DNA of 56,949 nt from Nitrospirota bacterium (GTDB taxonomy: Bacteria; Nitrospirota; Nitrospiria; SBBL01; JAADHI01). Below are positions 1-56,949 of the stretch, in pieces. The position numbers were made by a program, and so were the translations under genes. The DNA lies in NCBI GenBank assembly GCA_029261195.1, contig JAJDBU010000067.1, positions 1-56,949 of the forward strand. Direction: 5' to 3'. How positions within the stretch are numbered: position 1 is the first letter of the stretch; every line of letters begins with the position of its first letter. Under the pieces are notes generated by a model that saw nothing but the letters and a program-made list of their open reading frames with translations, was not told the origin of the DNA and searched no databases.

Positions 1-50
1 CACCGTCTAAACTCTCCATCAGGATTAACAACACTGATGGAAGGGGAAGG

Positions 51-229
51 ATGTATCACGTGGATGTCTATGCCAAAGTTCGAAGGTTTTGTTTCGTAGA
101 AGGTCACAGTTCCCGCCATGCGAGTCGTGTATTCGGGTTAAGCCGAGCGACAATTCGCAAAATGCTTACCTACTCCGAGCCACCGGGTTACCGTCGCAAT
201 CAACCGGTACAGCGTCCGGTACCCCTCTG
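51..229 (+). pseudogene. IS21-family IstA N-terminal remnant
   Basis: The first about 55 codons read as the N-terminal helix-turn-helix region of an IS21 IstA transposase: MYHVDVYAKVRR, then FGLSRATIRKML and SEPPGYRR are the usual opening blocks of that family. The match stops near codon 56, where the terminal repeat of the IS3-type element begins at 230. No DDE core and no IstB follow, so this is a dead fragment. The reading frame happens to stay open into the IS3 orfA, which makes an apparent 246-codon gene that is a chimera and not one protein. A GGAAGG ribosome site lies just before the ATG. Family assignment rests on recalled motifs. Confidence 0.7.
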
Positions 230-293
230 TGTCAATATAAGTGAGACACTTACCCCCTGTTCAATTAGAGTAGAGGGTAATGAGGATAGAGTC

Positions 294-791
294 ATGATGG
301 AAGGGGAAATAATTAAAAAGGATGCAAGGGAAGGAGCCCGTAGGGCGAGTGGCGTTGCATCCTTTTTTCCGGCGAAACAGGAAGGGAAGTCCTTCCCCGT
401 TGAGACCCGAGATCCAGAGGTTTCAGAGAAGCCGGTCCGGAGGAAGTTTTCAGCCAGGGAGAAGTTACGGATACTCAAGATGGCCGATGCCTGCACGGAA
501 TCAGGAAGTCTGGGCGCACTGCTTAGAAGGGAAGGGCTCTACTCTTCGAATTTAAAGACATGGCGTCGTCAACGGGAAGCAGGGACCTTATCTGCCCTGA
601 GGCCGAAGAAGCGAGGTCGGAAAAAGAGCGATCAGAACCCCCTTGGGTTGAAAGTTGGCCAACTTGAGAAGGAAAACGATCAGTTGAGAAGCCGTCTTAA
701 GCAGGCGGAACTCATTATCGAAGTTCAAAAAAAAGTCTCTCAGATATTGAGGACGCCCCTGGAAGGTCAAAAGAGCGGAGAAAACAATTGA
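294..791 (+). CDS. IS3-family transposase OrfA
   Basis: This encodes a 165-residue helix-turn-helix protein of the IS3 OrfA type, which binds the element's ends. The block RRKFSAREKLRILKMAD and SSNLKTWRRQREAG form the predicted DNA-binding region in the middle, and a leucine-zipper-like helix (QLEKENDQLRSRLKQAE) follows before the C-terminus, as expected for multimerisation. I chose the ATG at 294 because it lies inside the element and has GAGG about nine bases upstream; the open frame further upstream belongs to the IS21 remnant. The TGA stop overlaps the ATG of orfB (TGATG at 789-793), so the two genes are translationally coupled. Confidence 0.7.
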   Translation: MMEGEIIKKDAREGARRASGVASFFPAKQEGKSFPVETRDPEVSEKPVRRKFSAREKLRILKMADACTESGSLGALLRREGLYSSNLKTWRRQREAGTLSALRPKKRGRKKSDQNPLGLKVGQLEKENDQLRSRLKQAELIIEVQKKVSQILRTPLEGQKSGENN

Positions 792-1804
792 TGGGAGCAG
801 CGGCGCATCTAGCCGGTGATATTGGGATCAAACCTGCCTGTAAGGCGCTCAGCCTCTCTCGTTCTGGTTTTTATCGGGATCAGGCACATCCCTCAGCGTA
901 TGGACGATCAAAGCGGGGGAGAAGTCATCCGCGATCACTGGCGCCTAAGGAGCAGGAGAAGGTGTTGGAGGCCCTTCATTCAGAGCGATTTGTGGATCAA
1001 GCACCCCAGGCGGTTTATGCCACCCTCCTGGATGAAGGGCAATATTTTTGTTCGATCAGAACCCTGTACCGTCTGCTTGGGAAAAACAAGGAGATTAAGG
1101 AGAGGCGGAGCCAACTACGGCATCCATAATACAGCCAGCCGGAACTCTTGGCCACCGGGCCGAATCAGGTTTGGTCTTGGGATATTACCAAGCTATCGGG
1201 GCTGGTCAAGTGGTCCTACTACCACCTTTACGTGATTATGGACATCTTCAGGCGATATATTGTGGGCTGGATGGTGGCCCATCGGGAACCATCGGCATTA
1301 GCAAAGAAACTGATCTGTGAGAGCATTGACAAGCAGCAAGTGGAAAAAAAGCGGCTCACGCTCCATACGGACAGAGGAAGTTCAATGAAATCGAAGTCGC
1401 TTGCATTGCTTCTATCGGATCTTGGCGTGACCAAGACCCACAGCAGGCCGCATACGAGCAATGACAACCCTTACTCGGAGTCACAGTTTAAGACCCTGAA
1501 ATATCGTCCGGCCTTTCCGAAGCGCTTTGGGAGCATAGAAGATGCAAGGGGGTTTTGCAGGGAATTTTTCGAATGGTACAACAAAAAGCACTGCCATTCC
1601 GGAATTGCCCTTTATTCTCCTGAAATCGTTCATTATGGACAAGTAGAAAAGGTCAGAGCGCAGAGGCAGGAGGTATTGGATGCCACCTATCAGCATCATC
1701 CTGAGCGCTTTGTGAAAAAACCGCCTGCAACACAAAAATTGCCTGAGGCGGCGTGGATTAATAAACCCGCTTTAGAACAAAATAGCGACAAGTCGCTACA
1801 CTAA
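791..1804 (+). pseudogene. IS3-family transposase OrfB, broken by in-frame TAA
   Basis: The frame encodes the IS3 OrfB (DDE integrase): an N-terminal HTH_21 segment with QAVYATLLDEGQYFCSIRTL, then the rve catalytic core. The catalytic acidic residues are visible as WSWDITK, HTDRGS and the E of NPYSESQFKTLKYRP. A TAA at 1127-1129 interrupts the frame right after RRSQLRHP, and translation resumes in the same frame as YSQPELLATGPNQVW, which is the normal continuation for this family. A single CAA to TAA change would explain it. The frame is otherwise intact, so the lesion is recent, or the stop is read through. Confidence 0.75.
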
Positions 1805-1860
1805 ATTCCAAGGGTTCGTGTCCCAAAACTATTGACATCTTCCGGAAGGAACGGATTAAG

Positions 1861-1903
1861 TAGGGCTTGCTGAAAAAACTTATCGTTTTTTCAGCAAGCC
1901 CTA
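1861..1903. repeat. 43-nt perfect palindrome made of IS ends; possible terminator
   Basis: A 19-bp perfect stem (TAGGGCTTGCTGAAAAAAC at 1861-1879 and its complement at 1885-1903) encloses a 5-nt loop. The minus-strand sequence of 1874-1903 is identical over 30 nt to the left end of the IS that starts at 56813. It therefore looks like the fused outer ends of that element, i.e. an internally deleted IS remnant or a minimal MITE. Lying 21 bp downstream of the DUF488 stop, with T runs on both strands, it could also end transcription of the minus-strand operon. Confidence 0.75.
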
Positions 1904-1923
1904 AGTAGGCTTCACTCAGTCAA

Positions 1924-2535
1924 TTATTCACCCGGTGGACGCTTAAAGGCGATAAGCTGTGCCTGCTTGTCGTAGGCCTCTTTGATACAAGCGGCTTGAT
2001 CTCTAAACATGTCCGGCGCAATTTTCAACAAAGTAAGCAAACGCTTTTCGGCTACCGCGTTCTCTTCCACAGAACCCTCTTCAAGAATATGTTTGATCTG
2101 AATTTTAGATGCCGGCAGCGCACGACAGACCAGAATCATTCGGTGGCAACTCGTCGGCTCTTTCTCCGCACACATCACTGCGATTTCAAATTTTTCCATT
2201 CCCTTGATTAAGCGCGACAGGCCTTCCCTAAAAAAGGGGTCTTTCGCCAAGAGCTGGAATTGCACTTGATTATCGAGATAACAGGCCGGATTTTCACTGC
2301 GCGCACCGAGTTCTTCTCCTAGAAAAACATAGGCAATGCCGTGTTGATTCAGTATTTTTTTGAGTGGTTCCCGATTAAATTGCGGATTGAAGCGACTATA
2401 GGGTTGAGACCGCACATCAGCGATCGCGGTAATACTGTGCCTGCTCAGTAAATGAAGGAAGTGATTGATGGGGTGGCTTGAATGCCCGATAGTGTACAGC
2501 GTTGATTTGGAAATTGACTGGGAAGCGGTATTCAG
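1924..2535 (-). CDS. DUF488 family protein
   Basis: This is a 203-residue DUF488 protein; the family is of unknown biochemical function. The N-terminal signature TLYTIGHSSHP, then ADVRSQPYSRFNPQFN, and the C-terminal VMCAEKEPTSCHR (Cys and His typical of the family) are all present. An apparent GTG start at 2415 would cut off the TIGHS block, so the real start must be upstream. The frame is open back to a TAA just outside, and contains no ATG, GTG or TTG before TLYTIGH. The best candidate is CTG at 2533-2535, which overlaps the tpiA stop as CTGA, the same geometry as a standard ATGA overlap; ATT just upstream is an alternative. It is the last gene of the gap-pgk-tpiA operon. Confidence 0.75.
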   Translation of the reverse strand: MNTASQSISKSTLYTIGHSSHPINHFLHLLSRHSITAIADVRSQPYSRFNPQFNREPLKKILNQHGIAYVFLGEELGARSENPACYLDNQVQFQLLAKDPFFREGLSRLIKGMEKFEIAVMCAEKEPTSCHRMILVCRALPASKIQIKHILEEGSVEENAVAEKRLLTLLKIAPDMFRDQAACIKEAYDKQAQLIAFKRPPGE

Positions 2536-3338
2536 AATGATTGCCGAGATTTAACAGCGCCCATCCCCAATGAAATGATTTTATGGAAGGATTCAGCCGC
2601 AAGACTTGCCCCGCCGACCAGTACGCCGCCGATTGATACCTCTTTCATGAAATCTGCAATATTTTTTTCAGACACGCTGCCGCCGTACAAAACCGGGGGA
2701 AGATTATTGCCGAAACGACTCGCTATAAATTCCTGTATCTGTTGATGAATACCTGCCACCTCGTCGGGTGTCGGGGTCAGTCCTGATCCGATGGCCCAAA
2801 CCGGTTCGTAGGCAATCATCCATTCTGAAATGTTCTCGCAGAGATTGTCATCTGAGTCCCCCTCTCCTAAAGCGATGCTGAGCTGTTTTTCAAGAATGCT
2901 CCAGGTCAGTCCCGACTGGCGTTCTTCAAGTGATTCGCCAATGCAGAGAATGGGTCGCATTCCGGCCTGCCTCACTGCCTGAAGTTTTTGATGCACCTCC
3001 TCATTGCTTTCGCCAAAGAGGTTTCGCCTCTCCGAATGCCCGATAATGACATAGGCGCATCCAAAGTCTCTGAGCATCCCGGTAGAGATTTCACCTGTGT
3101 AGGCGCCTTTTTCTTCAAAGTGGACATTTTGCGCCGAAAGCCCGATTTCCGTTTTGCACCATTTCAATGAAGGCGCAATACTTGCCATCGCGGTGAAGGG
3201 AGGGGCAATGATGACTCTAGAGTGAATATCCCCGGACTCCAGCAAGAGTTGATCAAGATCCCGAATAAAGGCGTCGGATTCGTCAATCGTCTTGTGCATC
3301 TTCCAATTCGCTACAAAGCAGGGTTTAGATCTTGACAT
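2532..3338 (-). CDS. tpiA: Triosephosphate isomerase
   Basis: The 268-residue protein interconverts dihydroxyacetone phosphate and glyceraldehyde 3-phosphate in the cytosol. All catalytic signatures are present: Lys13 in ANWKMH, His101 in IIGHSERR, Glu178 in AYEPVWAIGSG, and the phosphate-binding loops VLYGGSVS and VGGASL. It starts 3 bp after the pgk stop and follows gap-pgk, a common clustering of lower-glycolysis genes, so the three are almost certainly cotranscribed. It is slightly longer than the usual 250 residues because of a short C-terminal tail (GMGAVKSRQSF). Its stop overlaps the predicted start of the DUF488 gene. Confidence 0.97.
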   Translation of the reverse strand: MSRSKPCFVANWKMHKTIDESDAFIRDLDQLLLESGDIHSRVIIAPPFTAMASIAPSLKWCKTEIGLSAQNVHFEEKGAYTGEISTGMLRDFGCAYVIIGHSERRNLFGESNEEVHQKLQAVRQAGMRPILCIGESLEERQSGLTWSILEKQLSIALGEGDSDDNLCENISEWMIAYEPVWAIGSGLTPTPDEVAGIHQQIQEFIASRFGNNLPPVLYGGSVSEKNIADFMKEVSIGGVLVGGASLAAESFHKIISLGMGAVKSRQSF

Positions 3339-3341
3339 CTT

Positions 3342-4547
3342 CTAAGTCCTCTCATTATCCGGCAAGACCCTCAGACCGGGCAGATCCTCTCCCTCCAGGA
3401 GTTGAAGGGCTGCCCCTCCGCCGGTTGAAATGAATGAGATGTTGTCCAACTCTCCGGCCTGTTGAATCGCAAGGGCGGTCTCTCCGCCACCAACGATGGT
3501 CAGGGCATAAGCGCTCCCGACAGCATGGGCGATCGCCGTGGTGCCACGTGAGTAGGCATCTAATTCAAAAAGTCCCATGGGACCGTTCCACAAAATGGTT
3601 TTTGCATTGGCAAGCGCCTCTCTGAAAAGGTGAACAGAGGCGGGGCCGATGTCGAGTCCGGTCCATCCCTTCGGAATCTCCTGCACTGGAACCAGTTTTG
3701 CCTCCGCGGAAGGGTCCTTGCTTGGGGCGACAACGCAATCGACCGGAAGGTAGAATTTGACCCCGCGGGCAACAGCGCGTTGTTTGATCTCTCGCGCAAA
3801 GTCGAGCATGGAGTCTTCTACAAGAGAATCACCCACATCGTAGCCTGAGGCTTTTAAAAAGGTGAAGGCCATGCCGCCTCCGATAATGACCTTGTCGACT
3901 CTTTTTCCTAAGTTTTCGATGACGCCGATCTTACCCGAAACCTTTGCTCCACCCAGGATCGATACAAAAGGCCGGGCCGGATCGGCCACTGCGCCGACTA
4001 AGTAGGTAATCTCCTTCTTCATCAAAAAACCACAGCCCTTGTCTTTGATATGATTTGTGATGCTGATGGTCGAGGCGTGTTTTCGGTGGGCCGTTCCGAA
4101 GGCGTCATTGATATAGACCTCAATGCCAAGTTCAGCGAGCGACCTGGCAAAATCTTCGTCATTTTGCTCTTCTCCCGGATAATAGCGGAGATTCTCAAGC
4201 AGCAGAACATCTCCGGCTTTGAGTTTTTCCGCCATTTTCTGAGTTTGAGCGCCAATGCAGTCCGGAGCGAAAAGCACCTCTTTTCCAAGCAGTCGTTGGA
4301 GGCGTTTTGCGACCGTCGCTAAGGAGAGTTTCGGGTCAGCCCCCTTGGGCCGGCCAAGGTGTGAAGCCAATATAATAGAGGCCCCTTCATCAATGGCATA
4401 ATTGATAGTCGGCAAGGCTGATCGCATGCGGGTGTCGTCAGTGATGTTCAGATCGTGATCAAGCGGCACATTGAAATCAACCCGGATAAAGAGGCGTTTT
4501 CCCTTGATATCGATGTCTTCAATTGTTTTTTTATTGATGTTCATCAC
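3342..4547 (-). CDS. pgk: Phosphoglycerate kinase
   Basis: The 401-residue enzyme transfers phosphate between 1,3-bisphosphoglycerate and ADP. Typical blocks are seen: [11 protein letters not shown] near residue 20, the substrate-binding [35 protein letters not shown] at the hinge, GWTGLDIGP and the C-terminal nucleotide-site GGGETA and STGGGA. Length is normal. The start ATG at 4547 lies 9 bp from the gap stop; a second ATG follows immediately. It is the middle gene of gap-pgk-tpiA. In an autotroph the same three enzymes would serve gluconeogenesis from fixed carbon, but the direction of flux cannot be read from the sequence. Confidence 0.97.
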
Positions 4548-4556
4548 AATACGGGA

Positions 4557-5573
<1,017 letters not shown>

Positions 5574-5604
5574 TCAACTGGTGACTGTAGATTGCGAATA
5601 GTTT

Positions 5605-8004
5605 CTAAAAGCTATCTTCCTGATCAAACCTGAAAAATTCACTTGGCGAGGCAAATTCCTGTTTTACTTCTGTGGGTTCTGTTCCCTTTACAAATATCTC
5701 GTACTCCCCGGATTCACCCTCTCGAGCCAACATACCACTGGCTCGATCAATCTTGGCATAAACAATATCATCCGGGATTTTAAAAGGCACGACTGGAAGG
5801 AGCGCAAGCGCGTCTTCCATGTAAGCAACCCAAATAGGGAGCGCTGCTCGTCCACCCGATTCTTTGTATCCCAGGGAGCGATTGTCATCAAAACCGACCC
5901 AGACCCCGGATATCAGGTTGGGAGTATAGCCTACAAACCAGGCATCAGTAAATTCATTTGTCGTTCCGGTCTTTCCAGCGACCGGACGTCCGATCTTCCT
6001 CGCCCGTTTCGCTGTTCCTCTTTGCACGACATCTTCAAGAATATTAGTGACGACATAAGCCGTCTCTTTTGAGATAACTTGCTCAGCGCTTCGATCTCGT
6101 GTTTCAAGCACATGTCCTTCGCTGTCAGTGACGTATAGGATCAAGGCCGGTGGAATGCGAAGCCCTTCATTGGCATAGACTCCCAATGACGAGGTCAATT
6201 CAAGTAAACTGACTCCTGATGAACCCAGGGCTAAAGAGAGATCGCGTGTGAGCGAACTCTCGATGCCGATCTGCTTTGCAAAATTGACGACCGGTCGTAT
6301 CCCTATTTCTCGTAGTAATTTGACCGTTGCCAGATTTCGGGAGTAGGTCAGGGCATCCCGCATTGTTGTCCGACCGTAGAATCTTTTTTCGTAGTTTTCG
6401 GGTTTCCAGACCTTTTGCGTCTCATCGTCGGTAAAAATCACCGGGTTGTCAATCAGGATGCTTGCAGCCGTGTAGCCCTGTTCAATCGCGGTGCCATAGA
6501 TGATCGGCTTAAAAACCGAGCCGGGTTGACGTCGAGCCGTCACCGCCCGATTATATTCACTCTTGCCAAAATCATAACCGCCCACCAGGGCCTTGACGGT
6601 GCCATCTGCCGGATCAAGGGAAACAAAGGCGCCTTGAACGGTTGGCTCCTGCTCCAGAGCAAAGAGCACGATGCCATCGGTCTCATCAATTGACTTCACC
6701 TCCACCTGAATGAGGTCATCCGGAGCCAAGATATCAGCCGGTATCGGATGGTCAAACAAAGTTCTGTCTTTTCTGACATCAGGACCAGTCAATCTTCGCG
6801 CAGCCCAGCCCATGTCCCTCAGCAAGATCTTTCCAATTGTTTCACCTGTTTCAACAAGGGCAAATTCAGGACTCAGAGAAAGAACACGCGCTGTCAACAA
6901 ATCGCCGACTTTAAGGTTTGCGGCACGAAGGGGCCTGGAGTCTTTCGTATCTCCTGGGCTCTCCTCCGAGACGGCTTCGTATCTCCCAATAGGACCACGG
7001 TAACCCTGGCGTTTATCGAGTTGTCGCAGCCCCTGCGTCAGCGCCTCTTCGGCCATGGCCTGCATCTTTTCATTCAGGGTCGTATAGACCTTCAATCCGC
7101 CCTTATAAACCACATCATCTCCATAGCGGGAGATCAGGTGTTGACGGACGTATTCCTTGAAATAACGAGCAAAATCATGGCCGTGTTGGAGTTTCTTAAA
7201 CACCATGTCTTTTTCATAGGCCCGACGGTATTGGCCCTGGCTAATATGTCCCTCATCAACCATGCGCTTCAGCACGATGCGCTGGCGGAACTTTGCCCTT
7301 TCAGGATGTCGGTAAGGAGAGTAGTCGTTCGGCGCTTTTGGAAGACCAGCCAGAAAGGCCGCCTCCTCAAGCGTAATCTCTGCGACATTCTTCCCGAAAT
7401 AAGTCAGGCTTGCGACCTGAACGCCGTAGGCTCCGTGTCCAAAATAGATATGATTGAGATAGATTTCAAGAATTTCGTCCTTGCTGAGTACCTTTTCGAC
7501 TTTTCGAGAAAGCAAGAGTTCCTTGATTTTCCTCTCCATCGTCCGTTCGGACGTCAGAAAAAGGGAACGGGTCAACTGCTGGGTAATCGTACTTGCCCCC
7601 TGACGAATCCGACCGCTTTCGAGATTCGCCAGCGCTGCTCTGACAATTCGGATGCTATCAAAACCCTGATGTTCATAAAACCGGGAGTCTTCAACTGCAA
7701 GGATTGCCTGAATCAGATGTTTAGGCATTTGAGAAATCGGCACATAGACTCGTTTTTCAATATAAAACTCACCAATGAGGTTGTTGTCATCGGAATAGAT
7801 CCGTGTGGACTGACTCGGGGCATAGGTTCCGAGAGAGTCCAGGGAAGGCAGGTCCCGGGAAAAATAGTAGAGCACCCCTCCCGCTCCGATTGCCCCGAGC
7901 AGGAAAAGCAATAAGGAAATACCGATGCCCCACTTTAAAAACCGGATGAAGAAACCTCGATCGGCCTTCGCCGGAATTTCACCTGAAAATACCTTTGTTT
8001 CCAA
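5605..8004 (-). CDS. mrcA: Penicillin-binding protein 1A (bifunctional PG synthase)
   Basis: The 799-residue class A PBP polymerises and cross-links peptidoglycan on the outer face of the inner membrane. A cytoplasmic tail is followed by one membrane anchor (about residues 25-48), a glycosyltransferase domain with catalytic Glu105 in AVEDSRFYEHQG, and a transpeptidase domain with SVFK (Ser496), YSRN (555-557) and KTGT (678-681). An OB-like insertion lies between the two domains (about 360-450), as in PBP1A. All catalytic motifs are intact. It is downstream of phoU in the same direction. The symbol follows E. coli usage for the family. Confidence 0.93.
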   Translation of the reverse strand: METKVFSGEIPAKADRGFFIRFLKWGIGISLLLFLLGAIGAGGVLYYFSRDLPSLDSLGTYAPSQSTRIYSDDNNLIGEFYIEKRVYVPISQMPKHLIQAILAVEDSRFYEHQGFDSIRIVRAALANLESGRIRQGASTITQQLTRSLFLTSERTMERKIKELLLSRKVEKVLSKDEILEIYLNHIYFGHGAYGVQVASLTYFGKNVAEITLEEAAFLAGLPKAPNDYSPYRHPERAKFRQRIVLKRMVDEGHISQGQYRRAYEKDMVFKKLQHGHDFARYFKEYVRQHLISRYGDDVVYKGGLKVYTTLNEKMQAMAEEALTQGLRQLDKRQGYRGPIGRYEAVSEESPGDTKDSRPLRAANLKVGDLLTARVLSLSPEFALVETGETIGKILLRDMGWAARRLTGPDVRKDRTLFDHPIPADILAPDDLIQVEVKSIDETDGIVLFALEQEPTVQGAFVSLDPADGTVKALVGGYDFGKSEYNRAVTARRQPGSVFKPIIYGTAIEQGYTAASILIDNPVIFTDDETQKVWKPENYEKRFYGRTTMRDALTYSRNLATVKLLREIGIRPVVNFAKQIGIESSLTRDLSLALGSSGVSLLELTSSLGVYANEGLRIPPALILYVTDSEGHVLETRDRSAEQVISKETAYVVTNILEDVVQRGTAKRARKIGRPVAGKTGTTNEFTDAWFVGYTPNLISGVWVGFDDNRSLGYKESGGRAALPIWVAYMEDALALLPVVPFKIPDDIVYAKIDRASGMLAREGESGEYEIFVKGTEPTEVKQEFASPSEFFRFDQEDSF

Positions 8005-8123
8005 TAGATTACCTCAAAAAATCTTCTTTAGCGTAAGCCTTATTCCAATAGCTGTCAATGATCTGGATTCCGACCAGGCGCATCTGGAAATGACGAGAAA
8101 CAGGGTAAGTGCTCAGACAGGAA

Positions 8124-8789
8124 TTAAGCGGTTTTGCCCTTAGTGTGGCGGATGTTTTTCCCTTCGACAAGGTAGACCACGGTTCCAGCGATGTTCGCAG
8201 TGTGGTTGCCGATTCTTTCGATATCGATGGAGACGAAGTTGATTTGGGTTGCCCGTGTGACGGTGGCGCTGTCTTCAAGCATGTAGGCGACCAGTTCACG
8301 GGAGATGTGGTCGCAGAGATCATCGATAAAGGTGTCATCCGCACAAACCTTTCGGGCAAGCGCTGCATCCCTGTTAACAAAGGCTTGCAGTGATTCTCCG
8401 AGCATGCTTTTCGCCGCCTGGGCCATACGGGGAATATCGATATAGGGTTTCAAGAGCGGCTCATGGGATAACGCGATTGATTGATTACAGATTTCTACAG
8501 CAAGATCACCCATCCGCTCAAGTTCGGTGTGAATCTTCATTGCAGTTGTAATAAAACGGAGCTCATTCTCTGCTGGTTGATAAAGGGAGAGCAGACGAAT
8601 ACATTCTTCATCTATCTCAATATCCATCTCGTTCACAATATGGTCGTTCCCTATGGTTTCCTCTGCCAGACTGAGGTCGGTTTCAACCAGACACTTAATC
8701 GAGTTTTCGATTTGGGTCTCAAGTAATGCCCCCATTTTCAAAATCCGTTCTTTAAGGGCGCTCAATTCTTCTTCAAAGTCCGTCGGCAT
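8124..8789 (-). CDS. phoU: PhoU phosphate-signalling protein
   Basis: A 221-residue, all-helical protein with two PhoU repeats; the metal-binding signatures appear as ELERMGDLAVEICN in the first half and DIERIGNHTANIAG in the second. PhoU links the PstSCAB transporter to PhoR signalling and represses the Pho response. The frame is open 48 codons further upstream into gltD, but the ATG at 8789 starts the conserved MPTDFEEELSAL and has GAGGAG five bases before it, so I use that. No pst or phoBR genes are in view; here phoU sits between gltD and mrcA. Confidence 0.93.
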   Translation of the reverse strand: MPTDFEEELSALKERILKMGALLETQIENSIKCLVETDLSLAEETIGNDHIVNEMDIEIDEECIRLLSLYQPAENELRFITTAMKIHTELERMGDLAVEICNQSIALSHEPLLKPYIDIPRMAQAAKSMLGESLQAFVNRDAALARKVCADDTFIDDLCDHISRELVAYMLEDSATVTRATQINFVSIDIERIGNHTANIAGTVVYLVEGKNIRHTKGKTA

Positions 8790-8808
8790 CAATTCTCCTC
8801 TTATCCGT

Positions 8809-10266
8809 TTAGCTGTCCAATTTCGACAAATAACGCTCAATACCTTCGGCGGCATCACGTCCTTCTCGAATCGCCCAGACCACGAGGGAGGCTCCCTGCT
8901 TGGCATCTCCTGCTGCAAAAACGCCATCGACATGGGTCATGTGGTTTTCATCAACGGCCACATTGCCGCGTTTGTCGAATTCAAGCCCCAGATCGACCAA
9001 GAGGCCCTTCTTTTCCGGGCCGGTGAAACCCATCGACAAAAGCACCAGATCAACATCCAACTCAAATTCACTGTCGGGGATCTCGACGAACTCAAAGCCC
9101 CCACTATTTTTTACCCTGTCCACCTGAACGCCGTGTAGCTTTTCAACGTGACCATTCCTGCCACTGAACTTTTTGGTTAAGACCGACCACTCCCGCTTTC
9201 CGCCTTCTTCGTGGGCGGGAGAGCTGCGTAGTTTAGTCGGCCAGAGCGGCCAGGGTGTTGTTTCGCAACGATCTTCGGGGGGCTTCGGGAGCAGTTCCAT
9301 ATGGCGTGTATCCCTTCTGGAAAGCTGGCAGTCGGCATTCGCCCCCTGGCGGTGGCTGGTTCCGAGGCAGTCGGCACCGGTGTCTCCTCCCCCGATAATG
9401 ACCACCCGTTTTTTCTCGGCCCGAATATCGAAGGCCGGGTCAAGCTGATCTCCGGCAATGCGTTTGTTCTGTTGAGTCAAATAGTCCATCGCAAAGTGGA
9501 TGCCTTTGAGTTCCCGGCCCGGTACGGGTAAATCGCGTGGGACGCCTGCGCCAATGGCGATGCAAACGGCGTCAAATTCAGATTTTAATTCATCTGCGGT
9601 GACATCAACTCCGACATCGACACGGGTGCGAAAAACCACCCCTTCCGCCCGCATCTGATTAAGACGGCGATCAATGAACTGTTTTTCCATCTTGAAGTCG
9701 GGAATGCCGTAGCGGAGCAGCCCGCCAATCCGGTCGGCCTTTTCAAAAACCGTGACCGCATGGCCCTTCCGTCGAAGTTGCTGTGCGGCAGCAAGGCCCG
9801 CCGGGCCCGATCCGACAATGGCGACCTTATGCCCTGTTTCATTCGTGGGGGGAATCGGATAAACCCAGCCTTCATTAAAACCCCTTTCGATGATTTTCCA
9901 TTCTAGCGTCTTGATACTCACGGGATCATCGATTTCACCCAGCACGCAGGCATGTTCGCAGGGCGCAGGACAGAGACGGCCAGTAAACTCCGGAAAATTA
10001 TTGGTGACATGGAGGGCCTTCAAGGCATCCTTCCAACGTCCGCGATACACAAGATCGTTCCATTCAGGAATCATGTTCTGAACAGGACAGCCAGTCCAGC
10101 CCTGACAAAAAGGAACGCCGCAGTCCATGCAACGCGCCCCCTGCTGCATGAGAATCTCATCCGTAATCGGCTCATAGAGTTCCCGCCAATCGTGAATGCG
10201 CTCGGCAACCGGGCGCCGTAGCGGTTCCTGCCGTTTGATCGTCATGAAGCCATTGACACTACCCAT
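8809..10266 (-). CDS. gltD: Glutamate synthase small (beta) subunit
   Basis: The 485-residue FAD/NADPH subunit delivers electrons to GltB. N-terminal iron-sulfur cysteines (GARCMDCGVPFCQGWTGC, then CPAPCEHAC) are followed by the FAD-binding VAIVGSGPAGLAAAQQL and the NADPH-binding VVIIGGGDTGADC, then the C-terminal GVFAAGDAKQGASLVVWAI. It follows gltB by 5 bp. The start is uncertain: ATG at 10266 and ATG at 10245 both have weak ribosome sites, and the leader holds a near-duplicate of ATGGGTAGTATCA, so a small local duplication may have shifted the start. Confidence 0.94.
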   Translation of the reverse strand: MGSVNGFMTIKRQEPLRRPVAERIHDWRELYEPITDEILMQQGARCMDCGVPFCQGWTGCPVQNMIPEWNDLVYRGRWKDALKALHVTNNFPEFTGRLCPAPCEHACVLGEIDDPVSIKTLEWKIIERGFNEGWVYPIPPTNETGHKVAIVGSGPAGLAAAQQLRRKGHAVTVFEKADRIGGLLRYGIPDFKMEKQFIDRRLNQMRAEGVVFRTRVDVGVDVTADELKSEFDAVCIAIGAGVPRDLPVPGRELKGIHFAMDYLTQQNKRIAGDQLDPAFDIRAEKKRVVIIGGGDTGADCLGTSHRQGANADCQLSRRDTRHMELLPKPPEDRCETTPWPLWPTKLRSSPAHEEGGKREWSVLTKKFSGRNGHVEKLHGVQVDRVKNSGGFEFVEIPDSEFELDVDLVLLSMGFTGPEKKGLLVDLGLEFDKRGNVAVDENHMTHVDGVFAAGDAKQGASLVVWAIREGRDAAEGIERYLSKLDS

Positions 10267-10271
10267 TGATA

Positions 10272-13200
10272 CTACCCATGCAGTAACTCCTTTGCCTTCC
10301 TTGCTTCAAGGACTTGCTTGTATTCAACCGAAATCACTTTGACAAAATGAGGCAGGATCGCATCCCAATTCGCTAGAATCCGCCGCCCTTTTGTACTCCC
10401 GGTGTAGCGCACATGTTTCATAATCAGCGACTTAAGCTCTGCTTCATCTTCCGACTCTTCAACTGGAGAAAGTTCAACAAGGCTCAAGTTGCACTGCCGT
10501 TCAAATTCATTCTCATCGTTAAAAACATAGGCGACGCCGCCGCTCATCCCGGCGGCAAAGTTTCTGCCGGTTGAGCCGAGCACAACAATCGTTCCGCCTG
10601 TCATATATTCACAACCATGATCGCCCACCCCCTCAACGACGGCATTGGCCCCACTGTTTCTGACGGCAAAACGTTCTCCGGCCATGCCGTAAAAGAAGGC
10701 CTCGCCTCCTGTCGCGCCGTAGAGTGAGGTGTTTCCGATCAGGATCGTTTCTTCTGCTTTAAAGAGGGAAGCCTTCGGCGGATAAACAATGAGTCGTCCT
10801 CCTGAAAGTCCTTTCCCGGTATAGTCGTTTGCGTCTCCTTCCAGACTCAGCGTGACGCCCTTGACACAAAAAGCGCCGAAACTCTGTCCGGAGGTGCCCG
10901 AAAAATCAAAGCGAATCGTCTCATCCGGCAGGGCCTCCTGTCCGTAACGACGCGAGATTTCTCCGGAAAGCATGGCCCCGACCGTGCGGTGGACGTTTCG
11001 AATCGGCAATGCGGCGTGAATCGGGTGACGCCCTTCGAGCGCAGGCAAGGCGAGTTTAATCAATTGATGATCAAGCGCCACATCAAGACCATGATCCTGC
11101 GAGCGATTGCAATAAACGGCGATATTCCCTGCAACCTTCGGTCGATACAGGATGGGGGAAAGATCCAGGTCCTTGGCCTTCCAGTGATCGACGGCCTTTT
11201 GAACTTTCAGTTTATCCGTCCGGCCAATCATTTCGTTGATTGTGCGGAAGCCCAGCTTTGCCATAAGCGTCCTCACCTCGTTCGCGACAAATTCAAAGAA
11301 GGTCACCACATCTTCGGGTCGGCCTCTGAATTTTTCACGAAGCGTCGCATCCTGCGTGGCGATGCCGACAGGGCAGGTGTTCAGATGGCATTTCCGCATC
11401 ATGAGACAGCCTTCAACAATCAGAGGCGCAGTCGAAAAACCGAATTCTTCCGCCCCCAGCAAGGCCGCAATGACGACATCGCGCCCGGTCTTAAACTGCC
11501 CGTCGGTTTGGAGACGCGTCCGTCCTCGCAGATCATTCAGCACGAGGGTTTGATGGGTTTCGGCCAGGCCGAGTTCCCAGGGCATCCCGGCATATTTGAT
11601 GGAGGATGCGGGAGAGGCTCCTGTTCCGCCCGAGCCGCCGGCGATTACGATCAAGTCGGCATGGGCCTTTGAGACCCCGGCGGCAACCGTGCCAACGCCG
11701 ATTTCGGAGACGAGTTTGACAGAGATCGCCGCCTTCGGATTGACGTTCTTGAGATCAAAAATAAGCTGGGCCAGATCTTCGATCGAATAGATGTCGTGAT
11801 GGGGCGGCGGAGAAATTAATGTGACGCCGGGTGTCGAAAAACGGGTCGCCGCGATAATTTCGTCCACCTTGTGACCGGGAAGCTGGCCCCCTTCCCCCGG
11901 TTTGGCCCCCTGAGCCATTTTGATCTGAAGCTCTTCGGCATTCACCAGGTAGTTGCTCGTAACGCCGAAACGGCCTGAGGCGACCTGTTTGATCGCGCTG
12001 TTCCGTTCGCCTCCGAAGCGTTCGACATCTTCCCCGCCTTCACCGGTATTGCTCCGTCCTCCGATCCGGTTCATGGCGATCGCGAGGGTTTCATGCGCTT
12101 CCTTGCTGATTGCGCCGTAAGACATTGCCCCGGTTGTGAAGCGTTTCATGATCTCTGACGCCGATTCGACCTCTTCAATCGGGATACTCTCGCCTTCCCG
12201 GAACTCAAAGAGTCCCCTCAGGGTGGAATGTCGTTTCGACTCATCATTAACAAGACTGGAAAATGCCTTAAAGGTTGACTCGCTTTTTTGCCGACAGGCG
12301 TGCTGGAGGGTGGCGATGCTTTGCGGGTTCCAATTGTGATGTTCTCCTTGAACGCGGTAGTGGTATTCCCCGCCGAAATGGAGTTGACGGATGGCGTGGA
12401 AGGTGTGATAGGCGACTTTGTGGCGTTTCAGCGTTTCCTCGGCAATCACCTCAATGCCGATGCCGGAAATTCTGGAAGGCGTTCCGGTAAAGTAGCGGTC
12501 GATGGTAGGCTGATCCAGGCCGACCGCCTCGTATATCTGCGCGCCGCAATAACTCTGAACCGTAGAGATGCCCATTTTTGAAAAAATTTTCAACAGACCA
12601 TTATTGATGGCCTTGATGTATTTTGACTCTGCCGTCGATTCATCAATTGTCTCAGGGAAATAACCTTCTCTCGCGATATCGGTGAGGGTTTCAAAGGCGA
12701 GATAGGGGTTGATGGCTCCCGCCCCATAGCCGATCAGCAGGGCGAAATGCGGGACTTCTCTCGCCTCGCCCGTTTCGACAATCAGGCCGACCTCCGTGCG
12801 AAGCGATTCCCGAATAAGGTGATGATGAACCGCTGAAACCGCCAGCAGAGAGGGGATGGGCGCCCAAATCTCGTCAACGCCTCGATCACTTAAGATGATA
12901 AATTTATAACCGGACTGAATCGCAGCGCTGGCTTGATGGCAGAGTTCGTCGAGGGTAATCGCCAATTCTTTCTGTCCGTTGACTGCGCGAAAAAGCATTT
13001 TAAGGGTCTTTGTTTTAAAGTGGCCATCTTCTATTTGGCGAATCTTTTCAAGGTCGGCATTCGTGAGGATGGGCTGCTGGACTTTGATTCGTCGTGCAGC
13101 TTCCGGCTTTTCACCCAGGAGATTCGCCTTCGGGCCGATGGTTGTGACAAGTGACATCACCAGACGTTCACGAATCGGGTCAATCGGCGGGTTGGTGACC

Positions 13201-14804
13201 TGGGCGAAAAGCTGCTTGAAATATTTAAAGAGAAGCTGAGGTTCATTGGAGAGGACGGCAAGCGGGGTGTCATTCCCCATTGAGCTGGTCGCTTCCTGAC
13301 CGAGCACGGCCATTGGCGTCAGAAGGACCCTCAAATCTTCAATGGAATAACCAAAGGCCTGCTGCCGCTGGCGCAGGGTTTTATGGTTGGGCTGGTGGAG
13401 GTTCTGAGGCTCCGGCAGTTCATCGATATTGATGCGATGAGAGGCAACCCATTTTCGATAGGGTTTTTGAGCTGCCATCTGCGCCTTGATTTCTTCATCG
13501 TCAATGATTCGGCCCTGTTCCATGTCGATCAGAAACATCTTGCCGGGCTGGAGTCGTCCTTTTGTGCGAATTTCTTCCGGCTTAAAATCAAGCACGCCGG
13601 TCTCAGAGGCCAACACCACCAGGTCGTCCTGAGTCACAAGATAACGGGCCGGGCGAAGGCCGTTTCGATCCAGCGTCGCTCCCACCCATTTCCCATCGGT
13701 AAAGGCAACCGCCGCCGGGCCGTCCCAGGGTTCCATCATGGCCGCATGATATTCATAAAATCCGCGCAGATCGAGATCCATATGCGGATTCCCGACCCAG
13801 GCCTCCGGGATCAACATCATCATCGCATGGGGTAGAGAGCGCCCACCCATCACCAGAAATTCAAGGGCATTGTCAAAACAGGCCGAATCGCTTTGATTAG
13901 GATAGATCACGGGAAACAGTTTCTTCAGATCTTCGCCGAAAAGTTTTGAGGACAAACGTCCCTGCCGTGCTCGCATCCAGTTGACGTTGCCTTTTAATGC
14001 GTTGATTTCTCCGTTGTGTATGGTATAGCGATAGGGGTGGGACAAGGGCCAGCTCGGAAAGGTGTTGGTTGAGAACCGGGAATGCACAAGGGCTACAGCG
14101 CTGACGGTTTCGGAATCGCATAGATCGGGATAAAACTTCGGCAACTGGTCCGGAAGCAGAAGGCCTTTATAAATAATGGTGCTGCATGAAAGGCTGCAAA
14201 TATAAAAAGACGATTTATCTTCAATGGCTGAATCGCGCACCGCATTTTCGACGCGCTTTCGGATGAGATAGAGTTTTCGTTCAAATTCAGCTTCGCTTAA
14301 TATGTCACGGGCGATAAAAATCTGCTGGATCTCAGGCTGGGTCTCCCTGGCCGTTTTTCCGATAAATTCATCCTTCGTCGGCACCGCGCGCCAACCCAGG
14401 ATGCGCTGGTCTTCTTCAGAAATAATCTTTTCAAAAATCTTGTGACAGGAACGCCGATCTTCCGGGTCAGCGGGAAGAAAGACCATGCCCACGCCGTAGG
14501 CGCCGCGAGCCGGCAGCGTGATTCCAACTTCACCGGCCACCCGATTAAAAAGTCGGTGCGGGATCTGGAACAGAATGCCTGCACCATCACCGGTATCAGG
14601 GTCACTCCCGACGGCACCCCGATGAGTCAGGTTATTCAGGACTTCAAGGCCCTTTTGAACGATGTCATGTGAGCGGACACCCTTAATATTCGCGACAAAG
14701 CCGATACCGCAACCATCCTTCTCAAATTGAGGATCATAGAGTCCTTGTGCCTGGGGAATTCGGGGGAGAGGGCGATTATTTAAAGGAATTAGTCTAGGTT
14801 TCAT
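10272..14804 (-). CDS. gltB: Glutamate synthase large (alpha) subunit
   Basis: The 1,510-residue enzyme makes two glutamates from glutamine and 2-oxoglutarate. It has the class II amidotransferase domain with a short propeptide and nucleophile Cys32 (EKDGCGIGF), the central and FMN-binding synthase domains, the 3Fe-4S cluster cysteines in CLMMRKCHLNTCPVG, and the C-terminal GXGXG beta-helix (GLSGGRLIVYPP, GATGGEAFFYG). Length is normal. I chose ATG at 14804, which has GGAG six bases upstream; a GTG at 14822 behind AGGGG is an alternative. It heads gltBD-phoU-mrcA, and a plausible promoter lies at 14855-14884. Confidence 0.96.
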   Translation of the reverse strand: MKPRLIPLNNRPLPRIPQAQGLYDPQFEKDGCGIGFVANIKGVRSHDIVQKGLEVLNNLTHRGAVGSDPDTGDGAGILFQIPHRLFNRVAGEVGITLPARGAYGVGMVFLPADPEDRRSCHKIFEKIISEEDQRILGWRAVPTKDEFIGKTARETQPEIQQIFIARDILSEAEFERKLYLIRKRVENAVRDSAIEDKSSFYICSLSCSTIIYKGLLLPDQLPKFYPDLCDSETVSAVALVHSRFSTNTFPSWPLSHPYRYTIHNGEINALKGNVNWMRARQGRLSSKLFGEDLKKLFPVIYPNQSDSACFDNALEFLVMGGRSLPHAMMMLIPEAWVGNPHMDLDLRGFYEYHAAMMEPWDGPAAVAFTDGKWVGATLDRNGLRPARYLVTQDDLVVLASETGVLDFKPEEIRTKGRLQPGKMFLIDMEQGRIIDDEEIKAQMAAQKPYRKWVASHRINIDELPEPQNLHQPNHKTLRQRQQAFGYSIEDLRVLLTPMAVLGQEATSSMGNDTPLAVLSNEPQLLFKYFKQLFAQVTNPPIDPIRERLVMSLVTTIGPKANLLGEKPEAARRIKVQQPILTNADLEKIRQIEDGHFKTKTLKMLFRAVNGQKELAITLDELCHQASAAIQSGYKFIILSDRGVDEIWAPIPSLLAVSAVHHHLIRESLRTEVGLIVETGEAREVPHFALLIGYGAGAINPYLAFETLTDIAREGYFPETIDESTAESKYIKAINNGLLKIFSKMGISTVQSYCGAQIYEAVGLDQPTIDRYFTGTPSRISGIGIEVIAEETLKRHKVAYHTFHAIRQLHFGGEYHYRVQGEHHNWNPQSIATLQHACRQKSESTFKAFSSLVNDESKRHSTLRGLFEFREGESIPIEEVESASEIMKRFTTGAMSYGAISKEAHETLAIAMNRIGGRSNTGEGGEDVERFGGERNSAIKQVASGRFGVTSNYLVNAEELQIKMAQGAKPGEGGQLPGHKVDEIIAATRFSTPGVTLISPPPHHDIYSIEDLAQLIFDLKNVNPKAAISVKLVSEIGVGTVAAGVSKAHADLIVIAGGSGGTGASPASSIKYAGMPWELGLAETHQTLVLNDLRGRTRLQTDGQFKTGRDVVIAALLGAEEFGFSTAPLIVEGCLMMRKCHLNTCPVGIATQDATLREKFRGRPEDVVTFFEFVANEVRTLMAKLGFRTINEMIGRTDKLKVQKAVDHWKAKDLDLSPILYRPKVAGNIAVYCNRSQDHGLDVALDHQLIKLALPALEGRHPIHAALPIRNVHRTVGAMLSGEISRRYGQEALPDETIRFDFSGTSGQSFGAFCVKGVTLSLEGDANDYTGKGLSGGRLIVYPPKASLFKAEETILIGNTSLYGATGGEAFFYGMAGERFAVRNSGANAVVEGVGDHGCEYMTGGTIVVLGSTGRNFAAGMSGGVAYVFNDENEFERQCNLSLVELSPVEESEDEAELKSLIMKHVRYTGSTKGRRILANWDAILPHFVKVISVEYKQVLEARKAKELLHG

Positions 14805-14854
14805 GAGGCTCCATCTATACACGATCCCCTGCTATTAGAGGAATTAAACCCCGT

Positions 14855-14884
14855 TTAATAGCATTTAGGCCTCATTTTCGTCAA
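14855..14884 (-). promoter_or_regulatory. Candidate sigma70 promoter for gltB
   Basis: Reading the minus strand, TTGACG at 14884-14879 and TATTAA at 14860-14855 are separated by 18 bp. The predicted transcription start is about 45 bases before the gltB ATG. The 207-bp gap between gltB and the next gene upstream holds no other feature I can support. Confidence 0.5.
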
Positions 14885-15029
14885 GGAGATGGCGACCTGC
14901 TGCAAAAATATCGCTGATACTTCATGCTGATTTGTGGCTAAAAAAAGTGCGGAAATTTCGAGGTTTTCTTAGGGAATCTCTGATTAAGTCTGGGGGAATC
15001 GACGGATAAACCTCAATAGATCTAACCTT

Positions 15030-15284
15030 TTAAACTCGTTTTAGATTTGGAACGGCGGTCACAGAAGGGACATCTCTTCGATCAATTGCCACACGAGCAC
15101 CCGTATTGTTAAAGCGGTAAACACGGCCAGTCATCGGCCCCTTAACGGCCATTCGAGTCGGACCGAAATATTCAAACATCACGGCATCTGACACAATAGT
15201 ACTTCTTCCCGGCCCTGGCATTGCGATGTCTTCTGTTGCAGTCATGATGTACCCTTGACGGCGCTTCCCTCCACAGCAAGCCAT
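15030..15284 (-). CDS. Small basic protein of the 15-18 kb unknown unit
   Basis: An 84-residue protein begins MACCGGKRRQ and ends with a compact block (RVYRFNNTGARVAIDRRDVP) that I associate with small conserved uncharacterised proteins; I cannot name a function. The two adjacent cysteines at the N-terminus could bind metal or be modified. I chose the ATG at 15284 because GAGGAG lies eight bases upstream and MACCGG looks like a natural start; it begins 1 bp after the stop of the DUF1360-like gene, so the two are coupled. It is the last gene of the three-gene unit. Confidence 0.7.
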   Translation of the reverse strand: MACCGGKRRQGYIMTATEDIAMPGPGRSTIVSDAVMFEYFGPTRMAVKGPMTGRVYRFNNTGARVAIDRRDVPSVTAVPNLKRV

Positions 15285-15285
15285 T

Positions 15286-15609
15286 TTATTTCTCCTCATC
15301 TTCAAAAAAAGGGGCGGGCTTCACTTCATCACCCCCACTTACCCTGTGCAAAAGAATAGCCCCGCCAGACAGAGCAAAAAAAAGAAAAAAGCACTCTGTC
15401 CAGGAACGCGCGATGATCACGGCGAAGGGGGCGGAGACCCAAAGGCTTAAACAATAAAAACAATCGAGTAATCCGCCCCAGAAACCCTCTGCGGCCAAGC
15501 CGCGCAGTTTCACCAGTAGATCCCAGGGGCCATCTTCGGCGTAAAAAAGATGTGTCACACGCCATACGGCCAAGATGCCAAGAATCAACCCGTAAAACGG
15601 CTCTCCCAT
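15286..15609 (-). CDS. DUF1360-like small membrane protein
   Basis: This 107-residue protein has about three hydrophobic helices. The blocks LAVWRVTHLFYAEDGPWDLL and LLDCFYCLSLWVSAPFA match the DUF1360 family as I remember it, including the CFYC pair. The function is unknown. Its ATG directly abuts the stop of the 737-residue gene (TAAATG), which means tight translational coupling, and the small basic protein follows at once. The close packing argues that the membrane protein works with the large protein, perhaps anchoring or processing it; that is inference. Confidence 0.7.
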   Translation of the reverse strand: MGEPFYGLILGILAVWRVTHLFYAEDGPWDLLVKLRGLAAEGFWGGLLDCFYCLSLWVSAPFAVIIARSWTECFFLFFALSGGAILLHRVSGGDEVKPAPFFEDEEK

Positions 15610-17823
15610 TTAGGCTTCTATGCCAATCAATACAGGGATGGCATAGTTCGGGCTTCTGCCGCCATGACCATTTGTCGCACGCATGTTTGCAGAGAGATTC
15701 AGCGAAAATGCACAAAAGTTCTGTCCAGTCTCCAACCAATTCGCACTGCCTGCAGGAGAAAGATCAATCGTGACATAGCCCGAAACAAGGTCTGCCGTTG
15801 AGTCATCAAATGTGCCCCTAAATTGGGCGCAAACCAAGTCATCGCCATGCACATAGTTGCGTGTGCGGAAGGGCGGCCCGGATAAGGCTGCCGGATCGAC
15901 AGGAAAGTCTCCCGTGGCGCCTTTTTTCATGCTTAGGCTGTAAGCACTCAGGAAACCCTGTTCTTGATCAACCTTGAAAGAAACAGTCAAGGGTGCAGCG
16001 GGTAGTCCTGTCGGAAGTTTGAACTTTGCACAATTTCCCAGAGACGTCCCCAGCATTGTAACCGTATCGTTAATATCCAAGAAGGGAACGGTGTTATCAA
16101 TGAAAAGCGTGACAGAATCTTCCGCCCCTGCCACTCGATGCCCGGTATCATCATAACCTTCAATCCAGAACTGAACAGGTCCGGGTGTCGGCACACTCAA
16201 GGCGCCGGTTCTAATTTGAGCCCGCCGATCCCGGTGCGTTGACACATAAAGCGCATTACCCTCGATATTAAGATACGAGGGGGCCAATGCATGTGGGCCA
16301 CTATCAACATGTAGGTTGACGGAATGGGGCCCAATCAGTTCCCCGTTGTAACCGGGCTGCCCCGCCTTTGCTCCCAAGGGATGTCTGAGTTCCTGAGAAA
16401 AAGAAATCCAGGGGTTTCCGCTGCCAAATGCCCGATAGCGGATAGTGTAACGTGTAACCGAAGGATGATCTAAAAAACACCCGAAAAGATCAACCGTCGC
16501 AAACCACGCGGCACAACGCGTTTGTGGCCCACTCGTATTGCGGGAGGTGATTCGCCCGTCAAGACCAAGTGCATTGTTGAATCCGACTCGCTGACCATAA
16601 CCCAGCGGCTCTCCAAAAGGTCGTGGTCCGGCAGGCGCAGGCCCGACAAAGATATTGCCAAGCGCTTGGATGATCTGTCCACTAACACAGAGCGTTGAGT
16701 GCAGCTCAATTTCAGGGATACAGATGTTGATCTTTCGGAAACTTGGAATGTTAAAATGTGGGGCGCTTTCCCAGAGCACAGTGCCCGGGGCCATGACATC
16801 AATCAATTGAACAATGATGTCGGGTGCACTTTGCGTGACCGCAAGCTCACCACTACCGGTATCCAGCTCAGCTTCTTCGAAAAACTCAGCAATCGTTCGT
16901 GAGAATCGAAAGATATAGTTGCCATTGCGATCTGAAATGGCAACACCCAGATCCTCACGAAGCCCGGCACCGGTGTAGGCACCACCGGCTAACTCAGCTC
17001 CGGTGCGGTCATATTCCTGAAATTTTAAAACCACACCTGCCAGAGAATCACTATCGCAAAACAACTTAAATCTATCCGCAAGCGAAGCAATTCCGATGCG
17101 ATCAATTGCTGAGACTCTAGCCGTTTTTGAAGACAGGACTTGGTTTTCTGCGACTGAAGCCTTCTGCACATTTGTGCTGATTTGCGAAGTCTTCTCCAAA
17201 GCGGTTTCGGAGGAAAAATTTCCAGATTTGAGACGAAGCAATCTGTTTTGTTTCTCTGGAATCGCTGTGTCTTCTTGCAAGGACATAATCATGGGCTTAA
17301 ACCGTTCCGGATTAGGAGGCTGAGGTCTTAAGCGCTCAGGATAGAAGGTTTTGATTGCATCCTTGATGGCCGGATATTTCACCGCCTCATTGAAGCTTGC
17401 CACGCTGTCAATGACAATAAACCCGGGGAAACAGGGGTTAAAGAGACAGGGGCCACGATAGGAACTGACATTTCCATAAATCAGAAAGTCGGTTCCTGTC
17501 GCCGGAGTTGAGCAGGTCAAGACTAAATCATTAAAGTCGCTATCACTGCCCGAATCATTGCTTTGAATGTCGAATTGATATTGTCCTAACACGATCTGAG
17601 GAAAGCTGACTTGATCATCGGAATCCTGCCAGGGGGTTCTGTGTGCTTTGTGCTCGACTCGCACCGTCCAATCGCTCCCGATAACAGACACCGGTGCTGT
17701 AGAAACAGCCCCGGCATAGGTGCCATTACCACTGCTTGCACCTTCAACAATAAATCGTTGCTGAAAGGCAGCATTTTTAGACCGTACCGAAACGGTCCAG
17801 TTTCCTTGCATTCGAATCGCCAT
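15610..17823 (-). CDS. Large beta-rich protein of unknown function, 737 aa
   Basis: I do not recognise a named family. No signal peptide or membrane segment is visible. The N-terminal domain (about 1-105) contains NDSGSDSDFNDLVL, with Asp90, 94, 96 and 99 spaced like a calcium-binding DxDxDFND loop. Residues 110-140 hold a Cys pair (CLFNPCFPG); 150-250 are polar and helical; about 250-370 and 420-720 look like all-beta modules, with FIDNTVPFLDINDTV and a C-terminal HGGRSPNYAIPVLIGI. GGAGGG lies five bases before the ATG. It heads a three-gene unit with the DUF1360-like and small basic proteins. A structural, possibly surface or particle-forming protein is my best guess, with low certainty. 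Confidence 0.6.
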   Translation of the reverse strand: MAIRMQGNWTVSVRSKNAAFQQRFIVEGASSGNGTYAGAVSTAPVSVIGSDWTVRVEHKAHRTPWQDSDDQVSFPQIVLGQYQFDIQSNDSGSDSDFNDLVLTCSTPATGTDFLIYGNVSSYRGPCLFNPCFPGFIVIDSVASFNEAVKYPAIKDAIKTFYPERLRPQPPNPERFKPMIMSLQEDTAIPEKQNRLLRLKSGNFSSETALEKTSQISTNVQKASVAENQVLSSKTARVSAIDRIGIASLADRFKLFCDSDSLAGVVLKFQEYDRTGAELAGGAYTGAGLREDLGVAISDRNGNYIFRFSRTIAEFFEEAELDTGSGELAVTQSAPDIIVQLIDVMAPGTVLWESAPHFNIPSFRKINICIPEIELHSTLCVSGQIIQALGNIFVGPAPAGPRPFGEPLGYGQRVGFNNALGLDGRITSRNTSGPQTRCAAWFATVDLFGCFLDHPSVTRYTIRYRAFGSGNPWISFSQELRHPLGAKAGQPGYNGELIGPHSVNLHVDSGPHALAPSYLNIEGNALYVSTHRDRRAQIRTGALSVPTPGPVQFWIEGYDDTGHRVAGAEDSVTLFIDNTVPFLDINDTVTMLGTSLGNCAKFKLPTGLPAAPLTVSFKVDQEQGFLSAYSLSMKKGATGDFPVDPAALSGPPFRTRNYVHGDDLVCAQFRGTFDDSTADLVSGYVTIDLSPAGSANWLETGQNFCAFSLNLSANMRATNGHGGRSPNYAIPVLIGIEA

Positions 17824-17861
17824 TTTCCGACCCTCCTTTATTGGAATGATACTGATTTTAC

Positions 17862-17905
17862 ACGCCGCCTCCTTCTCTAAATTTAATCAGGGAAAGAGGC
17901 GGCGT
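17862..17905 (-). promoter_or_regulatory. Hairpin in the leader of the 737-aa gene
   Basis: ACGCCGCCTC at 17862-17871 pairs perfectly with GAGGCGGCGT at 17896-17905, a GC-rich 10-bp stem with a 24-nt loop, about 40-80 bases before the ATG on the minus strand. It has no U run, so it reads better as a leader structure than as a terminator. Confidence 0.4.
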
Positions 17906-18309
17906 ACTACCCACGCCAGCAATGGTGAACACAATTTAAGGAGGACGCGACGCTTCGACTTACTGATAAGCCAAAGGTACTGATTCAAATCGCCGAGAAG
18001 GATTGGTCTCTTTAAACCCCTTAAACATATCGGTCATTGAACTGATCTGTGGCGATTATTTTGTAGGCCGTATCAAAGAACAGTTTGCACGGCTTAATGA
18101 TATCTGCAGGAAATGTCCGTGCAAATTTAAACAGAACCCTAAAACCCTTACAAAGGCAGATTTACCTCTAAAAGGCTTGATTTAAGGCTAGGTTATAGAT
18201 ACAGAAAACAGAAAATTTCGTCAATCCGTTTTATTCTATATTGTTATATAATTAGTAAGTATATGGCTTTTATTTTCTTTCCTTTAAGGTTTTCTGTCGT
18301 CAGGTTAAC
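17906..18309. other. Gene-poor divergent intergenic region
   Basis: This stretch separates the divergent 737-aa and 181-aa genes. A 60-codon open frame at 18003-18185 has no recognisable ribosome site or homology and I do not call it. The last about 100 bases are strongly AT-rich and lead into the promoter at 18310. I see no RNA gene or repeat. Confidence 0.5.
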
Positions 18310-18339
18310 TTGACGTCTTATTGTAATTGGCCCTATATA
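18310..18339 (+). promoter_or_regulatory. Candidate promoter for the 181-aa gene
   Basis: TTGACG at 18310-18315 and TATATA at 18334-18339 are 18 bp apart, preceded by AT-rich DNA that would act as an UP-like element. Transcription would start about 30 bases before the ATG at 18377. Confidence 0.5.
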
Positions 18340-18376
18340 CTTCTGGGAAGAAAAGTTTAGCGAATTGAGGGAGAAA

Positions 18377-18922
18377 ATGCGCTTTTCAGATCGCCATAGC
18401 TCAGGTGACGAATTGCTTCCAAAAGTGCTGTTCTACTCCGTCTTGATCCACTACGCATTTCTCTATCTTTTCTTCGGAAATCCCTTCCTCATTTTAAATC
18501 GCGACGATGGTTCTGAGAAGCAGACACAAAGTTTTGATATTCAACTGCTCAACGTTCCAATGAATAACGGTGACGTCAACAAAGCACTCGCAACACGCCC
18601 TCTAAAAAGCGATGATGTTAAGGAATCCGACAAAGCGGCGACTCCAATAACTCATACGACAGAGAGGAGGCAGAGTGTGGACTTAGAGGAGGCCGTAAAA
18701 ATTCAATCGCTGGTTTCGGAGGCCGAAGAGCCAGACAAAAACAACAAAACGCTGAAACCTCCCCAGCTTGCACCAGGGAAAAAAGCTGCACTCAAAATGC
18801 CCCCTAACATGACCGGGCCGGAGGACTGTATGTTAAAGCTTGTCGGGATGGTCTGCCCTCAAGGCAAGGTTGGATGCATTACGGCCTACAGAGCATTTTG
18901 CGCTTCTCTGCCAAAGCGATGA
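18377..18922 (+). CDS. Anchored periplasmic protein, TonB/TolA-like architecture
   Basis: A 181-residue protein of unknown function. One N-terminal membrane helix (about residues 14-40, KVLFYSVLIHYAFLYLFFG) is followed by a long charged, probably disordered stretch and a short C-terminal segment with four cysteines (DCMLKLVGMVC and GCITAYRAFC), likely two periplasmic disulfides. The layout resembles a TonB/TolA-type protein without the normal C-terminal domain, but there is no sequence proof. I use the ATG at 18377, with GAGGGAG immediately upstream, and not the in-frame TTG at 18365. It is monocistronic and convergent with lipM. Confidence 0.6.
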   Translation: MRFSDRHSSGDELLPKVLFYSVLIHYAFLYLFFGNPFLILNRDDGSEKQTQSFDIQLLNVPMNNGDVNKALATRPLKSDDVKESDKAATPITHTTERRQSVDLEEAVKIQSLVSEAEEPDKNNKTLKPPQLAPGKKAALKMPPNMTGPEDCMLKLVGMVCPQGKVGCITAYRAFCASLPKR

Positions 18923-18931
18923 TTTTTTTTG

Positions 18932-19738
18932 CTACCGCCTAAGATTCCACGCCGCGTTACCGTACTTTTCCCGAACAAGTCTTTCCACCAATACCTGTTC
19001 ATAAGCACTGAGACTTCCTGCCTCAAGACGGATGGAGAGCGCCGACTCGAAACCGGTCTTCATTGCCAGAATCAAGGCCTCCTGTGACGGAAGTTGAGGC
19101 AGCAGTTCTGAAAGCGTCACCTGGTAAGCTGAGACCAGAGGCATTCCGAGCCATTCCGGCTGTTTTTTCAGCATTGGACTTTTCTCAAGGATCAATGAGC
19201 CGTGCTGAAGGAAGTGGGTAGACCATCGACGCTGTGCGCTTCCGATGAGCTTTCTGCCTCCTGAGGTGATTTCATGCCAGGAAGTTGCAGCAAAACAAAG
19301 CGGATGTCGCGTACCCGCTCTGCGTTTTTCTTTTGGGGGACTGTAGATCTCTGCGTCGAGGCCCAGCATTTTCAAACCAAACAAGAGGCCCTTTGCAACC
19401 GCAAAGTAGGTGCCTTTAATGCCGGATGAAAAAAGAGGATTTTTGTTGTTTGATACAAGAGAATAGGTGAACTCACGGTCATGCAGAAGCCCGCGTCCTC
19501 CCGTCATTCTCCGAACCAGGGTGAATGGATTGTGCTCCGCTTCTTTTTCGAGCTGCTTGATCCAAGTGGGTTCTAATTTTTGAAAACGGCCAATAGAAAA
19601 GGCAGGCCGTGACCATTGGTAAAACCGAAGGGTGGGGCGTGTCTTCTGCTCGGAGAAGGAGATGGCAATGGCTTCGTCTATCGCCATGTTGACTGCGGCA
19701 GTTTGCGGCGGGTGGATCAGAAATCGCCAGATATCCAA
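18932..19738 (-). CDS. lipM: Lipoate/octanoate transferase, LipM-like
   Basis: The 268-residue protein belongs to the biotin/lipoyl protein ligase fold. RRMTGGRGLLHDREFTYSL and GGRKLIGSAQRR with Lys163 are the substrate-binding blocks. Cys148 in HPLCFAATSWHEIT is where LipM octanoyltransferases have their catalytic Cys, so transfer of octanoyl from ACP to an apo-protein is more likely than an ATP-dependent LplA reaction. LQHGSLIL follows as expected. It sits 15 bp downstream of the M23 peptidase gene. The alternative is a lipoate-protein ligase A with different substrate use. Confidence 0.8.
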   Translation of the reverse strand: MDIWRFLIHPPQTAAVNMAIDEAIAISFSEQKTRPTLRFYQWSRPAFSIGRFQKLEPTWIKQLEKEAEHNPFTLVRRMTGGRGLLHDREFTYSLVSNNKNPLFSSGIKGTYFAVAKGLLFGLKMLGLDAEIYSPPKEKRRAGTRHPLCFAATSWHEITSGGRKLIGSAQRRWSTHFLQHGSLILEKSPMLKKQPEWLGMPLVSAYQVTLSELLPQLPSQEALILAMKTGFESALSIRLEAGSLSAYEQVLVERLVREKYGNAAWNLRR

Positions 19739-19753
19739 GAAGAGGGCCTTAGC

Positions 19754-21160
19754 TTAGGTCGTTCCGCTGCCTTCTACCCACTTTTGCGCCGGATAAAGGA
19801 TGCGATTCATTTTTTCAAGCTGTAAGATAAACAGGGGGAGCCATTCTGTAGAGAGCGCTTCACCCCGGAGCAAGGCAACTTTGTTTGGATTGATTGCTCT
19901 GCCATTTTTTATCAGAGTGTAATGTAGGTGGGGTCCGGTACTCAATCCGCTTGATCCGACTCTTCCGATAAAATCTTCCTGTTTGACCCGCTTTCCCTTT
20001 TTTATTCCAGCCCAATACGAAGAGAGATGGCCATACAAAGTCTCGTATCCGTTCTTGTGGCGAATGATGACTGTTTTACCATGTCCGCCCTTCCATCCGG
20101 CAAAGGCGATGATACCGTCAGAGGCGGCACGGACGGGGGTGCCATGCGCGGCAGCGAAATCGATGCCCAAGTGCGGACGATTGACCTTTAAAATCGGATG
20201 TAGTCGCCGCCTTGAATAACCGGAACTAATGTAACGGTAGCGAAGCGGAGATTTCAAAAAAGCCTTTTTCAAAGACCGACCCTCTTCGTCGTAATAGTCT
20301 CCCCCTTCTTCTTTCGATTCAAAATAATAGGCAGGGTAACTGCGGCTACGATTGATAAGTTCTGCCGCGAGAACACGCCCGGCGCGAATTGTGACACCTT
20401 CTTTTTTGAAGACTTCGTAGGCGATGTTAAATTGATCGCCATTTCGAATATCCAGGCCAAAGTCGATGTCCCAGGCAAAGATGTCGGAGAGTTTTAGAAT
20501 GATTTCTACAGGAACCTTTTGACGTTTTGCAGCAGCGTAAAGCGAACTTGTGATGGTTCCGGCACTGTGGACGATTTCTCTCGTTAGAGGTGCTTCTTCT
20601 TTGTAGGCAAGCCATTGTTCACCGGTGCGTTCAACCTTCAAAGTTTGTGTGAGGTCAAAGGCATAGCGAAGCGATGCAAAGCGGAGGGAACTTTTCTGTA
20701 GTGTCACACTTAAATTTTGTCCGACTCGAATTTTTCTAGGGTTGAATACTGATTTCGAGGCTTTGGAAATTTCATAAACTTCTTGATCAGACAAACCCAG
20801 CTTGGAAAGCGCCTTAGAAAGCGAATCTCCTCGTTTAAAGGTATATTCCTTAACGATGGTTTCTGTTTCCAGGCTTTCTTTTTTTGGAATTATCGCGACA
20901 GCGGAAATTTCAGGTCGATCGGGTACAACAGATTGTGCGGGAAGACTTGGCTTGAAAGGCTTAATGTCAGTTTTTTGTTTGACCGATTCCGATATTTGTT
21001 GAATTCGAGGCAAGTCATAAGGTAAGTCATTGGGAGGGATTTGGGGGGTGATTTCTTCGGAAGCGGGTAGAAAACTTGTTCCCAGGTAGAAAAGTGTAAG
21101 CGCTGAGACTGTGATGAGCATGAGGGGATGTAGACGAGCCTGAAACTTTTCTTTTTCCAT
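19754..21160 (-). CDS. M23 family murein endopeptidase, MepM-like
   Basis: This 468-residue envelope protein cleaves peptidoglycan cross-links. An N-terminal anchor (about residues 12-30) is followed by a LysM/OapA-like region (FKRGDSLSKALSKLGLSDQE), a linker domain, and a C-terminal M23 domain with zinc ligands in RPHLGIDFAAAHG and GPHLHYTL, plus LYGHLS. All ligands are intact, so it should be active and not an EnvC-type activator. No partner gene is next to it except lipM downstream. Confidence 0.88.
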   Translation of the reverse strand: MEKEKFQARLHPLMLITVSALTLFYLGTSFLPASEEITPQIPPNDLPYDLPRIQQISESVKQKTDIKPFKPSLPAQSVVPDRPEISAVAIIPKKESLETETIVKEYTFKRGDSLSKALSKLGLSDQEVYEISKASKSVFNPRKIRVGQNLSVTLQKSSLRFASLRYAFDLTQTLKVERTGEQWLAYKEEAPLTREIVHSAGTITSSLYAAAKRQKVPVEIILKLSDIFAWDIDFGLDIRNGDQFNIAYEVFKKEGVTIRAGRVLAAELINRSRSYPAYYFESKEEGGDYYDEEGRSLKKAFLKSPLRYRYISSGYSRRRLHPILKVNRPHLGIDFAAAHGTPVRAASDGIIAFAGWKGGHGKTVIIRHKNGYETLYGHLSSYWAGIKKGKRVKQEDFIGRVGSSGLSTGPHLHYTLIKNGRAINPNKVALLRGEALSTEWLPLFILQLEKMNRILYPAQKWVEGSGTT

Positions 21161-21323
21161 GTCTTACGGCGAAAACTCTCACTCAATCTACAGGCCAAAA
21201 AAATTGCGTCACTCTACCCTAAAAGCAAAAACCATCGCAAGGCATTTCGGTCATTTTGTTTTTATTTGGATTTATTGATTCCACTATAGAACAGAAAATA
21301 AAAATGTGAGACCATGCCACGAT

Positions 21324-21956
21324 ATGGATATAGGACGATTTTTCAAGCGATTTACAAAAAAATATCATGAAAATCCGGCAATCGATGCGCTCTATCAAAT
21401 GTCTTTTCCTGTTAATGAGCCTGTTAATGAGAATGTCGAAAAAATTATTTTGGATCTGCCCGACATGGCGATGGTGTTTCAAAAAGTAGAACATTCCCTC
21501 CTCAAAAAGACCTTGCTTGATCAAATTGAAGAATACGATTCCCGGATGGGGTCTCATATTTCAAAAAAAATTGATGAGAGGAAACAAGAGGCGATACGCC
21601 GAAAAATCAGCAGTTTAACACTGCTTTCGTTTTACAAGGAGTTATGCGAGTACTTGAAAGCGACATCCATCGCATTCGCCTTGACCGATGCCCTGTACTA
21701 TGAAATGTATCACTCGCTCTCTTCCGGTAAAGGCTTCGCTGAATATCTGGACTACCTGAAAATACGAAACCCCCAGTTTGATGATCAGAATATGACTCCC
21801 GCCCATAAATTTGGAAATGACATTTCTCAGATTGTTTCGATCACAGACCCGACATTCTATTTTATTATTGCTCAACAAGCGGCCGTGATTTGTGCCAGCG
21901 CAGGAAAACTGGTGCGCTGGGTGCTTTTTGACGAAGAGATTGAACAACAAGAGTGA
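21324..21956 (+). CDS. Hypothetical protein, mostly helical, 210 aa
   Basis: I recognise no family. The protein is soluble and largely helical, with an amphipathic middle (DQIEEYDSRMGSHISKKI, then a KQEAIRRKIS basic stretch) and a C-terminal third that is more hydrophobic (FYFIIAQQAAVICASAGKLV). No signal peptide is seen. Start codon choice is weak: ATG at 21324 gives MDIGRFFKRF, and GTG at 21306 is in frame; neither has a good ribosome site. Its TGA overlaps the GTG of the VanZ-like gene (GTGA), so the two are coupled. Confidence 0.6.
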   Translation: MDIGRFFKRFTKKYHENPAIDALYQMSFPVNEPVNENVEKIILDLPDMAMVFQKVEHSLLKKTLLDQIEEYDSRMGSHISKKIDERKQEAIRRKISSLTLLSFYKELCEYLKATSIAFALTDALYYEMYHSLSSGKGFAEYLDYLKIRNPQFDDQNMTPAHKFGNDISQIVSITDPTFYFIIAQQAAVICASAGKLVRWVLFDEEIEQQE

Positions 21957-22411
21957 TTCGGGCAACCCTTATCAAAATAAGGCCTTATGCTCTGCCTCTC
22001 ATCTGGATGATATTGATCTTCATTATTTCAGGCGATGCAGGTTCTATGAGCAATACAAGTCGTTTTCTTGTGCCGCTCATCCGGGTATTTTTTTCTGAGC
22101 TTTCATCTGATACCTTGTCTATCGTTTTGTTCTCAATTCGAAAATCCGGGCACCTATTTGAGTATGCCGTGTTGGCGATCTTCTGGTTAAAAGCCCTCAG
22201 TGCAAGTGGAGAGAGTGGCGTCAGGCATCCGTTCATCATGGCGCTTCTTTTCTCGGGCGCTTACGCCGGTCTTGACGAACTTCACCATGCCTTCGTAAAA
22301 TCTCGCTCAGGAAGCATCGGCGATGTCGGCATTGATACCTTCGGTGCCTTACTGGGTTTAGGCCTTTGGAAAGGTATTCTGGTAAGTCGAGGTTCTTCGA
22401 ATCATGAATAA
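21953..22411 (+). CDS. VanZ-like membrane protein
   Basis: A 152-residue protein with about four membrane helices. The VanZ family signature is seen as FSIRKSGHLFEYAVLAIFW (His in helix 3) and YAGLDELHHAFVKSRSGS followed by DVGIDTFGALLG. The function of stand-alone VanZ-like proteins is unknown; the namesake gives low-level teicoplanin resistance. The GTG start overlaps the stop of the preceding gene, and its own end overlaps the next small membrane gene by 8 bp. Confidence 0.8.
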   Translation: MIRATLIKIRPYALPLIWMILIFIISGDAGSMSNTSRFLVPLIRVFFSELSSDTLSIVLFSIRKSGHLFEYAVLAIFWLKALSASGESGVRHPFIMALLFSGAYAGLDELHHAFVKSRSGSIGDVGIDTFGALLGLGLWKGILVSRGSSNHE

Positions 22412-22598
22412 ACCTGCAAAAATGAAAACACGGCTTTTTGGATGGTGGTTTGCCTGGGGCGCTTTTTCGACGATCATGCTCTTGATTGTTTTCAAAGGCG
22501 CAGGTCTTGAAATTTGGCAAATGTTCGCGATGGTCCCCGTAGGCGGAATCGCCGGAGGCATTGCTGGAGTCGTTTATTTCACACGCCGTAATCAATAA
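22404..22598 (+). CDS. Small two-helix membrane protein, 64 aa
   Basis: The 64-residue product has two hydrophobic helices (about 12-32 and 38-58) separated by a short loop, with a glycine-rich second helix (GGIAGGIAGVVYF) and a basic C-terminus. I recognise no family. Its ATG lies inside the end of the VanZ-like gene (ATGAATAA), a common coupled overlap, which supports it being translated. Confidence 0.55.
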   Translation: MNKPAKMKTRLFGWWFAWGAFSTIMLLIVFKGAGLEIWQMFAMVPVGGIAGGIAGVVYFTRRNQ

Positions 22599-23358
22599 GC
22601 TTCATACCATTTCGAATAGCCTCCTTAATCTCGTTTATCCAAACCAATGTCTTTGCTGCGATGCCTCGCTTGATGATCAACAAGGAGGTGATCGACAAGG
22701 AATAGCGCAAAAGAACGGCCTCTTTTGCGCTGTCTGCTGGTCAAAGGTGGAGCGCTTGGAGGGGGCCGCCTGTCCACGCTGTGCAGAGCCTTTTCCCTCT
22801 CAGGCGGCGCTTAGCCACAGTCCAGGGCACCTTTGTGGGAATTGCCGCGAAAATCCTCCTGCCTTCAGCCGGGCAATCACCCCCTACCCCTACGAAGAAA
22901 CGCTCGCCAGGGGAATCCAGTTATTAAAGTATCAAAGGCAGACCCGCTTGGTGAAATGCTTCGTTGGTCTCTTGGTGGATGAGCTGCGTCCGATTGGTTT
23001 TGATCGGGTCATCGCAATTCCCCTGCATGTTCGCAGGCTTCGGTCTCGAGAATTTAATCAGTCCCTTTTGCTTGCGAAAGGTATTGCCAGATACTTTAAT
23101 CGCCCCCTGTTAATTGATACCCTACTCAGAACAAAGGAGACACTGCCGCAAGTCGGACTCACACGAAAGGACCGGAAAAAGAATGTTCATCATGCCTTTC
23201 ATGTTGTAAAGCCTGATACCGTAGGCGGTCAACGCCTTCTTTTGATTGACGATGTCTACACAACCGGTGCAACATTGAGAGAGGGAGCGATTGCTCTGAT
23301 CAAATCCGGAGCCAAAGAGGTCGTTGTGACTACGCTCTGTCGAATGGCATTACATTGA
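22561..23358 (+). CDS. comF: ComF family phosphoribosyltransferase-like protein
   Basis: The protein (about 265 residues or slightly fewer) has an N-terminal double zinc ribbon (CLCC, CAVC, CPRC, CGNC) and a C-terminal type I phosphoribosyltransferase fold with the PRPP loop LLLIDDVYTTGAT. ComF proteins take part in DNA uptake or processing of incoming DNA. The start is unclear: the frame opens with TTG at 22561 only two bases after GGAGG, while CTG at 22564 has ideal spacing; no ATG precedes LVYPNQCLCC. It overlaps the small upstream gene by about 38 bp. Confidence 0.85.
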   Translation: MLESFISHAVINKLHTISNSLLNLVYPNQCLCCDASLDDQQGGDRQGIAQKNGLFCAVCWSKVERLEGAACPRCAEPFPSQAALSHSPGHLCGNCRENPPAFSRAITPYPYEETLARGIQLLKYQRQTRLVKCFVGLLVDELRPIGFDRVIAIPLHVRRLRSREFNQSLLLAKGIARYFNRPLLIDTLLRTKETLPQVGLTRKDRKKNVHHAFHVVKPDTVGGQRLLLIDDVYTTGATLREGAIALIKSGAKEVVVTTLCRMALH

Positions 23359-23378
23359 TGGTGGGCATTTAATGCCTC

Positions 23379-23408
23379 TTGATCTGGCTCAATCACTTTT
23401 GATATCAT
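23379..23408 (+). promoter_or_regulatory. Candidate promoter for the ccm operon
   Basis: TTGATC at 23379-23384 and TATCAT at 23403-23408 are 18 bp apart in the 134-bp gap between comF and ccmC. A small inverted repeat GGCATTTAATGCC at 23364-23376 lies just before it. This is the only gap upstream of the cytochrome maturation genes. Confidence 0.35.
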
Positions 23409-23492
23409 ACCCGGTTCTGAAAATAACGGCTTAATGCAGAGAGATTGCCTCCGGGGTCGAATTGGATCGTTATTTTGTTAATGGATGAATAA

Positions 23493-24206
23493 ATGACTGC
23501 GACACGTTTAATTGGCTGGCTGCGTAAATATGAAAAGTGGTTCGGCATTGTTGCCGCGAGCCTGATGAGCGTCGGCCTTTACACGGGTTTAGTCACCTCC
23601 TCTCCCGATTATTATCAAGGGGAAGTCGTGCGGATCATGTATGTCCACGTTCCCTTTGTTCAGACGGCGATGCTGGCCTATGCCACCCTCTTTTTCTTAA
23701 GCATCTGGTATCTCTGGAAGCGGGATGCGGTAGTTGATAACGCCTGTCATGCGGCAGCCGGACTTGCCCTTTTTTTTACGGGCGGGGGGTTGATCACCGG
23801 AGCGATCTGGGGAAAACCCACCTGGAATGCCTGGTGGGTCTGGGACCCCAGACTGACCTCCTTTGCCATCCTGTTTATGACCCTTGTCGGTTATTTAATG
23901 CTCAGAACCTTTCTGGATGACCAGGAAAAAAGGGCGACATTTTGTGCAATTCTGGCCATTATCGGTTTTATTGATCTTCCTATTATTCATTTTTCTGTTG
24001 AATGGTGGCGCTCGCTTCATCAGCCCCTCTCCGTTTCGACACGTGGCGTCAGTATTGCCCCGAATATGCTGCTCCCTTTTGCCTTGATGTCGATTGGCGT
24101 CAGTATTCTTTTTACCTACATGCTCATGGTCCGAACGCAAATGCTCTACCTGGAACACCTCTTTGAAGCAAAGCAGGGCCGCTTTTTAAGTGAAGGCGAG
24201 TCGTGA
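23493..24206 (+). CDS. ccmC: Heme exporter/handling protein CcmC
   Basis: This 237-residue, six-helix inner-membrane protein presents heme to CcmE in system I cytochrome c maturation. The tryptophan-rich heme-handling motif WNAWWVWDPRLTS lies near the middle, and flanking histidines are in VHVPFVQ and SVEWWRSLHQP. It opens the cluster; ccmA and ccmB, usually just upstream, are not in the window (comF is there instead). The next gene starts 31 bp downstream in the slot normally taken by ccmD. Confidence 0.93.
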   Translation: MTATRLIGWLRKYEKWFGIVAASLMSVGLYTGLVTSSPDYYQGEVVRIMYVHVPFVQTAMLAYATLFFLSIWYLWKRDAVVDNACHAAAGLALFFTGGGLITGAIWGKPTWNAWWVWDPRLTSFAILFMTLVGYLMLRTFLDDQEKRATFCAILAIIGFIDLPIIHFSVEWWRSLHQPLSVSTRGVSIAPNMLLPFALMSIGVSILFTYMLMVRTQMLYLEHLFEAKQGRFLSEGES

Positions 24207-24237
24207 GTCGCTACTTGTTCGTGGGAGCAGTGACAAG

Positions 24238-24735
24238 ATGAAGTCCTTTTATATCCGATGGGCTGTGTTACTTCTGATCTTCGGGGGCATCGGCTGCATG
24301 GGACTCATTCGCTACAACCGGGAGGTCAAGACCCTTTCGCCTGGAGATTTATTGGCGAGCGAGTCAGCACTAGGACTTCGTCTGCTGGGCATGATTGAAG
24401 CTGGCAGCTTTGTCCGGGCATCCGATGACGAACCGACTCGATTCAATCTTTCTGAAGAGGGGAAAAAGGTCGCTGTTGTTTTTTCCGGAGAGGATGTGGA
24501 CGACACACTGCGGGATCTTAAAACCATTGTTGTGATCGGGCAATGGAACCGTGAAGCCGGTCACTTCGCCGCATCGGATCTCGCCTTGATTCCGAACTAC
24601 GGTTTTATTTCGGGGGCCTACCTACTGTCCCTCGTTCCCCTCGCTTTTTTCCTCTTCTTCATGGAAAGACGAGTGACAATTCTCTATGTTATGATCAAGG
24701 AAGAAAAAATCTATCAAGCGGAAAAGGTGCTGTGA
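24238..24735 (+). CDS. CcmE-like OB domain fused to CcmD-like tail
   Basis: The 165-residue protein starts with a membrane helix (5-23), has an OB-like domain at about 45-115 patterned like CcmE (GLRLLGMIEAGSFVR, VAVVFSGEDVDDTLRD, TIVVIGQW), and ends with PNYGFISGAYLLSLVPLAFF, a second helix and a basic tail (119-157) that resemble the whole of CcmD. It lacks the His-x3-Tyr heme site of CcmE. It sits exactly between ccmC and ccmE, where ccmD belongs. I infer that it replaces CcmD and adds a non-heme OB domain. ATG at 24238 has GGGAG about ten bases upstream; its TGA overlaps the ccmE ATG. Confidence 0.65.
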   Translation: MKSFYIRWAVLLLIFGGIGCMGLIRYNREVKTLSPGDLLASESALGLRLLGMIEAGSFVRASDDEPTRFNLSEEGKKVAVVFSGEDVDDTLRDLKTIVVIGQWNREAGHFAASDLALIPNYGFISGAYLLSLVPLAFFLFFMERRVTILYVMIKEEKIYQAEKVL

Positions 24736-25187
24736 TGTCTGGAAAAAAACTCGGTATTCTAGGAAGTGTCGTCATTGTCGCATTGGGCATCGGCTATCTT
24801 GCTTTGGGAAATTTCGGAGAAAATCTGGTCTACTTCATGACCCCTTCAGAAGTGGTTGTCATGGAACAAAACCGCTACGGAAAGAAGATGCGGGTCGCCG
24901 GCATGGTGGTCAAGGCCAGCATGGAAGTCATTCCCAATACATTGAAACTCCGTTTCGACCTGACTGACGGTGCAGAGACCATTCCTGTCGCCTTTGAGGG
25001 TATTCCGCCCGATCTCTTTAAAGAGGGAAAAGGGGCTGTTGTTGAAGGATATTGGGATGCAGATCACGTTTTCCATTCCCACATGATCATGGCAAAACAT
25101 GAAGAAGACTACATGCCGATTGAAATGAAAAAGGCCGGGGTTGAACTCCCGAAAATGGGCTTACTGAAAACCCTGAAGGTGAACTAG
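24735..25187 (+). CDS. ccmE: Heme chaperone CcmE
   Basis: The 150-residue membrane-anchored OB-fold protein carries heme covalently from CcmC to CcmF. An N-terminal helix (about 6-25) precedes the beta-barrel (MRVAGMVVKASMEV, RFDLTDG, VAFEGIPPDLFKEGKGAVVEG), and the heme-binding His122 with Tyr126 is seen in AKHEEDYMP. It overlaps the upstream stop as TGATG, so it is coupled to the CcmE/CcmD-like gene. Length is normal. Confidence 0.93.
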   Translation: MSGKKLGILGSVVIVALGIGYLALGNFGENLVYFMTPSEVVVMEQNRYGKKMRVAGMVVKASMEVIPNTLKLRFDLTDGAETIPVAFEGIPPDLFKEGKGAVVEGYWDADHVFHSHMIMAKHEEDYMPIEMKKAGVELPKMGLLKTLKVN

Positions 25188-25295
25188 GGATAAGAGGATG
25201 ATGATGGTCTATTTTTTTACGCAAACACCTGCAAGCCTTTACTCAAGGAAACCCACCGAAACATCAAAAAAAACTTCCATCAGAAGACCTAAGTC

Positions 25296-27338
25296 ATGAC
25301 AGTCGAACTGGGACATTTTGCGGTGGTCATCGCATTGGTATTATCAGTCGTTGGTATTTCTACCCCGATGATCGGGCTCAAAAGTCGTAATGGTACCTGG
25401 GTCGTTGTCGGACGACGGGCCGTCATTGCAGCCTTTGTCATGCTCACAATCGGAATGGCGACCCTCTTTTATGCCTATCTGACTGAGGATTATACGGTCA
25501 AATATGTTGCCGCGACCTCGAACAGCAAGTTGCCGATCTTCTATAAAATTGCTGGACTTTGGGGCGGGCACGAAGGGTCTCTCCTGCTCTGGGCCTGGAT
25601 TCTTTCGCTTTACTGCATGTTGGCCGTCATCATCCACTGGAAATCGCAACCTGTGGTCATGCCTTACCTCATTATGATCGAGTCGATCATTTTATGCGGC
25701 TTTCTCCTGCTCATTCTCTTTTTATCGAACCCCTTTGAACGCAATTTCCCCGCACCACTAGACGGCAGGGATCTCAACCCCCTTCTTCAAGATCCGGCAA
25801 TGGTGGTTCATCCCCCACTGCTTTATGTGGGTTATGTCGGTCTCTCCATCCCCTTTGCCTTTGCCATGGCGGCCCTCTTTTCGGGACGACTCGGAGAAGA
25901 ATGGATCAAGGCGACGCAACGCTGGACCGTTTTTTCCTGGATGGCTTTAACTTTAGGAATCGGAATGGGCGGTTTCTGGGCCTATTATGAACTCGGCTGG
26001 GGCGGGTACTGGGGTTGGGATCCGGTTGAAAACGCCGCATTTATGCCCTGGCTGGTGACGACGGCTTTTCTGCATTCGACGATGGTGCAGGAAAAACGGA
26101 AGATGTTTAAGGTCTGGAACCTTTTTCTGAGTATTCTCGCTTTTTCCCTTTCGCTCATCGGCATGTTCCTTGTGAGAAGTGGCGTCCTCTCCTCCGTGCA
26201 TTCCTTTGCCGCCGATCCCGGACGTGGGATATTCATCCTGGGCTTCCTGGTTTTTATGTTGCTGCTTTCTTTCGGGACACTCATTTTGAGATCGGGAAAA
26301 CTCAGAAGCACGGTCAAGCTGGAATCGATGGTTTCGCGTGAGTCGATCTTCCTCGTGAATAACCTATTTTTCCTCGTTGCCCTGGCGACCGTTTTTGTTG
26401 GCACGCTCTATCCTCTCCTCATGGAAGTACTGGAATTGCAGAAGGTTTCTGTCGGAGCCCCCTATTACAATGCGGTCTTCATGCCAGTTGCGCTTGGACT
26501 CATTTTTCTAATGGGCGTGGGGCCTTACATCCCCTGGAGAAAATCGACCCCTACAAACATCAAAAAACTCTTTGTGCGACCACTTCTCATCGCCGTGGGC
26601 GCACTCCCGCTGATCTATATCTTCGGTGTACAAAAGCCCTATGCCCTGGCCGGATTAAGCGTTGTCATTTTTGTGCTGTCCATGATTACCATGGATTTCA
26701 ACAAGGTCGCCACATTTTGGGCTAAGCGACAAAAGGTAAATCGAGGACAGGGTCTCGTCGAAGCTTATAAGAGCAATCCCCGGAGAATATCCGGCATTAT
26801 CATCCACTTAGGTGTCATCATCCTGGTCATCGGGGTCATCTTTTCTTCAATGTATCAGGCCGAAAAAATTCTGATCATGAAACCGGGCGAGGAGGTCACG
26901 ATCAAATCCTTCCGCTTCCGGATGGCAAGTCTCTACAGTGTAGAAGGCATTAACTGGGGAGGCAAGGAAGCCCTTTTTGACGTCTATGAAGGAGGTGAAA
27001 TCATTGCCCAGATGAATCCTCAGAAACGCTTTTATACCGTTTCTCAGACACCGACGACTGAAACTGCCATTTATCAACTCCGGATGGGGCATCTTTTTGT
27101 CACCATTCCCGAAGTTGCACCCGACGGCACTTGGGCGCGCGTCCGCATCCTCCATAATCCTCTTGTGACCTGGGTCTGGGCTGGCGGTGTCCTGATGGCC
27201 ATCGGTGCCTTCATGAATATCTTACGAAAGACCCGCAGGAAACGATCTCCCGCCTCTGAGTCAACAGGAATGCTACCGGAAGTGACACAAAAAGTCGCAG
27301 CCGATGTCACGGCAGGTGCCGTGCAGCAAACAAGGTAG
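25296..27338 (+). CDS. ccmF: Cytochrome c heme lyase subunit CcmF
   Basis: The 680-residue polytopic protein joins heme from CcmE to apocytochromes and also binds heme b. Landmarks are WGGHEGSLLLWAWILS, the DPAMVVHPPLLYVGYVG histidine region, the tryptophan-rich GWGGYWGWDPVENAAFMPWL, and the C-terminal periplasmic domain before the last helix. Length matches the family. The start ATG at 25296 follows a 108-bp gap that holds only a direct run of non-coding sequence. The 18 bases after the stop lead straight into ccmG. Confidence 0.95.
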   Translation: MTVELGHFAVVIALVLSVVGISTPMIGLKSRNGTWVVVGRRAVIAAFVMLTIGMATLFYAYLTEDYTVKYVAATSNSKLPIFYKIAGLWGGHEGSLLLWAWILSLYCMLAVIIHWKSQPVVMPYLIMIESIILCGFLLLILFLSNPFERNFPAPLDGRDLNPLLQDPAMVVHPPLLYVGYVGLSIPFAFAMAALFSGRLGEEWIKATQRWTVFSWMALTLGIGMGGFWAYYELGWGGYWGWDPVENAAFMPWLVTTAFLHSTMVQEKRKMFKVWNLFLSILAFSLSLIGMFLVRSGVLSSVHSFAADPGRGIFILGFLVFMLLLSFGTLILRSGKLRSTVKLESMVSRESIFLVNNLFFLVALATVFVGTLYPLLMEVLELQKVSVGAPYYNAVFMPVALGLIFLMGVGPYIPWRKSTPTNIKKLFVRPLLIAVGALPLIYIFGVQKPYALAGLSVVIFVLSMITMDFNKVATFWAKRQKVNRGQGLVEAYKSNPRRISGIIIHLGVIILVIGVIFSSMYQAEKILIMKPGEEVTIKSFRFRMASLYSVEGINWGGKEALFDVYEGGEIIAQMNPQKRFYTVSQTPTTETAIYQLRMGHLFVTIPEVAPDGTWARVRILHNPLVTWVWAGGVLMAIGAFMNILRKTRRKRSPASESTGMLPEVTQKVAADVTAGAVQQTR

Positions 27339-27355
27339 GCGACTGAGATCAGCTC

Positions 27356-27916
27356 ATGAAGTCAATTTCAGCATGGCATATTTTTCTTCTACTTGGCCTT
27401 TTCGGCCTGTTTTTTATTTTTTATCAAGGCCTTTGGGGTGACCCCTCGGCCCTTCCTCCTGTGATTATCAAGGAACCGGCCCCGGACTTCAGCGCACCGG
27501 AACTCTATGAAAAGGAGAACATTGTCCTGAGCGAGCATCTTGGAAAAGTGGTGGTGCTTAATTTCTGGGCTTCCTGGTGTCAGGAATGTAAATTGGAGCA
27601 TAAGTTCCTCCTGGCGCTCAATAAACATTATGAAGACAACACTGATTTTGTCATGTATGGCGTCAACTATCAGGACGAGGATCGTCTCGCCAAGGCCTAC
27701 CTGAAACAATATGGCAATAATTTTGAGCATGTGGTGGATTTAAAAGGGAAAATTTCAATCGATTACGGGGTGTACGGCGTTCCGGAGACTTTTGTGATTG
27801 ACAAAAAAGGGGTGATTCGCCATAAACATATCGGGCCGATTATGGGTGATGTCTATTCGGATATCATCAAAACCAAGATTGACCCTCTTTTAGCCGAAGG
27901 GGCGACATCCTCATGA
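27356..27916 (+). CDS. ccmG: Thiol-disulfide protein CcmG/DsbE
   Basis: A 186-residue thioredoxin-fold protein with a single N-terminal anchor (about 8-25) and a periplasmic domain with redox motif WASWCQECKLEH. The cis-proline region is YGVPETFVIDKKG. It reduces apocytochrome CXXCH thiols. The CQEC active site differs from the common CxxC of DsbE (CPTC), a mild change. Its stop overlaps the ccmH start by 4 bp (ATGA), showing cotranslation. Confidence 0.9.
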   Translation: MKSISAWHIFLLLGLFGLFFIFYQGLWGDPSALPPVIIKEPAPDFSAPELYEKENIVLSEHLGKVVVLNFWASWCQECKLEHKFLLALNKHYEDNTDFVMYGVNYQDEDRLAKAYLKQYGNNFEHVVDLKGKISIDYGVYGVPETFVIDKKGVIRHKHIGPIMGDVYSDIIKTKIDPLLAEGATSS

Positions 27917-28434
27917 AACAGCCTCTGCGCCGTATCCTTCTGATACTGATGACACTCATGCTGAGTATCATCCCACAAACAGTCATCGCGCAGACTGAAA
28001 GCCTTCCTCCAGACTTGGCAATGGCCGATGATAGCCTCCAGGAGAAGTTGAGGGAGGTCTCAAGAACGCTCCGTTGTGCGGTCTGTCAATCCGAGACGAT
28101 CTGGGAGTCGAATGCAACTCTGGCCATTCAGATGCGTGACATCGTCATGGAACGCCTGATCGCAGGAGAAAGTCCGGATGAAATTCGGGCCTATTTTGTC
28201 AGTCGATACGGCGATTATATTGTCTTCAAACCCCGTTTCAGAGGCCTCAACCTGCTTCTCTGGGGCGGACCCTTTATTCTCCTCTCCATCGGGGGATTCA
28301 TGTTATTTCGTAACTTGCGTAAGTGGACGAGGCCATCCCCTAAAGCCGATATAGGGGCAGATGATGAAGACCTCAGGCCCATAGACGAGAAACAACGCAA
28401 GCGTATTGAGGAAGAACTGCGGTCTCTTCGGTAA
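27913..28434 (+). CDS. ccmH: Cytochrome c maturation protein CcmH/CycL
   Basis: The 173-residue protein has a signal peptide (to about residue 26), the redox motif LRCAVCQSETIWES, a three-helix domain (YFVSRYGDYIVFKPRF), a C-terminal membrane helix and a charged cytoplasmic tail. CcmH works with CcmG and CcmF/I to keep the apocytochrome reduced for heme attachment. It is the short form, without a fused TPR part; that part is the next gene (ccmI). Confidence 0.93.
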   Translation: MKQPLRRILLILMTLMLSIIPQTVIAQTESLPPDLAMADDSLQEKLREVSRTLRCAVCQSETIWESNATLAIQMRDIVMERLIAGESPDEIRAYFVSRYGDYIVFKPRFRGLNLLLWGGPFILLSIGGFMLFRNLRKWTRPSPKADIGADDEDLRPIDEKQRKRIEEELRSLR

Positions 28435-28463
28435 AGAAAGAGCCTACAAGGAGAAGAAATCAT

Positions 28464-29408
28464 ATGTTCCAGGCACTCATTTCAACACTTCTGGTTGCGA
28501 TAATCGGGACGCTTATCCTTCCTTTTTTCAGGAAAAAGACGCTGACCCTGATTGATGATCAAGCGGCAGTTATCGACGAAGAAGAGGTCAATCTCACGAT
28601 TGAACGCCAAACCATCGCCTCTTCGATCTCCGAACTTGAAGTCGATTTTGAACAAGGGAAACTACCCTCAAGTGATTACAATCAGCAGAAACTGAAATTT
28701 GAACATCGACTTCTGGAGGTTCTGGATCGACTTGATCAACTCCTGAAAGTAAAGCCCCCAAAACGAAAGAAACAAGAAACGGCGGGAAAACAAGAAAAAG
28801 AAAAAAAACAAGGCAAAGCCTGGTTCCCGGTAGGTATGCTTATTTTGTTGGTGGCGGGAGGTTCAACAGGCACCTATCAATTGGTGCAATGGAAGTTCGA
28901 ACAGAAATCTTTCGCTTCCGATACCAGTGGCGGCATTCCAGCCGCAGCCCCGATCGATCCGGTCAAAATGGTCGCTCGACTCGAAAAAAAACTGGCAGAA
29001 AATCCAGACAACCTTCAAGGACAGTTGATGATCGGTCGCTCTTACATGGCGATGGAACGCTGGGATGATGCAAAGCGGGCCTGGACGAAGGTACTGGAAC
29101 TGGATCCTAGAAATTATACCGCCCACTACCGTCTCGGTGAAATTCTTTTAAGCAATCCCAAAACGGGAACGCGTGAGGAAGCGGAAGTCGCCCTCGGACA
29201 TTTTGAAAAAGCCCTCGTCAGCGTACCGCAAGATGCCAGCATTCTTTGGGCAAAGGGGATTGTTCTGCTCCAGTTAGGACGTATAGCGGAAGCGGACGAG
29301 ACCTGGGCAGAGGCCTTTCAATATATTCCGGCAGGCACCGAAAGTTCTGAAATGGTCAAAAAGGCCTTGCAGGATCTTCGGACTGGAAAGATGCCGACAT
29401 CGCAATAA
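28464..29408 (+). CDS. ccmI: Cytochrome c maturation chaperone CcmI
   Basis: This 314-residue protein has an N-terminal helix (4-22), a coiled-coil region with EERVNL-type charge (about 40-100), a very basic linker, a second membrane helix (about 120-137), and a C-terminal periplasmic TPR domain (MIGRSYMAMERWDDAKRAW, IAEADETWAEAF). CcmI binds the C-termini of apocytochromes and hands them to CcmF/H. The two-helix plus TPR plan is that of the full-length family. AAGGAGAAG stands just before the ATG. Confidence 0.88.
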   Translation: MFQALISTLLVAIIGTLILPFFRKKTLTLIDDQAAVIDEEEVNLTIERQTIASSISELEVDFEQGKLPSSDYNQQKLKFEHRLLEVLDRLDQLLKVKPPKRKKQETAGKQEKEKKQGKAWFPVGMLILLVAGGSTGTYQLVQWKFEQKSFASDTSGGIPAAAPIDPVKMVARLEKKLAENPDNLQGQLMIGRSYMAMERWDDAKRAWTKVLELDPRNYTAHYRLGEILLSNPKTGTREEAEVALGHFEKALVSVPQDASILWAKGIVLLQLGRIAEADETWAEAFQYIPAGTESSEMVKKALQDLRTGKMPTSQ

Positions 29409-29416
29409 GCCTCATA

Positions 29417-30007
29417 TTGAAACAGTTAAATCAAATTTTTATGAAGTATTCCCTTCTCTTCTTCTTTTTTTCAACACTCAACTTCCTTGCGGTGGGATGC
29501 ACTGAAAACAAAGAAACTCCAACTGCAAAAACATCTACTAAAAAAGCAACAGGTCCTTTAGAAATTGGTATCCAAATCGGAAACATTGCCCCCGATTTTA
29601 AGCTTCAGAAATTAAATGGAGAGATGTCTGCCCTTTCCGACTATCGTGGAAAGATCGTTCTGGTCAACTTCTGGGCCACCTGGTGCGGCCCATGCAAAGC
29701 AGAAATGCCTTCGATGGAAGCATTATATCGCCAATATCAACGTGAAGATTTTGAAATTCTCGCGGTCTCAATTGATATTGATCCGGATGCCCCGGTTAAA
29801 ACTTTTATTAAAGACTTTGGCTTTACCTTCCCGGTCTTGCTTGATGATCAATTCGAGGTCAATGATCGCTACCAGGTTCGCGTTGTTCCAACCAGCGTCG
29901 TCGTTGATCGAAAAGGGGTCATTACCCATAAGCTCCTGGGTGCAAAGGATTGGAACGATCCGGACTCAAAACTGTTCATCGATCAATTAATTCAAACCGA
30001 TCTATGA
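29417..30007 (+). CDS. ResA/TlpA-like thioredoxin lipoprotein
   Basis: The about 190-residue protein has a lipobox ending FLAVGC, so it should be a lipid-anchored periplasmic thioredoxin. The active site is FWATWCGPCKAEMPS and the cis-proline region is VRVVPTSVVVDRKG. It is a second reductant for c-type cytochrome biogenesis besides CcmG, or a general thiol reductant, fed by CcdA encoded just downstream. The start is uncertain: TTG at 29417 or ATG at 29441, neither with a strong ribosome site; the shorter form gives a cleaner lipoprotein signal. Confidence 0.85.
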   Translation: MKQLNQIFMKYSLLFFFFSTLNFLAVGCTENKETPTAKTSTKKATGPLEIGIQIGNIAPDFKLQKLNGEMSALSDYRGKIVLVNFWATWCGPCKAEMPSMEALYRQYQREDFEILAVSIDIDPDAPVKTFIKDFGFTFPVLLDDQFEVNDRYQVRVVPTSVVVDRKGVITHKLLGAKDWNDPDSKLFIDQLIQTDL

Positions 30008-30054
30008 TAAAATAGCAGCTTATTTAAAGTATTCAGTATTACAAAGGAGAACTC

Positions 30055-30798
30055 TTGGAAGCCACTGCGAATATGTCATATATGATCGCCTTTTCGGCGG
30101 GTTTTCTCTCCTTTATTTCCCCCTGTGTGCTTCCTCTTGTCCCCTCCTATATTTCTTATATCACGGGTCTTTCTCTTGACGAATTAACTTCTCCGGAAGG
30201 AAAAGTGCGGGCCAGGGAAATTGCCCTGAAAAATTCTCTGATGTTTATCCTGGGTTTCTCAACCATCTTTATCTTTTTTGGGGCCTCGGCAACCTTCATC
30301 GGGCAGTTTTTTCTCTCAAATCAGAATATCATTCGACAGATCGGCGGCCTGCTCATCATTTTTTTCGGCCTCTATATCATGGGCGTTTTTAAATTCGCTT
30401 TTATGGCGCGGGATACCCGACACCAGTTTCAGCGCAAACCGGCTGGTTATGTGGGTTCCTACTTCGTCGGCATTGCCTTTGGTGCAGGATGGACTCCCTG
30501 TGTCGGTCCGATTTTAGGCTCTATCCTCCTTTATGCAAGTACCACCGGCTCCGTACTTACAGGAATTCAACTACTTGCCGTCTACTCTATTGGCTTAGGA
30601 CTTCCCCTTTTTCTGTCTGCGCTCGGGGTACAATCCTTTCTCTTGTATTTCAAGAAAACCTCCCGCTATATGGGCTGGATCTCTGTTGCCAGCGGCGCCT
30701 TCCTCGTCGCCGTTGGTGTCATGATTTTTACAAACTCCCTCACCCGTTTAACCTCCTTCTTCACAGAAATCGGCTTCGGTTGGACAATCGGACAGTAG
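30055..30798 (+). CDS. ccdA: Thiol-disulfide transporter CcdA
   Basis: The 247-residue, six-helix membrane protein passes electrons from cytosolic thioredoxin to periplasmic thioredoxin-like proteins. The paired redox cysteines are in FISPCVLPLVPSY and GWTPCVGPILGSI. A TTG start at 30055 is well supported by GGAG six bases upstream. Its partners are likely the ResA-like lipoprotein and CcmG encoded just before it. Confidence 0.93.
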   Translation: MEATANMSYMIAFSAGFLSFISPCVLPLVPSYISYITGLSLDELTSPEGKVRAREIALKNSLMFILGFSTIFIFFGASATFIGQFFLSNQNIIRQIGGLLIIFFGLYIMGVFKFAFMARDTRHQFQRKPAGYVGSYFVGIAFGAGWTPCVGPILGSILLYASTTGSVLTGIQLLAVYSIGLGLPLFLSALGVQSFLLYFKKTSRYMGWISVASGAFLVAVGVMIFTNSLTRLTSFFTEIGFGWTIGQ

Positions 30799-30814
30799 GC
30801 AAGGGGTCTTTAAT

Positions 30815-31864
30815 ATGCCGCGAGTGTCTCTATTTCTAATCAGTGCCGTCTTCCTCTTCACGGCGAGTTTATCTGCCGGAGAACCGGCTAAGAACTATAG
30901 TTTTCAAGAGATTGTCAAAAAAGAACGCTTTGCCATCGTTAACATTTACTCTGCTGCTGTCGCCCGCGAGGGCAATAGTCCCTTAAAAGATTATTTTCGT
31001 CTGGGAAAACATCTCGATTCGGAGATTAAAGAAGGCAGTCTCGGCACAGGATTTATCATTGATTCGTCAGGATTAATCCTGACGAACTATCATGTGCTCG
31101 CCCCTCCTCCTCAATATCAGGTGACAGATGAAATCAGCGTCCACCTTGCCGATGGGCGAACATTGAAAGCAAGCGTCATTGGCAGCGATAAAAAACTCGA
31201 TATTGCATTGCTTGGGATAAAAGCCGATTCCCCTTTTCCTTCAGTCATGCTGGGAGATTCAAATGCGCTTAATGTCGGTGAGTGGGTCATGGCCATTGGT
31301 AATGCCTTTGGGATTGAAGAAGCGATTACTGTGGGTGTCGTAAGTGGAAAAGGACGTATCCTGGGTGCCGGACCTTATGATCAATTTATTCAAACCGATG
31401 CTATTATTCATGCAGGAAATACCGGTGGGCCATTATACAACCTTCGTGGCGAAGTGATTGGCATCAACACCACAGTCAGGATGGCGGGAGTCGGTATCGG
31501 TTTTGCCATCCCGATTAATATGGTCAAGCGGGTACTGCCGATGCTCAGACAGGAGGGAAAGGTTACTCGTGGCTGGCTTGGTGTGATGATTCAAACCTTG
31601 ACCCAGGATTTAGCCAGGGCCTTTCGTTTTAAAGAGGGAGAAGGTGCACTTATTGCCGATGTCATGCAACAAAGCCCCGCTGAAACTGCCGGCGTGAAAC
31701 GGGGTGATATCGTTGTGGGCTTTGATGGAAATAGGGTAAAGAAAGTACACGACCTGCCCACGCTGGTCGCGCATACCCCGGTCGGGGCCACTGTCACACT
31801 TGATGTCATTCGAGAGGGCCGTCCCCTGGCGATTCAGATTACAATTGAACGGCTGGAGGAGTAG
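30815..31864 (+). CDS. HtrA/DegP-like protein with Thr nucleophile
   Basis: This 349-residue periplasmic protein has a signal peptide (to about residue 21), a trypsin-like domain with His93 (LTNYHVL) and Asp129 (KLDIALL), and one C-terminal PDZ domain (GALIADVMQQSPAETAGV). The position of the catalytic Ser is Thr203: IHAGNTGGPLYN instead of GNSGGPL, encoded by ACC at 31421-31423. HtrA proteins are envelope quality-control proteases. With Thr it may be a slow protease or only a chaperone. The rest of the fold looks intact, so this is substitution and not decay. It follows ccdA by 16 bp. Confidence 0.88.
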   Translation: MPRVSLFLISAVFLFTASLSAGEPAKNYSFQEIVKKERFAIVNIYSAAVAREGNSPLKDYFRLGKHLDSEIKEGSLGTGFIIDSSGLILTNYHVLAPPPQYQVTDEISVHLADGRTLKASVIGSDKKLDIALLGIKADSPFPSVMLGDSNALNVGEWVMAIGNAFGIEEAITVGVVSGKGRILGAGPYDQFIQTDAIIHAGNTGGPLYNLRGEVIGINTTVRMAGVGIGFAIPINMVKRVLPMLRQEGKVTRGWLGVMIQTLTQDLARAFRFKEGEGALIADVMQQSPAETAGVKRGDIVVGFDGNRVKKVHDLPTLVAHTPVGATVTLDVIREGRPLAIQITIERLEE

Positions 31865-31877
31865 GGAAGGGAGTCGC

Positions 31878-32060
31878 CTAAGTGACACGGGTAGATTTTT
31901 GAAGTGCCCAGCCCAGCATAAAGATCACCATGCCAAGCAGGGTATACTGCATGAGAAAAGCCATGCCTTCGTTATTCAAGGCAGAGACGATGATCACATC
32001 TAATATCAACAAAAGACCAGCCCCCTGAACCGTTCGACCGAGATAATACAAGTACTTCAT
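31878..32060 (-). CDS. Small two-helix membrane protein, 60 aa
   Basis: The 60-residue product has two hydrophobic helices: GAGLLLILDVIIVSA and LMQYTLLGMVIFMLGWALQ, with a short basic end. The ATG at 32060 has GAGG seven bases upstream. I recognise no named family, although small proteins beginning MKYLYYLG are familiar from related genomes. It is convergent with the HtrA-like gene, ending 13 bp from it. Confidence 0.55.
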   Translation of the reverse strand: MKYLYYLGRTVQGAGLLLILDVIIVSALNNEGMAFLMQYTLLGMVIFMLGWALQKSTRVT

Positions 32061-32441
32061 TACATGTCCTCAATTTCAAAGCAAGCTAGCACAGCGCCGT
32101 ATTTCAAATCAATTTATAGCCTCTTATCCATTTTTTCCCGCCCAATACAACCGGACACAAGAGTAATACACTCATCAAAGGTCCAGGGAAGCGAGATGAA
32201 GGTGTCTCCTTGGATTTGGATCATTTTCTGGATGTGGTGTTATTTTGAATCGGAGGATTTCAGACATCAAGAAAATTCGATTAGAGCTACGGGCTTGGAA
32301 ACTTCACAGGAACAATCAAGAGGCAAAGATAAAGGTGTGGTTCAAAGCAAAGATGCTCTAATTATACTCAAACGCCTTTATTTGCCCTGAATTGGCACGA
32401 AAAGCCTGAGCAAATAATACAACTCTTTAAGAGGCAACTCA
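32061..32441. other. Intergenic region, no supported gene
   Basis: This 381-bp stretch lies between the 60-aa gene and tusA, both on the minus strand. A plus-strand frame at 32064-32390 has a hydrophobic patch (MKVSPWIWIIFWMWCYF from an ATG at 32196) but no clear ribosome site and a low-complexity polar end. I leave it uncalled. Confidence 0.4.
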
Positions 32442-32687
32442 CTATGCAACATTTTCGATAACAAGACGGTGTTGCCCTTCCGGCGTTTCTTCTAATACCA
32501 GGATCTTATGTCCTTCCGCCTTGACGCTCCTGGGTACATTTTTTACAGGAGATCCATCATCAAGGATCACCTCCAGGACTTGTCCCGATTCCATTTCTTC
32601 AAGTTGCAACTTTGTTTTGACAAAATTCATTGGGCATTGTACCCCCGAAAGATCAAGGAAAATATCTGTTTTTTTATCTGATTCCAT
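32442..32687 (-). CDS. tusA: TusA-family sulfur carrier
   Basis: An 81-residue protein of the TusA/SirA-like family with the CPxP-type motif as LSGVQCPMNFVKTK; Cys18 would carry the persulfide. The second residue after Cys-Pro is Met-Asn, not the usual Pro/Leu pattern, which is common in non-tRNA TusA paralogs. It is 50 bp downstream of the nitrite/sulfite reductase gene on the same strand, suggesting a role in sulfur transfer around sulfite reduction, not tRNA thiolation. Symbol given for family only. Confidence 0.8.
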   Translation of the reverse strand: MESDKKTDIFLDLSGVQCPMNFVKTKLQLEEMESGQVLEVILDDGSPVKNVPRSVKAEGHKILVLEETPEGQHRLVIENVA

Positions 32688-32737
32688 CCTTCTACCTCAC
32701 TTCTTCGGTTATTTTTTTGCAGACACTCCGAGTGGAC

Positions 32738-34870
32738 TTAGGCGTCCTTTTTCCGCAATTTCATGCTTGCATCCATCCGGTCATAGGCCGACTGACATTC
32801 TTCAACAAGTGCGACTGCCTGATTCAGATGTCCTTGAAGTACGGTCGGTTCTGAACCGAAATCGGCCCATTGCCCCAGGTCAGCAGTAAAGGTTTCGAAA
32901 CGCTCGCTTAGAATTCCCTGTTCGACCAGCTTGTGCTGGAACTCCTTTAAGATCTGATCATCGTGAGAGGATTCAATGCCGTAGGTAAAAAGCAGGGAGC
33001 GGCAATCGAGTAGAATGGCTTGTTTAATCAGGTCTGGAATGTCGGTGTATTCATTTCGGTCAGCCTTTTGAAGTGCCTTATTGATCGTCTCTCCTGCCAT
33101 ACGGAGATTGTGCTCAATCATGTCGATGACTGTGCCGGAACATTCACCCGGACCGATTTCGTCAAGCGAAAAGTCGCGATCCTCCCTCCAGTCTTTATAG
33201 GCATCCGGAGCTTCATCCGGCGAAGGAAGATCCATAAATCCTTCCAGCCTTTCAGAGATGCTCTCGCGAGTAAAGCGCTCAATAAAGTGATTGAAGGATT
33301 CCTCTTGTTCACGATTTTCCCGATAAATCCGGATCAGGGCCATAACCGCCTTCGGGATATTCTTGGCAGGAATTTTGATCTTTGATCGTCCGATGGTCGA
33401 GCCGCAGGCTTCGACACCGCCACCCAAATGAAGCTGATAATGGGGAACCAGTTTCCCGTGCAGCTTTTTTGCAACGCCATGCAAACCGATTCCAGCGATA
33501 TGGTGGTGCCCGCAGGAATTAGGGCAACCGGAGATTCTGATGCGAAGGCCACCCAGATCGGAATAGGTTTCCAACTCACTTGCAAAGGTTTCAGAAATGG
33601 CCTCTCCAAGCCCCATTGATCCCGTTAAGGCGAGCTGGCAGGTTTCGGCACCCGGACAGGAAATAACATCGACCACCTTTTCAACACCGTCATCAGCCAG
33701 TCCGATGGCCTGTAACTTCCCGTAAAGCTCTGGGAGTTTTTCCTGCTCGACATGCTCAAGAATCATGTTCTGCTGATGCGTGGTCCGTAAGCCGTTCGGG
33801 GAATAGCCATCGACAATATCAGCTAAATTTCGCATCTGAGTCGCCGTAATGTCTCCTAGGGGAAGCCTGATCTGAACCGCATAGGCGCCGTCTGTTTGCG
33901 GTAACAGGTTCGTCCGCTGCCATTGATCAAAGGGAGTGGTTCCATCAGAGTGCGGTACTTTTAAGGGAAGAACAGGAGACTGGGTCTTTAATTTCAGGGG
34001 AGGAAGAGCCGGATAGCTATAGCCTTCGGACTTCATCTCCGCCAAGATTTCCTCAACCTTCTCTTTAAAGGCTTCAATCCCCCATTTTTCTAAGATGAAC
34101 TTCATTCGGGCCTTGCTTTTGTTTCGGCGGTTGCCATGGGCATCAAAGAGTTTGAGTATCGCTTCACAGAGAGGCAAAACCTGATCTACGGAAATAAAGT
34201 CGGCATAGGCTTTGGCCAACTTTGGATGAGAACCCAATCCACCACCCACCAGGAGTTTGAAACCGTATTCTGTAAGCCCGTCCAACTCACGGCTTGTGGC
34301 GATAAACCCGAGATCGTGTATGGCGGCTAAGCCACATTCGGTCTGACAGCCGGAGAAGGAGATTTTGAACTTACGAGGCAAATCCTGATTGATCGGATTT
34401 CGAAGGAGATGGTAGGCGACGGCTTCGGAGATTTCGCTGACATCGAATAGTTCGCTTGGGCAGATCCCCGCCCGTTGGCAGGCGATCACATTTCTAACCG
34501 TGTTCCCACAGGCCTCTCGGGTTGTCAGTCCGGCTTCGGCCATCAAAGTCATCACGGTCGTCACATTATCGAGATCAACATAGTGAAATTGAATATCCTG
34601 CCGCGTTGTGACATGACCTACTCCGGTTGAATACTTTTCGGAGATATCGGCTAGGCACCGTAGTTTTTTCGCACCCAGAAGACCCGCAGGGATTTTCACC
34701 CGAACCATGAGATGACCGGCCTGCCGCTGACCATAGATCCCGTGCTGAAGTCGAAAGCGTTTGAATTTTTCTTCTGGAATTTCTTTGTTCTTAAAACGCA
34801 AGACCTCACGACCAAAGGTTTCGATCTCTTGCGTGATTTCGTCCGGTACGATTAGCGTTTTCTGATTCAT
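32738..34870 (-). CDS. Siroheme nitrite/sulfite reductase, 710 aa
   Basis: The duplicated ferrodoxin-like plus siroheme fold is visible: each half has HGIYGQRQ- or GAYAVQIRLPLGD-type blocks followed by cluster cysteines. The C-terminal half holds the standard set, CPGAETC (405, 411) and CPNSC (449, 453); the N-terminal half holds a second set, CQRAGIC (131, 137) and CQTEC (175, 179). A helical extension (about 540-710) follows. It reduces sulfite or nitrite by six electrons in the cytosol. Substrate cannot be told from sequence; tusA next to it favours sulfite. Start taken at ATG 34870, as the upstream frame is less conserved. Confidence 0.85.
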   Translation of the reverse strand: MNQKTLIVPDEITQEIETFGREVLRFKNKEIPEEKFKRFRLQHGIYGQRQAGHLMVRVKIPAGLLGAKKLRCLADISEKYSTGVGHVTTRQDIQFHYVDLDNVTTVMTLMAEAGLTTREACGNTVRNVIACQRAGICPSELFDVSEISEAVAYHLLRNPINQDLPRKFKISFSGCQTECGLAAIHDLGFIATSRELDGLTEYGFKLLVGGGLGSHPKLAKAYADFISVDQVLPLCEAILKLFDAHGNRRNKSKARMKFILEKWGIEAFKEKVEEILAEMKSEGYSYPALPPLKLKTQSPVLPLKVPHSDGTTPFDQWQRTNLLPQTDGAYAVQIRLPLGDITATQMRNLADIVDGYSPNGLRTTHQQNMILEHVEQEKLPELYGKLQAIGLADDGVEKVVDVISCPGAETCQLALTGSMGLGEAISETFASELETYSDLGGLRIRISGCPNSCGHHHIAGIGLHGVAKKLHGKLVPHYQLHLGGGVEACGSTIGRSKIKIPAKNIPKAVMALIRIYRENREQEESFNHFIERFTRESISERLEGFMDLPSPDEAPDAYKDWREDRDFSLDEIGPGECSGTVIDMIEHNLRMAGETINKALQKADRNEYTDIPDLIKQAILLDCRSLLFTYGIESSHDDQILKEFQHKLVEQGILSERFETFTADLGQWADFGSEPTVLQGHLNQAVALVEECQSAYDRMDASMKLRKKDA

Positions 34871-34918
34871 CCTTTTATCCTCAAACAGGTAATAAAAACA
34901 GCTCAAAAAAATTTTATG

Positions 34919-34945
34919 AGAATACCCGATCCCTCAGATTGTCAA
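34919..34945 (-). promoter_or_regulatory. Candidate promoter for the nitrite/sulfite reductase
   Basis: On the minus strand a perfect TTGACA (34945-34940) is followed after 15 bp by TATTCT (34924-34919). Spacing is short, so confidence is limited. It lies about 50 bases before the ATG of the reductase gene. Confidence 0.35.
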
Positions 34946-35062
34946 TCCTATCAGGCTCTAGCGGGGTGTACAACACTCACGCCGGACCTGGTCACGGACA
35001 GTAGAACATTTTTGTTCAAGACCACTTTTTTTCGAATATAGGAGGGGAAGCAGAATTTTGAT

Positions 35063-35491
35063 CTAAGGGTGTTCTTCAACCCAGACTACTCCCTTTGGGG
35101 TGGTCTCTTTTTTCCAGATCGGCGTAATTCTTTTAAGTTCATCAATACACCATGAACAGGCGCGAAAGGCATCCTGTCGATGTTCTGCCCCAACAATAAT
35201 CAGGACAATATTTTCTCCAACTGCAATTTCACCGACACGATGAATGATAGTCACTTCAATAATATCATAGTCTTTGAGGGCCTGATCGCGAATTTCGCCA
35301 AGACGTTTTTCAGCCATACCGGGATAGTGTTCAAAATCCATCTTATTGATTTCCTGGCCCTTTGAAAAATCACGGGCAGTACCCAGAAATGTAACAATGC
35401 CTCCAATCCGCTTGGAGGTGTCTCTTAGCTTGATTGTTTCATTTTCAACACTAAAGTCGTCTGTTTGAATCCGGATAAACTCCTGGGTCAT
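35063..35491 (-). CDS. moaE: Molybdopterin synthase catalytic subunit MoaE
   Basis: The 142-residue subunit inserts the dithiolene sulfurs into precursor Z. Family blocks include GGIVTFLGTARDFSKG, LDFEHYPGMAE-type EHYPGMAEKRL, VTIIHRVGEIAVGE, and the active-site AFRACSWCIDELKRITPIWKKE with the catalytic lysines. It lies 30 bp downstream of moaD. Molybdopterin made here could serve nitrate/nitrite or other oxidoreductases elsewhere in the genome. Confidence 0.95.
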   Translation of the reverse strand: MTQEFIRIQTDDFSVENETIKLRDTSKRIGGIVTFLGTARDFSKGQEINKMDFEHYPGMAEKRLGEIRDQALKDYDIIEVTIIHRVGEIAVGENIVLIIVGAEHRQDAFRACSWCIDELKRITPIWKKETTPKGVVWVEEHP

Positions 35492-35521
35492 CTTTCAAAG
35501 TCCTTTCGAAAAAATAAATAA

Positions 35522-35785
35522 TTAGTGCGTTGCCGATCCGCCTGCAAATGGAGGAAGAAAGGCAATCTCGTCTCCATCCTTTAATAAATAATCGGCACCA
35601 ACCACATCTTGATTGACTGAAACAAGAATTTTCCCTTCTTTCATGATCTTATCCAAGGCAGGAAAATCTACTTTCAATTTGCCCAGAATTTGCCCGAATG
35701 AGATTCCTTTTTCAACATCCAGAGAGAGTTCGGATTTTCCGACCAAACTTTTTAAAACCGCAAAAAACCTCACTTTAACCGTCAC
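35522..35785 (-). CDS. moaD: Molybdopterin synthase sulfur carrier MoaD with C-terminal extension
   Basis: The 87-residue ubiquitin-like protein carries sulfur as a C-terminal thiocarboxylate. The conserved DGDEIAFLPPFAGG ends at Gly82-Gly83, but four more codons (SATH) follow before the TAA, whereas MoaD normally stops at GG. The tail would have to be removed, or the thiocarboxylate site is blocked. I chose GTG at 35785, with GGAGG eight bases upstream, over the longer frame from 35842. It is followed by moaE. Confidence 0.88.
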   Translation of the reverse strand: MTVKVRFFAVLKSLVGKSELSLDVEKGISFGQILGKLKVDFPALDKIMKEGKILVSVNQDVVGADYLLKDGDEIAFLPPFAGGSATH

Positions 35786-36108
35786 TTCGCATCCTCCTAA
35801 AGTACTGCTCAGACCGAAAGAATCTCCCAAACAACATGCCAAAAACTATAACTGCTTTCTTTGAATTCTGTCAAGGAAAGAGGAACACATAAAATGGACA
35901 GCTTAATTGAAAGTTCAAAGTCTCTGCCACGTTAATGAAATTGAACTACAAAAATATTATTTGACAGTAGATCAAGAATACGGCTACCCTTTCAGCATAT
36001 CTCGGATACACATCTTTCTGAGAAGGATTGCTCTTCCATATCGCGACTGTACTCTGCTTTAGACTTGTTTGATGTTATCAAACGATCATCCCTATGTGGA
36101 GTTCCATA
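35786..36108. other. Divergent gap between moaD and the PEP-CTERM gene
   Basis: No gene is seen in these 323 bases. A perfect TTGACA at 35961-35966 points toward the PEP-CTERM gene but lacks a good -10 at 16-18 bp, so I do not call a promoter. No repeat or RNA gene is evident. Confidence 0.4.
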
Positions 36109-36777
36109 ATGAAAAACAGACAAAAGTACTTTTTATTTTGGGAAAACATTCTGTCCCTTATCCTCTTGCTCACCCTGATTTTATCAGGGAGTGAGGCCTT
36201 CGCTACGACGGTATTCATCAACGAAATTCACTATGATAATGTCGGTGGAGATAGTGGTGAGGCAATTGAGATTGCAGGCCCGGCAGGAACAGATCTCACG
36301 GGATGGCGAATCGCCCTTTACAATGGAAGTACGGGAATACGCTATGATACTTATATCAACATTACCGACAGCATCCCGAATCAGTCAGGTGGTTTTGGAA
36401 CGCTTACCTTCTTTAAATCCGCCATCCAAAATGATGTAGAGGGCATCGCACTTCTTGATGATACGAACACAGTGATGCAATTTTTAAGTTACGAAGGTAC
36501 TTTCACGGCAAGCAACGGACCGGCGCTTGGGGTAAGCAGTACAAATATCGGCGTTTTTGAGTCATCAAGCACACCTATTGGACATTCTCTTCGATTGCTC
36601 GGTACCGGAAGGGTCTACGAAGATTTTTCCTGGTCCACTCATGGACCAGCTACTTTTGGCTTTGTCAATGCAGGACAAAGCTTTACAGCCGTCCCGACCC
36701 CGGCACCGGGGACCTTTGGCTTAATGGGGCTGGGCCTCACTGGAATACTCCTCTTTCGCCGACACAACAATCGATAA
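36109..36777 (+). CDS. Secreted lamin-tail domain protein with PEP-CTERM signal
   Basis: The 222-residue protein has a signal peptide (to about residue 32, ending SEAFA), a lamin-tail-like beta-sandwich domain opening TTVFINEIHYDNVGGDSGEAIEI and a C-terminal sorting signal: a PAPGTFGLMGLGLTGILLF helix followed by RRHNNR. This is the PEP-CTERM pattern (with PAP at the motif), recognised by an exosortase, so the mature protein should reach the cell surface or extracellular matrix. ATG at 36109 has GGAG eight bases upstream. The exosortase gene is not in the window. Confidence 0.82.
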   Translation: MKNRQKYFLFWENILSLILLLTLILSGSEAFATTVFINEIHYDNVGGDSGEAIEIAGPAGTDLTGWRIALYNGSTGIRYDTYINITDSIPNQSGGFGTLTFFKSAIQNDVEGIALLDDTNTVMQFLSYEGTFTASNGPALGVSSTNIGVFESSSTPIGHSLRLLGTGRVYEDFSWSTHGPATFGFVNAGQSFTAVPTPAPGTFGLMGLGLTGILLFRRHNNR

Positions 36778-36973
36778 GGGCTTACAATCATTATTACCAA
36801 GCCCCTTAGAGTCCGCCGCTATGCAGCTGCCGTGGGGTGTTTGGCTAAAACAGACAAGATCAATTCGGCTTTGATTGCTCAACATGCGGCCACACTTCAA
36901 CCCAAAGTCAGAAAGCATATAATTAAACTACTATCGCATAAAGGCGATAGATTTGGATTCGGCTGTAAGCCGA
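36778..36973. other. Intergenic stretch after the PEP-CTERM gene
   Basis: Just after the stop, AGGGCTT at about 36779-36785 can pair with AAGCCCC near 36801, a weak terminator-like hairpin without a U run. Further on, the left side of the IS200-type remnant begins, with GGCT-GTA-AGCC at 36961-36971 and GACTAA-AAA-TTAGTC at 36972-36986, hairpins of the sort found at IS200/IS605 ends. Confidence 0.4.
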
Positions 36974-37187
36974 CTAAAAATTAGTCCTCTCCTCGAAAAT
37001 CGCCAGCTTGAGAGAAGTCTTCCCTCGCAGAGATTGAACCAATTGGCTAATCGATAGATGGGGAGGAGCCGATAGAAATATATGTACACGGTCTCGAGAT
37101 ACATGCCCTTTTGTAATCTCGACATCTTTCGACTTGCAAACCTCTCAGATCATATACGGTATGGCTCCACTTGCGGTAATATTCCAC
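36974..37187 (-). pseudogene. IS200/IS605-type TnpA (Y1 transposase) remnant
   Basis: Reading the minus strand from a GTG at 37187, EYYRKWSHTVYDL is the usual TnpA opening. After a frame change near 37143 the C-terminal region follows: CKSKDVEITKGHVSRDRVHI, then SAPPHLSISQLVQSLRGKTS, ending with TAG at 36974-36976. About 60-70 central codons including HUH His residues of the normal protein are missing, so the gene is dead by internal deletion. A small hairpin upstream (TCGCC-TTACG-GGCGA near 37209) fits an IS end. The family call rests on motif recognition. Confidence 0.75.
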
Positions 37188-37424
37188 TGCGCAAACAGAC
37201 TAAAGTCTTCGCCTTACGGGCGAGGGGTTTTTCTCCCATTCCCCGAGGGGGACAATAAATCAAAAGTACAAGCTACATTTCCCGGGTATCTGACTACCAT
37301 ATATGGTGAAATTCTGGGAGTCCTTAGTGTACGTTAGACTACATCCGTGAGTACACCATCTCTGATATCTATTGGTAATGACCATTGAGTTACTCTGAAA
37401 TAAATCAAATGAAAAGGAGAAACG

Positions 37425-37763
37425 ATGATGACAGTGGATCTCACAGAAATTCAGAAAAAACTAAACAAAGTAGCTTGTCCACTATGTAAGCAATCAAAAA
37501 TTGACGTGAAATTGAGGTGTGATTTGGGTTACGGGGAATGCCTTGCAGTCGCGGAATGTGGAAACTGCGGCACAGTTTACGAGGTCTCCACTGAACGCAG
37601 TGTGCTGGATCAGGGAAAAAAAGACTGTCCTGACCCAATTTGTCCGGAATGTCATGGTTCCGATGTCGACCTGGAAATGCGTTGCGAGCTTCCCTCTCGC
37701 CGGTGTTTCTATATCGTCCATTGCAAACCATGCGACCATCCGTTTGTTCCCAAAAAGATTTAG
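37425..37763 (+). CDS. Tandem zinc-ribbon protein
   Basis: The 112-residue protein consists of two copies of one cysteine-rich unit: CPLC...LRCDLGYGEC...CGNC in residues 18-55, and CPEC...MRCELPSRRC...CKPC in 73-105. Each copy could bind zinc through CxxC pairs, and both share the middle [LM]RC[DE]L motif. I recognise no named family; nucleic-acid or protein binding is possible but unproven. AAAGGAG precedes the ATG. Confidence 0.7.
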   Translation: MMTVDLTEIQKKLNKVACPLCKQSKIDVKLRCDLGYGECLAVAECGNCGTVYEVSTERSVLDQGKKDCPDPICPECHGSDVDLEMRCELPSRRCFYIVHCKPCDHPFVPKKI

Positions 37764-37888
37764 TTGTGAGTGAAATTTCACCGTCAGTGAGTTGTCAGAC
37801 GATGAAGAAATACTGAATGGCTTGCCTTGTAGCAAATAACAAGGGATTGTGGGAAGATTGGCTCCCGAAATAAGGGAAAAGCCAGCCC

Positions 37889-38545
37889 ATGAGCAGAATC
37901 ATCTCTATTGATCCGGACAACCCGGACTCTTCAGTCCTCTCCGCTGCGGCCACCTTGATCCGTCGAGGTGGCCTTGTTGCCTATCCGACGGATACCACCT
38001 ACGGCATTGCCGCCGATCCATTTAACGAAAAGGCGGTTTCGCATCTTTTCAGGGTAAAAAACCGTCCTTTGTCCAAGCCGATTCTTCTCTTGATTAATGA
38101 TATTCAGTGTCTACATTCTTTGGTGCACCGGGTTTCGCCTCTTGCCAAAGCGGTGATTAAGAGATATTGGCCGGGACCCCTCACCTTGGTTTTTCAGGCT
38201 TCCACAGCCCTTTCCCCGGCGCTGACGGCTGACACGGGCAAGATCGGTCTTCGGCTTCCGGCTGCTCTCCTTCCATGCACCCTGATTCGTATGACCGGTT
38301 TTCCCTTGACGGCGACGAGTGCAAATTTATCGGGTGAGCCTTCCCCGGTTACGGCCCAAGAGGTGGAGCGGATGATCGGCGATAATATTGATTTGGTCTT
38401 GGATGGCGGACTCTGTGAGGCACTACCGTCAACCCTCCTTGACCTAAGCGATGATTCTCCCAAAATCGTACGAGAGGGTAAGGTCCCGGCAGACAGCCTT
38501 GAAGCATTTTTCAACTATTATAACATCAACCTTCATAAAACATGA
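37889..38545 (+). CDS. tsaC: L-threonylcarbamoyladenylate synthase (TsaC/Sua5/YwlC)
   Basis: The 218-residue YrdC-fold enzyme makes the threonylcarbamoyl-AMP needed for the t6A37 modification of ANN-decoding tRNAs. Motifs include GGLVAYPTDTTYGIAADPF, the KxR and SxP block VKNRPLSKPILLL, and TATSANLSGEPSP. It lacks the extra C-terminal Sua5 domain, so TsaC-type. It stands alone between the zinc-ribbon gene and the respiratory cluster. Confidence 0.92.
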   Translation: MSRIISIDPDNPDSSVLSAAATLIRRGGLVAYPTDTTYGIAADPFNEKAVSHLFRVKNRPLSKPILLLINDIQCLHSLVHRVSPLAKAVIKRYWPGPLTLVFQASTALSPALTADTGKIGLRLPAALLPCTLIRMTGFPLTATSANLSGEPSPVTAQEVERMIGDNIDLVLDGGLCEALPSTLLDLSDDSPKIVREGKVPADSLEAFFNYYNINLHKT

Positions 38546-39004
38546 TCCGAAAACATCGAATGAGCCTCCATGCCGACTTGCCTTATACGGGATTTCAAGC
38601 CATAGAAAAGCCGGAGAAAAAGCATTTTAATACGGAATGAAAGCCAGAAATACAGGACTATACTCGTATGAAACCCCATTCAAGAATAATTTGTGACAAT
38701 TCATTGACATGCATAGTGGGGTATGATATAAATCGCGTACTTTTTCTGGGAGGACGCTGGGTGTCATCTGGAAAACATTGTGTAACTATATGAATTTATA
38801 AAGAAAATATTGTTAGAATCAGCAGAGATGTCCATTTGGATTTAGACGCTTTTGGTTGCTCTTTGGGGCCTCGAATTCGGACTATTTTTTCTGCTTGGAA
38901 ATATTGTTTGTTCGATTTTGCGTAACACCACAAGTTTGAACACCCTAAATGCTCATCTCGACAAGGGTAATAGGGATTGCCGGTCTTTAGGTCAAGGAAA
39001 GGGT
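38546..39004. other. Upstream region of the respiratory cluster
   Basis: This interval separates tsaC from the first cytochrome. Apart from the promoter at 38704-38732 I see no gene. An open frame that continues upstream from the cytochrome to a TTG at 38852 encodes a hydrophobic stretch but lacks a ribosome site; I treat it as leader. Confidence 0.4.
38704..38732 (+). promoter_or_regulatory. Near-consensus sigma70 promoter of the respiratory cluster
   Basis: A perfect TTGACA at 38704-38709 and TATAAA at 38727-38732 are separated by exactly 17 bp. It is the best promoter match in the window and stands before a 14.8-kb run of plus-strand electron-transport genes. A predicted start near 38740 leaves an untranslated leader of about 265 bases. 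Confidence 0.75.
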
Positions 39005-40168
39005 TTGAATTTGCACGAAAGAATCGAAACGGCCTTTAGAGTTGCCTTACTGTTTTTAGTTCTTCATTTCGTCGCTTTTTCCGGTTCTCCGGCCCATGCG
39101 GGACCTGACCCTGTAGAGGGCAAGCACCTTTTTAAACATTATTGCGTTGTCTGTCATGGCATTTCCGGAAAAGGAGATGGCATCAATGCGGATAGTCTGG
39201 GCGATGTCCACCCCACCGATCTAACCACCGCCGAGTTCGATAAATACGATGACGAGGAAATCTACGAGGTTATCGAAGGGGGGGGTGCTGCGGTTGACAT
39301 CTCCTATTATATGCCCCCTTGGGGTGAGGTTTTTTCGGAAGATCAAATCAATAGCATTATTACCTATGTCCGGACCCTGTCAGAAGAGCAGGGCGATCCT
39401 TCCATTGCTGCGGTGCGGGTAAGTAGCATTGGAAGGAAGGGGGAGGGAAAGTGCCTTGTTTGTCATGCAAAAAAGAGTAATCTGCTTAGCCCCATTGCGC
39501 CAAATATCGGACATGAAGGCAGTAAGTGGAAGCCGGAAGCGCTAGAGGAGTTTTTGAGGGAACCAGGGAAACTCCGTCCGAATGGGTTTATGCCTTTTAC
39601 CAAGGCGAAGATGCCGAATTTTTTCTTCACGGATCAGGAGATTACGGCACTCGTTGACTACCTGATGACCCTAAAAGACGAAGGGGTGAAGTCTGATGTC
39701 TTGATGGGCTGGGATCCGTCCGATGTTTCGGGGATTGAGGAGGGAGAATTTCTCTTCAACGAAGAGTTTGCCTGCGATGGCTGTCACAAGCGTTCTCCGG
39801 GAGGGGATGGAGGGATTGTCGGTCCGGAACTCTCGAATGCGATGGAACGGATACAACCCGAATGGGTTTATTATTGGCTGAAAAATCCTCAGGCGATGCG
39901 TCCCGATACCCCGATGCCTAACTTTAAGATGTCGGATAGCCAGATTCGGTCTATTCTTGCCTATATGATGACTTTGACTCCAGGTGAGTCAAGAGCAACG
40001 ACTGTGTCAAGTACGATCCCTGATCCCGCGTCCGTTGCCAAAGGGCAGCGGATTGCCGAAGGCAAGAATTGCGGTGGATGTCACCTGATGGATTCATTTA
40101 ACACGCAGCTTGGCATGGCTGATGAGAGTCAAGAGGAAGATCCGGCTTCTGAAACAACAGAAGAGTGA
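39005..40168 (+). CDS. Tetraheme cytochrome c
   Basis: The 387-residue periplasmic protein has a signal peptide ending SGSPAHAG and four CXXCH sites: CVVCH, CLVCH, CDGCH and CGGCH, each in a cytochrome c-like fold with downstream Met ligands (YMPPWGEVFS, MPFTKAKMP, MPNFKMSD). The first two thirds resemble tandem class I cytochromes of the cbb3-FixP type. I choose TTG at 39005 because AGGA lies six bases upstream and the signal peptide follows directly; TTG at 38852 is the longer alternative. It would pass electrons to the oxidase encoded downstream, by inference. Confidence 0.8.
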   Translation: MNLHERIETAFRVALLFLVLHFVAFSGSPAHAGPDPVEGKHLFKHYCVVCHGISGKGDGINADSLGDVHPTDLTTAEFDKYDDEEIYEVIEGGGAAVDISYYMPPWGEVFSEDQINSIITYVRTLSEEQGDPSIAAVRVSSIGRKGEGKCLVCHAKKSNLLSPIAPNIGHEGSKWKPEALEEFLREPGKLRPNGFMPFTKAKMPNFFFTDQEITALVDYLMTLKDEGVKSDVLMGWDPSDVSGIEEGEFLFNEEFACDGCHKRSPGGDGGIVGPELSNAMERIQPEWVYYWLKNPQAMRPDTPMPNFKMSDSQIRSILAYMMTLTPGESRATTVSSTIPDPASVAKGQRIAEGKNCGGCHLMDSFNTQLGMADESQEEDPASETTEE

Positions 40169-40194
40169 TAATAGTGATGAGGAAAGGTGAAAAC

Positions 40195-40722
40195 ATGAAT
40201 CGAAAAGCATCTCTTTGGGCGGTTAGTTTGTTTGTAGTTCTACTCTTGTTGGTTCCGAGTGCGGGGCATGCAGAAAAAGATGACGATGATAAGCCCTTGA
40301 AGCCTGTGCCGAAGGCCTTCGCCGACAAACATATGCCTAAGGGATGGTGGACTGACACCAAGATTATTGCTGAAGGGAAAAAGATCTTTGAAACAAGGGA
40401 GATTACCTATACCTATAAAAGAAAAGAAAAAACGGCTAAGGACGGTTGTGCAACCTGTCATGCGATCAATAAGAAAAAAGACCGCCCCAAAAAACGGGGT
40501 GCCAGAGATTTTCGCGTGGGTAAGCGGATGCATCGCTTCTCCGATAGCTACTGGTTCTGGAGGACTTCCGAGGGGGTGAAGAAGACATCAATGCCGGCAT
40601 GGGGTAAAGAACTGACTGAAGAGGAGATCTGGAAGGTGATCGCGTATGAGCATACCTGGTCACATGGAGATAAACCTGCGGTTCATGAGCATAAAGAGAT
40701 TGAGCGTAGCGTAGAGAAGTAA
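40195..40722 (+). CDS. Monoheme cytochrome c
   Basis: A 175-residue protein with signal peptide MNRKASLWAVSLFVVLLLLV... ending at about residue 26, a Lys/Asp-rich mature N-terminus and a single heme site CATCH. The downstream TSMPAWGKELTEEEIW carries the likely axial Met. An insertion between the CXXCH and the Met (KKKDRPKKRGARDFRVGKR) is unusually basic, suggesting a docking surface for an acidic partner. ATG at 40195 has AAGGTGA just upstream. It begins 26 bp after the tetraheme gene. Confidence 0.85.
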   Translation: MNRKASLWAVSLFVVLLLLVPSAGHAEKDDDDKPLKPVPKAFADKHMPKGWWTDTKIIAEGKKIFETREITYTYKRKEKTAKDGCATCHAINKKKDRPKKRGARDFRVGKRMHRFSDSYWFWRTSEGVKKTSMPAWGKELTEEEIWKVIAYEHTWSHGDKPAVHEHKEIERSVEK

Positions 40723-40747
40723 TAGCTTACGTCAGTGTAATTTTCAC

Positions 40748-40769
40748 GGCACCATTTGCGAATGGTGCC
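40748..40769 (+). promoter_or_regulatory. Intercistronic hairpin in the respiratory cluster
   Basis: GGCACCATT at 40748-40756 and AATGGTGCC at 40761-40769 form a perfect 9-bp stem with a TGCG loop between the monoheme cytochrome and the first MrpD-like gene. There is no U run, so it is more likely an RNA-stability or processing element that separates the cytochrome and membrane-subunit parts of the transcript than a terminator. Confidence 0.5.
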
Positions 40770-40824
40770 AAAATCCTAAAATGTCTATGGTGAGATAGGC
40801 GAGGCTGAGGTAATAAGAGCGAAT

Positions 40825-42330
40825 ATGGAAATGGAATCCATAAAACCGTTTTTGGCTGTGTTGATCCCGTTTATCGGCGGGGCAGCCATTATTGCAACTC
40901 GGAAAAACAAAAATATTCGTGAAGGCTGTTCGCTTGGAGCGGGTGTCCTGATGTTTTTTGTTGTTCTCAGTATGCTCTCGCCCGTTCTTGATGGTAAAAC
41001 CCTTCACTACACGCTCTTCGATTTCTGGCCGACTGTGCCCATTGGCTTCCGAGTGGATGGCTTGGGACTTCTCTTTGCCCTCGTTGCAGCTTTTACCTGG
41101 ATTTTAACAACCATTTATTCCATTGGTTACATGCGTGGCCTCAAGGAACACTCTCAAACCCGTTTTTATTTTTGTTTTGCGGTCACACTGTCTGCAACGA
41201 TGGGGGCGGCTTTTTCAAATAACTGGTTTACACTCTTCCTTTTTTACGAGTTGATCACTTTTTTTACTTATCCTCTGGTCGCGCACCATGAAACAAAAGA
41301 GGCCTGGGCAGGAGGAAACAAGTATCTCTTGTATCTTTTGGCAACCTCGAAACTTTTTATGGGCGTCGCCATTCTCTTGACCTATTACTACGCCGGATCA
41401 CTTGATTTTACGGCCAATGGCATTCTTCCTGCCGATGTGGAATCAGCGACCTTAACAATTATCTTTTTTCTCTACTTGTTCGGGGTTGCTAAAGCGGCAC
41501 TCATGCCTTTTTCAGCCTGGTTACCTGCCTCTATGGTGGCGCCCACCCCAGTGAGTGCGCTCCTTCATGCAGTTGCCGTTGTGAATACCGGGGCCTTTTG
41601 TATCTTGCGGGTTGTGCTTAATACCTTCGGTGTGGATTTGTTGCAGAGCCTGGATATCGGGTCGATTGCCGCCTATCTTGCCAGCTTTACGATTATTATG
41701 GCCTCGGTTTATGCAATGTCGAGGGATAACCTTAAGGAACGGATTGCGTATTCTACGGTCAGTCAACTTTCCTACATGATATTGGGCGGAGTGCTCTTGA
41801 GCGCCAGTGGGCTGACGGGAGGTATTTTGCATATCGCAAATCATGCAATAGCCAAAATCACGCTTTTTTTCTGTGCCGGTTCGATCTATGTGGCGACGAA
41901 AAAAACCCATGTCTCTCAATTGGATGGTATTGGCCGAAAAATGCCCTGGACGATGGGTGCCTTTGCGATTGCCACTCTAAGCATGGTCGGAGTACCTCCT
42001 TCTGCAGGTTTCTTAAGTAAGTGGTTTTTGTCACTAGGGGCAATTGAAGCGAACCAGGTACCTATTGTGTTTGTGATGCTGGTCAGTGGACTTTTAAATG
42101 CAATTTATTTTCTGCCTATTGTGCATCGGGCCTTTTTTAAAGCTCCAAATGAAGGCCTGTCTCTTGCGCTTGCAGGAGATAAAGATGGGGTTGCAGTGCA
42201 GGGGGTAGAGTCGTCTTTTAAGGAGCCGATGTATTGTGTCATTCCTTTGTGCATCACGGCTGGGGCGTCCATTCTACTAGGCATATTCCCGAATCTTCTT
42301 CTTGATCTGATCAAACAGGTGACAGGATGA
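40825..42330 (+). CDS. MrpD/NuoM-like ion-translocating subunit (first copy)
   Basis: The 501-residue protein has about 14 membrane helices of the Mrp/complex I antiporter family. The ion-path residues are in place: Glu142 (LFLFYELITFF), Lys223 in helix 7 (GVAKAALMPFSAWLPASM), His249 (SALLHAVAVVNTGAF) and Lys344 (HAIAKITLFF). It is therefore competent as a proton- or sodium-translocating channel. No other complex I genes (NuoA-K) are present; instead it precedes a second MrpD-like gene and the bd-like oxidase, so the likely partner is that oxidase. Confidence 0.88.
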   Translation: MEMESIKPFLAVLIPFIGGAAIIATRKNKNIREGCSLGAGVLMFFVVLSMLSPVLDGKTLHYTLFDFWPTVPIGFRVDGLGLLFALVAAFTWILTTIYSIGYMRGLKEHSQTRFYFCFAVTLSATMGAAFSNNWFTLFLFYELITFFTYPLVAHHETKEAWAGGNKYLLYLLATSKLFMGVAILLTYYYAGSLDFTANGILPADVESATLTIIFFLYLFGVAKAALMPFSAWLPASMVAPTPVSALLHAVAVVNTGAFCILRVVLNTFGVDLLQSLDIGSIAAYLASFTIIMASVYAMSRDNLKERIAYSTVSQLSYMILGGVLLSASGLTGGILHIANHAIAKITLFFCAGSIYVATKKTHVSQLDGIGRKMPWTMGAFAIATLSMVGVPPSAGFLSKWFLSLGAIEANQVPIVFVMLVSGLLNAIYFLPIVHRAFFKAPNEGLSLALAGDKDGVAVQGVESSFKEPMYCVIPLCITAGASILLGIFPNLLLDLIKQVTG

Positions 42331-42584
42331 ATCTAGGTGATTTTTTTAGAAAATACGGGGAAGATGACATTTTTTGCAAGAAGGCAAAAAAAGGGTTTTA
42401 TGTCTTTCTTGGTCTTGTGGTGATCAGTGATTTTTTTGTTCACCATGACCATGTGAATTTTTTATGGGACAAAATCCCCGGATGGTGGTCTGCATACGGA
42501 TTTATTTCAACCGTTGTTATGATTGTCCTTTCGAAGGCAATCGGACATGCCTGGCTGATGAAATCAGAGGATTATTATGATTGA
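42327..42584 (+). CDS. Small membrane protein between the MrpD-like subunits, 85 aa
   Basis: The 85-residue product has about two hydrophobic helices (YVFLGLVVISDFFV and YGFISTVVMIVLSKAIGHAW) and charged ends. I recognise no family. It overlaps the preceding stop by 4 bp (ATGA) and overlaps the next start by 8 bp, so it is firmly locked in the operon and is probably a structural subunit between the two antiporter-like proteins. Confidence 0.7.
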   Translation: MNLGDFFRKYGEDDIFCKKAKKGFYVFLGLVVISDFFVHHDHVNFLWDKIPGWWSAYGFISTVVMIVLSKAIGHAWLMKSEDYYD

Positions 42585-44112
42585 GTGGGTTTCACCCTCC
42601 CTGTTCTTCTATCTCGGCGCTGCGATTCTTCCTTTTATAAAAGGAAAAGGCCGCTCAGGACTTCTGCTTTCCATTCCAGTGCTTGCCTTGCTCACGATTC
42701 TTTCCGCTTCTCAGGGCATCCATGGTGTCGTGTCTTTTGCTGGCCAGGAACTGATCTTCGGTCGTGTAGATAAACTGAGCCTTGGATTCGGCGCTGTTTT
42801 TATGGTGAGTGCCTTTGCGAGTCTTGTTTTTGCTTTACATGTGAAGGATTGTCGCGAGCACATTTCGGCCTTGCTCTATGTCGGCAGTGCGGTGGGAGCG
42901 GTTTTTGCGGGAGATCTCTTTTCTTTCTTTCTGTTCTGGGAGATTGCTTCCTTCTCTTCTGTTTTTTTGATTTGGTTGAGAGGGGAAGAGGCTTCAAATG
43001 CTGCCGGGATGCGTTATATTCTGGTGCATATTACCGGAGGTCTGCTTCTCTTTGGCGGCATTGTTATTCATGTCGGTAGCGGTGGAGGCATCGCTTTTGA
43101 CGCAATGCCTCAAATGGGTCTGGGCCCGACACTCATGTTGATGGGCTTTCTGATCAATGCGGCGGTTCCACCGGTTCATGCCTGGTTGGCGGATGCCTAT
43201 CCTGAGGCCACACTGACCGGCGTGATTTTCTTGAGTGTCTTTACGACCAAGACAGCTATTTATGCTTTGATACGCGGGTTTCCTGGAACACCGATCCTCA
43301 TTGTTTTAGGTGCGGTGATGGCCGTTTATGGTGTGATGTATGCGGTCAATGAAAATAATTGCCAGCGAGTCTGGTGCTATCATCTGATCAGTCAAAATGG
43401 CTATATGATCACCGGGATCGGTATCGGGACGGCACTGGGAATCAACGGCGCAGTCTCTCTCGCCTTTACAAATATTGTTTACAAGGCATTGCTCATGATG
43501 GGTATCAGCTCAGTCACTCACATGACAGGTGGGAGAAAGCAATCCGAGCTGGGTGGTCTTTATAAAAGCATGCCTTGGACTTTTCTGCTCTTTGTGGTCG
43601 GGGGCTTTGCGATTGCTGGGGTGCCACCGCTTGTAGGCTTTGTGAGTAAGTCGATTGTGGTTTCTGCAGCGGCTGAAATACATCAGGGTTGGGTCATATT
43701 AATGCTCGTTTTTGGTGCCTGTGGAACTTGGCTTCATCCCCTAAAGCTCATCTATATGGTCTTTCTTGGAGAAGACAGGGCTAAGGACAGGAAGATCAAG
43801 GTGACGGATCCACCGGCCAATATGTTATGGGGAATGAGAATTCTTGCAACGCTTTGCATCGTTTTCGGACTTTTCCCTGGGTTACTCTACGGCATGTTCC
43901 CGGAGCCCATGGAGTACCATCCTTACACTCTGGGTCATCTGGTTGAAGCCTTTCAATACATGGGCTTTACCCTCTTGGTCTTTATGCTGTTCCTGAAAAA
44001 GCTGACGCCGGAAAATTATATCAGTCTGGACACCGATTATATCTATCGAAAAGGAAGTCTTGTTTTTATGTGGTTGGTCAAGCGTCTCGCATTTTTGAGG
44101 CATGTGACATGA
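42577..44112 (+). CDS. MrpD/NuoM-like ion-translocating subunit (second copy)
   Basis: The 511-residue protein has about 14 helices. Glu122 (FLFWEIASFSS) and Lys225 (TTKTAIYAL) are conserved, but the helix-7 lysine position reads LINAAVPPVHAWLADAYPEA, with Asn194 where the first copy has Lys223; I recall the same Asn in one MrpD/MbhH-related clade. The C-terminus SLDTDYIYRKG resembles MrpA/D tails. The two copies differ enough to be separate modules and not a recent duplication. It precedes the oxidase by 66 bp. Confidence 0.87.
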   Translation: MIEWVSPSLFFYLGAAILPFIKGKGRSGLLLSIPVLALLTILSASQGIHGVVSFAGQELIFGRVDKLSLGFGAVFMVSAFASLVFALHVKDCREHISALLYVGSAVGAVFAGDLFSFFLFWEIASFSSVFLIWLRGEEASNAAGMRYILVHITGGLLLFGGIVIHVGSGGGIAFDAMPQMGLGPTLMLMGFLINAAVPPVHAWLADAYPEATLTGVIFLSVFTTKTAIYALIRGFPGTPILIVLGAVMAVYGVMYAVNENNCQRVWCYHLISQNGYMITGIGIGTALGINGAVSLAFTNIVYKALLMMGISSVTHMTGGRKQSELGGLYKSMPWTFLLFVVGGFAIAGVPPLVGFVSKSIVVSAAAEIHQGWVILMLVFGACGTWLHPLKLIYMVFLGEDRAKDRKIKVTDPPANMLWGMRILATLCIVFGLFPGLLYGMFPEPMEYHPYTLGHLVEAFQYMGFTLLVFMLFLKKLTPENYISLDTDYIYRKGSLVFMWLVKRLAFLRHVT

Positions 44113-44178
44113 AATATTCAGTTGATGGAAATAGGATGAAGGGACGTTCTGCCTTTGGAATTCAAAGGGGAGGGTATC

Positions 44179-46650
44179 ATGAGTTTAATTAAATCGATCA
44201 AAAAACAACCCCTGATGTGGGCCGTTTTTCTCCTTATGGCGCTATTCGCGCTTCCTTCACCCTCTGTTTTTGCGGAGACCGGTTCTTCGGTGAGCTACCG
44301 GGATATCGGTGGCATCGGCAGCCGTAATCTGATCTGGATCTTATCTCAGATTCATATCTTGTTTGGCGCTTTTGTCTTAGGTGTGCCCATCTTTGTCATC
44401 ATTGTAGAGGTCATCGGTATTACGACAGGGGATAAGCGCTATGATCGCCTTGCCAAAGAATTTACAGACCTGATTGTTGCCTGTTTTGCGACGACCGCGA
44501 CTCTCGGGATACTTTTTCTTTTTGCTCTGCTTGTTTTTTACCCTGAGTTAATGAGTGTGATGGCGGGTATCTTTAAGCCGGCCTACTATGTTTATCTCGC
44601 CCTTTTCTTGGGAGAAACGGCCTCGATTTACTTTTACTGGTCTCGTTGGGAAAAGTGGCAGAACCGTAAAGGCCTCCATCTTTTTTGGGGAATGGCGCTT
44701 AATATCTTCGGATTTGTCATTATGTGTCTTCCCAGTGGTTTCCTTTCCTTTCAGGCAAGTCCCGTTGTTTTGAACCCGGATCTGGGACCATGGGAAAGAG
44801 CCTGGACTGCTATAAATAACCCGACGTGGTGGCCGGTGAATATTCACCGCATTGTCGGAAATATCGTGCTTGGAGGCTTTGTCTGCGGCGCTTACGCAGG
44901 GGTTGCGTATCTAGGTGCGAAAACTCAAGAAGAGCGTGAGCATTACGATTGGATGGGTTATACCGGAAATTTTATTGGTGTTTTCGGTTTGCTCCCGATG
45001 CCCTTTGCCGGTTACTGGCTCATGCGGGAAGTATACGAATATAACCAACAGATGGGCATTACCCTCATGGGAGGGATTCTCTCCTGGCTTTTTATTCTCC
45101 AGGCGGTTCTTATTGGAGTGCTCTTTGTCGGTTCAAACTACTACTTCTGGCAGGGAATTGCCTATCGAACACACTCTGCACCCAAGTATAAAACGCCAAT
45201 TCTCATTATGCTGGTGGTATTGGTTGGTTCGTTCTCTGTGTGGCTTACACCTCACTCTCTGGTTGCAAGTGTTTCCGAGGCCAGGGCGATGGGAGGTTCT
45301 CACCATCCTCTTCTGGGGGTCTTCGGGGTGATGTCGGCCAAGCTGACCGTTGTGAACCTGATGATTATTACGACCTTTATCTGTTTTATCCTCTATTGGC
45401 GGGCAGATAAAGTCATCACGGTGAAGTGGGGGAAAGCGGCCAATATATTTACATTTGTCTTGATCACTGCGGCAGTCATCGTCATTATCTGGCTTGGCGT
45501 TTATGGTTATTTTGTGCCATCTGTCTATCGGGTGAATGTGCTTTCCGTGGCTCAGGTGCTCGCTGTTATTTTTGTTCTGGCTACGATTACTCCTTTGACT
45601 GCCCTCTCTCTCAAATCGGCTAAGCTGACCCATGAGATGAAATGGGGGATCATGCCAAAGCGATCCCAATATGCTTTGGTCATCAATGCGGTTTTTGTTG
45701 TTTTAACAATGTCCCTGATGGGATATGCCCGTTCTGCCTCACGTGTCCATTGGCATATCTATGGTGTGCTGGAAGATACTTCTTCCTATGGCTATACGCC
45801 AACCTTAGGGGTCGCTTCTTTTCTTTTTGTGGTCAATACAGTTATCTTCTTTGTTTTGGTGGGTATCGTTTTTTGGACATCACACACGATACGACATAAT
45901 CGTTTTTCTACACGCTATTTCTTTCTGCCTTCGGTCTTCATGTACCTTGTTGATCGCTTTAGTGAACACCGAAAAGAGGTCGCAAAAGGAGAAACCGGAC
46001 CCCGTTTTGTTATTTTAAAGGTTGCTGCCGTCGTCGGTGTGTTTTTATTTGCCTACTCCTATGTGGGCTATCAGGTTCCGCAGAAGGTGGGTCTGCCTCC
46101 TGAAAAAAAGGAGTTGGATCTGACGAAAATTAAGACTTCGGATGATATGGTGCAGATCGGTCAGGAAATTTTTTACAGCAAGGGACAGTGTGCCCTGTGT
46201 CACTCGATTGGTGCGGGTCATGGTCGTTGTCCCAACCTCGCCGGTGTGGGAGCTCGGCTGACGCGAGAGTTCATCTATGAAACGCTAACGGAGCCCGAGG
46301 CCTATATCAAATTGGACTTCCATACCGCAATGCCGGTTGAGTATTCTGCCCAGATGCCTGTGATCAGTAAACCGCCTATCGGTCTTTCAGAGCAGGAGTT
46401 GCTTACCGTGATTGCATTCGTTCAAAGCAATGGAGGGAAAGTGACCGTAAGACCGGAAGAGCTGTCACAGGTTCCCGGCAATTCAGAATCGACTCCAGAG
46501 GCACTTGATGTGATGCCGCAGCTTGAACCTGCTGAATTGATTGAGGACGAGTCTGACGAAACCCCGGAAGAACGCGCAATGATCCAAGGGGAATCATTCG
46601 AGGGAGACAGGCATATTAGGATGGCTACAAAAAGAGTGAGTGACAGATAA
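44179..46650 (+). CDS. Cytochrome bd-like oxidase fused to cytochrome c domain
   Basis: The 823-residue membrane protein has an N-terminal CydA-like part: His59 (SQIHILFGAFVLG), Glu146 (FLGETASIYFYW) and His223 (WWPVNIHRIVGN) are where bd oxidases place heme ligands. After about 14-16 helices comes a periplasmic class I cytochrome c domain with CALCH (671-675) and FHTAMPVEYSAQMP. The canonical Q-loop motif of quinol oxidases is not evident, so cytochrome c as electron donor is plausible. Such bd-like proteins are known from Nitrospira. ATG at 44179 has GGGGAGGG upstream; the in-frame codon at 44155 is less likely. Confidence 0.85.
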   Translation: MSLIKSIKKQPLMWAVFLLMALFALPSPSVFAETGSSVSYRDIGGIGSRNLIWILSQIHILFGAFVLGVPIFVIIVEVIGITTGDKRYDRLAKEFTDLIVACFATTATLGILFLFALLVFYPELMSVMAGIFKPAYYVYLALFLGETASIYFYWSRWEKWQNRKGLHLFWGMALNIFGFVIMCLPSGFLSFQASPVVLNPDLGPWERAWTAINNPTWWPVNIHRIVGNIVLGGFVCGAYAGVAYLGAKTQEEREHYDWMGYTGNFIGVFGLLPMPFAGYWLMREVYEYNQQMGITLMGGILSWLFILQAVLIGVLFVGSNYYFWQGIAYRTHSAPKYKTPILIMLVVLVGSFSVWLTPHSLVASVSEARAMGGSHHPLLGVFGVMSAKLTVVNLMIITTFICFILYWRADKVITVKWGKAANIFTFVLITAAVIVIIWLGVYGYFVPSVYRVNVLSVAQVLAVIFVLATITPLTALSLKSAKLTHEMKWGIMPKRSQYALVINAVFVVLTMSLMGYARSASRVHWHIYGVLEDTSSYGYTPTLGVASFLFVVNTVIFFVLVGIVFWTSHTIRHNRFSTRYFFLPSVFMYLVDRFSEHRKEVAKGETGPRFVILKVAAVVGVFLFAYSYVGYQVPQKVGLPPEKKELDLTKIKTSDDMVQIGQEIFYSKGQCALCHSIGAGHGRCPNLAGVGARLTREFIYETLTEPEAYIKLDFHTAMPVEYSAQMPVISKPPIGLSEQELLTVIAFVQSNGGKVTVRPEELSQVPGNSESTPEALDVMPQLEPAELIEDESDETPEERAMIQGESFEGDRHIRMATKRVSDR

Positions 46651-47469
46651 TTGTTGATTAAACGAAAAGGGAAATTGTTCGTTCTTCCATTCTTGGTGTT
46701 GTTCTTGCTCGTTTCCGTAGGTTGTGAGGACAAGTATATCGCCAAAGGACATAAGGTCTTTAGTCGTTACTGCTCACCCTGTCATGGAGAGGCCGGGGAT
46801 GGATTAGGGTACAATGCGAAGAATCTGGACCCTCAGCCGCGAGACCTGACGGATGCAGACGAAGATTATATGGCCAAACTGTCGAATAATGAAATTTACG
46901 AAGTGCTTCAACTGGGCGGTTACGGTGTCGATCTCTCCGGTGGCATGCCGGTGTGGGGAAAGGTTTTTTCAGAAGAAGAGCTCTGGTCCTTGGTCGCCTT
47001 TGTCCGCACGCTTCATCCGAATGAAGGTAATGAGATTGCTTTCACAAAACCGGATTCAGAGGAATCGGTGTTTAATGCGAAGCGTGTTCGATATCCCAAA
47101 GTACGAGAAAAGAAGTTCTATGATTTATTGGAAGCCTTGGCACCGGATGAAGAATCTTTTGATGAACAGGTTGCTGCGGGGGAAGAGATCTTCGCCGAGG
47201 TCGGTTGTAATTCCTGCCACAAGGTGAATGGTGAGGGAGGGACATTGGGGCCTGATTTGTCCCAAGCCGGATTTATGCTTCAGACGCAGTTCATTTTTCG
47301 TTGGATTCTGAATCCGCAATCATTTGTGGCAAAGACGAGGATGCCCAACCTGGACTTAAATGAGGAGGATGCCCTTGCCATTTCACTATACGTCAGTACG
47401 CTAAAAGAAGCTTCTTCTGGAAATTCGGTTTCTGAAGAAGACGATGACGCAGAAGAGGGGGGAGTTTAA
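46651..47469 (+). CDS. Diheme cytochrome c lipoprotein
   Basis: This 272-residue protein has a signal sequence ending LLVSVGC, a lipobox, so it should be lipid-anchored in the periplasm. Two heme sites, CSPCH and CNSCH, each have downstream Met candidates (GGMPVWGKVFSE and TRMPNLDLNEED). The first half closely parallels the N-terminus of the tetraheme protein (SNNEIYEVLQLGG versus DDEEIYEVIEGGG), pointing to a shared origin. It starts at TTG directly after the oxidase stop and ends acidic. Likely direct electron donor to the oxidase, by inference. Confidence 0.85.
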   Translation: MLIKRKGKLFVLPFLVLFLLVSVGCEDKYIAKGHKVFSRYCSPCHGEAGDGLGYNAKNLDPQPRDLTDADEDYMAKLSNNEIYEVLQLGGYGVDLSGGMPVWGKVFSEEELWSLVAFVRTLHPNEGNEIAFTKPDSEESVFNAKRVRYPKVREKKFYDLLEALAPDEESFDEQVAAGEEIFAEVGCNSCHKVNGEGGTLGPDLSQAGFMLQTQFIFRWILNPQSFVAKTRMPNLDLNEEDALAISLYVSTLKEASSGNSVSEEDDDAEEGGV

Positions 47470-47471
47470 AA

Positions 47472-48218
47472 ATGAAAATGCCTCTCGTTGCTAAGGCCTC
47501 TGCATGTGTATTTGGTTTCTTCCTTTTTTTGAAATTAGGCTTACCCCTTTTTACGAGTCCACTTCCTTACAGTGTGCTCGCGATGTACATGATTTTGGTC
47601 CTGATCTCGACTCTGCTCTATGTTTCGATTTTTGAAGACGACTATAGCAATTTTTATCTTCCGATTGTGAAGTTTCTTCGTGGGGACGAAGGGGACAATG
47701 CTGTTCGGAAGATGAGCCGGATTGCAGTTTTTGTCATGATTCCTCTGTTTATGGGCTTTCGGACCTACAAGAGCGTCCAGCCGAACTTTGAACCCCCTTT
47801 TCCGCAACGTGTGATTCATCCTGCACCACCTGGCTCGGCCGCCGGTTTTGTCAATCCTTACGGGGGTGATGAAGCGAATCATGAAAAATATGTTCAGGAA
47901 GGACGTAAAGTTTATTATGAAAACTGCGTCTTTTGTCATGGGGATAAGTTGGATGGTAAAGGTTTTTTTGCAAATGCCTTAAACGTCAAGCCGGCTAATT
48001 TTGCAGATCCGACAACCATCTCAATGCTTCAGGAATCTTTTGTCTTCTGGCGGGTTAAGACGGGTGGAATTGGGCTTCCTGAAGAAGCTACGCCATGGGA
48101 TTCTGCAATGCCGAGATGGGAATTAATCTTGTCGGAAGAGGAACGATGGAAGGCCGTTATGTTTTTGTATGACTATACCGGATGGAAACCAAGGACTTGG
48201 GAATTAGATGCTGAATAG
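47472..48218 (+). CDS. Membrane-anchored monoheme cytochrome c
   Basis: The 248-residue protein has two or three N-terminal helices (about 8-55 and 83-97), a proline-rich linker and a periplasmic cytochrome c domain with CVFCH and a downstream AMPRWELILSEEERW. The mixed plan resembles membrane subunits with attached cytochromes in the oxidase clusters of this type, but I cannot name a family. GGGGGGAG precedes the ATG; only 2 bp separate it from the previous gene, and its end overlaps the next by 11 bp. Confidence 0.8.
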   Translation: MKMPLVAKASACVFGFFLFLKLGLPLFTSPLPYSVLAMYMILVLISTLLYVSIFEDDYSNFYLPIVKFLRGDEGDNAVRKMSRIAVFVMIPLFMGFRTYKSVQPNFEPPFPQRVIHPAPPGSAAGFVNPYGGDEANHEKYVQEGRKVYYENCVFCHGDKLDGKGFFANALNVKPANFADPTTISMLQESFVFWRVKTGGIGLPEEATPWDSAMPRWELILSEEERWKAVMFLYDYTGWKPRTWELDAE

Positions 48219-49797
48219 TCTATTAAATAAAAGTTGGTTAAAGGCCCTTCCTCTGCTCTTTTTAGCGGTGGTGCTTTTATTTGGATGGACTCCGTTGGTT
48301 GCAGCTGATGAAGAGCATGACGATGCAGCTCCAACGGCTGAAACGGCGGAAGAAAATGCTCTCCCCACGGATGATCTTGCTGCCGGAAAAATGATTTATG
48401 AAAAACTGTGTATCTCCTGTCATGGCATAGAAGGGGACGGTGATGGACCTGCAGCGGTTCGCTTTCAACCTAAACCGAGAAGTTTTAAGAAAGCAAAATA
48501 CAAGTATCGAACGACTCCAAAGGGCAAGCTTCCAACCGACGAAGATCTATTCAGGGCGATTACCCTGGGTCTTCCCGGAACGGGGATGCCGGATTGGGCG
48601 GATGTCCTGTCCGAAAAAAAGATTCGACAAGTGATTAAATATATTAAAAGCTTTTCCGATGAATGGGAAAAACAAGAGTCCTCTCCTCATGTTGTCACAG
48701 TAGGCACGGTCGTTCCTACAAGTCCCGAAAGTGTAGAAAGAGGGAAAAAACAATTTACTGCACTCGGTTGTCAACTTTGTCATGGAACGGAAGGTCGGGG
48801 AGACGGACCCACGGCATCGGCGCTGAAAAATCATCGGGGCGATCCCGTCTATCCAAGAAATCTCAATAAAAATTGGCTCTTCAGGGGAGGGGGTAAGGCG
48901 GAAGACATTTATGTTCGTGTTAATACCGGTCTTAGCGGGACTCCCATGCCCGAGTTTTCGGGGGCATTGGATAATGAAAAAAGTTGGGATTTGGCAAACT
49001 ATGTTCGATCCCTTTCTCCGGAAAAGACGCCGGAACGAGGATCTTTAATCAAGGCGCGTTCCATTGAGGAGACCATCCCGGTTGACCCGGATGACCCGAT
49101 CTGGCAGGAGGGAGAGCCCACTTGGTTTCCGATGATGGGACAGATTTCTTTTGAAAAGAGGCTCTTTACCCCCTCTGTGACAGATATTACGGTTAAATCC
49201 GTTTTTAATGAAAAAGAAATCGGCTTCCTCCTGATATGGGATGACCGAAGTAAGAGCAAAACAAGTAAACCTGGCGCGAAGAAAATAAGCTTCACCGATC
49301 AAGTTGCAATTCAATTCCCTGAAAAGCTGCAGCCGGGTGGCGTGAAAAAACCTTATTTTATCATGGGAGATGAAAAATTAGGCGTTAACTTATGGAACTG
49401 GACTTCAGAGGATAATCGCTTCTTTGAGACGAATGCCTACGGTGTTTGGAACAATAGTGAAGTAGAGCAAAGTGGTTCTGATATCAGCGGTAAGGGCTAT
49501 TACAAAAACGGCCAATATCGCCTAGTCATCAAAAGGTCTTTTCAAACCTCAGATAGTGAAAAAGATATTCAATTTGAAAAGGGCATCTTCTACCCAGTCG
49601 CTTTTTTTGCTATGGATGGGACGAATGGTGAAAAGGGTTCACAAAGGTCAATTACTCCTTGGTATTTTGTTTTCATGGAACCGGAAGAAGATAAGAGTGT
49701 TTACTATTATCCGCCCATTGTAATCGCGCTAGTGTTTGGACTGGAATTTATTTTAGTGAAAATTTTGAAAAAGAATCATAAAAAAGAAAACGTATAG
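48208..49797 (+). CDS. Diheme cytochrome c with EBDH/NXR-gamma-like heme b domain
   Basis: The 529-residue protein has a signal peptide (to about 32), two cytochrome c domains (CISCH and CQLCH), then an ethylbenzene-dehydrogenase-related domain (about 285-490) with VDPDDPIWQEGEPTWFPMM, VKSVFNEKEIGFLLIWDD and PYFIMGDEKLGVNLWNWTS, and a final membrane helix with a basic tail. That domain is the heme b subunit type found in DMSO-reductase-family enzymes such as nitrite oxidoreductase gamma subunits. No catalytic alpha or beta subunit is nearby, so here it likely acts as an electron conduit. Confidence 0.82.
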   Translation: MLNSLLNKSWLKALPLLFLAVVLLFGWTPLVAADEEHDDAAPTAETAEENALPTDDLAAGKMIYEKLCISCHGIEGDGDGPAAVRFQPKPRSFKKAKYKYRTTPKGKLPTDEDLFRAITLGLPGTGMPDWADVLSEKKIRQVIKYIKSFSDEWEKQESSPHVVTVGTVVPTSPESVERGKKQFTALGCQLCHGTEGRGDGPTASALKNHRGDPVYPRNLNKNWLFRGGGKAEDIYVRVNTGLSGTPMPEFSGALDNEKSWDLANYVRSLSPEKTPERGSLIKARSIEETIPVDPDDPIWQEGEPTWFPMMGQISFEKRLFTPSVTDITVKSVFNEKEIGFLLIWDDRSKSKTSKPGAKKISFTDQVAIQFPEKLQPGGVKKPYFIMGDEKLGVNLWNWTSEDNRFFETNAYGVWNNSEVEQSGSDISGKGYYKNGQYRLVIKRSFQTSDSEKDIQFEKGIFYPVAFFAMDGTNGEKGSQRSITPWYFVFMEPEEDKSVYYYPPIVIALVFGLEFILVKILKKNHKKENV

Positions 49798-49826
49798 TAG
49801 TTTAAAAGCTAAGAGATTATTGTTAA

Positions 49827-50366
49827 TTGGATTTATTTGTTGAGATTGGAGAGTTATATAAGAGGACAAAATACCTATTGAAATATTTGCTTGTTTTAAT
49901 TTCAGTGCTGGGATTCTCCGGAGTTGCAGTTGCGGAACACGAAGCCAATCATCGATATCTGGTTTCAGGCTATGTTCGGGATGCGGCAGGTAAACCTCTT
50001 GGAAATACGAAGGTAGAGCTTGAGCACAAAGGTGGCGAGGGGAAAAAGGTCACTACTGATAATGACGGGTATTATGAGGCCCGCTTTCACCTTCATAACC
50101 AAAATCTTGGAGATAGAATTGTTGTTGTCGCCTCGGGGGTGACAAAAAAAATAAAGGTTCAATTCGATACGGAAGATGGAATCAGCTTTCGTGGGAGTGC
50201 TGTTAACTTTGGGGCGGAGTCAAATGACAATTCACCCATTTGGACCTTTTTAACAATTGCGTCCTTGGTTGTTTTGTCAGGTACGATTTACTTTGGTTTG
50301 ATAAAAAGAAAGAAAAAATCGAATGCTCCGGAGAAACTTAAGAAGCTCAAAAAGAAACGAAAATAA
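49827..50366 (+). CDS. Carboxypeptidase-regulatory-like domain membrane protein
   Basis: A 179-residue protein with a signal peptide or anchor (about 17-35), one carboxypeptidase-regulatory-like Ig fold (YLVSGYVRDAAGKPLGNTKV, then TTDNDGYYEARFHLH), and a second membrane helix near 138-155 followed by a very basic cytoplasmic tail. The start is uncertain: TTG at 49827 is the first codon, and TTG at 49878 directly before KYLLVLISVLG is an alternative. It lies inside the electron-transport cluster and carries no heme site, so it may be an assembly or structural subunit. Confidence 0.7.
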   Translation: MDLFVEIGELYKRTKYLLKYLLVLISVLGFSGVAVAEHEANHRYLVSGYVRDAAGKPLGNTKVELEHKGGEGKKVTTDNDGYYEARFHLHNQNLGDRIVVVASGVTKKIKVQFDTEDGISFRGSAVNFGAESNDNSPIWTFLTIASLVVLSGTIYFGLIKRKKKSNAPEKLKKLKKKRK

Positions 50367-50405
50367 GGATATAAGTTTTTATGAACTGTAGGGAAGGGAG
50401 GGTAT

Positions 50406-50966
50406 ATGGCAGGCGCTGAACAAAAAGGGGAAAGTCCTGAGGACGTCAGTCGCAGGCGATTTTTTACCCTGATGAGCCTAGGTGTTGGCTGGGGTGGCGT
50501 GGTCGCGACACTCGGCGGTATCGGCGCAGGTGCGGCGCGCTATATGTTCCCTTCCGTGCTTTATGAGCCTCCCACTGTTTTCAAGATCGGACTTCCTAGT
50601 GGATATGGTATGGGGGTTGATACTAAATTAAAAAAAGAACGTCAGGTTTGGGTGGTTAGGAATGAGAGAGGCATCTATGTCTTAGTCGCGATTTGTCGAC
50701 ATCTTGGCTGCACGCCGAATTGGTTCTCAGACCAAAAACTCTTCCGTTGTCCCTGTCATGGCAGTATATATGACCCCCATGGTAACGTGGTAGGTGGACC
50801 TGCACCGCGTACATTGTGGCGTTCTGCGATTTCCCTGGATCCTGTTGACGGTCAAATTGTTGTGGATTTTAATCTGAGACAAGATCCGGACCCTGTTGGT
50901 ACGCCGGAAGGTCTCATGGTTGAAGAAGCGAGCCGGGAAGTCGAACCCTATTTTTTAAAGGTTTAA
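50406..50966 (+). CDS. Rieske iron-sulfur protein
   Basis: The 186-residue subunit accepts electrons from quinol in the bc complex. An N-terminal Tat-type SRRRFF and anchor helix (about 24-44) precede the cluster domain with CRHLGC and CPCHGS, two Cys and two His for the 2Fe-2S centre plus the disulfide cysteines, and GPAPRTL. GGAGGG stands four bases before the ATG. It begins the bc-complex block, followed at 22 bp by cytochrome b. Confidence 0.95.
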   Translation: MAGAEQKGESPEDVSRRRFFTLMSLGVGWGGVVATLGGIGAGAARYMFPSVLYEPPTVFKIGLPSGYGMGVDTKLKKERQVWVVRNERGIYVLVAICRHLGCTPNWFSDQKLFRCPCHGSIYDPHGNVVGGPAPRTLWRSAISLDPVDGQIVVDFNLRQDPDPVGTPEGLMVEEASREVEPYFLKV

Positions 50967-50988
50967 GCGTTAAGGAGATAGCTTAAGG

Positions 50989-51759
50989 ATGTGGGAATTA
51001 TTTCAACGAATTCGATCGGTCGTCAATAAAACACAGGCATTCAAATCGATCTTCAGGCATGGTTTTCCGAATAATGATGGCAATCGTGCCCTTGTAATGT
51101 TTAGCAATATTATTCTCCATCTTCATCCGGTTCGGGTTCGGCGTGGTGCCCTAAAAATAAAATTCACTTGGTGCCTTGGCGGACTCACGTTTTTCTTCTT
51201 CATCCTGCTTGCCATTACCGGTGTGTTCCTAATGTTTTATTATGTCCCGGATACGAACCGGGCCTACGGGAATATCAAGGATTTGGGAACGGTGATTTTC
51301 TTCGGAGATCTTTTCAGAAGTCTCCATCGCTGGTCGGCGCATTCCATGGTTCTTTTTGTATGGCTTCATATGACTCGGGTCTTTTTTACTGGATCCTATA
51401 AACCCCCACGCGAATTTAACTGGGTTGTCGGAGTCATCCTCTTGTCCACAACCTTGGTACTAAGCTGGACGGGCTACTTACTTCCTTGGGATCAGTTGGC
51501 GCTTTGGGCCGTTACAGTCGGAAGTAAAATGGCGGAGGCTTCTCCTCTTATAGGGAAAGCAGGTCCCTTCGGCGCCGAACTCGGGATGAATGCAAATAAT
51601 GACATCACCTTTGCATTACTGGGTGGTACTGTGGTCGGGCAGAGTGCTCTACTCCGCTTTTATGTGCTTCACTGCCTGGCATTGCCGCTGGTGACCGCCC
51701 TCTTTATTGCCATCCATTTCTGGCGAATCCGTAAAGACGGTTTTTCTGGTCCCTTATAA
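50989..51759 (+). CDS. Cytochrome b6-type subunit (N-terminal half of split cytochrome b)
   Basis: The 256-residue protein has four helices with the two bis-His heme b pairs: [18 protein letters not shown] in helix B and [20 protein letters not shown] in helix D. Cys62 in [11 protein letters not shown] aligns with the cysteine that holds the extra heme c (ci/cn) in b6f complexes, so a b6f-like complex with a third heme is likely. It is followed by the separate C-terminal half, the b6/subunit IV split. AAGGAG precedes the ATG. Confidence 0.93.
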
Positions 51760-51790
51760 ACGAAACGACTGATTGAATTAGAGGAAACAC

Positions 51791-52657
51791 ATGCCGCAAA
51801 AAAGTGTCAATCCTGGATCAATGGAAATAAAAATCGATAAAAAATCAGACGATCTTCTCGCGCGAATCAAGAAAACGGCCCTTAAGAAAATAGGGCCCGA
51901 AGACACAGTACTGGTCTGGCCAAATCTGGTTTATCTTGAATTGATTGCCATGATGTTTGCTTTGGCGATTCTCTTGTTTCTCTGTCTCTATTCACCAGCG
52001 CCCTTAGAGGAGTTGGCGAGTGCCGATACAACCCCAAATCCGACGAAAGCCCCATGGTATTTTCTGGGTTTACAGGAGTTGCTTGTTTTCTTTGATCCCT
52101 GGCTTGCTGGAGTGGTTCTACCCTCATTAATCATGGTCGGGCTGATCTTAATTCCCTATATCGATCCAAACCCGAAAGGAAAGGGATATTATACTTTTTC
52201 AGAAAGGAAGTTTTCAGTTATAGGTTTCAGCTTTGGACTGGCACTCTGGTACATATTGATCGTTGTCGGTGTCTGGTTTAGAGGACTCGACTGGTCATGG
52301 TACTGGCCTTGGGATGACCCTCACATGCATCAACCGGCTGGTGCCGTCAAACTAGTCGACCTACAAGTGATTCTGCAAAGTACATTGGGACTCAGTGAAA
52401 CTCCTGTTGCCACCTTGGGGAGGTATGTTGTTTCCATGGCAAACCTTATTACTTGGGGGATTTTTGTGGGTTATTACGCCATCGGGTTTGCAATACCCTT
52501 CCTCATATTTCGGAACTTTTACAATAAGTTGGGATTTGTACGCTATAACCTGACGATGTTTTTTTTCTTATCAATGCTGGGCGTCCCGATGAAGATATTT
52601 CTTCGCTTGCTTGCCGATATTAAATATGTACTGGTGACACCCTGGTTCAATATATGA
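51791..52657 (+). CDS. Cytochrome b C-terminal half (subunit IV-like), extended
   Basis: The 288-residue protein carries the Qo-site loop as APWYFLGLQELL, a variant of PEWY with Pro-Trp. The first three helices resemble subunit IV; extra helices follow at about 217-240 and 255-275, so it is longer than plant subunit IV (160 aa). A cytoplasmic N-terminal stretch of about 45 residues is lysine-rich. No heme c is attached. It follows cytochrome b6 by 31 bp and precedes the small 43-residue membrane protein. Confidence 0.92.
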   Translation: MPQKSVNPGSMEIKIDKKSDDLLARIKKTALKKIGPEDTVLVWPNLVYLELIAMMFALAILLFLCLYSPAPLEELASADTTPNPTKAPWYFLGLQELLVFFDPWLAGVVLPSLIMVGLILIPYIDPNPKGKGYYTFSERKFSVIGFSFGLALWYILIVVGVWFRGLDWSWYWPWDDPHMHQPAGAVKLVDLQVILQSTLGLSETPVATLGRYVVSMANLITWGIFVGYYAIGFAIPFLIFRNFYNKLGFVRYNLTMFFFLSMLGVPMKIFLRLLADIKYVLVTPWFNI

Positions 52658-52687
52658 CGTCTATTTTATTAAATACGAGGTTGAACA

Positions 52688-52819
52688 ATGGATGATTTAT
52701 GGGCGTATCCTTACCGGCTGGGTATTGGGATTTTTATGGTTGTCGGGACATTCCTGCTCACAGTCCTTTTTATCGGATTTACGGCTTGGCTTGAACGAGA
52801 CTTTAAAAAAGATAAATAG
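52688..52819 (+). CDS. 43-aa single-helix membrane protein of the bc complex
   Basis: A small gene not obvious in longer gene scans: ATG at 52688, with GAGG seven bases upstream, encodes MDDLWAYPYRLGIGIF..., one membrane helix (about 11-34, VVGTFLLTVLFIGFTAWLE at its centre) and a short basic end before TAG. It sits between the subunit IV-like gene and the tetraheme cytochrome in the same direction. By analogy with PetG/L/M/N, a small stabilising subunit is my best interpretation. Confidence 0.7.
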   Translation: MDDLWAYPYRLGIGIFMVVGTFLLTVLFIGFTAWLERDFKKDK

Positions 52820-52888
52820 CAAAGCGGTAGAACTTGTTAGTTTTCTCCTTGCTTTTCAGAGAAATATGATGGGGGTATTGATCTTTTC

Positions 52889-53809
52889 ATGGTAAAGCAT
52901 ATTGTATTCGCGGTCTCAAGCATGGCTGTTGTCTTTCAGTTGGGTCTATTTGTTTACAACTTTGAAACCGCAGAGTGGAGAGGCTACCAGTCCACTTATT
53001 ATAAAAAGTTGGCTGAGGTGACGAACACACCTGAAATTGCGAAGACTTCTCTTAAAGTTCAGCAGGTTTGGGACAAAGACCTGGATCGGCCGGACAGATG
53101 CACGACCTGTCATGGCGGGGTGGCCAATCCGGCTTTTGAGGGCGAGCCACAACCCTACACGACCCATCCCCACTTTAAAGATCAGGCCTTCATTTCAAAA
53201 CATCCTTTTGAAAAATTTGGCTGTACGATTTGTCATGAGGGAAGCCCTCACGCAGTCACGGTTAAAGCGACACATGGTGTTGTGAAACATCTGGATCGAC
53301 AGTTGTTAACAGGTCCCTATGTCCAGGCCTCCTGCACGAAGTGCCATTACGAACTTTTGAACCGTGACGTTTATTGGCCCGAAGCAGAGGTGTTGATGAA
53401 AGGGAAACAGCTCGCTTATGAACTCGGCTGTGGAGCCTGCCATGCGATTCGTCAATTTGGAACATCACCGACGGTTGCACCGGAACTTTCCAATGCAGGC
53501 AGCAAGACGGAACTATCCTTTAGCTTAGTTCACGATTTTTCAAATCTGGAATCAGAAGATCATCTGATGCGTGTTTGGGAATGGGAGCATTTTAAACAAC
53601 CGCGAAAAATCGTCCCAGGACATCCGGATGCGCCCAATCCAAAAGATAGAACCTCTCCGACAATTATGCCGAACTGGGACTTGACCGACGATGAAGCGAC
53701 TGCTCTGACTGTCTTTGTCATGTCCCTGAGAGATCCAGCCGTTGAGAATATCCCTCCCTCTTATTTTCCAAAGGTCAAGGAACATGAAGGATTTTTGCAG
53801 TATAGATAG
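52889..53809 (+). CDS. Membrane-anchored tetraheme cytochrome c
   Basis: The 306-residue protein begins with an uncleaved helix (about 4-24), then four heme sites: CTTCH, CTICH, CTKCH and CGACH. The first three lie close together with extra His residues (YTTHPHF, THGVVKH), as in multiheme cytochromes with bis-His ligation; the last is in a class I-like domain with TIMPNWDLTDDE. It replaces the usual cytochrome c1/f as electron acceptor for the Rieske protein, by position. Ribosome site is weak. Gene order Rieske-b6-IV-small-cytochrome fits a complete bc-type complex. Confidence 0.9.
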   Translation: MVKHIVFAVSSMAVVFQLGLFVYNFETAEWRGYQSTYYKKLAEVTNTPEIAKTSLKVQQVWDKDLDRPDRCTTCHGGVANPAFEGEPQPYTTHPHFKDQAFISKHPFEKFGCTICHEGSPHAVTVKATHGVVKHLDRQLLTGPYVQASCTKCHYELLNRDVYWPEAEVLMKGKQLAYELGCGACHAIRQFGTSPTVAPELSNAGSKTELSFSLVHDFSNLESEDHLMRVWEWEHFKQPRKIVPGHPDAPNPKDRTSPTIMPNWDLTDDEATALTVFVMSLRDPAVENIPPSYFPKVKEHEGFLQYR

Positions 53810-53890
53810 TCGCGATCCCCTAGAGTACGATTTTTTACCAATAATGAAAGGCCTGGAAATACTCCGGGTTTCTAATAAAAGGAGACATTC

Positions 53891-54328
53891 TTGAGAGCCC
53901 TAGGAACCCACATTCTTTTGGAGTTAAACGAATGCAACTCCGAGGTTCTTCGGGACTTGAAACTCATCGAAGCTTTACTTCTCTCAGCGGCAAAAAAAGC
54001 GAATGCAACAATTGTAGAAAGCAGGTTCCACCAGTTCAGCCCTTTTGGGATCAGTGGTTTTGTTGTCATTGCGGAATCACATCTCAGCATCCATACTTGG
54101 CCTGAGCATTGTTATGCAGCGGTCGATATCTTTACCTGTGGTGAGACCTTAAAGCCCCATCTCGCCATCTCATATCTCGTAGAAAAACTTGAATCACTTA
54201 ATCCGTCAATTGTAGAACTTAAAAGAGGCCTCTTTTCTAAGAGAGGAGCGTCACTTGAGTTCATCGCCCTTAAAGAAGTGGAACAACTCCGTCATGTCCC
54301 AGGAAAAGTCCAACAAATGGTTCTTTGA
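53891..54328 (+). CDS. speH: S-adenosylmethionine decarboxylase, SpeH-type
   Basis: The 145-residue pyruvoyl enzyme makes decarboxylated AdoMet. Self-cleavage is expected before the serine in ESHLSIHTWPE, with VDIFTCGE carrying the catalytic Cys. The start is TTG at 53891, supported by AAAGGAG seven bases upstream. It is the first gene of the speH-speE-speA operon and overlaps speE by 32 bp. The short form matches the prokaryotic class 1B proteins. Confidence 0.93.
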   Translation: MRALGTHILLELNECNSEVLRDLKLIEALLLSAAKKANATIVESRFHQFSPFGISGFVVIAESHLSIHTWPEHCYAAVDIFTCGETLKPHLAISYLVEKLESLNPSIVELKRGLFSKRGASLEFIALKEVEQLRHVPGKVQQMVL

Positions 54329-55211
54329 CCATCTTTCTCCATTTGAAGCCCACATGCATGGAATTGAGTCGCTCGTCTTCTCAAAAAAGACGGCATTTCA
54401 AACACTTGAAATTCTTGATCTGAAGACCTATGGTCGCTGTCTGGTTCTTGATGGAAAAATGCAATCAAGTGAAGTCGATGAGTGTATTTATCATGAAGCC
54501 TTAGTACACCCTGCTATGCTGAGCCATCCGAAGCCGAAGAATGTTTTCATTGTGGGAGGCGGGGAGGGTGCGACACTTCGAGAGGTCTTACGGCACAAAT
54601 CGGTGCAACATGTCTTGATGGTCGATATTGACCAAGAAGTGGTTGAGGCCTGTAAAACGCATCTCCCGAAGTGGCATCAAGGTGCTTTTGAAGACCCTCG
54701 CCTTAGGCTTTGTTGCCTGGATGCACGACAGTATCTGGAGGAGACCGACGAGGTTTTTGATGTCATTATTATTGATATTTCAGAACCGATTGAAGAAGGA
54801 CCGGCCTATCTTCTTTACACCACGGAATTTTACCAAATTGTCATGGAACGATTGAGCAAAGACGGTTTGATTGCACTTCAAGCGGGAACCACAACACTGT
54901 CTTATCTCAAAAATTTTACCGCCGTCTGCCGGACCCTGAAAGAGGTCTTTCCCATCGTCTCGCCCTATCAGGCATCTATTCCATCATTCGGTCTTCCCTG
55001 GGGATTCGCCTTGGCCTCAAAAACCTACGATCCTGAGGGCTGGGACACGAAGGAGATCGACCTGAGGATTAAGGAACGAGTTCAAGGCGAATTACTTACC
55101 TATGATGGCAAGACCCACATGGGACAGTTCCTCCTTTCCAAACAGCTTCGATCTGAACTTGTAAAGGAAGTCCGCATCATAGAGGACAACCATCCTCTTT
55201 ATGTCCGCTGA
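54297..55211 (+). CDS. speE: Polyamine aminopropyltransferase (spermidine synthase family)
   Basis: The 304-residue enzyme transfers aminopropyl groups from decarboxylated AdoMet to an amine. VFIVGGGEGATLREVLRH binds the nucleotide, MVDIDQEVVE is the acidic ribose loop, and IDISEPIEEGPAYLLYT contains the catalytic loop; this DxSEPxEEGP form, not DSTDPxGP, is typical of thermospermine-type or agmatine-using relatives. ATG at 54297 begins MSQEKSNKWFFD, which is conserved; longer starts are possible. Its end overlaps speA by 11 bp. Confidence 0.9.
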   Translation, partial: SQEKSNKWFFDHLSPFEAHMHGIESLVFSKKTAFQTLEILDLKTYGRCLVLDGKMQSSEVDECIYHEALVHPAMLSHPKPKNVFIVGGGEGATLREVLRHKSVQHVLMVDIDQEVVEACKTHLPKWHQGAFEDPRLRLCCLDARQYLEETDEVFDVIIIDISEPIEEGPAYLLYTTEFYQIVMERLSKDGLIALQAGTTTLSYLKNFTAVCRTLKEVFPIVSPYQASIPSFGLPWGFALASKTYDPEGWDTKEIDLRIKERVQGELLTYDGKTHMGQFLLSKQLRSELVKEVRIIEDNHPLYVR

Positions 55212-56685
55212 CCGACAATTCCAAACGCCTCTTTTCGACGCCATGCTTTCTCTTGCGAGAAGCCGAAAGCTCAGCTTTCATACCCCAGGACATAAAAGTG
55301 GAAAAGGCATTTCGACTCGATTCCGAAAATTTGTCGGCCCGAATATCTTTTCAATCGATTTAACGACACTCGACGAAGTCGACTCCCTCCAAAAACCAAG
55401 GGGTGTGATTAAAGAAGCCCAGCAACTCGCTGCCGATGCCTATGGCTCGGATGCTTCATTTTTTCTTTTAAATGGAAGCAGCGGCGGAAACCATGCCATG
55501 ATCCTTGCGGCCTGTCAGCCGGGAGAGACCGTCCTGGTCGCTCGCAACGTCCATCAATCTGTCGTGACGGGACTGATTCTTTCCGGAGCGCGACCGATCT
55601 TCTTTTTACCGGAAGTCAATTTCGACCTGAAGTTAGTCATGAATGTGTCATTTCGAGCAACGAAGACCGCGATTGATGCGAATCCTACTGCCAGGACCCT
55701 CATCCTGAGCAGTCCGAACTATTATGGGATTACTGCGGATCTAGAACGCATCATTCCTTATGCGCACAAGAAGGGCATGGTGGTATTGGTAGATGAGGCG
55801 CACGGGCCTCATCTACACTTTCATCCGAAACTCCCCTGTGACGCAGTGGATGCCGGGGCTGATTGTTCCGTTCAAAGTACCCATAAAATCATTGGCGGCA
55901 TGACTCAGGCCTCCATGCTTCATGTAAAGAGAAGGCGGATCGATATGACTCACCTGGCGTCAGTGCTTCGTCAAATGCAGACGACAAGCCCCTCTTACAT
56001 CCTGATGGCATCGCTGGACCTCGCAAGAATGCAAATGGCCACAGAGGGAGAAAAACTGCTGGACAAGGCGATCTATTTGGCTGAAGACGCTCGGAGACAG
56101 ATTAATGGCATTCCTCATCTGTCCTGTTTCGGCAAAACAGATCTTCTTGGAGCCGACTTGAAGGAGGCGTCATTTGACCTTGATGTGACGAAATTAACAA
56201 TCTCTGTGGAAGCGCTGGGTCTTTCCGGATTTGAGGTTTCTCGGATCTTAAATAGGGATTATCAAATCCAGGTTGAAATGTCCGACCCGGGAAATATTCT
56301 CGTGATCGTCAGTATCGGAGACCGCCAGGACGACCTGGACTGTCTGATCAAGGCGCTTCAGTCGATTTCAAAAAAAGGAAAATTGGAAGGTAAAGGAAAA
56401 AAGCTAAGCTCAGAAGTCGGTCTGCCCCCTCTAAGTGAATGTGCGACTTTGACTCCGAGGGAAGCATTCTTTAAACCGAAAGAATACTGGCCTTTAGAAG
56501 CGTGCGACGGGAAACTCAAACTCAGCGCGAACATGGTGACGATCTATCCACCCGGCATCCCGGCACTTATTCCCGGAGAGCCCATTACACCTGAAATTGG
56601 GGCCTATCTAAAAAAGATGTCAATGTTCGGTGCAATCATTGATGGTTTGGATGGGGGCAACAAAATCGGTATCGTCAGAGAGTGA
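55201..56685 (+). CDS. speA: Orn/Lys/Arg decarboxylase, likely arginine decarboxylase
   Basis: The 494-residue fold-type I PLP enzyme has the PLP lysine in QSTHKIIGGMTQAS, the LSFHTPGHKSGKG opening, FLLNGSSGGNHAM and VLVDEAHGPH, and the C-terminal Orn/DC_C part with NMVTIYPPGIP. This is the Gram-positive SpeA-like short form without the wing domain. With aminopropyltransferase next to it, the route would go arginine to agmatine to aminopropylagmatine or spermidine; lysine or ornithine use cannot be excluded. It ends the operon. Confidence 0.9.
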   Translation: MSADRQFQTPLFDAMLSLARSRKLSFHTPGHKSGKGISTRFRKFVGPNIFSIDLTTLDEVDSLQKPRGVIKEAQQLAADAYGSDASFFLLNGSSGGNHAMILAACQPGETVLVARNVHQSVVTGLILSGARPIFFLPEVNFDLKLVMNVSFRATKTAIDANPTARTLILSSPNYYGITADLERIIPYAHKKGMVVLVDEAHGPHLHFHPKLPCDAVDAGADCSVQSTHKIIGGMTQASMLHVKRRRIDMTHLASVLRQMQTTSPSYILMASLDLARMQMATEGEKLLDKAIYLAEDARRQINGIPHLSCFGKTDLLGADLKEASFDLDVTKLTISVEALGLSGFEVSRILNRDYQIQVEMSDPGNILVIVSIGDRQDDLDCLIKALQSISKKGKLEGKGKKLSSEVGLPPLSECATLTPREAFFKPKEYWPLEACDGKLKLSANMVTIYPPGIPALIPGEPITPEIGAYLKKMSMFGAIIDGLDGGNKIGIVRE

Positions 56686-56723
56686 GTCGTGTATTCAAAA
56701 CATTAGCTTTTACAGGTCGTTGC

Positions 56724-56759
56724 CGACTTCAGGCCGAAAACGCCTTAGTCCTGAAGTCG
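56724..56759 (+). terminator. Hairpin after the spe operon
   Basis: CGACTTCAGG at 56724-56733 pairs perfectly with CCTGAAGTCG at 56750-56759, a 10-bp stem with a 16-nt loop, about 40 bases past the speA stop. It lacks a strong U run, so termination is plausible but not certain. Confidence 0.4.
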
Positions 56760-56812
56760 ACGGGCGTCCAGAAAGTATAGCCAGCACCATAGGGCCCTTG
56801 CTTTAACTTAAA

Positions 56813-56949
56813 TAGGGCTTGCTGAAAAAACGATAAGTTTTTGATTTTAAAAGGTTTTAATCTGTAGTATCCTGCTCCAAGTGCAAAGAAAAAGACCTTT
56901 AGCCCCTAAAAAGCGTGCACCAGGAGCCTCCATGTATCGAAAAAGTAAC
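56813..56949 (+). mobile_element. Left end of an IS5/IS1182-like element, cut by window end
   Basis: The terminal repeat starts TAGGGCTTGCTGAAAAAAC at 56813; its first 30 nt equal the minus strand of the palindrome at 1861-1903. About 120 bp of leader follow before a transposase ATG. GGGCTTGCTGAAAAA-type ends are common for IS5/IS1182 relatives. The right end lies outside the window. Confidence 0.65.
56932..56949 (+). CDS. Transposase start, partial
   Basis: ATG at 56932 is preceded by AGGAG with five bases spacing and encodes MYRKSN before the window ends. MYRK-N is a usual N-terminus of IS5/IS1182-type transposases. Only six codons are visible, so the family rests mainly on the terminal repeat. 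Confidence 0.5.

Follow-up and report, generated by a model that had tools for sequence, protein, structure and literature searches.

The DNA analysed here (the window, 56,949 nucleotides) carries a respiratory gene cluster in which a cytochrome bd-family oxidase subunit, fused to a cytochrome c, lies beside antiporter-type subunits homologous to part of a complex I. From protein families, gene order, conserved residues, replacement of one pump subunit and a joint duplication, we infer a physical complex: an oxidase fed by cytochrome c and joined to an exchangeable complex I-type pump cassette, driving ion movement, a reading to which we assign roughly an even chance. The linkage of the oxidase with the MrpD-type subunits is itself well supported, because their genes are adjacent in two different layouts, were duplicated together without other genes and apparently moved as a unit. 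If the module pumps, it would represent another way to build an ion-pumping oxygen reductase, the bd oxidases being known as non-pumping enzymes, and the membrane arm of complex I would amount to a set of parts attachable to redox enzymes of other kinds. The comparative pattern, in which different second pumps appear with a short C-terminus each time, makes the pump idea testable.

Neither the cluster nor the idea of coupling is new. The island is the TO_2 respiratory cluster published for 'Ca. Manganitrophaceae' (PMC9040806), for which Yu, Chadwick, Lingappa and Leadbetter proposed in 2022 ion-motive coupling or bifurcation, and the suggestion made in an earlier note on this DNA is essentially theirs. 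Going by the accessible part of that paper, the two descriptions share the inferred organism family, a bd-like oxidase, two MrpD-like subunits, periplasmic and membrane cytochrome b, together with the same functional speculation; that part includes no account of the 85-aa protein (p85), the 43-aa open reading frame (ORF), the absence of the C-terminal region, the minimal paralogue or the substitutes for the second pump described below. Our additions are the homology of the cassette, the sources of the second pump, its short C-terminus, the minimal paralogue and the occurrence of the module outside the family. The closest named relative of the host is a Ca. Manganitrophaceae metagenome-assembled genome with core proteins 87-93% identical (L039), and the host is probably a manganese-oxidising member of this family.

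Gene content of the cluster

The region from 38704 to 53809 contains 14 genes of ordinary size, all on one strand, plus one 43-aa ORF (15 genes in all). The earlier note was correct about the common strand, while its count of thirteen was too low and overlooked the small ORF. The features are as follows.

38704..38732, + strand: promoter-like site, TTGACA-17-TATAAA (pattern match; a candidate)
38852..40168, + strand: cyc1, tetraheme c-type cytochrome with 4 CXXCH (SoxX-like model TIGR04485, over cut-off)
40165..40722, + strand: cyc2, monoheme c-type cytochrome
40825..42330, + strand: mrpD1, MrpD/NuoL-family pump subunit (NF006236, 675 bits, over cut-off)
42327..42584, + strand: p85, small protein with two predicted helices, travelling with the MrpD pair
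42577..44112, + strand: mrpD2, second pump subunit, lacking the bracing extension at its C-terminus (NF009310, 604 bits, over cut-off)
44155..46650, + strand: cydA-c, bd-family (OR-N2-like) oxidase subunit with C-terminal cytochrome c fusion (PF01654, 48.7 bits; Cytochrom_C, 28.5 bits)
46651..47469, + strand: cyc3, diheme c-type cytochrome, possibly a lipoprotein (LVSVGC, by eye)
47472..48218, + strand: cyc4, monoheme c-type cytochrome, membrane-anchored
48208..49797, + strand: nxrC-like, ethylbenzene-dehydrogenase/NXR-gamma-type heme b domain in fusion with two heme c domains
49827..50366, + strand: cpd, carboxypeptidase-regulatory-like domain protein, a conserved neighbour
50406..50966, + strand: Rieske iron-sulfur protein
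50989..51759, + strand: cytochrome b6-type subunit
51791..52657, + strand: subunit IV-like protein (PDB search only: 1q90_D, 2.8e-06)
52688..52819, + strand: 43-aa single-helix ORF inside a 231-bp gap, its position kept in relatives
52889..53809, + strand: mhc, tetraheme c-type cytochrome

Most of what the earlier note read from this layout holds. The genes overlap or nearly abut, with gaps of -11 to +42 bp, except for 102 bp between cyc2 and mrpD1 and 231 bp between the subunit IV gene and mhc. The near-consensus promoter-like site ahead of them is the single such match in the window, against 0.06 expected; a consensus promoter scan passed over it because that scan accepts nothing but T as the sixth base of the second hexamer. 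The tally of 15 CXXCH sites in seven proteins (4+1+1+2+1+2+4) is exact, both MrpD-like proteins score over their profile cut-offs, the one bd-like oxidase matches PF01654 and bears a fused cytochrome c, and a Rieske protein with a split cytochrome b (b6 and IV) makes up the b6f-like complex. The NXR-gamma-like protein is related to its namesakes (EB_dh, 58.7 bits) but falls below the family line (TIGR03477, 85 bits where the cut-off is 170). The start of cyc1 is uncertain: TTG at 38852 has in-frame alternatives up to 39011, and the real one may be near 39005.

The oxidase subunit and the pump cassette

Fusion to a cytochrome c marks every MrpD-linked CydA (18/18), compared with 4/129 other CydA proteins. 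CydA-c retains the positions corresponding to H19 and H186 of E. coli, whereas neither K252/E257 of the quinol loop nor the GRQPW motif is conserved, in an alignment that is imprecise in its second half. Because these quinol-loop residues are not conserved, quinol, one of the donors envisaged earlier, is unlikely to reduce the oxidase itself. The ten best Foldseek matches of the CydA-c model are all CydA chains; with its low confidence (pLDDT 59.5) the model serves to confirm the fold only. In the CydA tree the protein groups with the OR-N2-like CydA of Nitrospira and not with OR-N1, the OR labels being taken from papers rather than from reference sequences.

A close known system is the OR-N-type CydAA' of Nitrospira (NIDE0901-like OR-N2 with OR-N1; PMC12342949, PMC10839748), whose OR-N2-like subunit is about 54-63% identical to CydA-c and has its gene next to those for NXR-gamma-like and c-type cytochrome proteins. 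The present system differs in that no OR-N1-like partner was found, a cytochrome c is fused and an MrpD cassette is added. No CydB was found within the cluster, and no OR-N1-type partner in the genome or the family, the genome matches to the OR-N1 query (at most 40%) being known other paralogues. A plasmid search with the oxidase returned no match.

MrpD1, p85 and MrpD2 form a three-gene cassette in which every gene has its homologue in one part of the rhizobial 'green' complex I (nuoJ-nuoK-MrpD1-small ORF-MrpD2-nuoM-nuoN); in S. meliloti the counterpart sits between nuoK and nuoM. Order and overlaps are alike, and the small ORF between the rhizobial MrpD1 and MrpD2 encodes a p85 homologue of 46% identity. 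Unlike the rhizobial system, the cluster lacks Nuo subunits, homologues of NuoH/J/K, the coupling subunits of complex I, included, and its MrpD2 lacks the C-terminal extension. With Mrp-type Na+/H+ antiporters the cassette shares MrpD-family subunits and conserved Lys/Glu residues; of the MrpA-G set, however, the cluster contains MrpD-type genes only.

MrpD1 possesses the complex I-type TM5 Glu, TM7 Lys and TM12 Lys, and its residues E142, K223, K344 and K399 are invariant among 20 aligned homologues. MrpD2 retains E122, K225 and K358 and has Asn194 at the TM7 lysine position. An oxidase-specific alteration of the pump by this Lys-to-Asn change was considered and rejected, since complex I MrpD2 has Asn there as well. 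The AlphaFold model of p85 is a two-helix hairpin of low confidence.

Exchange of the second pump and spread of the module

The second pump position has been filled from at least three sources: a complex I-type MrpD2, an Mrp antiporter-type MrpD2 and an unrelated MrpD of about 600 aa. A tree that unites the oxidase-linked MrpD2 proteins in one clade is rejected (p about 1e-43), and with it, for MrpD2, a common origin of the entire MrpD1-MrpD2 pair across oxidase loci; MrpD1 alone may still have had a single origin at these loci (92/86), and the CydA tree gives low support on the point (29). The stretch behind the YRKG motif is just 11-41 residues long in each of the 14 oxidase-linked MrpD2 proteins sampled; complex I proteins have 94-161 residues there, those of Mrp operons 71-122 and two MrpA-type fusions 258-276. 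The window's own MrpD2 has 18 residues after the motif, and the C-terminal region with the lateral helix HL is absent. The shortening amounts to three independent changes when mapped on a tree inferred with that region left out, and a sign test on them gives p 0.25.

Conservation of the gene order in several other genomes indicates that the arrangement is more than chance; a lack of conserved order in every relative, which the earlier note would have taken as a refutation, is not what these genomes show. The cassette directly precedes cydA-c in loci of the Manganitrophaceae type and directly follows it in those of the Nitrospira type, and at one locus (L129) the cassette and cydA-c frames overlap by one base. 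A minimal paralogue on another contig of the same genome (C55) consists only of MrpD1-MrpD2-CydA-c, as does the similar copy L069/L187; neither the C55 copy nor the oxidase loci with a replaced second pump have p85.

PMC9040806 states that TO_2 is restricted to 'Ca. Manganitrophaceae'. In contrast, we find the module in a genome with Nitrospira-type NxrA and on a gammaproteobacterial contig, to which it was apparently transferred. Its presence in a genome with Nitrospira-type NxrA weakens the published argument by which confinement to one family links the module to manganese oxidation.

A possible coupling mechanism and its alternatives

In the arrangement we propose, the NXR-gamma-like protein and the multiheme cytochromes would feed periplasmic c-type cytochromes, from which electrons would pass through the fused cytochrome c to the CydA-type hemes, where O2 would be reduced with cytoplasmic protons. 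The redox energy would be passed to the two pump subunits, moving extra H+ or Na+, while the b6f-like complex, as a separate but co-regulated module, would link the same cytochromes with the quinone pool by electron exchange. By our own rough estimate, the span from Mn(II) (+466 mV) to O2 (+818 mV) yields about 1.4 eV per O2; with the pmf taken as 0.18 V, bd chemistry would use about 0.7 eV, and the remainder could move about 3-4 further charges. Against this arrangement we count the lack of NuoH/J/K, the description of cytochrome bd as conserving energy without proton pumping (PMC8951039), the absences of p85, the small number (three) of independent C-terminal shortenings and the MrpD2 without a TM7 lysine, an objection qualified by complex I lacking that lysine too. 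A bolder version, in which a bd-family oxygen reductase became a true redox-driven ion pump when a complex I-type cassette was grafted onto a CydA-cytochrome c without a CydB/CydA' partner, its second pump position being refilled from several sources, seems to us rather doubtful.

The ions might instead flow inward. In the dissipative mode of Yu et al. (2022), passage through MrpD would drive uphill electron transfer from cytochromes at the Mn(II) level to quinone via the b-type cytochromes of the cluster, possibly bifurcating with O2 reduction. High-potential donors do need uphill quinone reduction, most family members keep the b6f-like complex in the operon, the Qo motif is changed (PEWY to APWY in the subunit IV-like protein), and the idea is already in the literature (PMC9040806). 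The oxidase-pump unit nevertheless persists without b6f-like genes in the C55 paralogue and the gammaproteobacterial copy, and in both layouts the cassette adjoins the oxidase and not the b/c genes, so that we consider this mode unlikely. That the MrpD pair with p85 works on its own as a Na+/H+ antiporter or ion channel, for instance in pH or sodium balance, and is simply co-transcribed with the oxidase, is quite unlikely: homologous cassettes do occur in Mrp-type antiporter operons and co-transcription does not prove a complex, yet the other Mrp subunits are absent from the cluster, a full Mrp operon exists elsewhere in the genome (L128), and three features indicate a specific partner: a short C-terminus confined to copies linked with the oxidase, strict adjacency to cydA-c, and joint duplication.

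The earlier note suggested that the set may form a supercomplex; taken as one obligate assembly, this would unite the oxidase and cassette with the c-type cytochromes, the b6f-like complex and the NXR-gamma-like protein. The entire gene order, with its short gaps and overlaps, is indeed kept in several family members, and the oxidase-MrpD part of that proposal is well supported. Its obligate extension to the b6f-like complex and the NXR-gamma-like protein is not: the C55 paralogue lacks both of these components, the apparently transferred unit lacks the b/c complex, and Nitrospira-type loci carry a different, more distant b/c set (cytochrome b, 36-37% identity). On these sequence comparisons the b6f-like part is separable from the oxidase-pump unit, and we hold the obligate assembly to be very unlikely. 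As a separate observation on the cytochrome b6-type subunit, the Cys in its FTWCLGG stretch resembles, by eye, the heme-ci site of b6f.

Composition of the island and its published counterpart

The respiratory island at 38704-53809 is real and, apart from small corrections, as the earlier note described it: the same-strand run stands, but in place of thirteen genes there are 14 co-directional genes of ordinary size and one 43-aa ORF. The tally of 15 CXXCH sites across seven proteins was exact, the promoter-like site reads TTGACA-17-TATAAA at 38704 (a single occurrence, 0.06 expected), and the overlapping or abutting arrangement is borne out by intergenic gaps of -11 to +42 bp, with exceptions of 102 and 231 bp. 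Protein families were assigned with Pfam and NCBIfam, and that of subunit IV through a PDB search. The additional ORF is as follows.

52688-52819: 43-aa single-helix ORF, MDDLWAYPYRLGIGIFMVVGTFLLTVLFIGFTAWLERDFKKDK, within the 231 bp that separate subunit IV from the last (tetraheme) cytochrome

A purine-rich stretch lies upstream of this ORF, whose position is kept in the sampled loci L039, L041, L042, L043/L188, L044/L134 and L050/L133, and partly in L132. Directly downstream of the island (53891-56685) are speD-like, spermidine synthase and Orn/Lys/Arg decarboxylase genes; in L133 and L134, too, similar genes come after the cluster. A secreted-looking protein at 36094-36777 has a C-terminus that resembles, by eye, a PEP-CTERM sorting signal.

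The window forms contig 64 in a genome of 3.04 Mb. Among named relatives, L039, from a MAG labelled Candidatus Manganitrophaceae bacterium, comes closest in the oxidase region, with fully identical gene order and identities of 91% (MrpD1), 91% (p85), 93% (MrpD2) and 87% (CydA-c, the oxidase subunit with a C-terminal cytochrome c); this likeness points to a host within Ca. Manganitrophaceae. In the available parts of Yu et al. 2022 (PMC9040806), terminal oxidase 2 (TO_2) comprises a bd-like oxidase, two unusual ion-pumping MrpD-like subunits, and periplasmic and membrane cytochrome b; it is described as confined to Ca. Manganitrophaceae, with electron bifurcation, or ion flow driving quinone reduction, proposed as possible functions. 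The island is a TO_2 cluster. The earlier suggestion of a supercomplex coupling electron transfer to ion pumping, or running in reverse, is partly supported and, judging from those parts of the paper, largely the published proposal. What is added here is a modular, recombining pump cassette and its occurrence outside Ca. Manganitrophaceae, details of which may already be visible in that publication.

The pump cassette and its sources

The pump part of the island is a three-gene cassette, MrpD1-p85-MrpD2, in which the 85-aa p85 (42327-42584) has no match in Pfam or NCBIfam. By tblastn against plasmids, p85 was found in 99 records, all rhizobial (best identity 46%). The complex I operon of S. 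meliloti and Ensifer, ordered nuoJ-nuoK-MrpD1-small ORF-MrpD2-nuoM-nuoN, carries the p85 homologue exactly between MrpD1 and MrpD2, the same order as in the island. Profile matches to p85 occur in 55 of 296 Nitrospirota genomes, and the neighbourhoods sampled there were complex I operons, Mrp-type antiporter operons, bd-like oxidase loci and two Mrp fusion operons. In the last (L190, 3531-9749, and L191), MrpD1-p85 is followed by an MrpD2 that is fused with an MrpA-like C-terminus (748-765 aa), and then by MrpB, MrpC and MrpD. The window's genome has further MrpD pairs in complex I operons on contig 3 (with p85) and contig 71 (without p85).

The MrpD1 tree places every oxidase-linked sequence in one group with moderate support (92/86), beside complex I MrpD1 of the same taxonomic order. 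In the MrpD2 tree they are split: the Manganitrophaceae type (cassette upstream of cydA-c) lies inside the complex I clade, and the Nitrospira type (L046, L048, L053, L055, L129) inside the Mrp-antiporter-operon clade. Forcing the two together cost 390 log-likelihood units, and a single clade was rejected (p-AU 1e-43). The MrpD2 of L042 pairs with a complex I MrpD2 from the genome that contains the window (100/100); its grouping with other Manganitrophaceae-type sequences was likewise rejected (82 units, p 2e-9). Four loci (L041, L043, L044, L050) have a different MrpD-like protein of ~600 aa in the second-pump position and lack p85. Judging from these sequences, the second pump has changed source between oxidase loci.

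The C-terminus of MrpD2 also varies with context. Past the conserved YRKG motif, oxidase-linked MrpD2 has 11-41 residues (n=14), with no overlap with other contexts: 94-161 in complex I (n=16), 71-122 in Mrp operons (n=10 complete) and 258-276 in the two MrpA-type fusions. On a tree built without the C-terminal region, the short form requires three changes; these three independent cases all run in the same direction, a number that does not reach significance (sign test p 0.25). The amphipathic helix HL braces adjoining pump subunits in Mrp and in complex I (PMC7419157). From its place, HL would be located in the region past YRKG, and the short C-terminus likely means that a NuoM/NuoN-like neighbour no longer flanks the oxidase-linked pair.

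The oxidase and its proposed association with the pumps

In CydA-c (44155-46650) the E. coli H19 and H186 positions are conserved, and K252 and E257 of the quinol loop are missing; only R448 and W451 of the GRQPW region are kept. The methionine of its GVMSAK motif is nearly invariant and, by eye, may be the counterpart of the E. coli M393 ligand. The ten best structural matches to a low-confidence predicted structure are all CydA chains. Cytochrome c fusion was seen in 18/18 MrpD-linked CydA and 4/129 other CydA, a comparison biased by a search query that was itself fused.

The window's genome holds four CydA-like genes: that of the window, a second copy on contig C55, and those on C75 and C77. 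Searches of this genome and its family found no OR-N1, the published partner of OR-N2-type CydA. The second copy (MrpD1 78%, MrpD2 86%, CydA-c 84%) has no p85, adjacent cytochromes, NXR-gamma-like or b6f-like genes; L069/L187 carry a similar copy, but with p85. About 4 kb from the C55 cassette are genes (L122:4713-10742) that resemble the inorganic carbon uptake pair DabB and DabA. The other two CydA-like genes of the window's genome (L124:4866-11020 and L125:10352-12355) have likely counterparts ~3 kb apart in genomes G253, G157 and G173, and are perhaps the TO_1 pair.

The best supported reading is that a bd-family oxidase fed by cytochrome c would be attached to a pump cassette of complex I type. 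Their association is argued for because the two adjoin in two layouts (Nitrospira-type loci have the cassette on the opposite side of cydA-c, where it separates this gene from cyc4), have been co-duplicated, and carry an MrpD2 with a short C-terminus, and because the second pump has been replaced, not lost. Conserved charged residues in MrpD1 (E142, K223, K344, K399) and MrpD2 (E122, K225, K358) are consistent with ion pumping by both; nearly all MrpD2, in any context, have Asn in place of the TM7 lysine. We know of no path by which CydA could drive MrpD-type pumps. With Mn(II) as donor, the energy left over would, by a rough estimate, suffice to move about three to four extra charges per O2.

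Occurrence beyond Ca. Manganitrophaceae

The oxidase-cassette module is also present in G181 (same order, other family code), G165, G263, L046, L048 and L053. G165 encodes a 1149-aa protein matching TIGR03479 at 192.6 bits, on a par with the 189.6-195.1 bits of the long N. moscoviensis proteins, presumed to be NxrA. The Manganitrophaceae genomes yielded no similar protein.

The contig that carries L055 is 178 kb long and was binned as Gammaproteobacteria; the unit there (9300-19000) comprises CydA-c, the cassette, cyc4, an NXR-gamma-like gene and cyc3, with no b/c genes. The tetranucleotide use of this island correlates with Nitrospiria loci (r 0.90) and less with the rest of the contig (0.64-0.65), and its flanks match their own contig (0.86-0.90); because the island is Nitrospiria-like in composition and the flanks contig-like, the sequence suggests that the unit was acquired by horizontal transfer; the contig may instead be a chimeric assembly. 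Elsewhere on this contig, at 5158-6210, is an ORF resembling, by eye, an IS256-type transposase.

Follow-up and report, generated by a model that had tools for sequence, protein, structure and literature searches.

Complex I-type antiporter subunits beside a bd-like oxidase in Nitrospirota: a possible ion-pumping oxygen reductase

To our knowledge, oxidases of the bd type are regarded as non-pumping. Could one of them have acquired this ability by association with antiporter subunits borrowed from complex I? The question is raised by a stretch of 56,949 nucleotides from a Nitrospirota bacterium, analysed here over its whole length and hereafter called the window. Four intact, co-directional genes at 40825-46650 encode, in this order, the antiporter-type subunit MrpD1, a small membrane protein, a second antiporter-type subunit, MrpD2, and a CydA-like protein. 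Gene order and Pfam matches thus agree with the initial annotation, which had placed two antiporter subunits and a small linking membrane protein directly before the oxidase gene.

Gene content of the locus

The genes of MrpD1, the small protein and MrpD2 overlap by 4 and 8 bases, and the gap between MrpD2 and the CydA-like gene amounts to 42-66 bases depending on which of two CydA starts is chosen. The same cluster continues downstream with genes for cytochromes c, a Rieske protein and a cytochrome b6 (Table 1). The tetraheme-type cytochrome c encoded at its upstream end has an ortholog at the equivalent spot in loci of the TO_2 (terminal oxidase 2) type, both in the source family (f1) and in the Ca. 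Manganitrophus-type family (f5). NuoA, B, C, D, F, G, H, I, J and K had no match within the window, consistent with the annotated absence of other complex I genes nearby; with neither a NuoJ- nor a NuoK-like match in the window, an MrpA/MrpC-type partner of the MrpD genes was not found there either. An Rfam scan gave no match. Promoter patterns numbered 15 for 19.4 expected and terminator patterns 24 for 18.6 expected.

Table 1. Genes of the oxidase-antiporter cluster and their flanks
Feature	Coordinates	Strand	Remarks
Periplasmic cytochrome c, four CxxCH	38852..40168	+	TTG start codon, uncertain
Mono-heme cytochrome c	40165..40722	+	
MrpD1, antiporter-type subunit, 501 aa	40825..42330	+	PF00361; NCBIfam NF006236 above its cut-off
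Small membrane protein, 85 aa	42327..42584	+	
MrpD2, antiporter-type subunit, 511 aa, without lateral-helix arm and last helix	42577..44112	+	NCBIfam NF009310 above its cut-off
CydA-like (bd-like) oxidase subunit, cytochrome c fused at C-terminus	44155..46650	+	Alternative start 44179
Di-heme cytochrome c	46651..47469	+	
Mono-heme cytochrome c, membrane-anchored	47472..48218	+	
Di-heme cytochrome c with ethylbenzene-dehydrogenase type (EB_dh) heme b domain (periplasmic cytochrome b)	48208..49797	+	
Ig-like (carboxypeptidase regulatory-like) membrane-anchored protein, kept in cluster	49827..50366	+	Pfam matches under curated cut-offs
Rieske iron-sulfur protein	50406..50966	+	
Cytochrome b6-type protein	50989..51759	+	
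PetD-like membrane protein	51791..52657	+	Weak Pfam match
Multiheme cytochrome c, four CxxCH	52889..53809	+	

Features of the antiporter and oxidase subunits

Both antiporter-type subunits match the Proton_antipo_M domain (E 3e-48 and 2e-39). Their charged ion-path residues, already noted in the initial annotation, proved invariant among oxidase-linked copies: E142, K223, H340, K344 and K399 in 20/20 MrpD1 rows, and E122, K225, K303 and K358 in 16/16 MrpD2 rows, two rows in these counts coming from one genome. The TM8 Lys of MrpD1 and the TM11 His of MrpD2 are mostly replaced by Asn in oxidase-linked copies, a loss that could reflect weakened instead of tuned transport. The 85-aa protein matched no Pfam or NCBIfam family; in operons of complex I, too, it is flanked by MrpD1 and MrpD2, and the nearest relatives of the antiporter subunits include a complex I encoded on another contig of the source genome (C3).

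Oxidase-linked MrpD2 proteins always end before the lateral-helix arm. Their length is 502-536 aa in all 14 intact copies, versus 582-623 aa for the 51 copies from complex I and 571-606 aa for 16 others. On the MrpD2 tree, one cut-off row being set aside, 19-49 residues follow position 485 in every intact oxidase-linked copy (26 in the window) versus 99-140 in the others. The arm was lost at least twice independently; what looks like a third loss, in G007 and L068, is probably a chimera, because the core groups with complex I_3 and the tail resembles the source family's own copies. MrpD-B, encoded in 4 genomes and at the oxidase only, ends, as judged by eye, at the point corresponding to the armless MrpD2, with a length of about 600 aa. 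The absence of the arm from 14/14 intact copies rules out that these are spare complex I genes; its loss argues for a purpose-adapted unit and suggests that the antiporter subunits were reshaped to work with the bd-like oxidase.

The CydA-like protein matches the Pfam profile Cyt_bd_oxida_I (E 4e-17) by its N-terminal half alone, over profile positions 8-242 of 418; the C-terminal half is unmatched, and the full CydA profile with its quinol-binding loop, a canonical bd feature, is thus not recovered. The fused cytochrome c has its CxxCH at residue 671, numbered from codon 44179. All three annotated residues, His59, Glu146 and His223, are present. H59 aligns with H21 of 5doq, and H223 is presumably the second heme-ligand His of bd oxidases. 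The two histidines are invariant in the 35 aligned CydA rows, whereas Glu146 is kept in 17/17 oxidases without antiporters and in 13/18 with them; each of the 5 rows belonging to the second antiporter lineage has T or S in its place. Three features distinguish antiporter-linked CydA proteins from the others: the cytochrome c fusion (18/18 versus 8/17), G63 (18/18 versus 1/17) and Y137 (18/18 versus 0/17). Common descent alone may account for this correlation, because the antiporter-linked CydA proteins could be one clade. An AlphaFold model of CydA built from two sequences reached a mean pLDDT of 35. A scan of viral contigs found no CydA relatives. The source genome encodes two further CydA-like proteins (contigs C75 and C77), which are possible oxidases.

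Distribution of the pairing and exchange of subunits

MrpD1 adjoins a bd-like oxidase in 18 loci from 16 genomes of four families, two of which fall outside the order of Ca. Manganitrophaceae. In the source family the two antiporter subunits lie beside the oxidase in 10/10 loci and 8/8 genomes, a recurrence that rules out chance neighbourhood; beyond it, the pairing occurs in 4/6 Ca. Manganitrophus-type genomes, in two genomes each of families f10 and f6, and at locus L083. Across the class, CydA was found in 213/246 genomes and MrpD1 in 26, and a bd-like oxidase of the same type usually occurs without antiporters. Among 80 named loci of the antiporter pair, 56 lie in nuo clusters, 22 in other non-nuo clusters and 2 beside the oxidase, so that antiporters exclusive to the bd-like oxidase are ruled out. 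Obligate co-occurrence of the antiporter genes with the oxidase consequently holds within the source branch and fails elsewhere, while the pairing in all eight family genomes contradicts the alternative raised at first, namely that in other genomes these genes go with nuo or mrp operons instead of the oxidase.

The MrpD2 partners differ in origin: a single clade was rejected with AU p 0.0008 and, on a second tree, 8.5e-12, and MrpD-B takes part at the oxidase of 4 genomes. For MrpD1, one clade was rejected with 43 rows (AU p 0.017) and no longer so once f6 was added (p 0.157); the branch uniting f1 and f5 has support of 97/93. One clade was not rejected for CydA (p 0.504), antiporter-linked copies forming one side of a branch supported at 78/98; therefore two recruitments, or one recruitment followed by replacement, are both compatible with the trees. 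Judging from these phylogenies, partner subunits have been exchanged, yet two antiporter subunits are always kept.

Heme-copper oxidase genes were found in 0/8 f1 genomes, and CydB likewise in 0/8, PF02322 being absent from the source genome. Heme-copper oxidases are also missing from 3 of 5 f10 genomes without antiporters and present in 5/6 f5 genomes; their absence does not predict antiporters. A link to manganese oxidation alone was rejected, as the relative G076 has an NxrA-like frame of 1149 aa, whose match lies under the curated cut-off of the family, likewise in G039.

Possible function and comparison with known systems

We tentatively favour, at somewhat less than even confidence, a cytochrome c-fed O2 reductase, a member of the bd superfamily, with the two antiporter subunits as a physically coupled arm that would drive ions outward. 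A coupling of oxidase and antiporters is likely. We infer, with similar reserve, that the four proteins would assemble into a single complex, that O2 would be reduced by the CydA-like protein, that transport would be coupled to this reaction and that pumping would be its normal direction. Periplasmic cytochromes c would feed electrons into the fused cytochrome c domain and from there to the hemes of the CydA-like core, where the reduction of O2 would consume protons from the cytoplasm. This reaction would power the outward movement of H+ (or Na+) via MrpD1 and MrpD2, two subunits that the small protein may help hold together. Lacking heme-copper oxidase and CydB, f1 genomes would benefit from a pumping accessory. 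NuoH/J/K-type linkers between redox and antiporter modules are missing, so no coupling path is visible.

The opposite direction, or a bifurcation of electrons, rather unlikely in our estimate, was put forward for TO_2 in the passages of PMC9040806 on this complex: inward ion flow would push some high-potential electrons uphill to quinone via cytochrome b and Rieske proteins, with the remainder going to O2. The cluster's own Rieske, cytochrome b6 and PetD-like proteins fit this scheme, as does the five-antiporter complex I of the source genome (contig C71), a form read in those passages as suited to reverse transport. However, Rieske and cytochrome b6 genes accompany the oxidase even in relatives without antiporters, f10 and f6 clusters have another gene order with the b6 part elsewhere in the cluster, and the second copy of the source genome (contig C55) has no adjoining cytochrome genes. 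It seems unlikely that the antiporters are expressed together with the oxidase yet mechanically uncoupled from it, working as a conventional cation/H+ exchanger or in pH homeostasis. Relatives of the pair do occur in 22/80 loci outside nuo clusters, and MrpD-type proteins are described in PMC9568556 as performing Na+/H+ antiport, there within a seven-subunit Mrp complex; but the cluster has no NuoJ/NuoK-like (MrpA/MrpC-type) partner, the MrpD2 copies of such other loci retain the arm that all oxidase-linked ones lack, and the pair stays with one oxidase despite subunit exchange. It is improbable that the CydA-like protein is an electron-transfer membrane protein (e.g., from cytochrome c to quinone) whose reaction the antiporters serve: the half-length bd match, the loss of Glu146 in 5/18 antiporter-linked copies and a related Nitrospina bd-like protein without quinol-site residues, for which part of PMC3578206 suggests a complex III-like role, speak for it, whereas the invariant bd heme-position residues His59 and His223 and the lack of heme-copper oxidase and CydB in f1 speak against it, although the C75 and C77 proteins could serve as oxidase.

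The outward-pumping oxidase can be set in a wider, slightly more doubtful picture: a bd-family O2 reductase turned ion pump through a complex I-type antiporter pair, independent of heme-copper enzymes, whose arm was lost at least twice and whose subunits were swapped while the partnership was kept. If true, it would be a second architecture of pumping oxidase, found both in the order to which the manganese oxidisers belong and in a genome resembling those of nitrite oxidisers. A respiratory chain could then save more energy when reducing oxygen, with no need of heme-copper oxidases, and antiporter modules of complex I would prove detachable. How antiporter subunits are driven becomes directly testable, since nature provides matched cases in which the antiporters, or the arm, are present or absent.

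The trio of MrpD1, small protein and MrpD2 has the identical order in green complex I, where it replaces NuoL; the window cluster differs by lacking NuoA-K and by an MrpD2 without lateral helix and last helix. With Mrp cation/H+ antiporters it shares the MrpD fold family and conserved Lys/Glu residues, but it is tied to an oxidase and has no MrpA/MrpC-like partner. Canonical cytochrome bd (CydAB) has similar N-terminal helices and the His ligand position, unlike the window system in having CydB, a matching C-terminal profile and no fused cytochrome c. The OR-N branch of the cytochrome bd superfamily (CydAA', Murali et al. 2021, as summarised in parts of PMC10839748 and PMC12342949) holds CydA-like oxidases of Nitrospirota and Nitrospinota that are putatively cytochrome c-oxidising, likewise here; the window oxidase differs from those accounts by its fused cytochrome c and attached antiporters.

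The closest system is TO_2. What the initial annotation took for a new energy-coupling design is, in the passages concerned, already published as TO_2 of Ca. Manganitrophaceae (Yu et al. 2022; PMC9040806), with ion-motive coupling included and with the proposal that the complex builds up motive force as well as dissipating it. A bd-like protein, two MrpD-like subunits and periplasmic and membrane cytochromes b (here the EB_dh heme-b and cytochrome b6 proteins of Table 1) lie in one cluster in both, within the same bacterial order, and the GAC4 locus L076 and genomes G011, G013 and G014, which hold the orthologous Ca. Manganitrophus TO_2 genes, have the same cluster. TO_2 is called restricted to Ca. 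Manganitrophaceae in those passages, whereas f6 and f10 genomes and L083 carry it too, and the missing arm and the subunit exchange go unmentioned there. New with respect to this literature are the wider range of families, the armless MrpD2, the subunit exchange, the TM8/TM11 changes and the lack of heme-copper oxidase and CydB in the family's genomes.

The gene cluster and the oxidases of the genome

The window examined is one whole contig of 56,949 bases, from a genome totalling 3.04 Mb. The initial annotation had described two antiporter-type subunits, a small membrane protein and a CydA-like protein, and all four are indeed encoded at the centre of a single cluster. It had also reported no other complex I genes nearby, and within the window we found no complex I subunits other than those of the antiporter type.

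Features of the contig and the second antiporter-oxidase set of the same genome
Feature	Position	Remarks
Gene cluster	38852-53809	all genes co-directional
MrpD1	cluster centre	501 aa
Small membrane protein	cluster centre	85 aa, between MrpD1 and MrpD2
MrpD2	cluster centre	511 aa
CydA-like protein	cluster centre	823-831 aa, cytochrome c fused
Cytochromes c	flanking	one with ethylbenzene-dehydrogenase type heme b domain
Rieske, cytochrome b6, PetD-like and multiheme cytochrome group	flanking
Cytochrome c maturation-type genes	23493-30007	upstream of cytochrome cluster; ORF list, by eye
Transposase-like reading frames	51-1804	contig start; by eye
737-aa frame	15610-17823	kind unassigned, apparently secreted or structural; by eye
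Second MrpD1-MrpD2-CydA set	G000:C55:176000-195999	78-86% identical

The second set lies around one of the four CydA-like genes of this genome. No cytochrome genes adjoin it and nothing there matches the small protein; its neighbours, named by eye, are CBS-domain proteins and a DabA/DabB-like pair. Two further MrpD pairs belong to complex I operons, one on contig C3 (a green complex I) and one on contig C71, whose five antiporter subunits resemble the published Complex_I_3. A search covering heme-copper oxidases and CydB found neither in the eight genomes of the window's family, f1 (90-99% complete); heme-copper oxidase is present in 5/6 genomes of f5, the Ca. Manganitrophus-type family.

Eleven CydA residues (H59, E94, Y139, H167, H223, H255, H375, H376, M385, K388 and H526) are invariant in all 35 rows aligned. 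H59 and E146 align, counted by hand, with H21 and E108 of 5doq, the latter being a Glu of a proton route in bd oxidases. The His59, Glu146 and His223 positions noted initially hold for the two histidines, but E146 is lost in 5/18 antiporter-linked rows (0/17 others). The fused cytochrome c occurs in every antiporter-linked row and in 8/17 others, and the residues G63 and Y137 are characteristic of the antiporter-linked rows.

Distribution of the antiporter pair

Of the 246 class genomes searched, 26 carry MrpD1 (E <= 1e-140) and 213 carry the CydA type (E <= 1e-180). MrpD1 adjoins the oxidase at 18 of 50 loci, judged from coordinates and annotated stretches, in 16 genomes: ten loci in f1, four in f5 (4/6 genomes), and two each in families f10 and f6. 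A nineteenth, in G015, is cut by the contig end, and the CydA of G017 is interrupted by stops and scores under the threshold. The antiporters precede CydA in f1, f5 and genome G241, and follow it in f10, at locus L083 and in G076, an f6 genome which, as binned, carries oxidase, antiporters and an NxrA-like frame (contig C79). The proposed co-occurrence of MrpD genes and oxidase thus holds in all eight f1 genomes but not generally, as many relatives have the same cluster without antiporters and, among the best 80 of 580 MrpD1 relatives, 56 lie in nuo clusters, 22 elsewhere (one of these, L138, being a short contig that also carries NuoM and NuoN) and 2 beside the oxidase.

Build and history of the antiporter subunits

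Residues were mapped by hand-counted alignment positions against Bacillus pseudofirmus MrpD (7qru), with roles as given in the part of PMC9568556 consulted. E142, K223, H340, K344 and K399 of MrpD1 are retained in 20/20 oxidase-linked rows, and E122, K225, K303 and K358 of MrpD2 in 16/16. Asn occupies the TM7 Lys place of MrpD2 in oxidase-linked (15/16), nuo (56/56) and other (15/18) copies alike, so this loss is old. At MrpD1 254 (TM8 Lys), oxidase-linked rows have N 16, D 1 and K 3 (n=20) and nuo rows K in 57/60; at MrpD2 299 (TM11 His), they have N 14 and H 2 (n=16) and nuo rows H in 52/56, L072 and L076 being one genome, which makes the distinct counts 15, 1 and 3 of 19 and 13 and 2 of 15. 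Since f10 and L083 retain Lys 254, the MrpD1 change is not universal; L058 and L075, the nuo rows closest to the f1/f5 branch, have Asn there too. In L072 and L076 (Ca. Manganitrophus GAC4), frameshifts or stops, possibly sequencing errors, affect CydA and MrpD2.

The C-terminal part of complex I MrpD2 is long and closes with a last membrane helix; from sequence and known structure we read it as the lateral helix arm that NuoL-type subunits carry. Oxidase-linked MrpD2 measures 502-536 aa in 14/14 intact copies, the window's included, against 582-623 aa in 51 intact nuo copies and 571-606 aa in 16 others. These counts omit two broken copies, both from one genome, as well as a broken nuo match. 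According to the part of PMC3274701 consulted, C-terminal truncation of E. coli NuoL leaves 37-42% of the enzyme and 7-14% of quinone reductase activity. On the core-only tree, where 13 rows are short and 27 long and a cut row is left uncounted, the short form requires three changes, each forced by starred branches. The MrpD2 core of G007 groups with complex I_3 and its tail is like those of its family, and we therefore count two independent losses and one conversion. This MrpD2 (L068, contig C24) is apparently chimeric.

Oxidase-linked MrpD2 does not form one clade (AU p 5.9e-43, 39 rows; 8.1e-65, 35 rows, L068 and three odd rows left out; 0.0008, 32 rows, f6 included; 8.5e-12, 41 rows, core-only). 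One clade gives p 0.017 for MrpD1 (43 rows; 0.157 with f6, 39 rows) and 0.504 for antiporter-linked CydA (42 rows); in a second CydA tree, the 16 antiporter-linked rows form one side of an unstarred branch (78/98). As MrpD2 rejects a single clade and CydA does not, the oxidase may have acquired its antiporters once, with later replacement of MrpD2, or twice. In G001, G002, G003 and G006 the place of MrpD2 is taken by another protein, MrpD-B, which at E <= 1e-60 occurs in 4/41 genomes and only at those oxidase loci.

Possible function and the published oxidase TO_2

All support for a function is comparative, and from it the oxidase and antiporters are likely a coupled unit. Forward pumping would be its most likely use, a reading we favour tentatively. 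Reverse or bifurcating operation of the same unit ranks next and is rather doubtful; antiport running uncoupled from the oxidase seems unlikely, and a non-oxidase role of the CydA-like protein improbable.

The initial annotation suggested that a pumping unit would be a new energy-coupling design, or a device for driving electrons uphill. This priority falls to TO_2, terminal oxidase 2 of Ca. Manganitrophaceae: according to the part of PMC9040806 consulted, it pairs two MrpD-like subunits with a bd-like protein, and the suggestion made there is that motive force is generated or dissipated by it, even through electron bifurcation. No second description of the pairing was recognised in the openly accessible literature searched. 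Families f1 and f5 are separate families of one order. The occurrence of the arrangement together with an NxrA-like frame in G076, as binned, weakens an exclusive tie to manganese oxidation. The comparison strengthens the published TO_2 hypothesis, in that the pair is built differently from its relatives in complex I and remains with one oxidase despite partner exchange.
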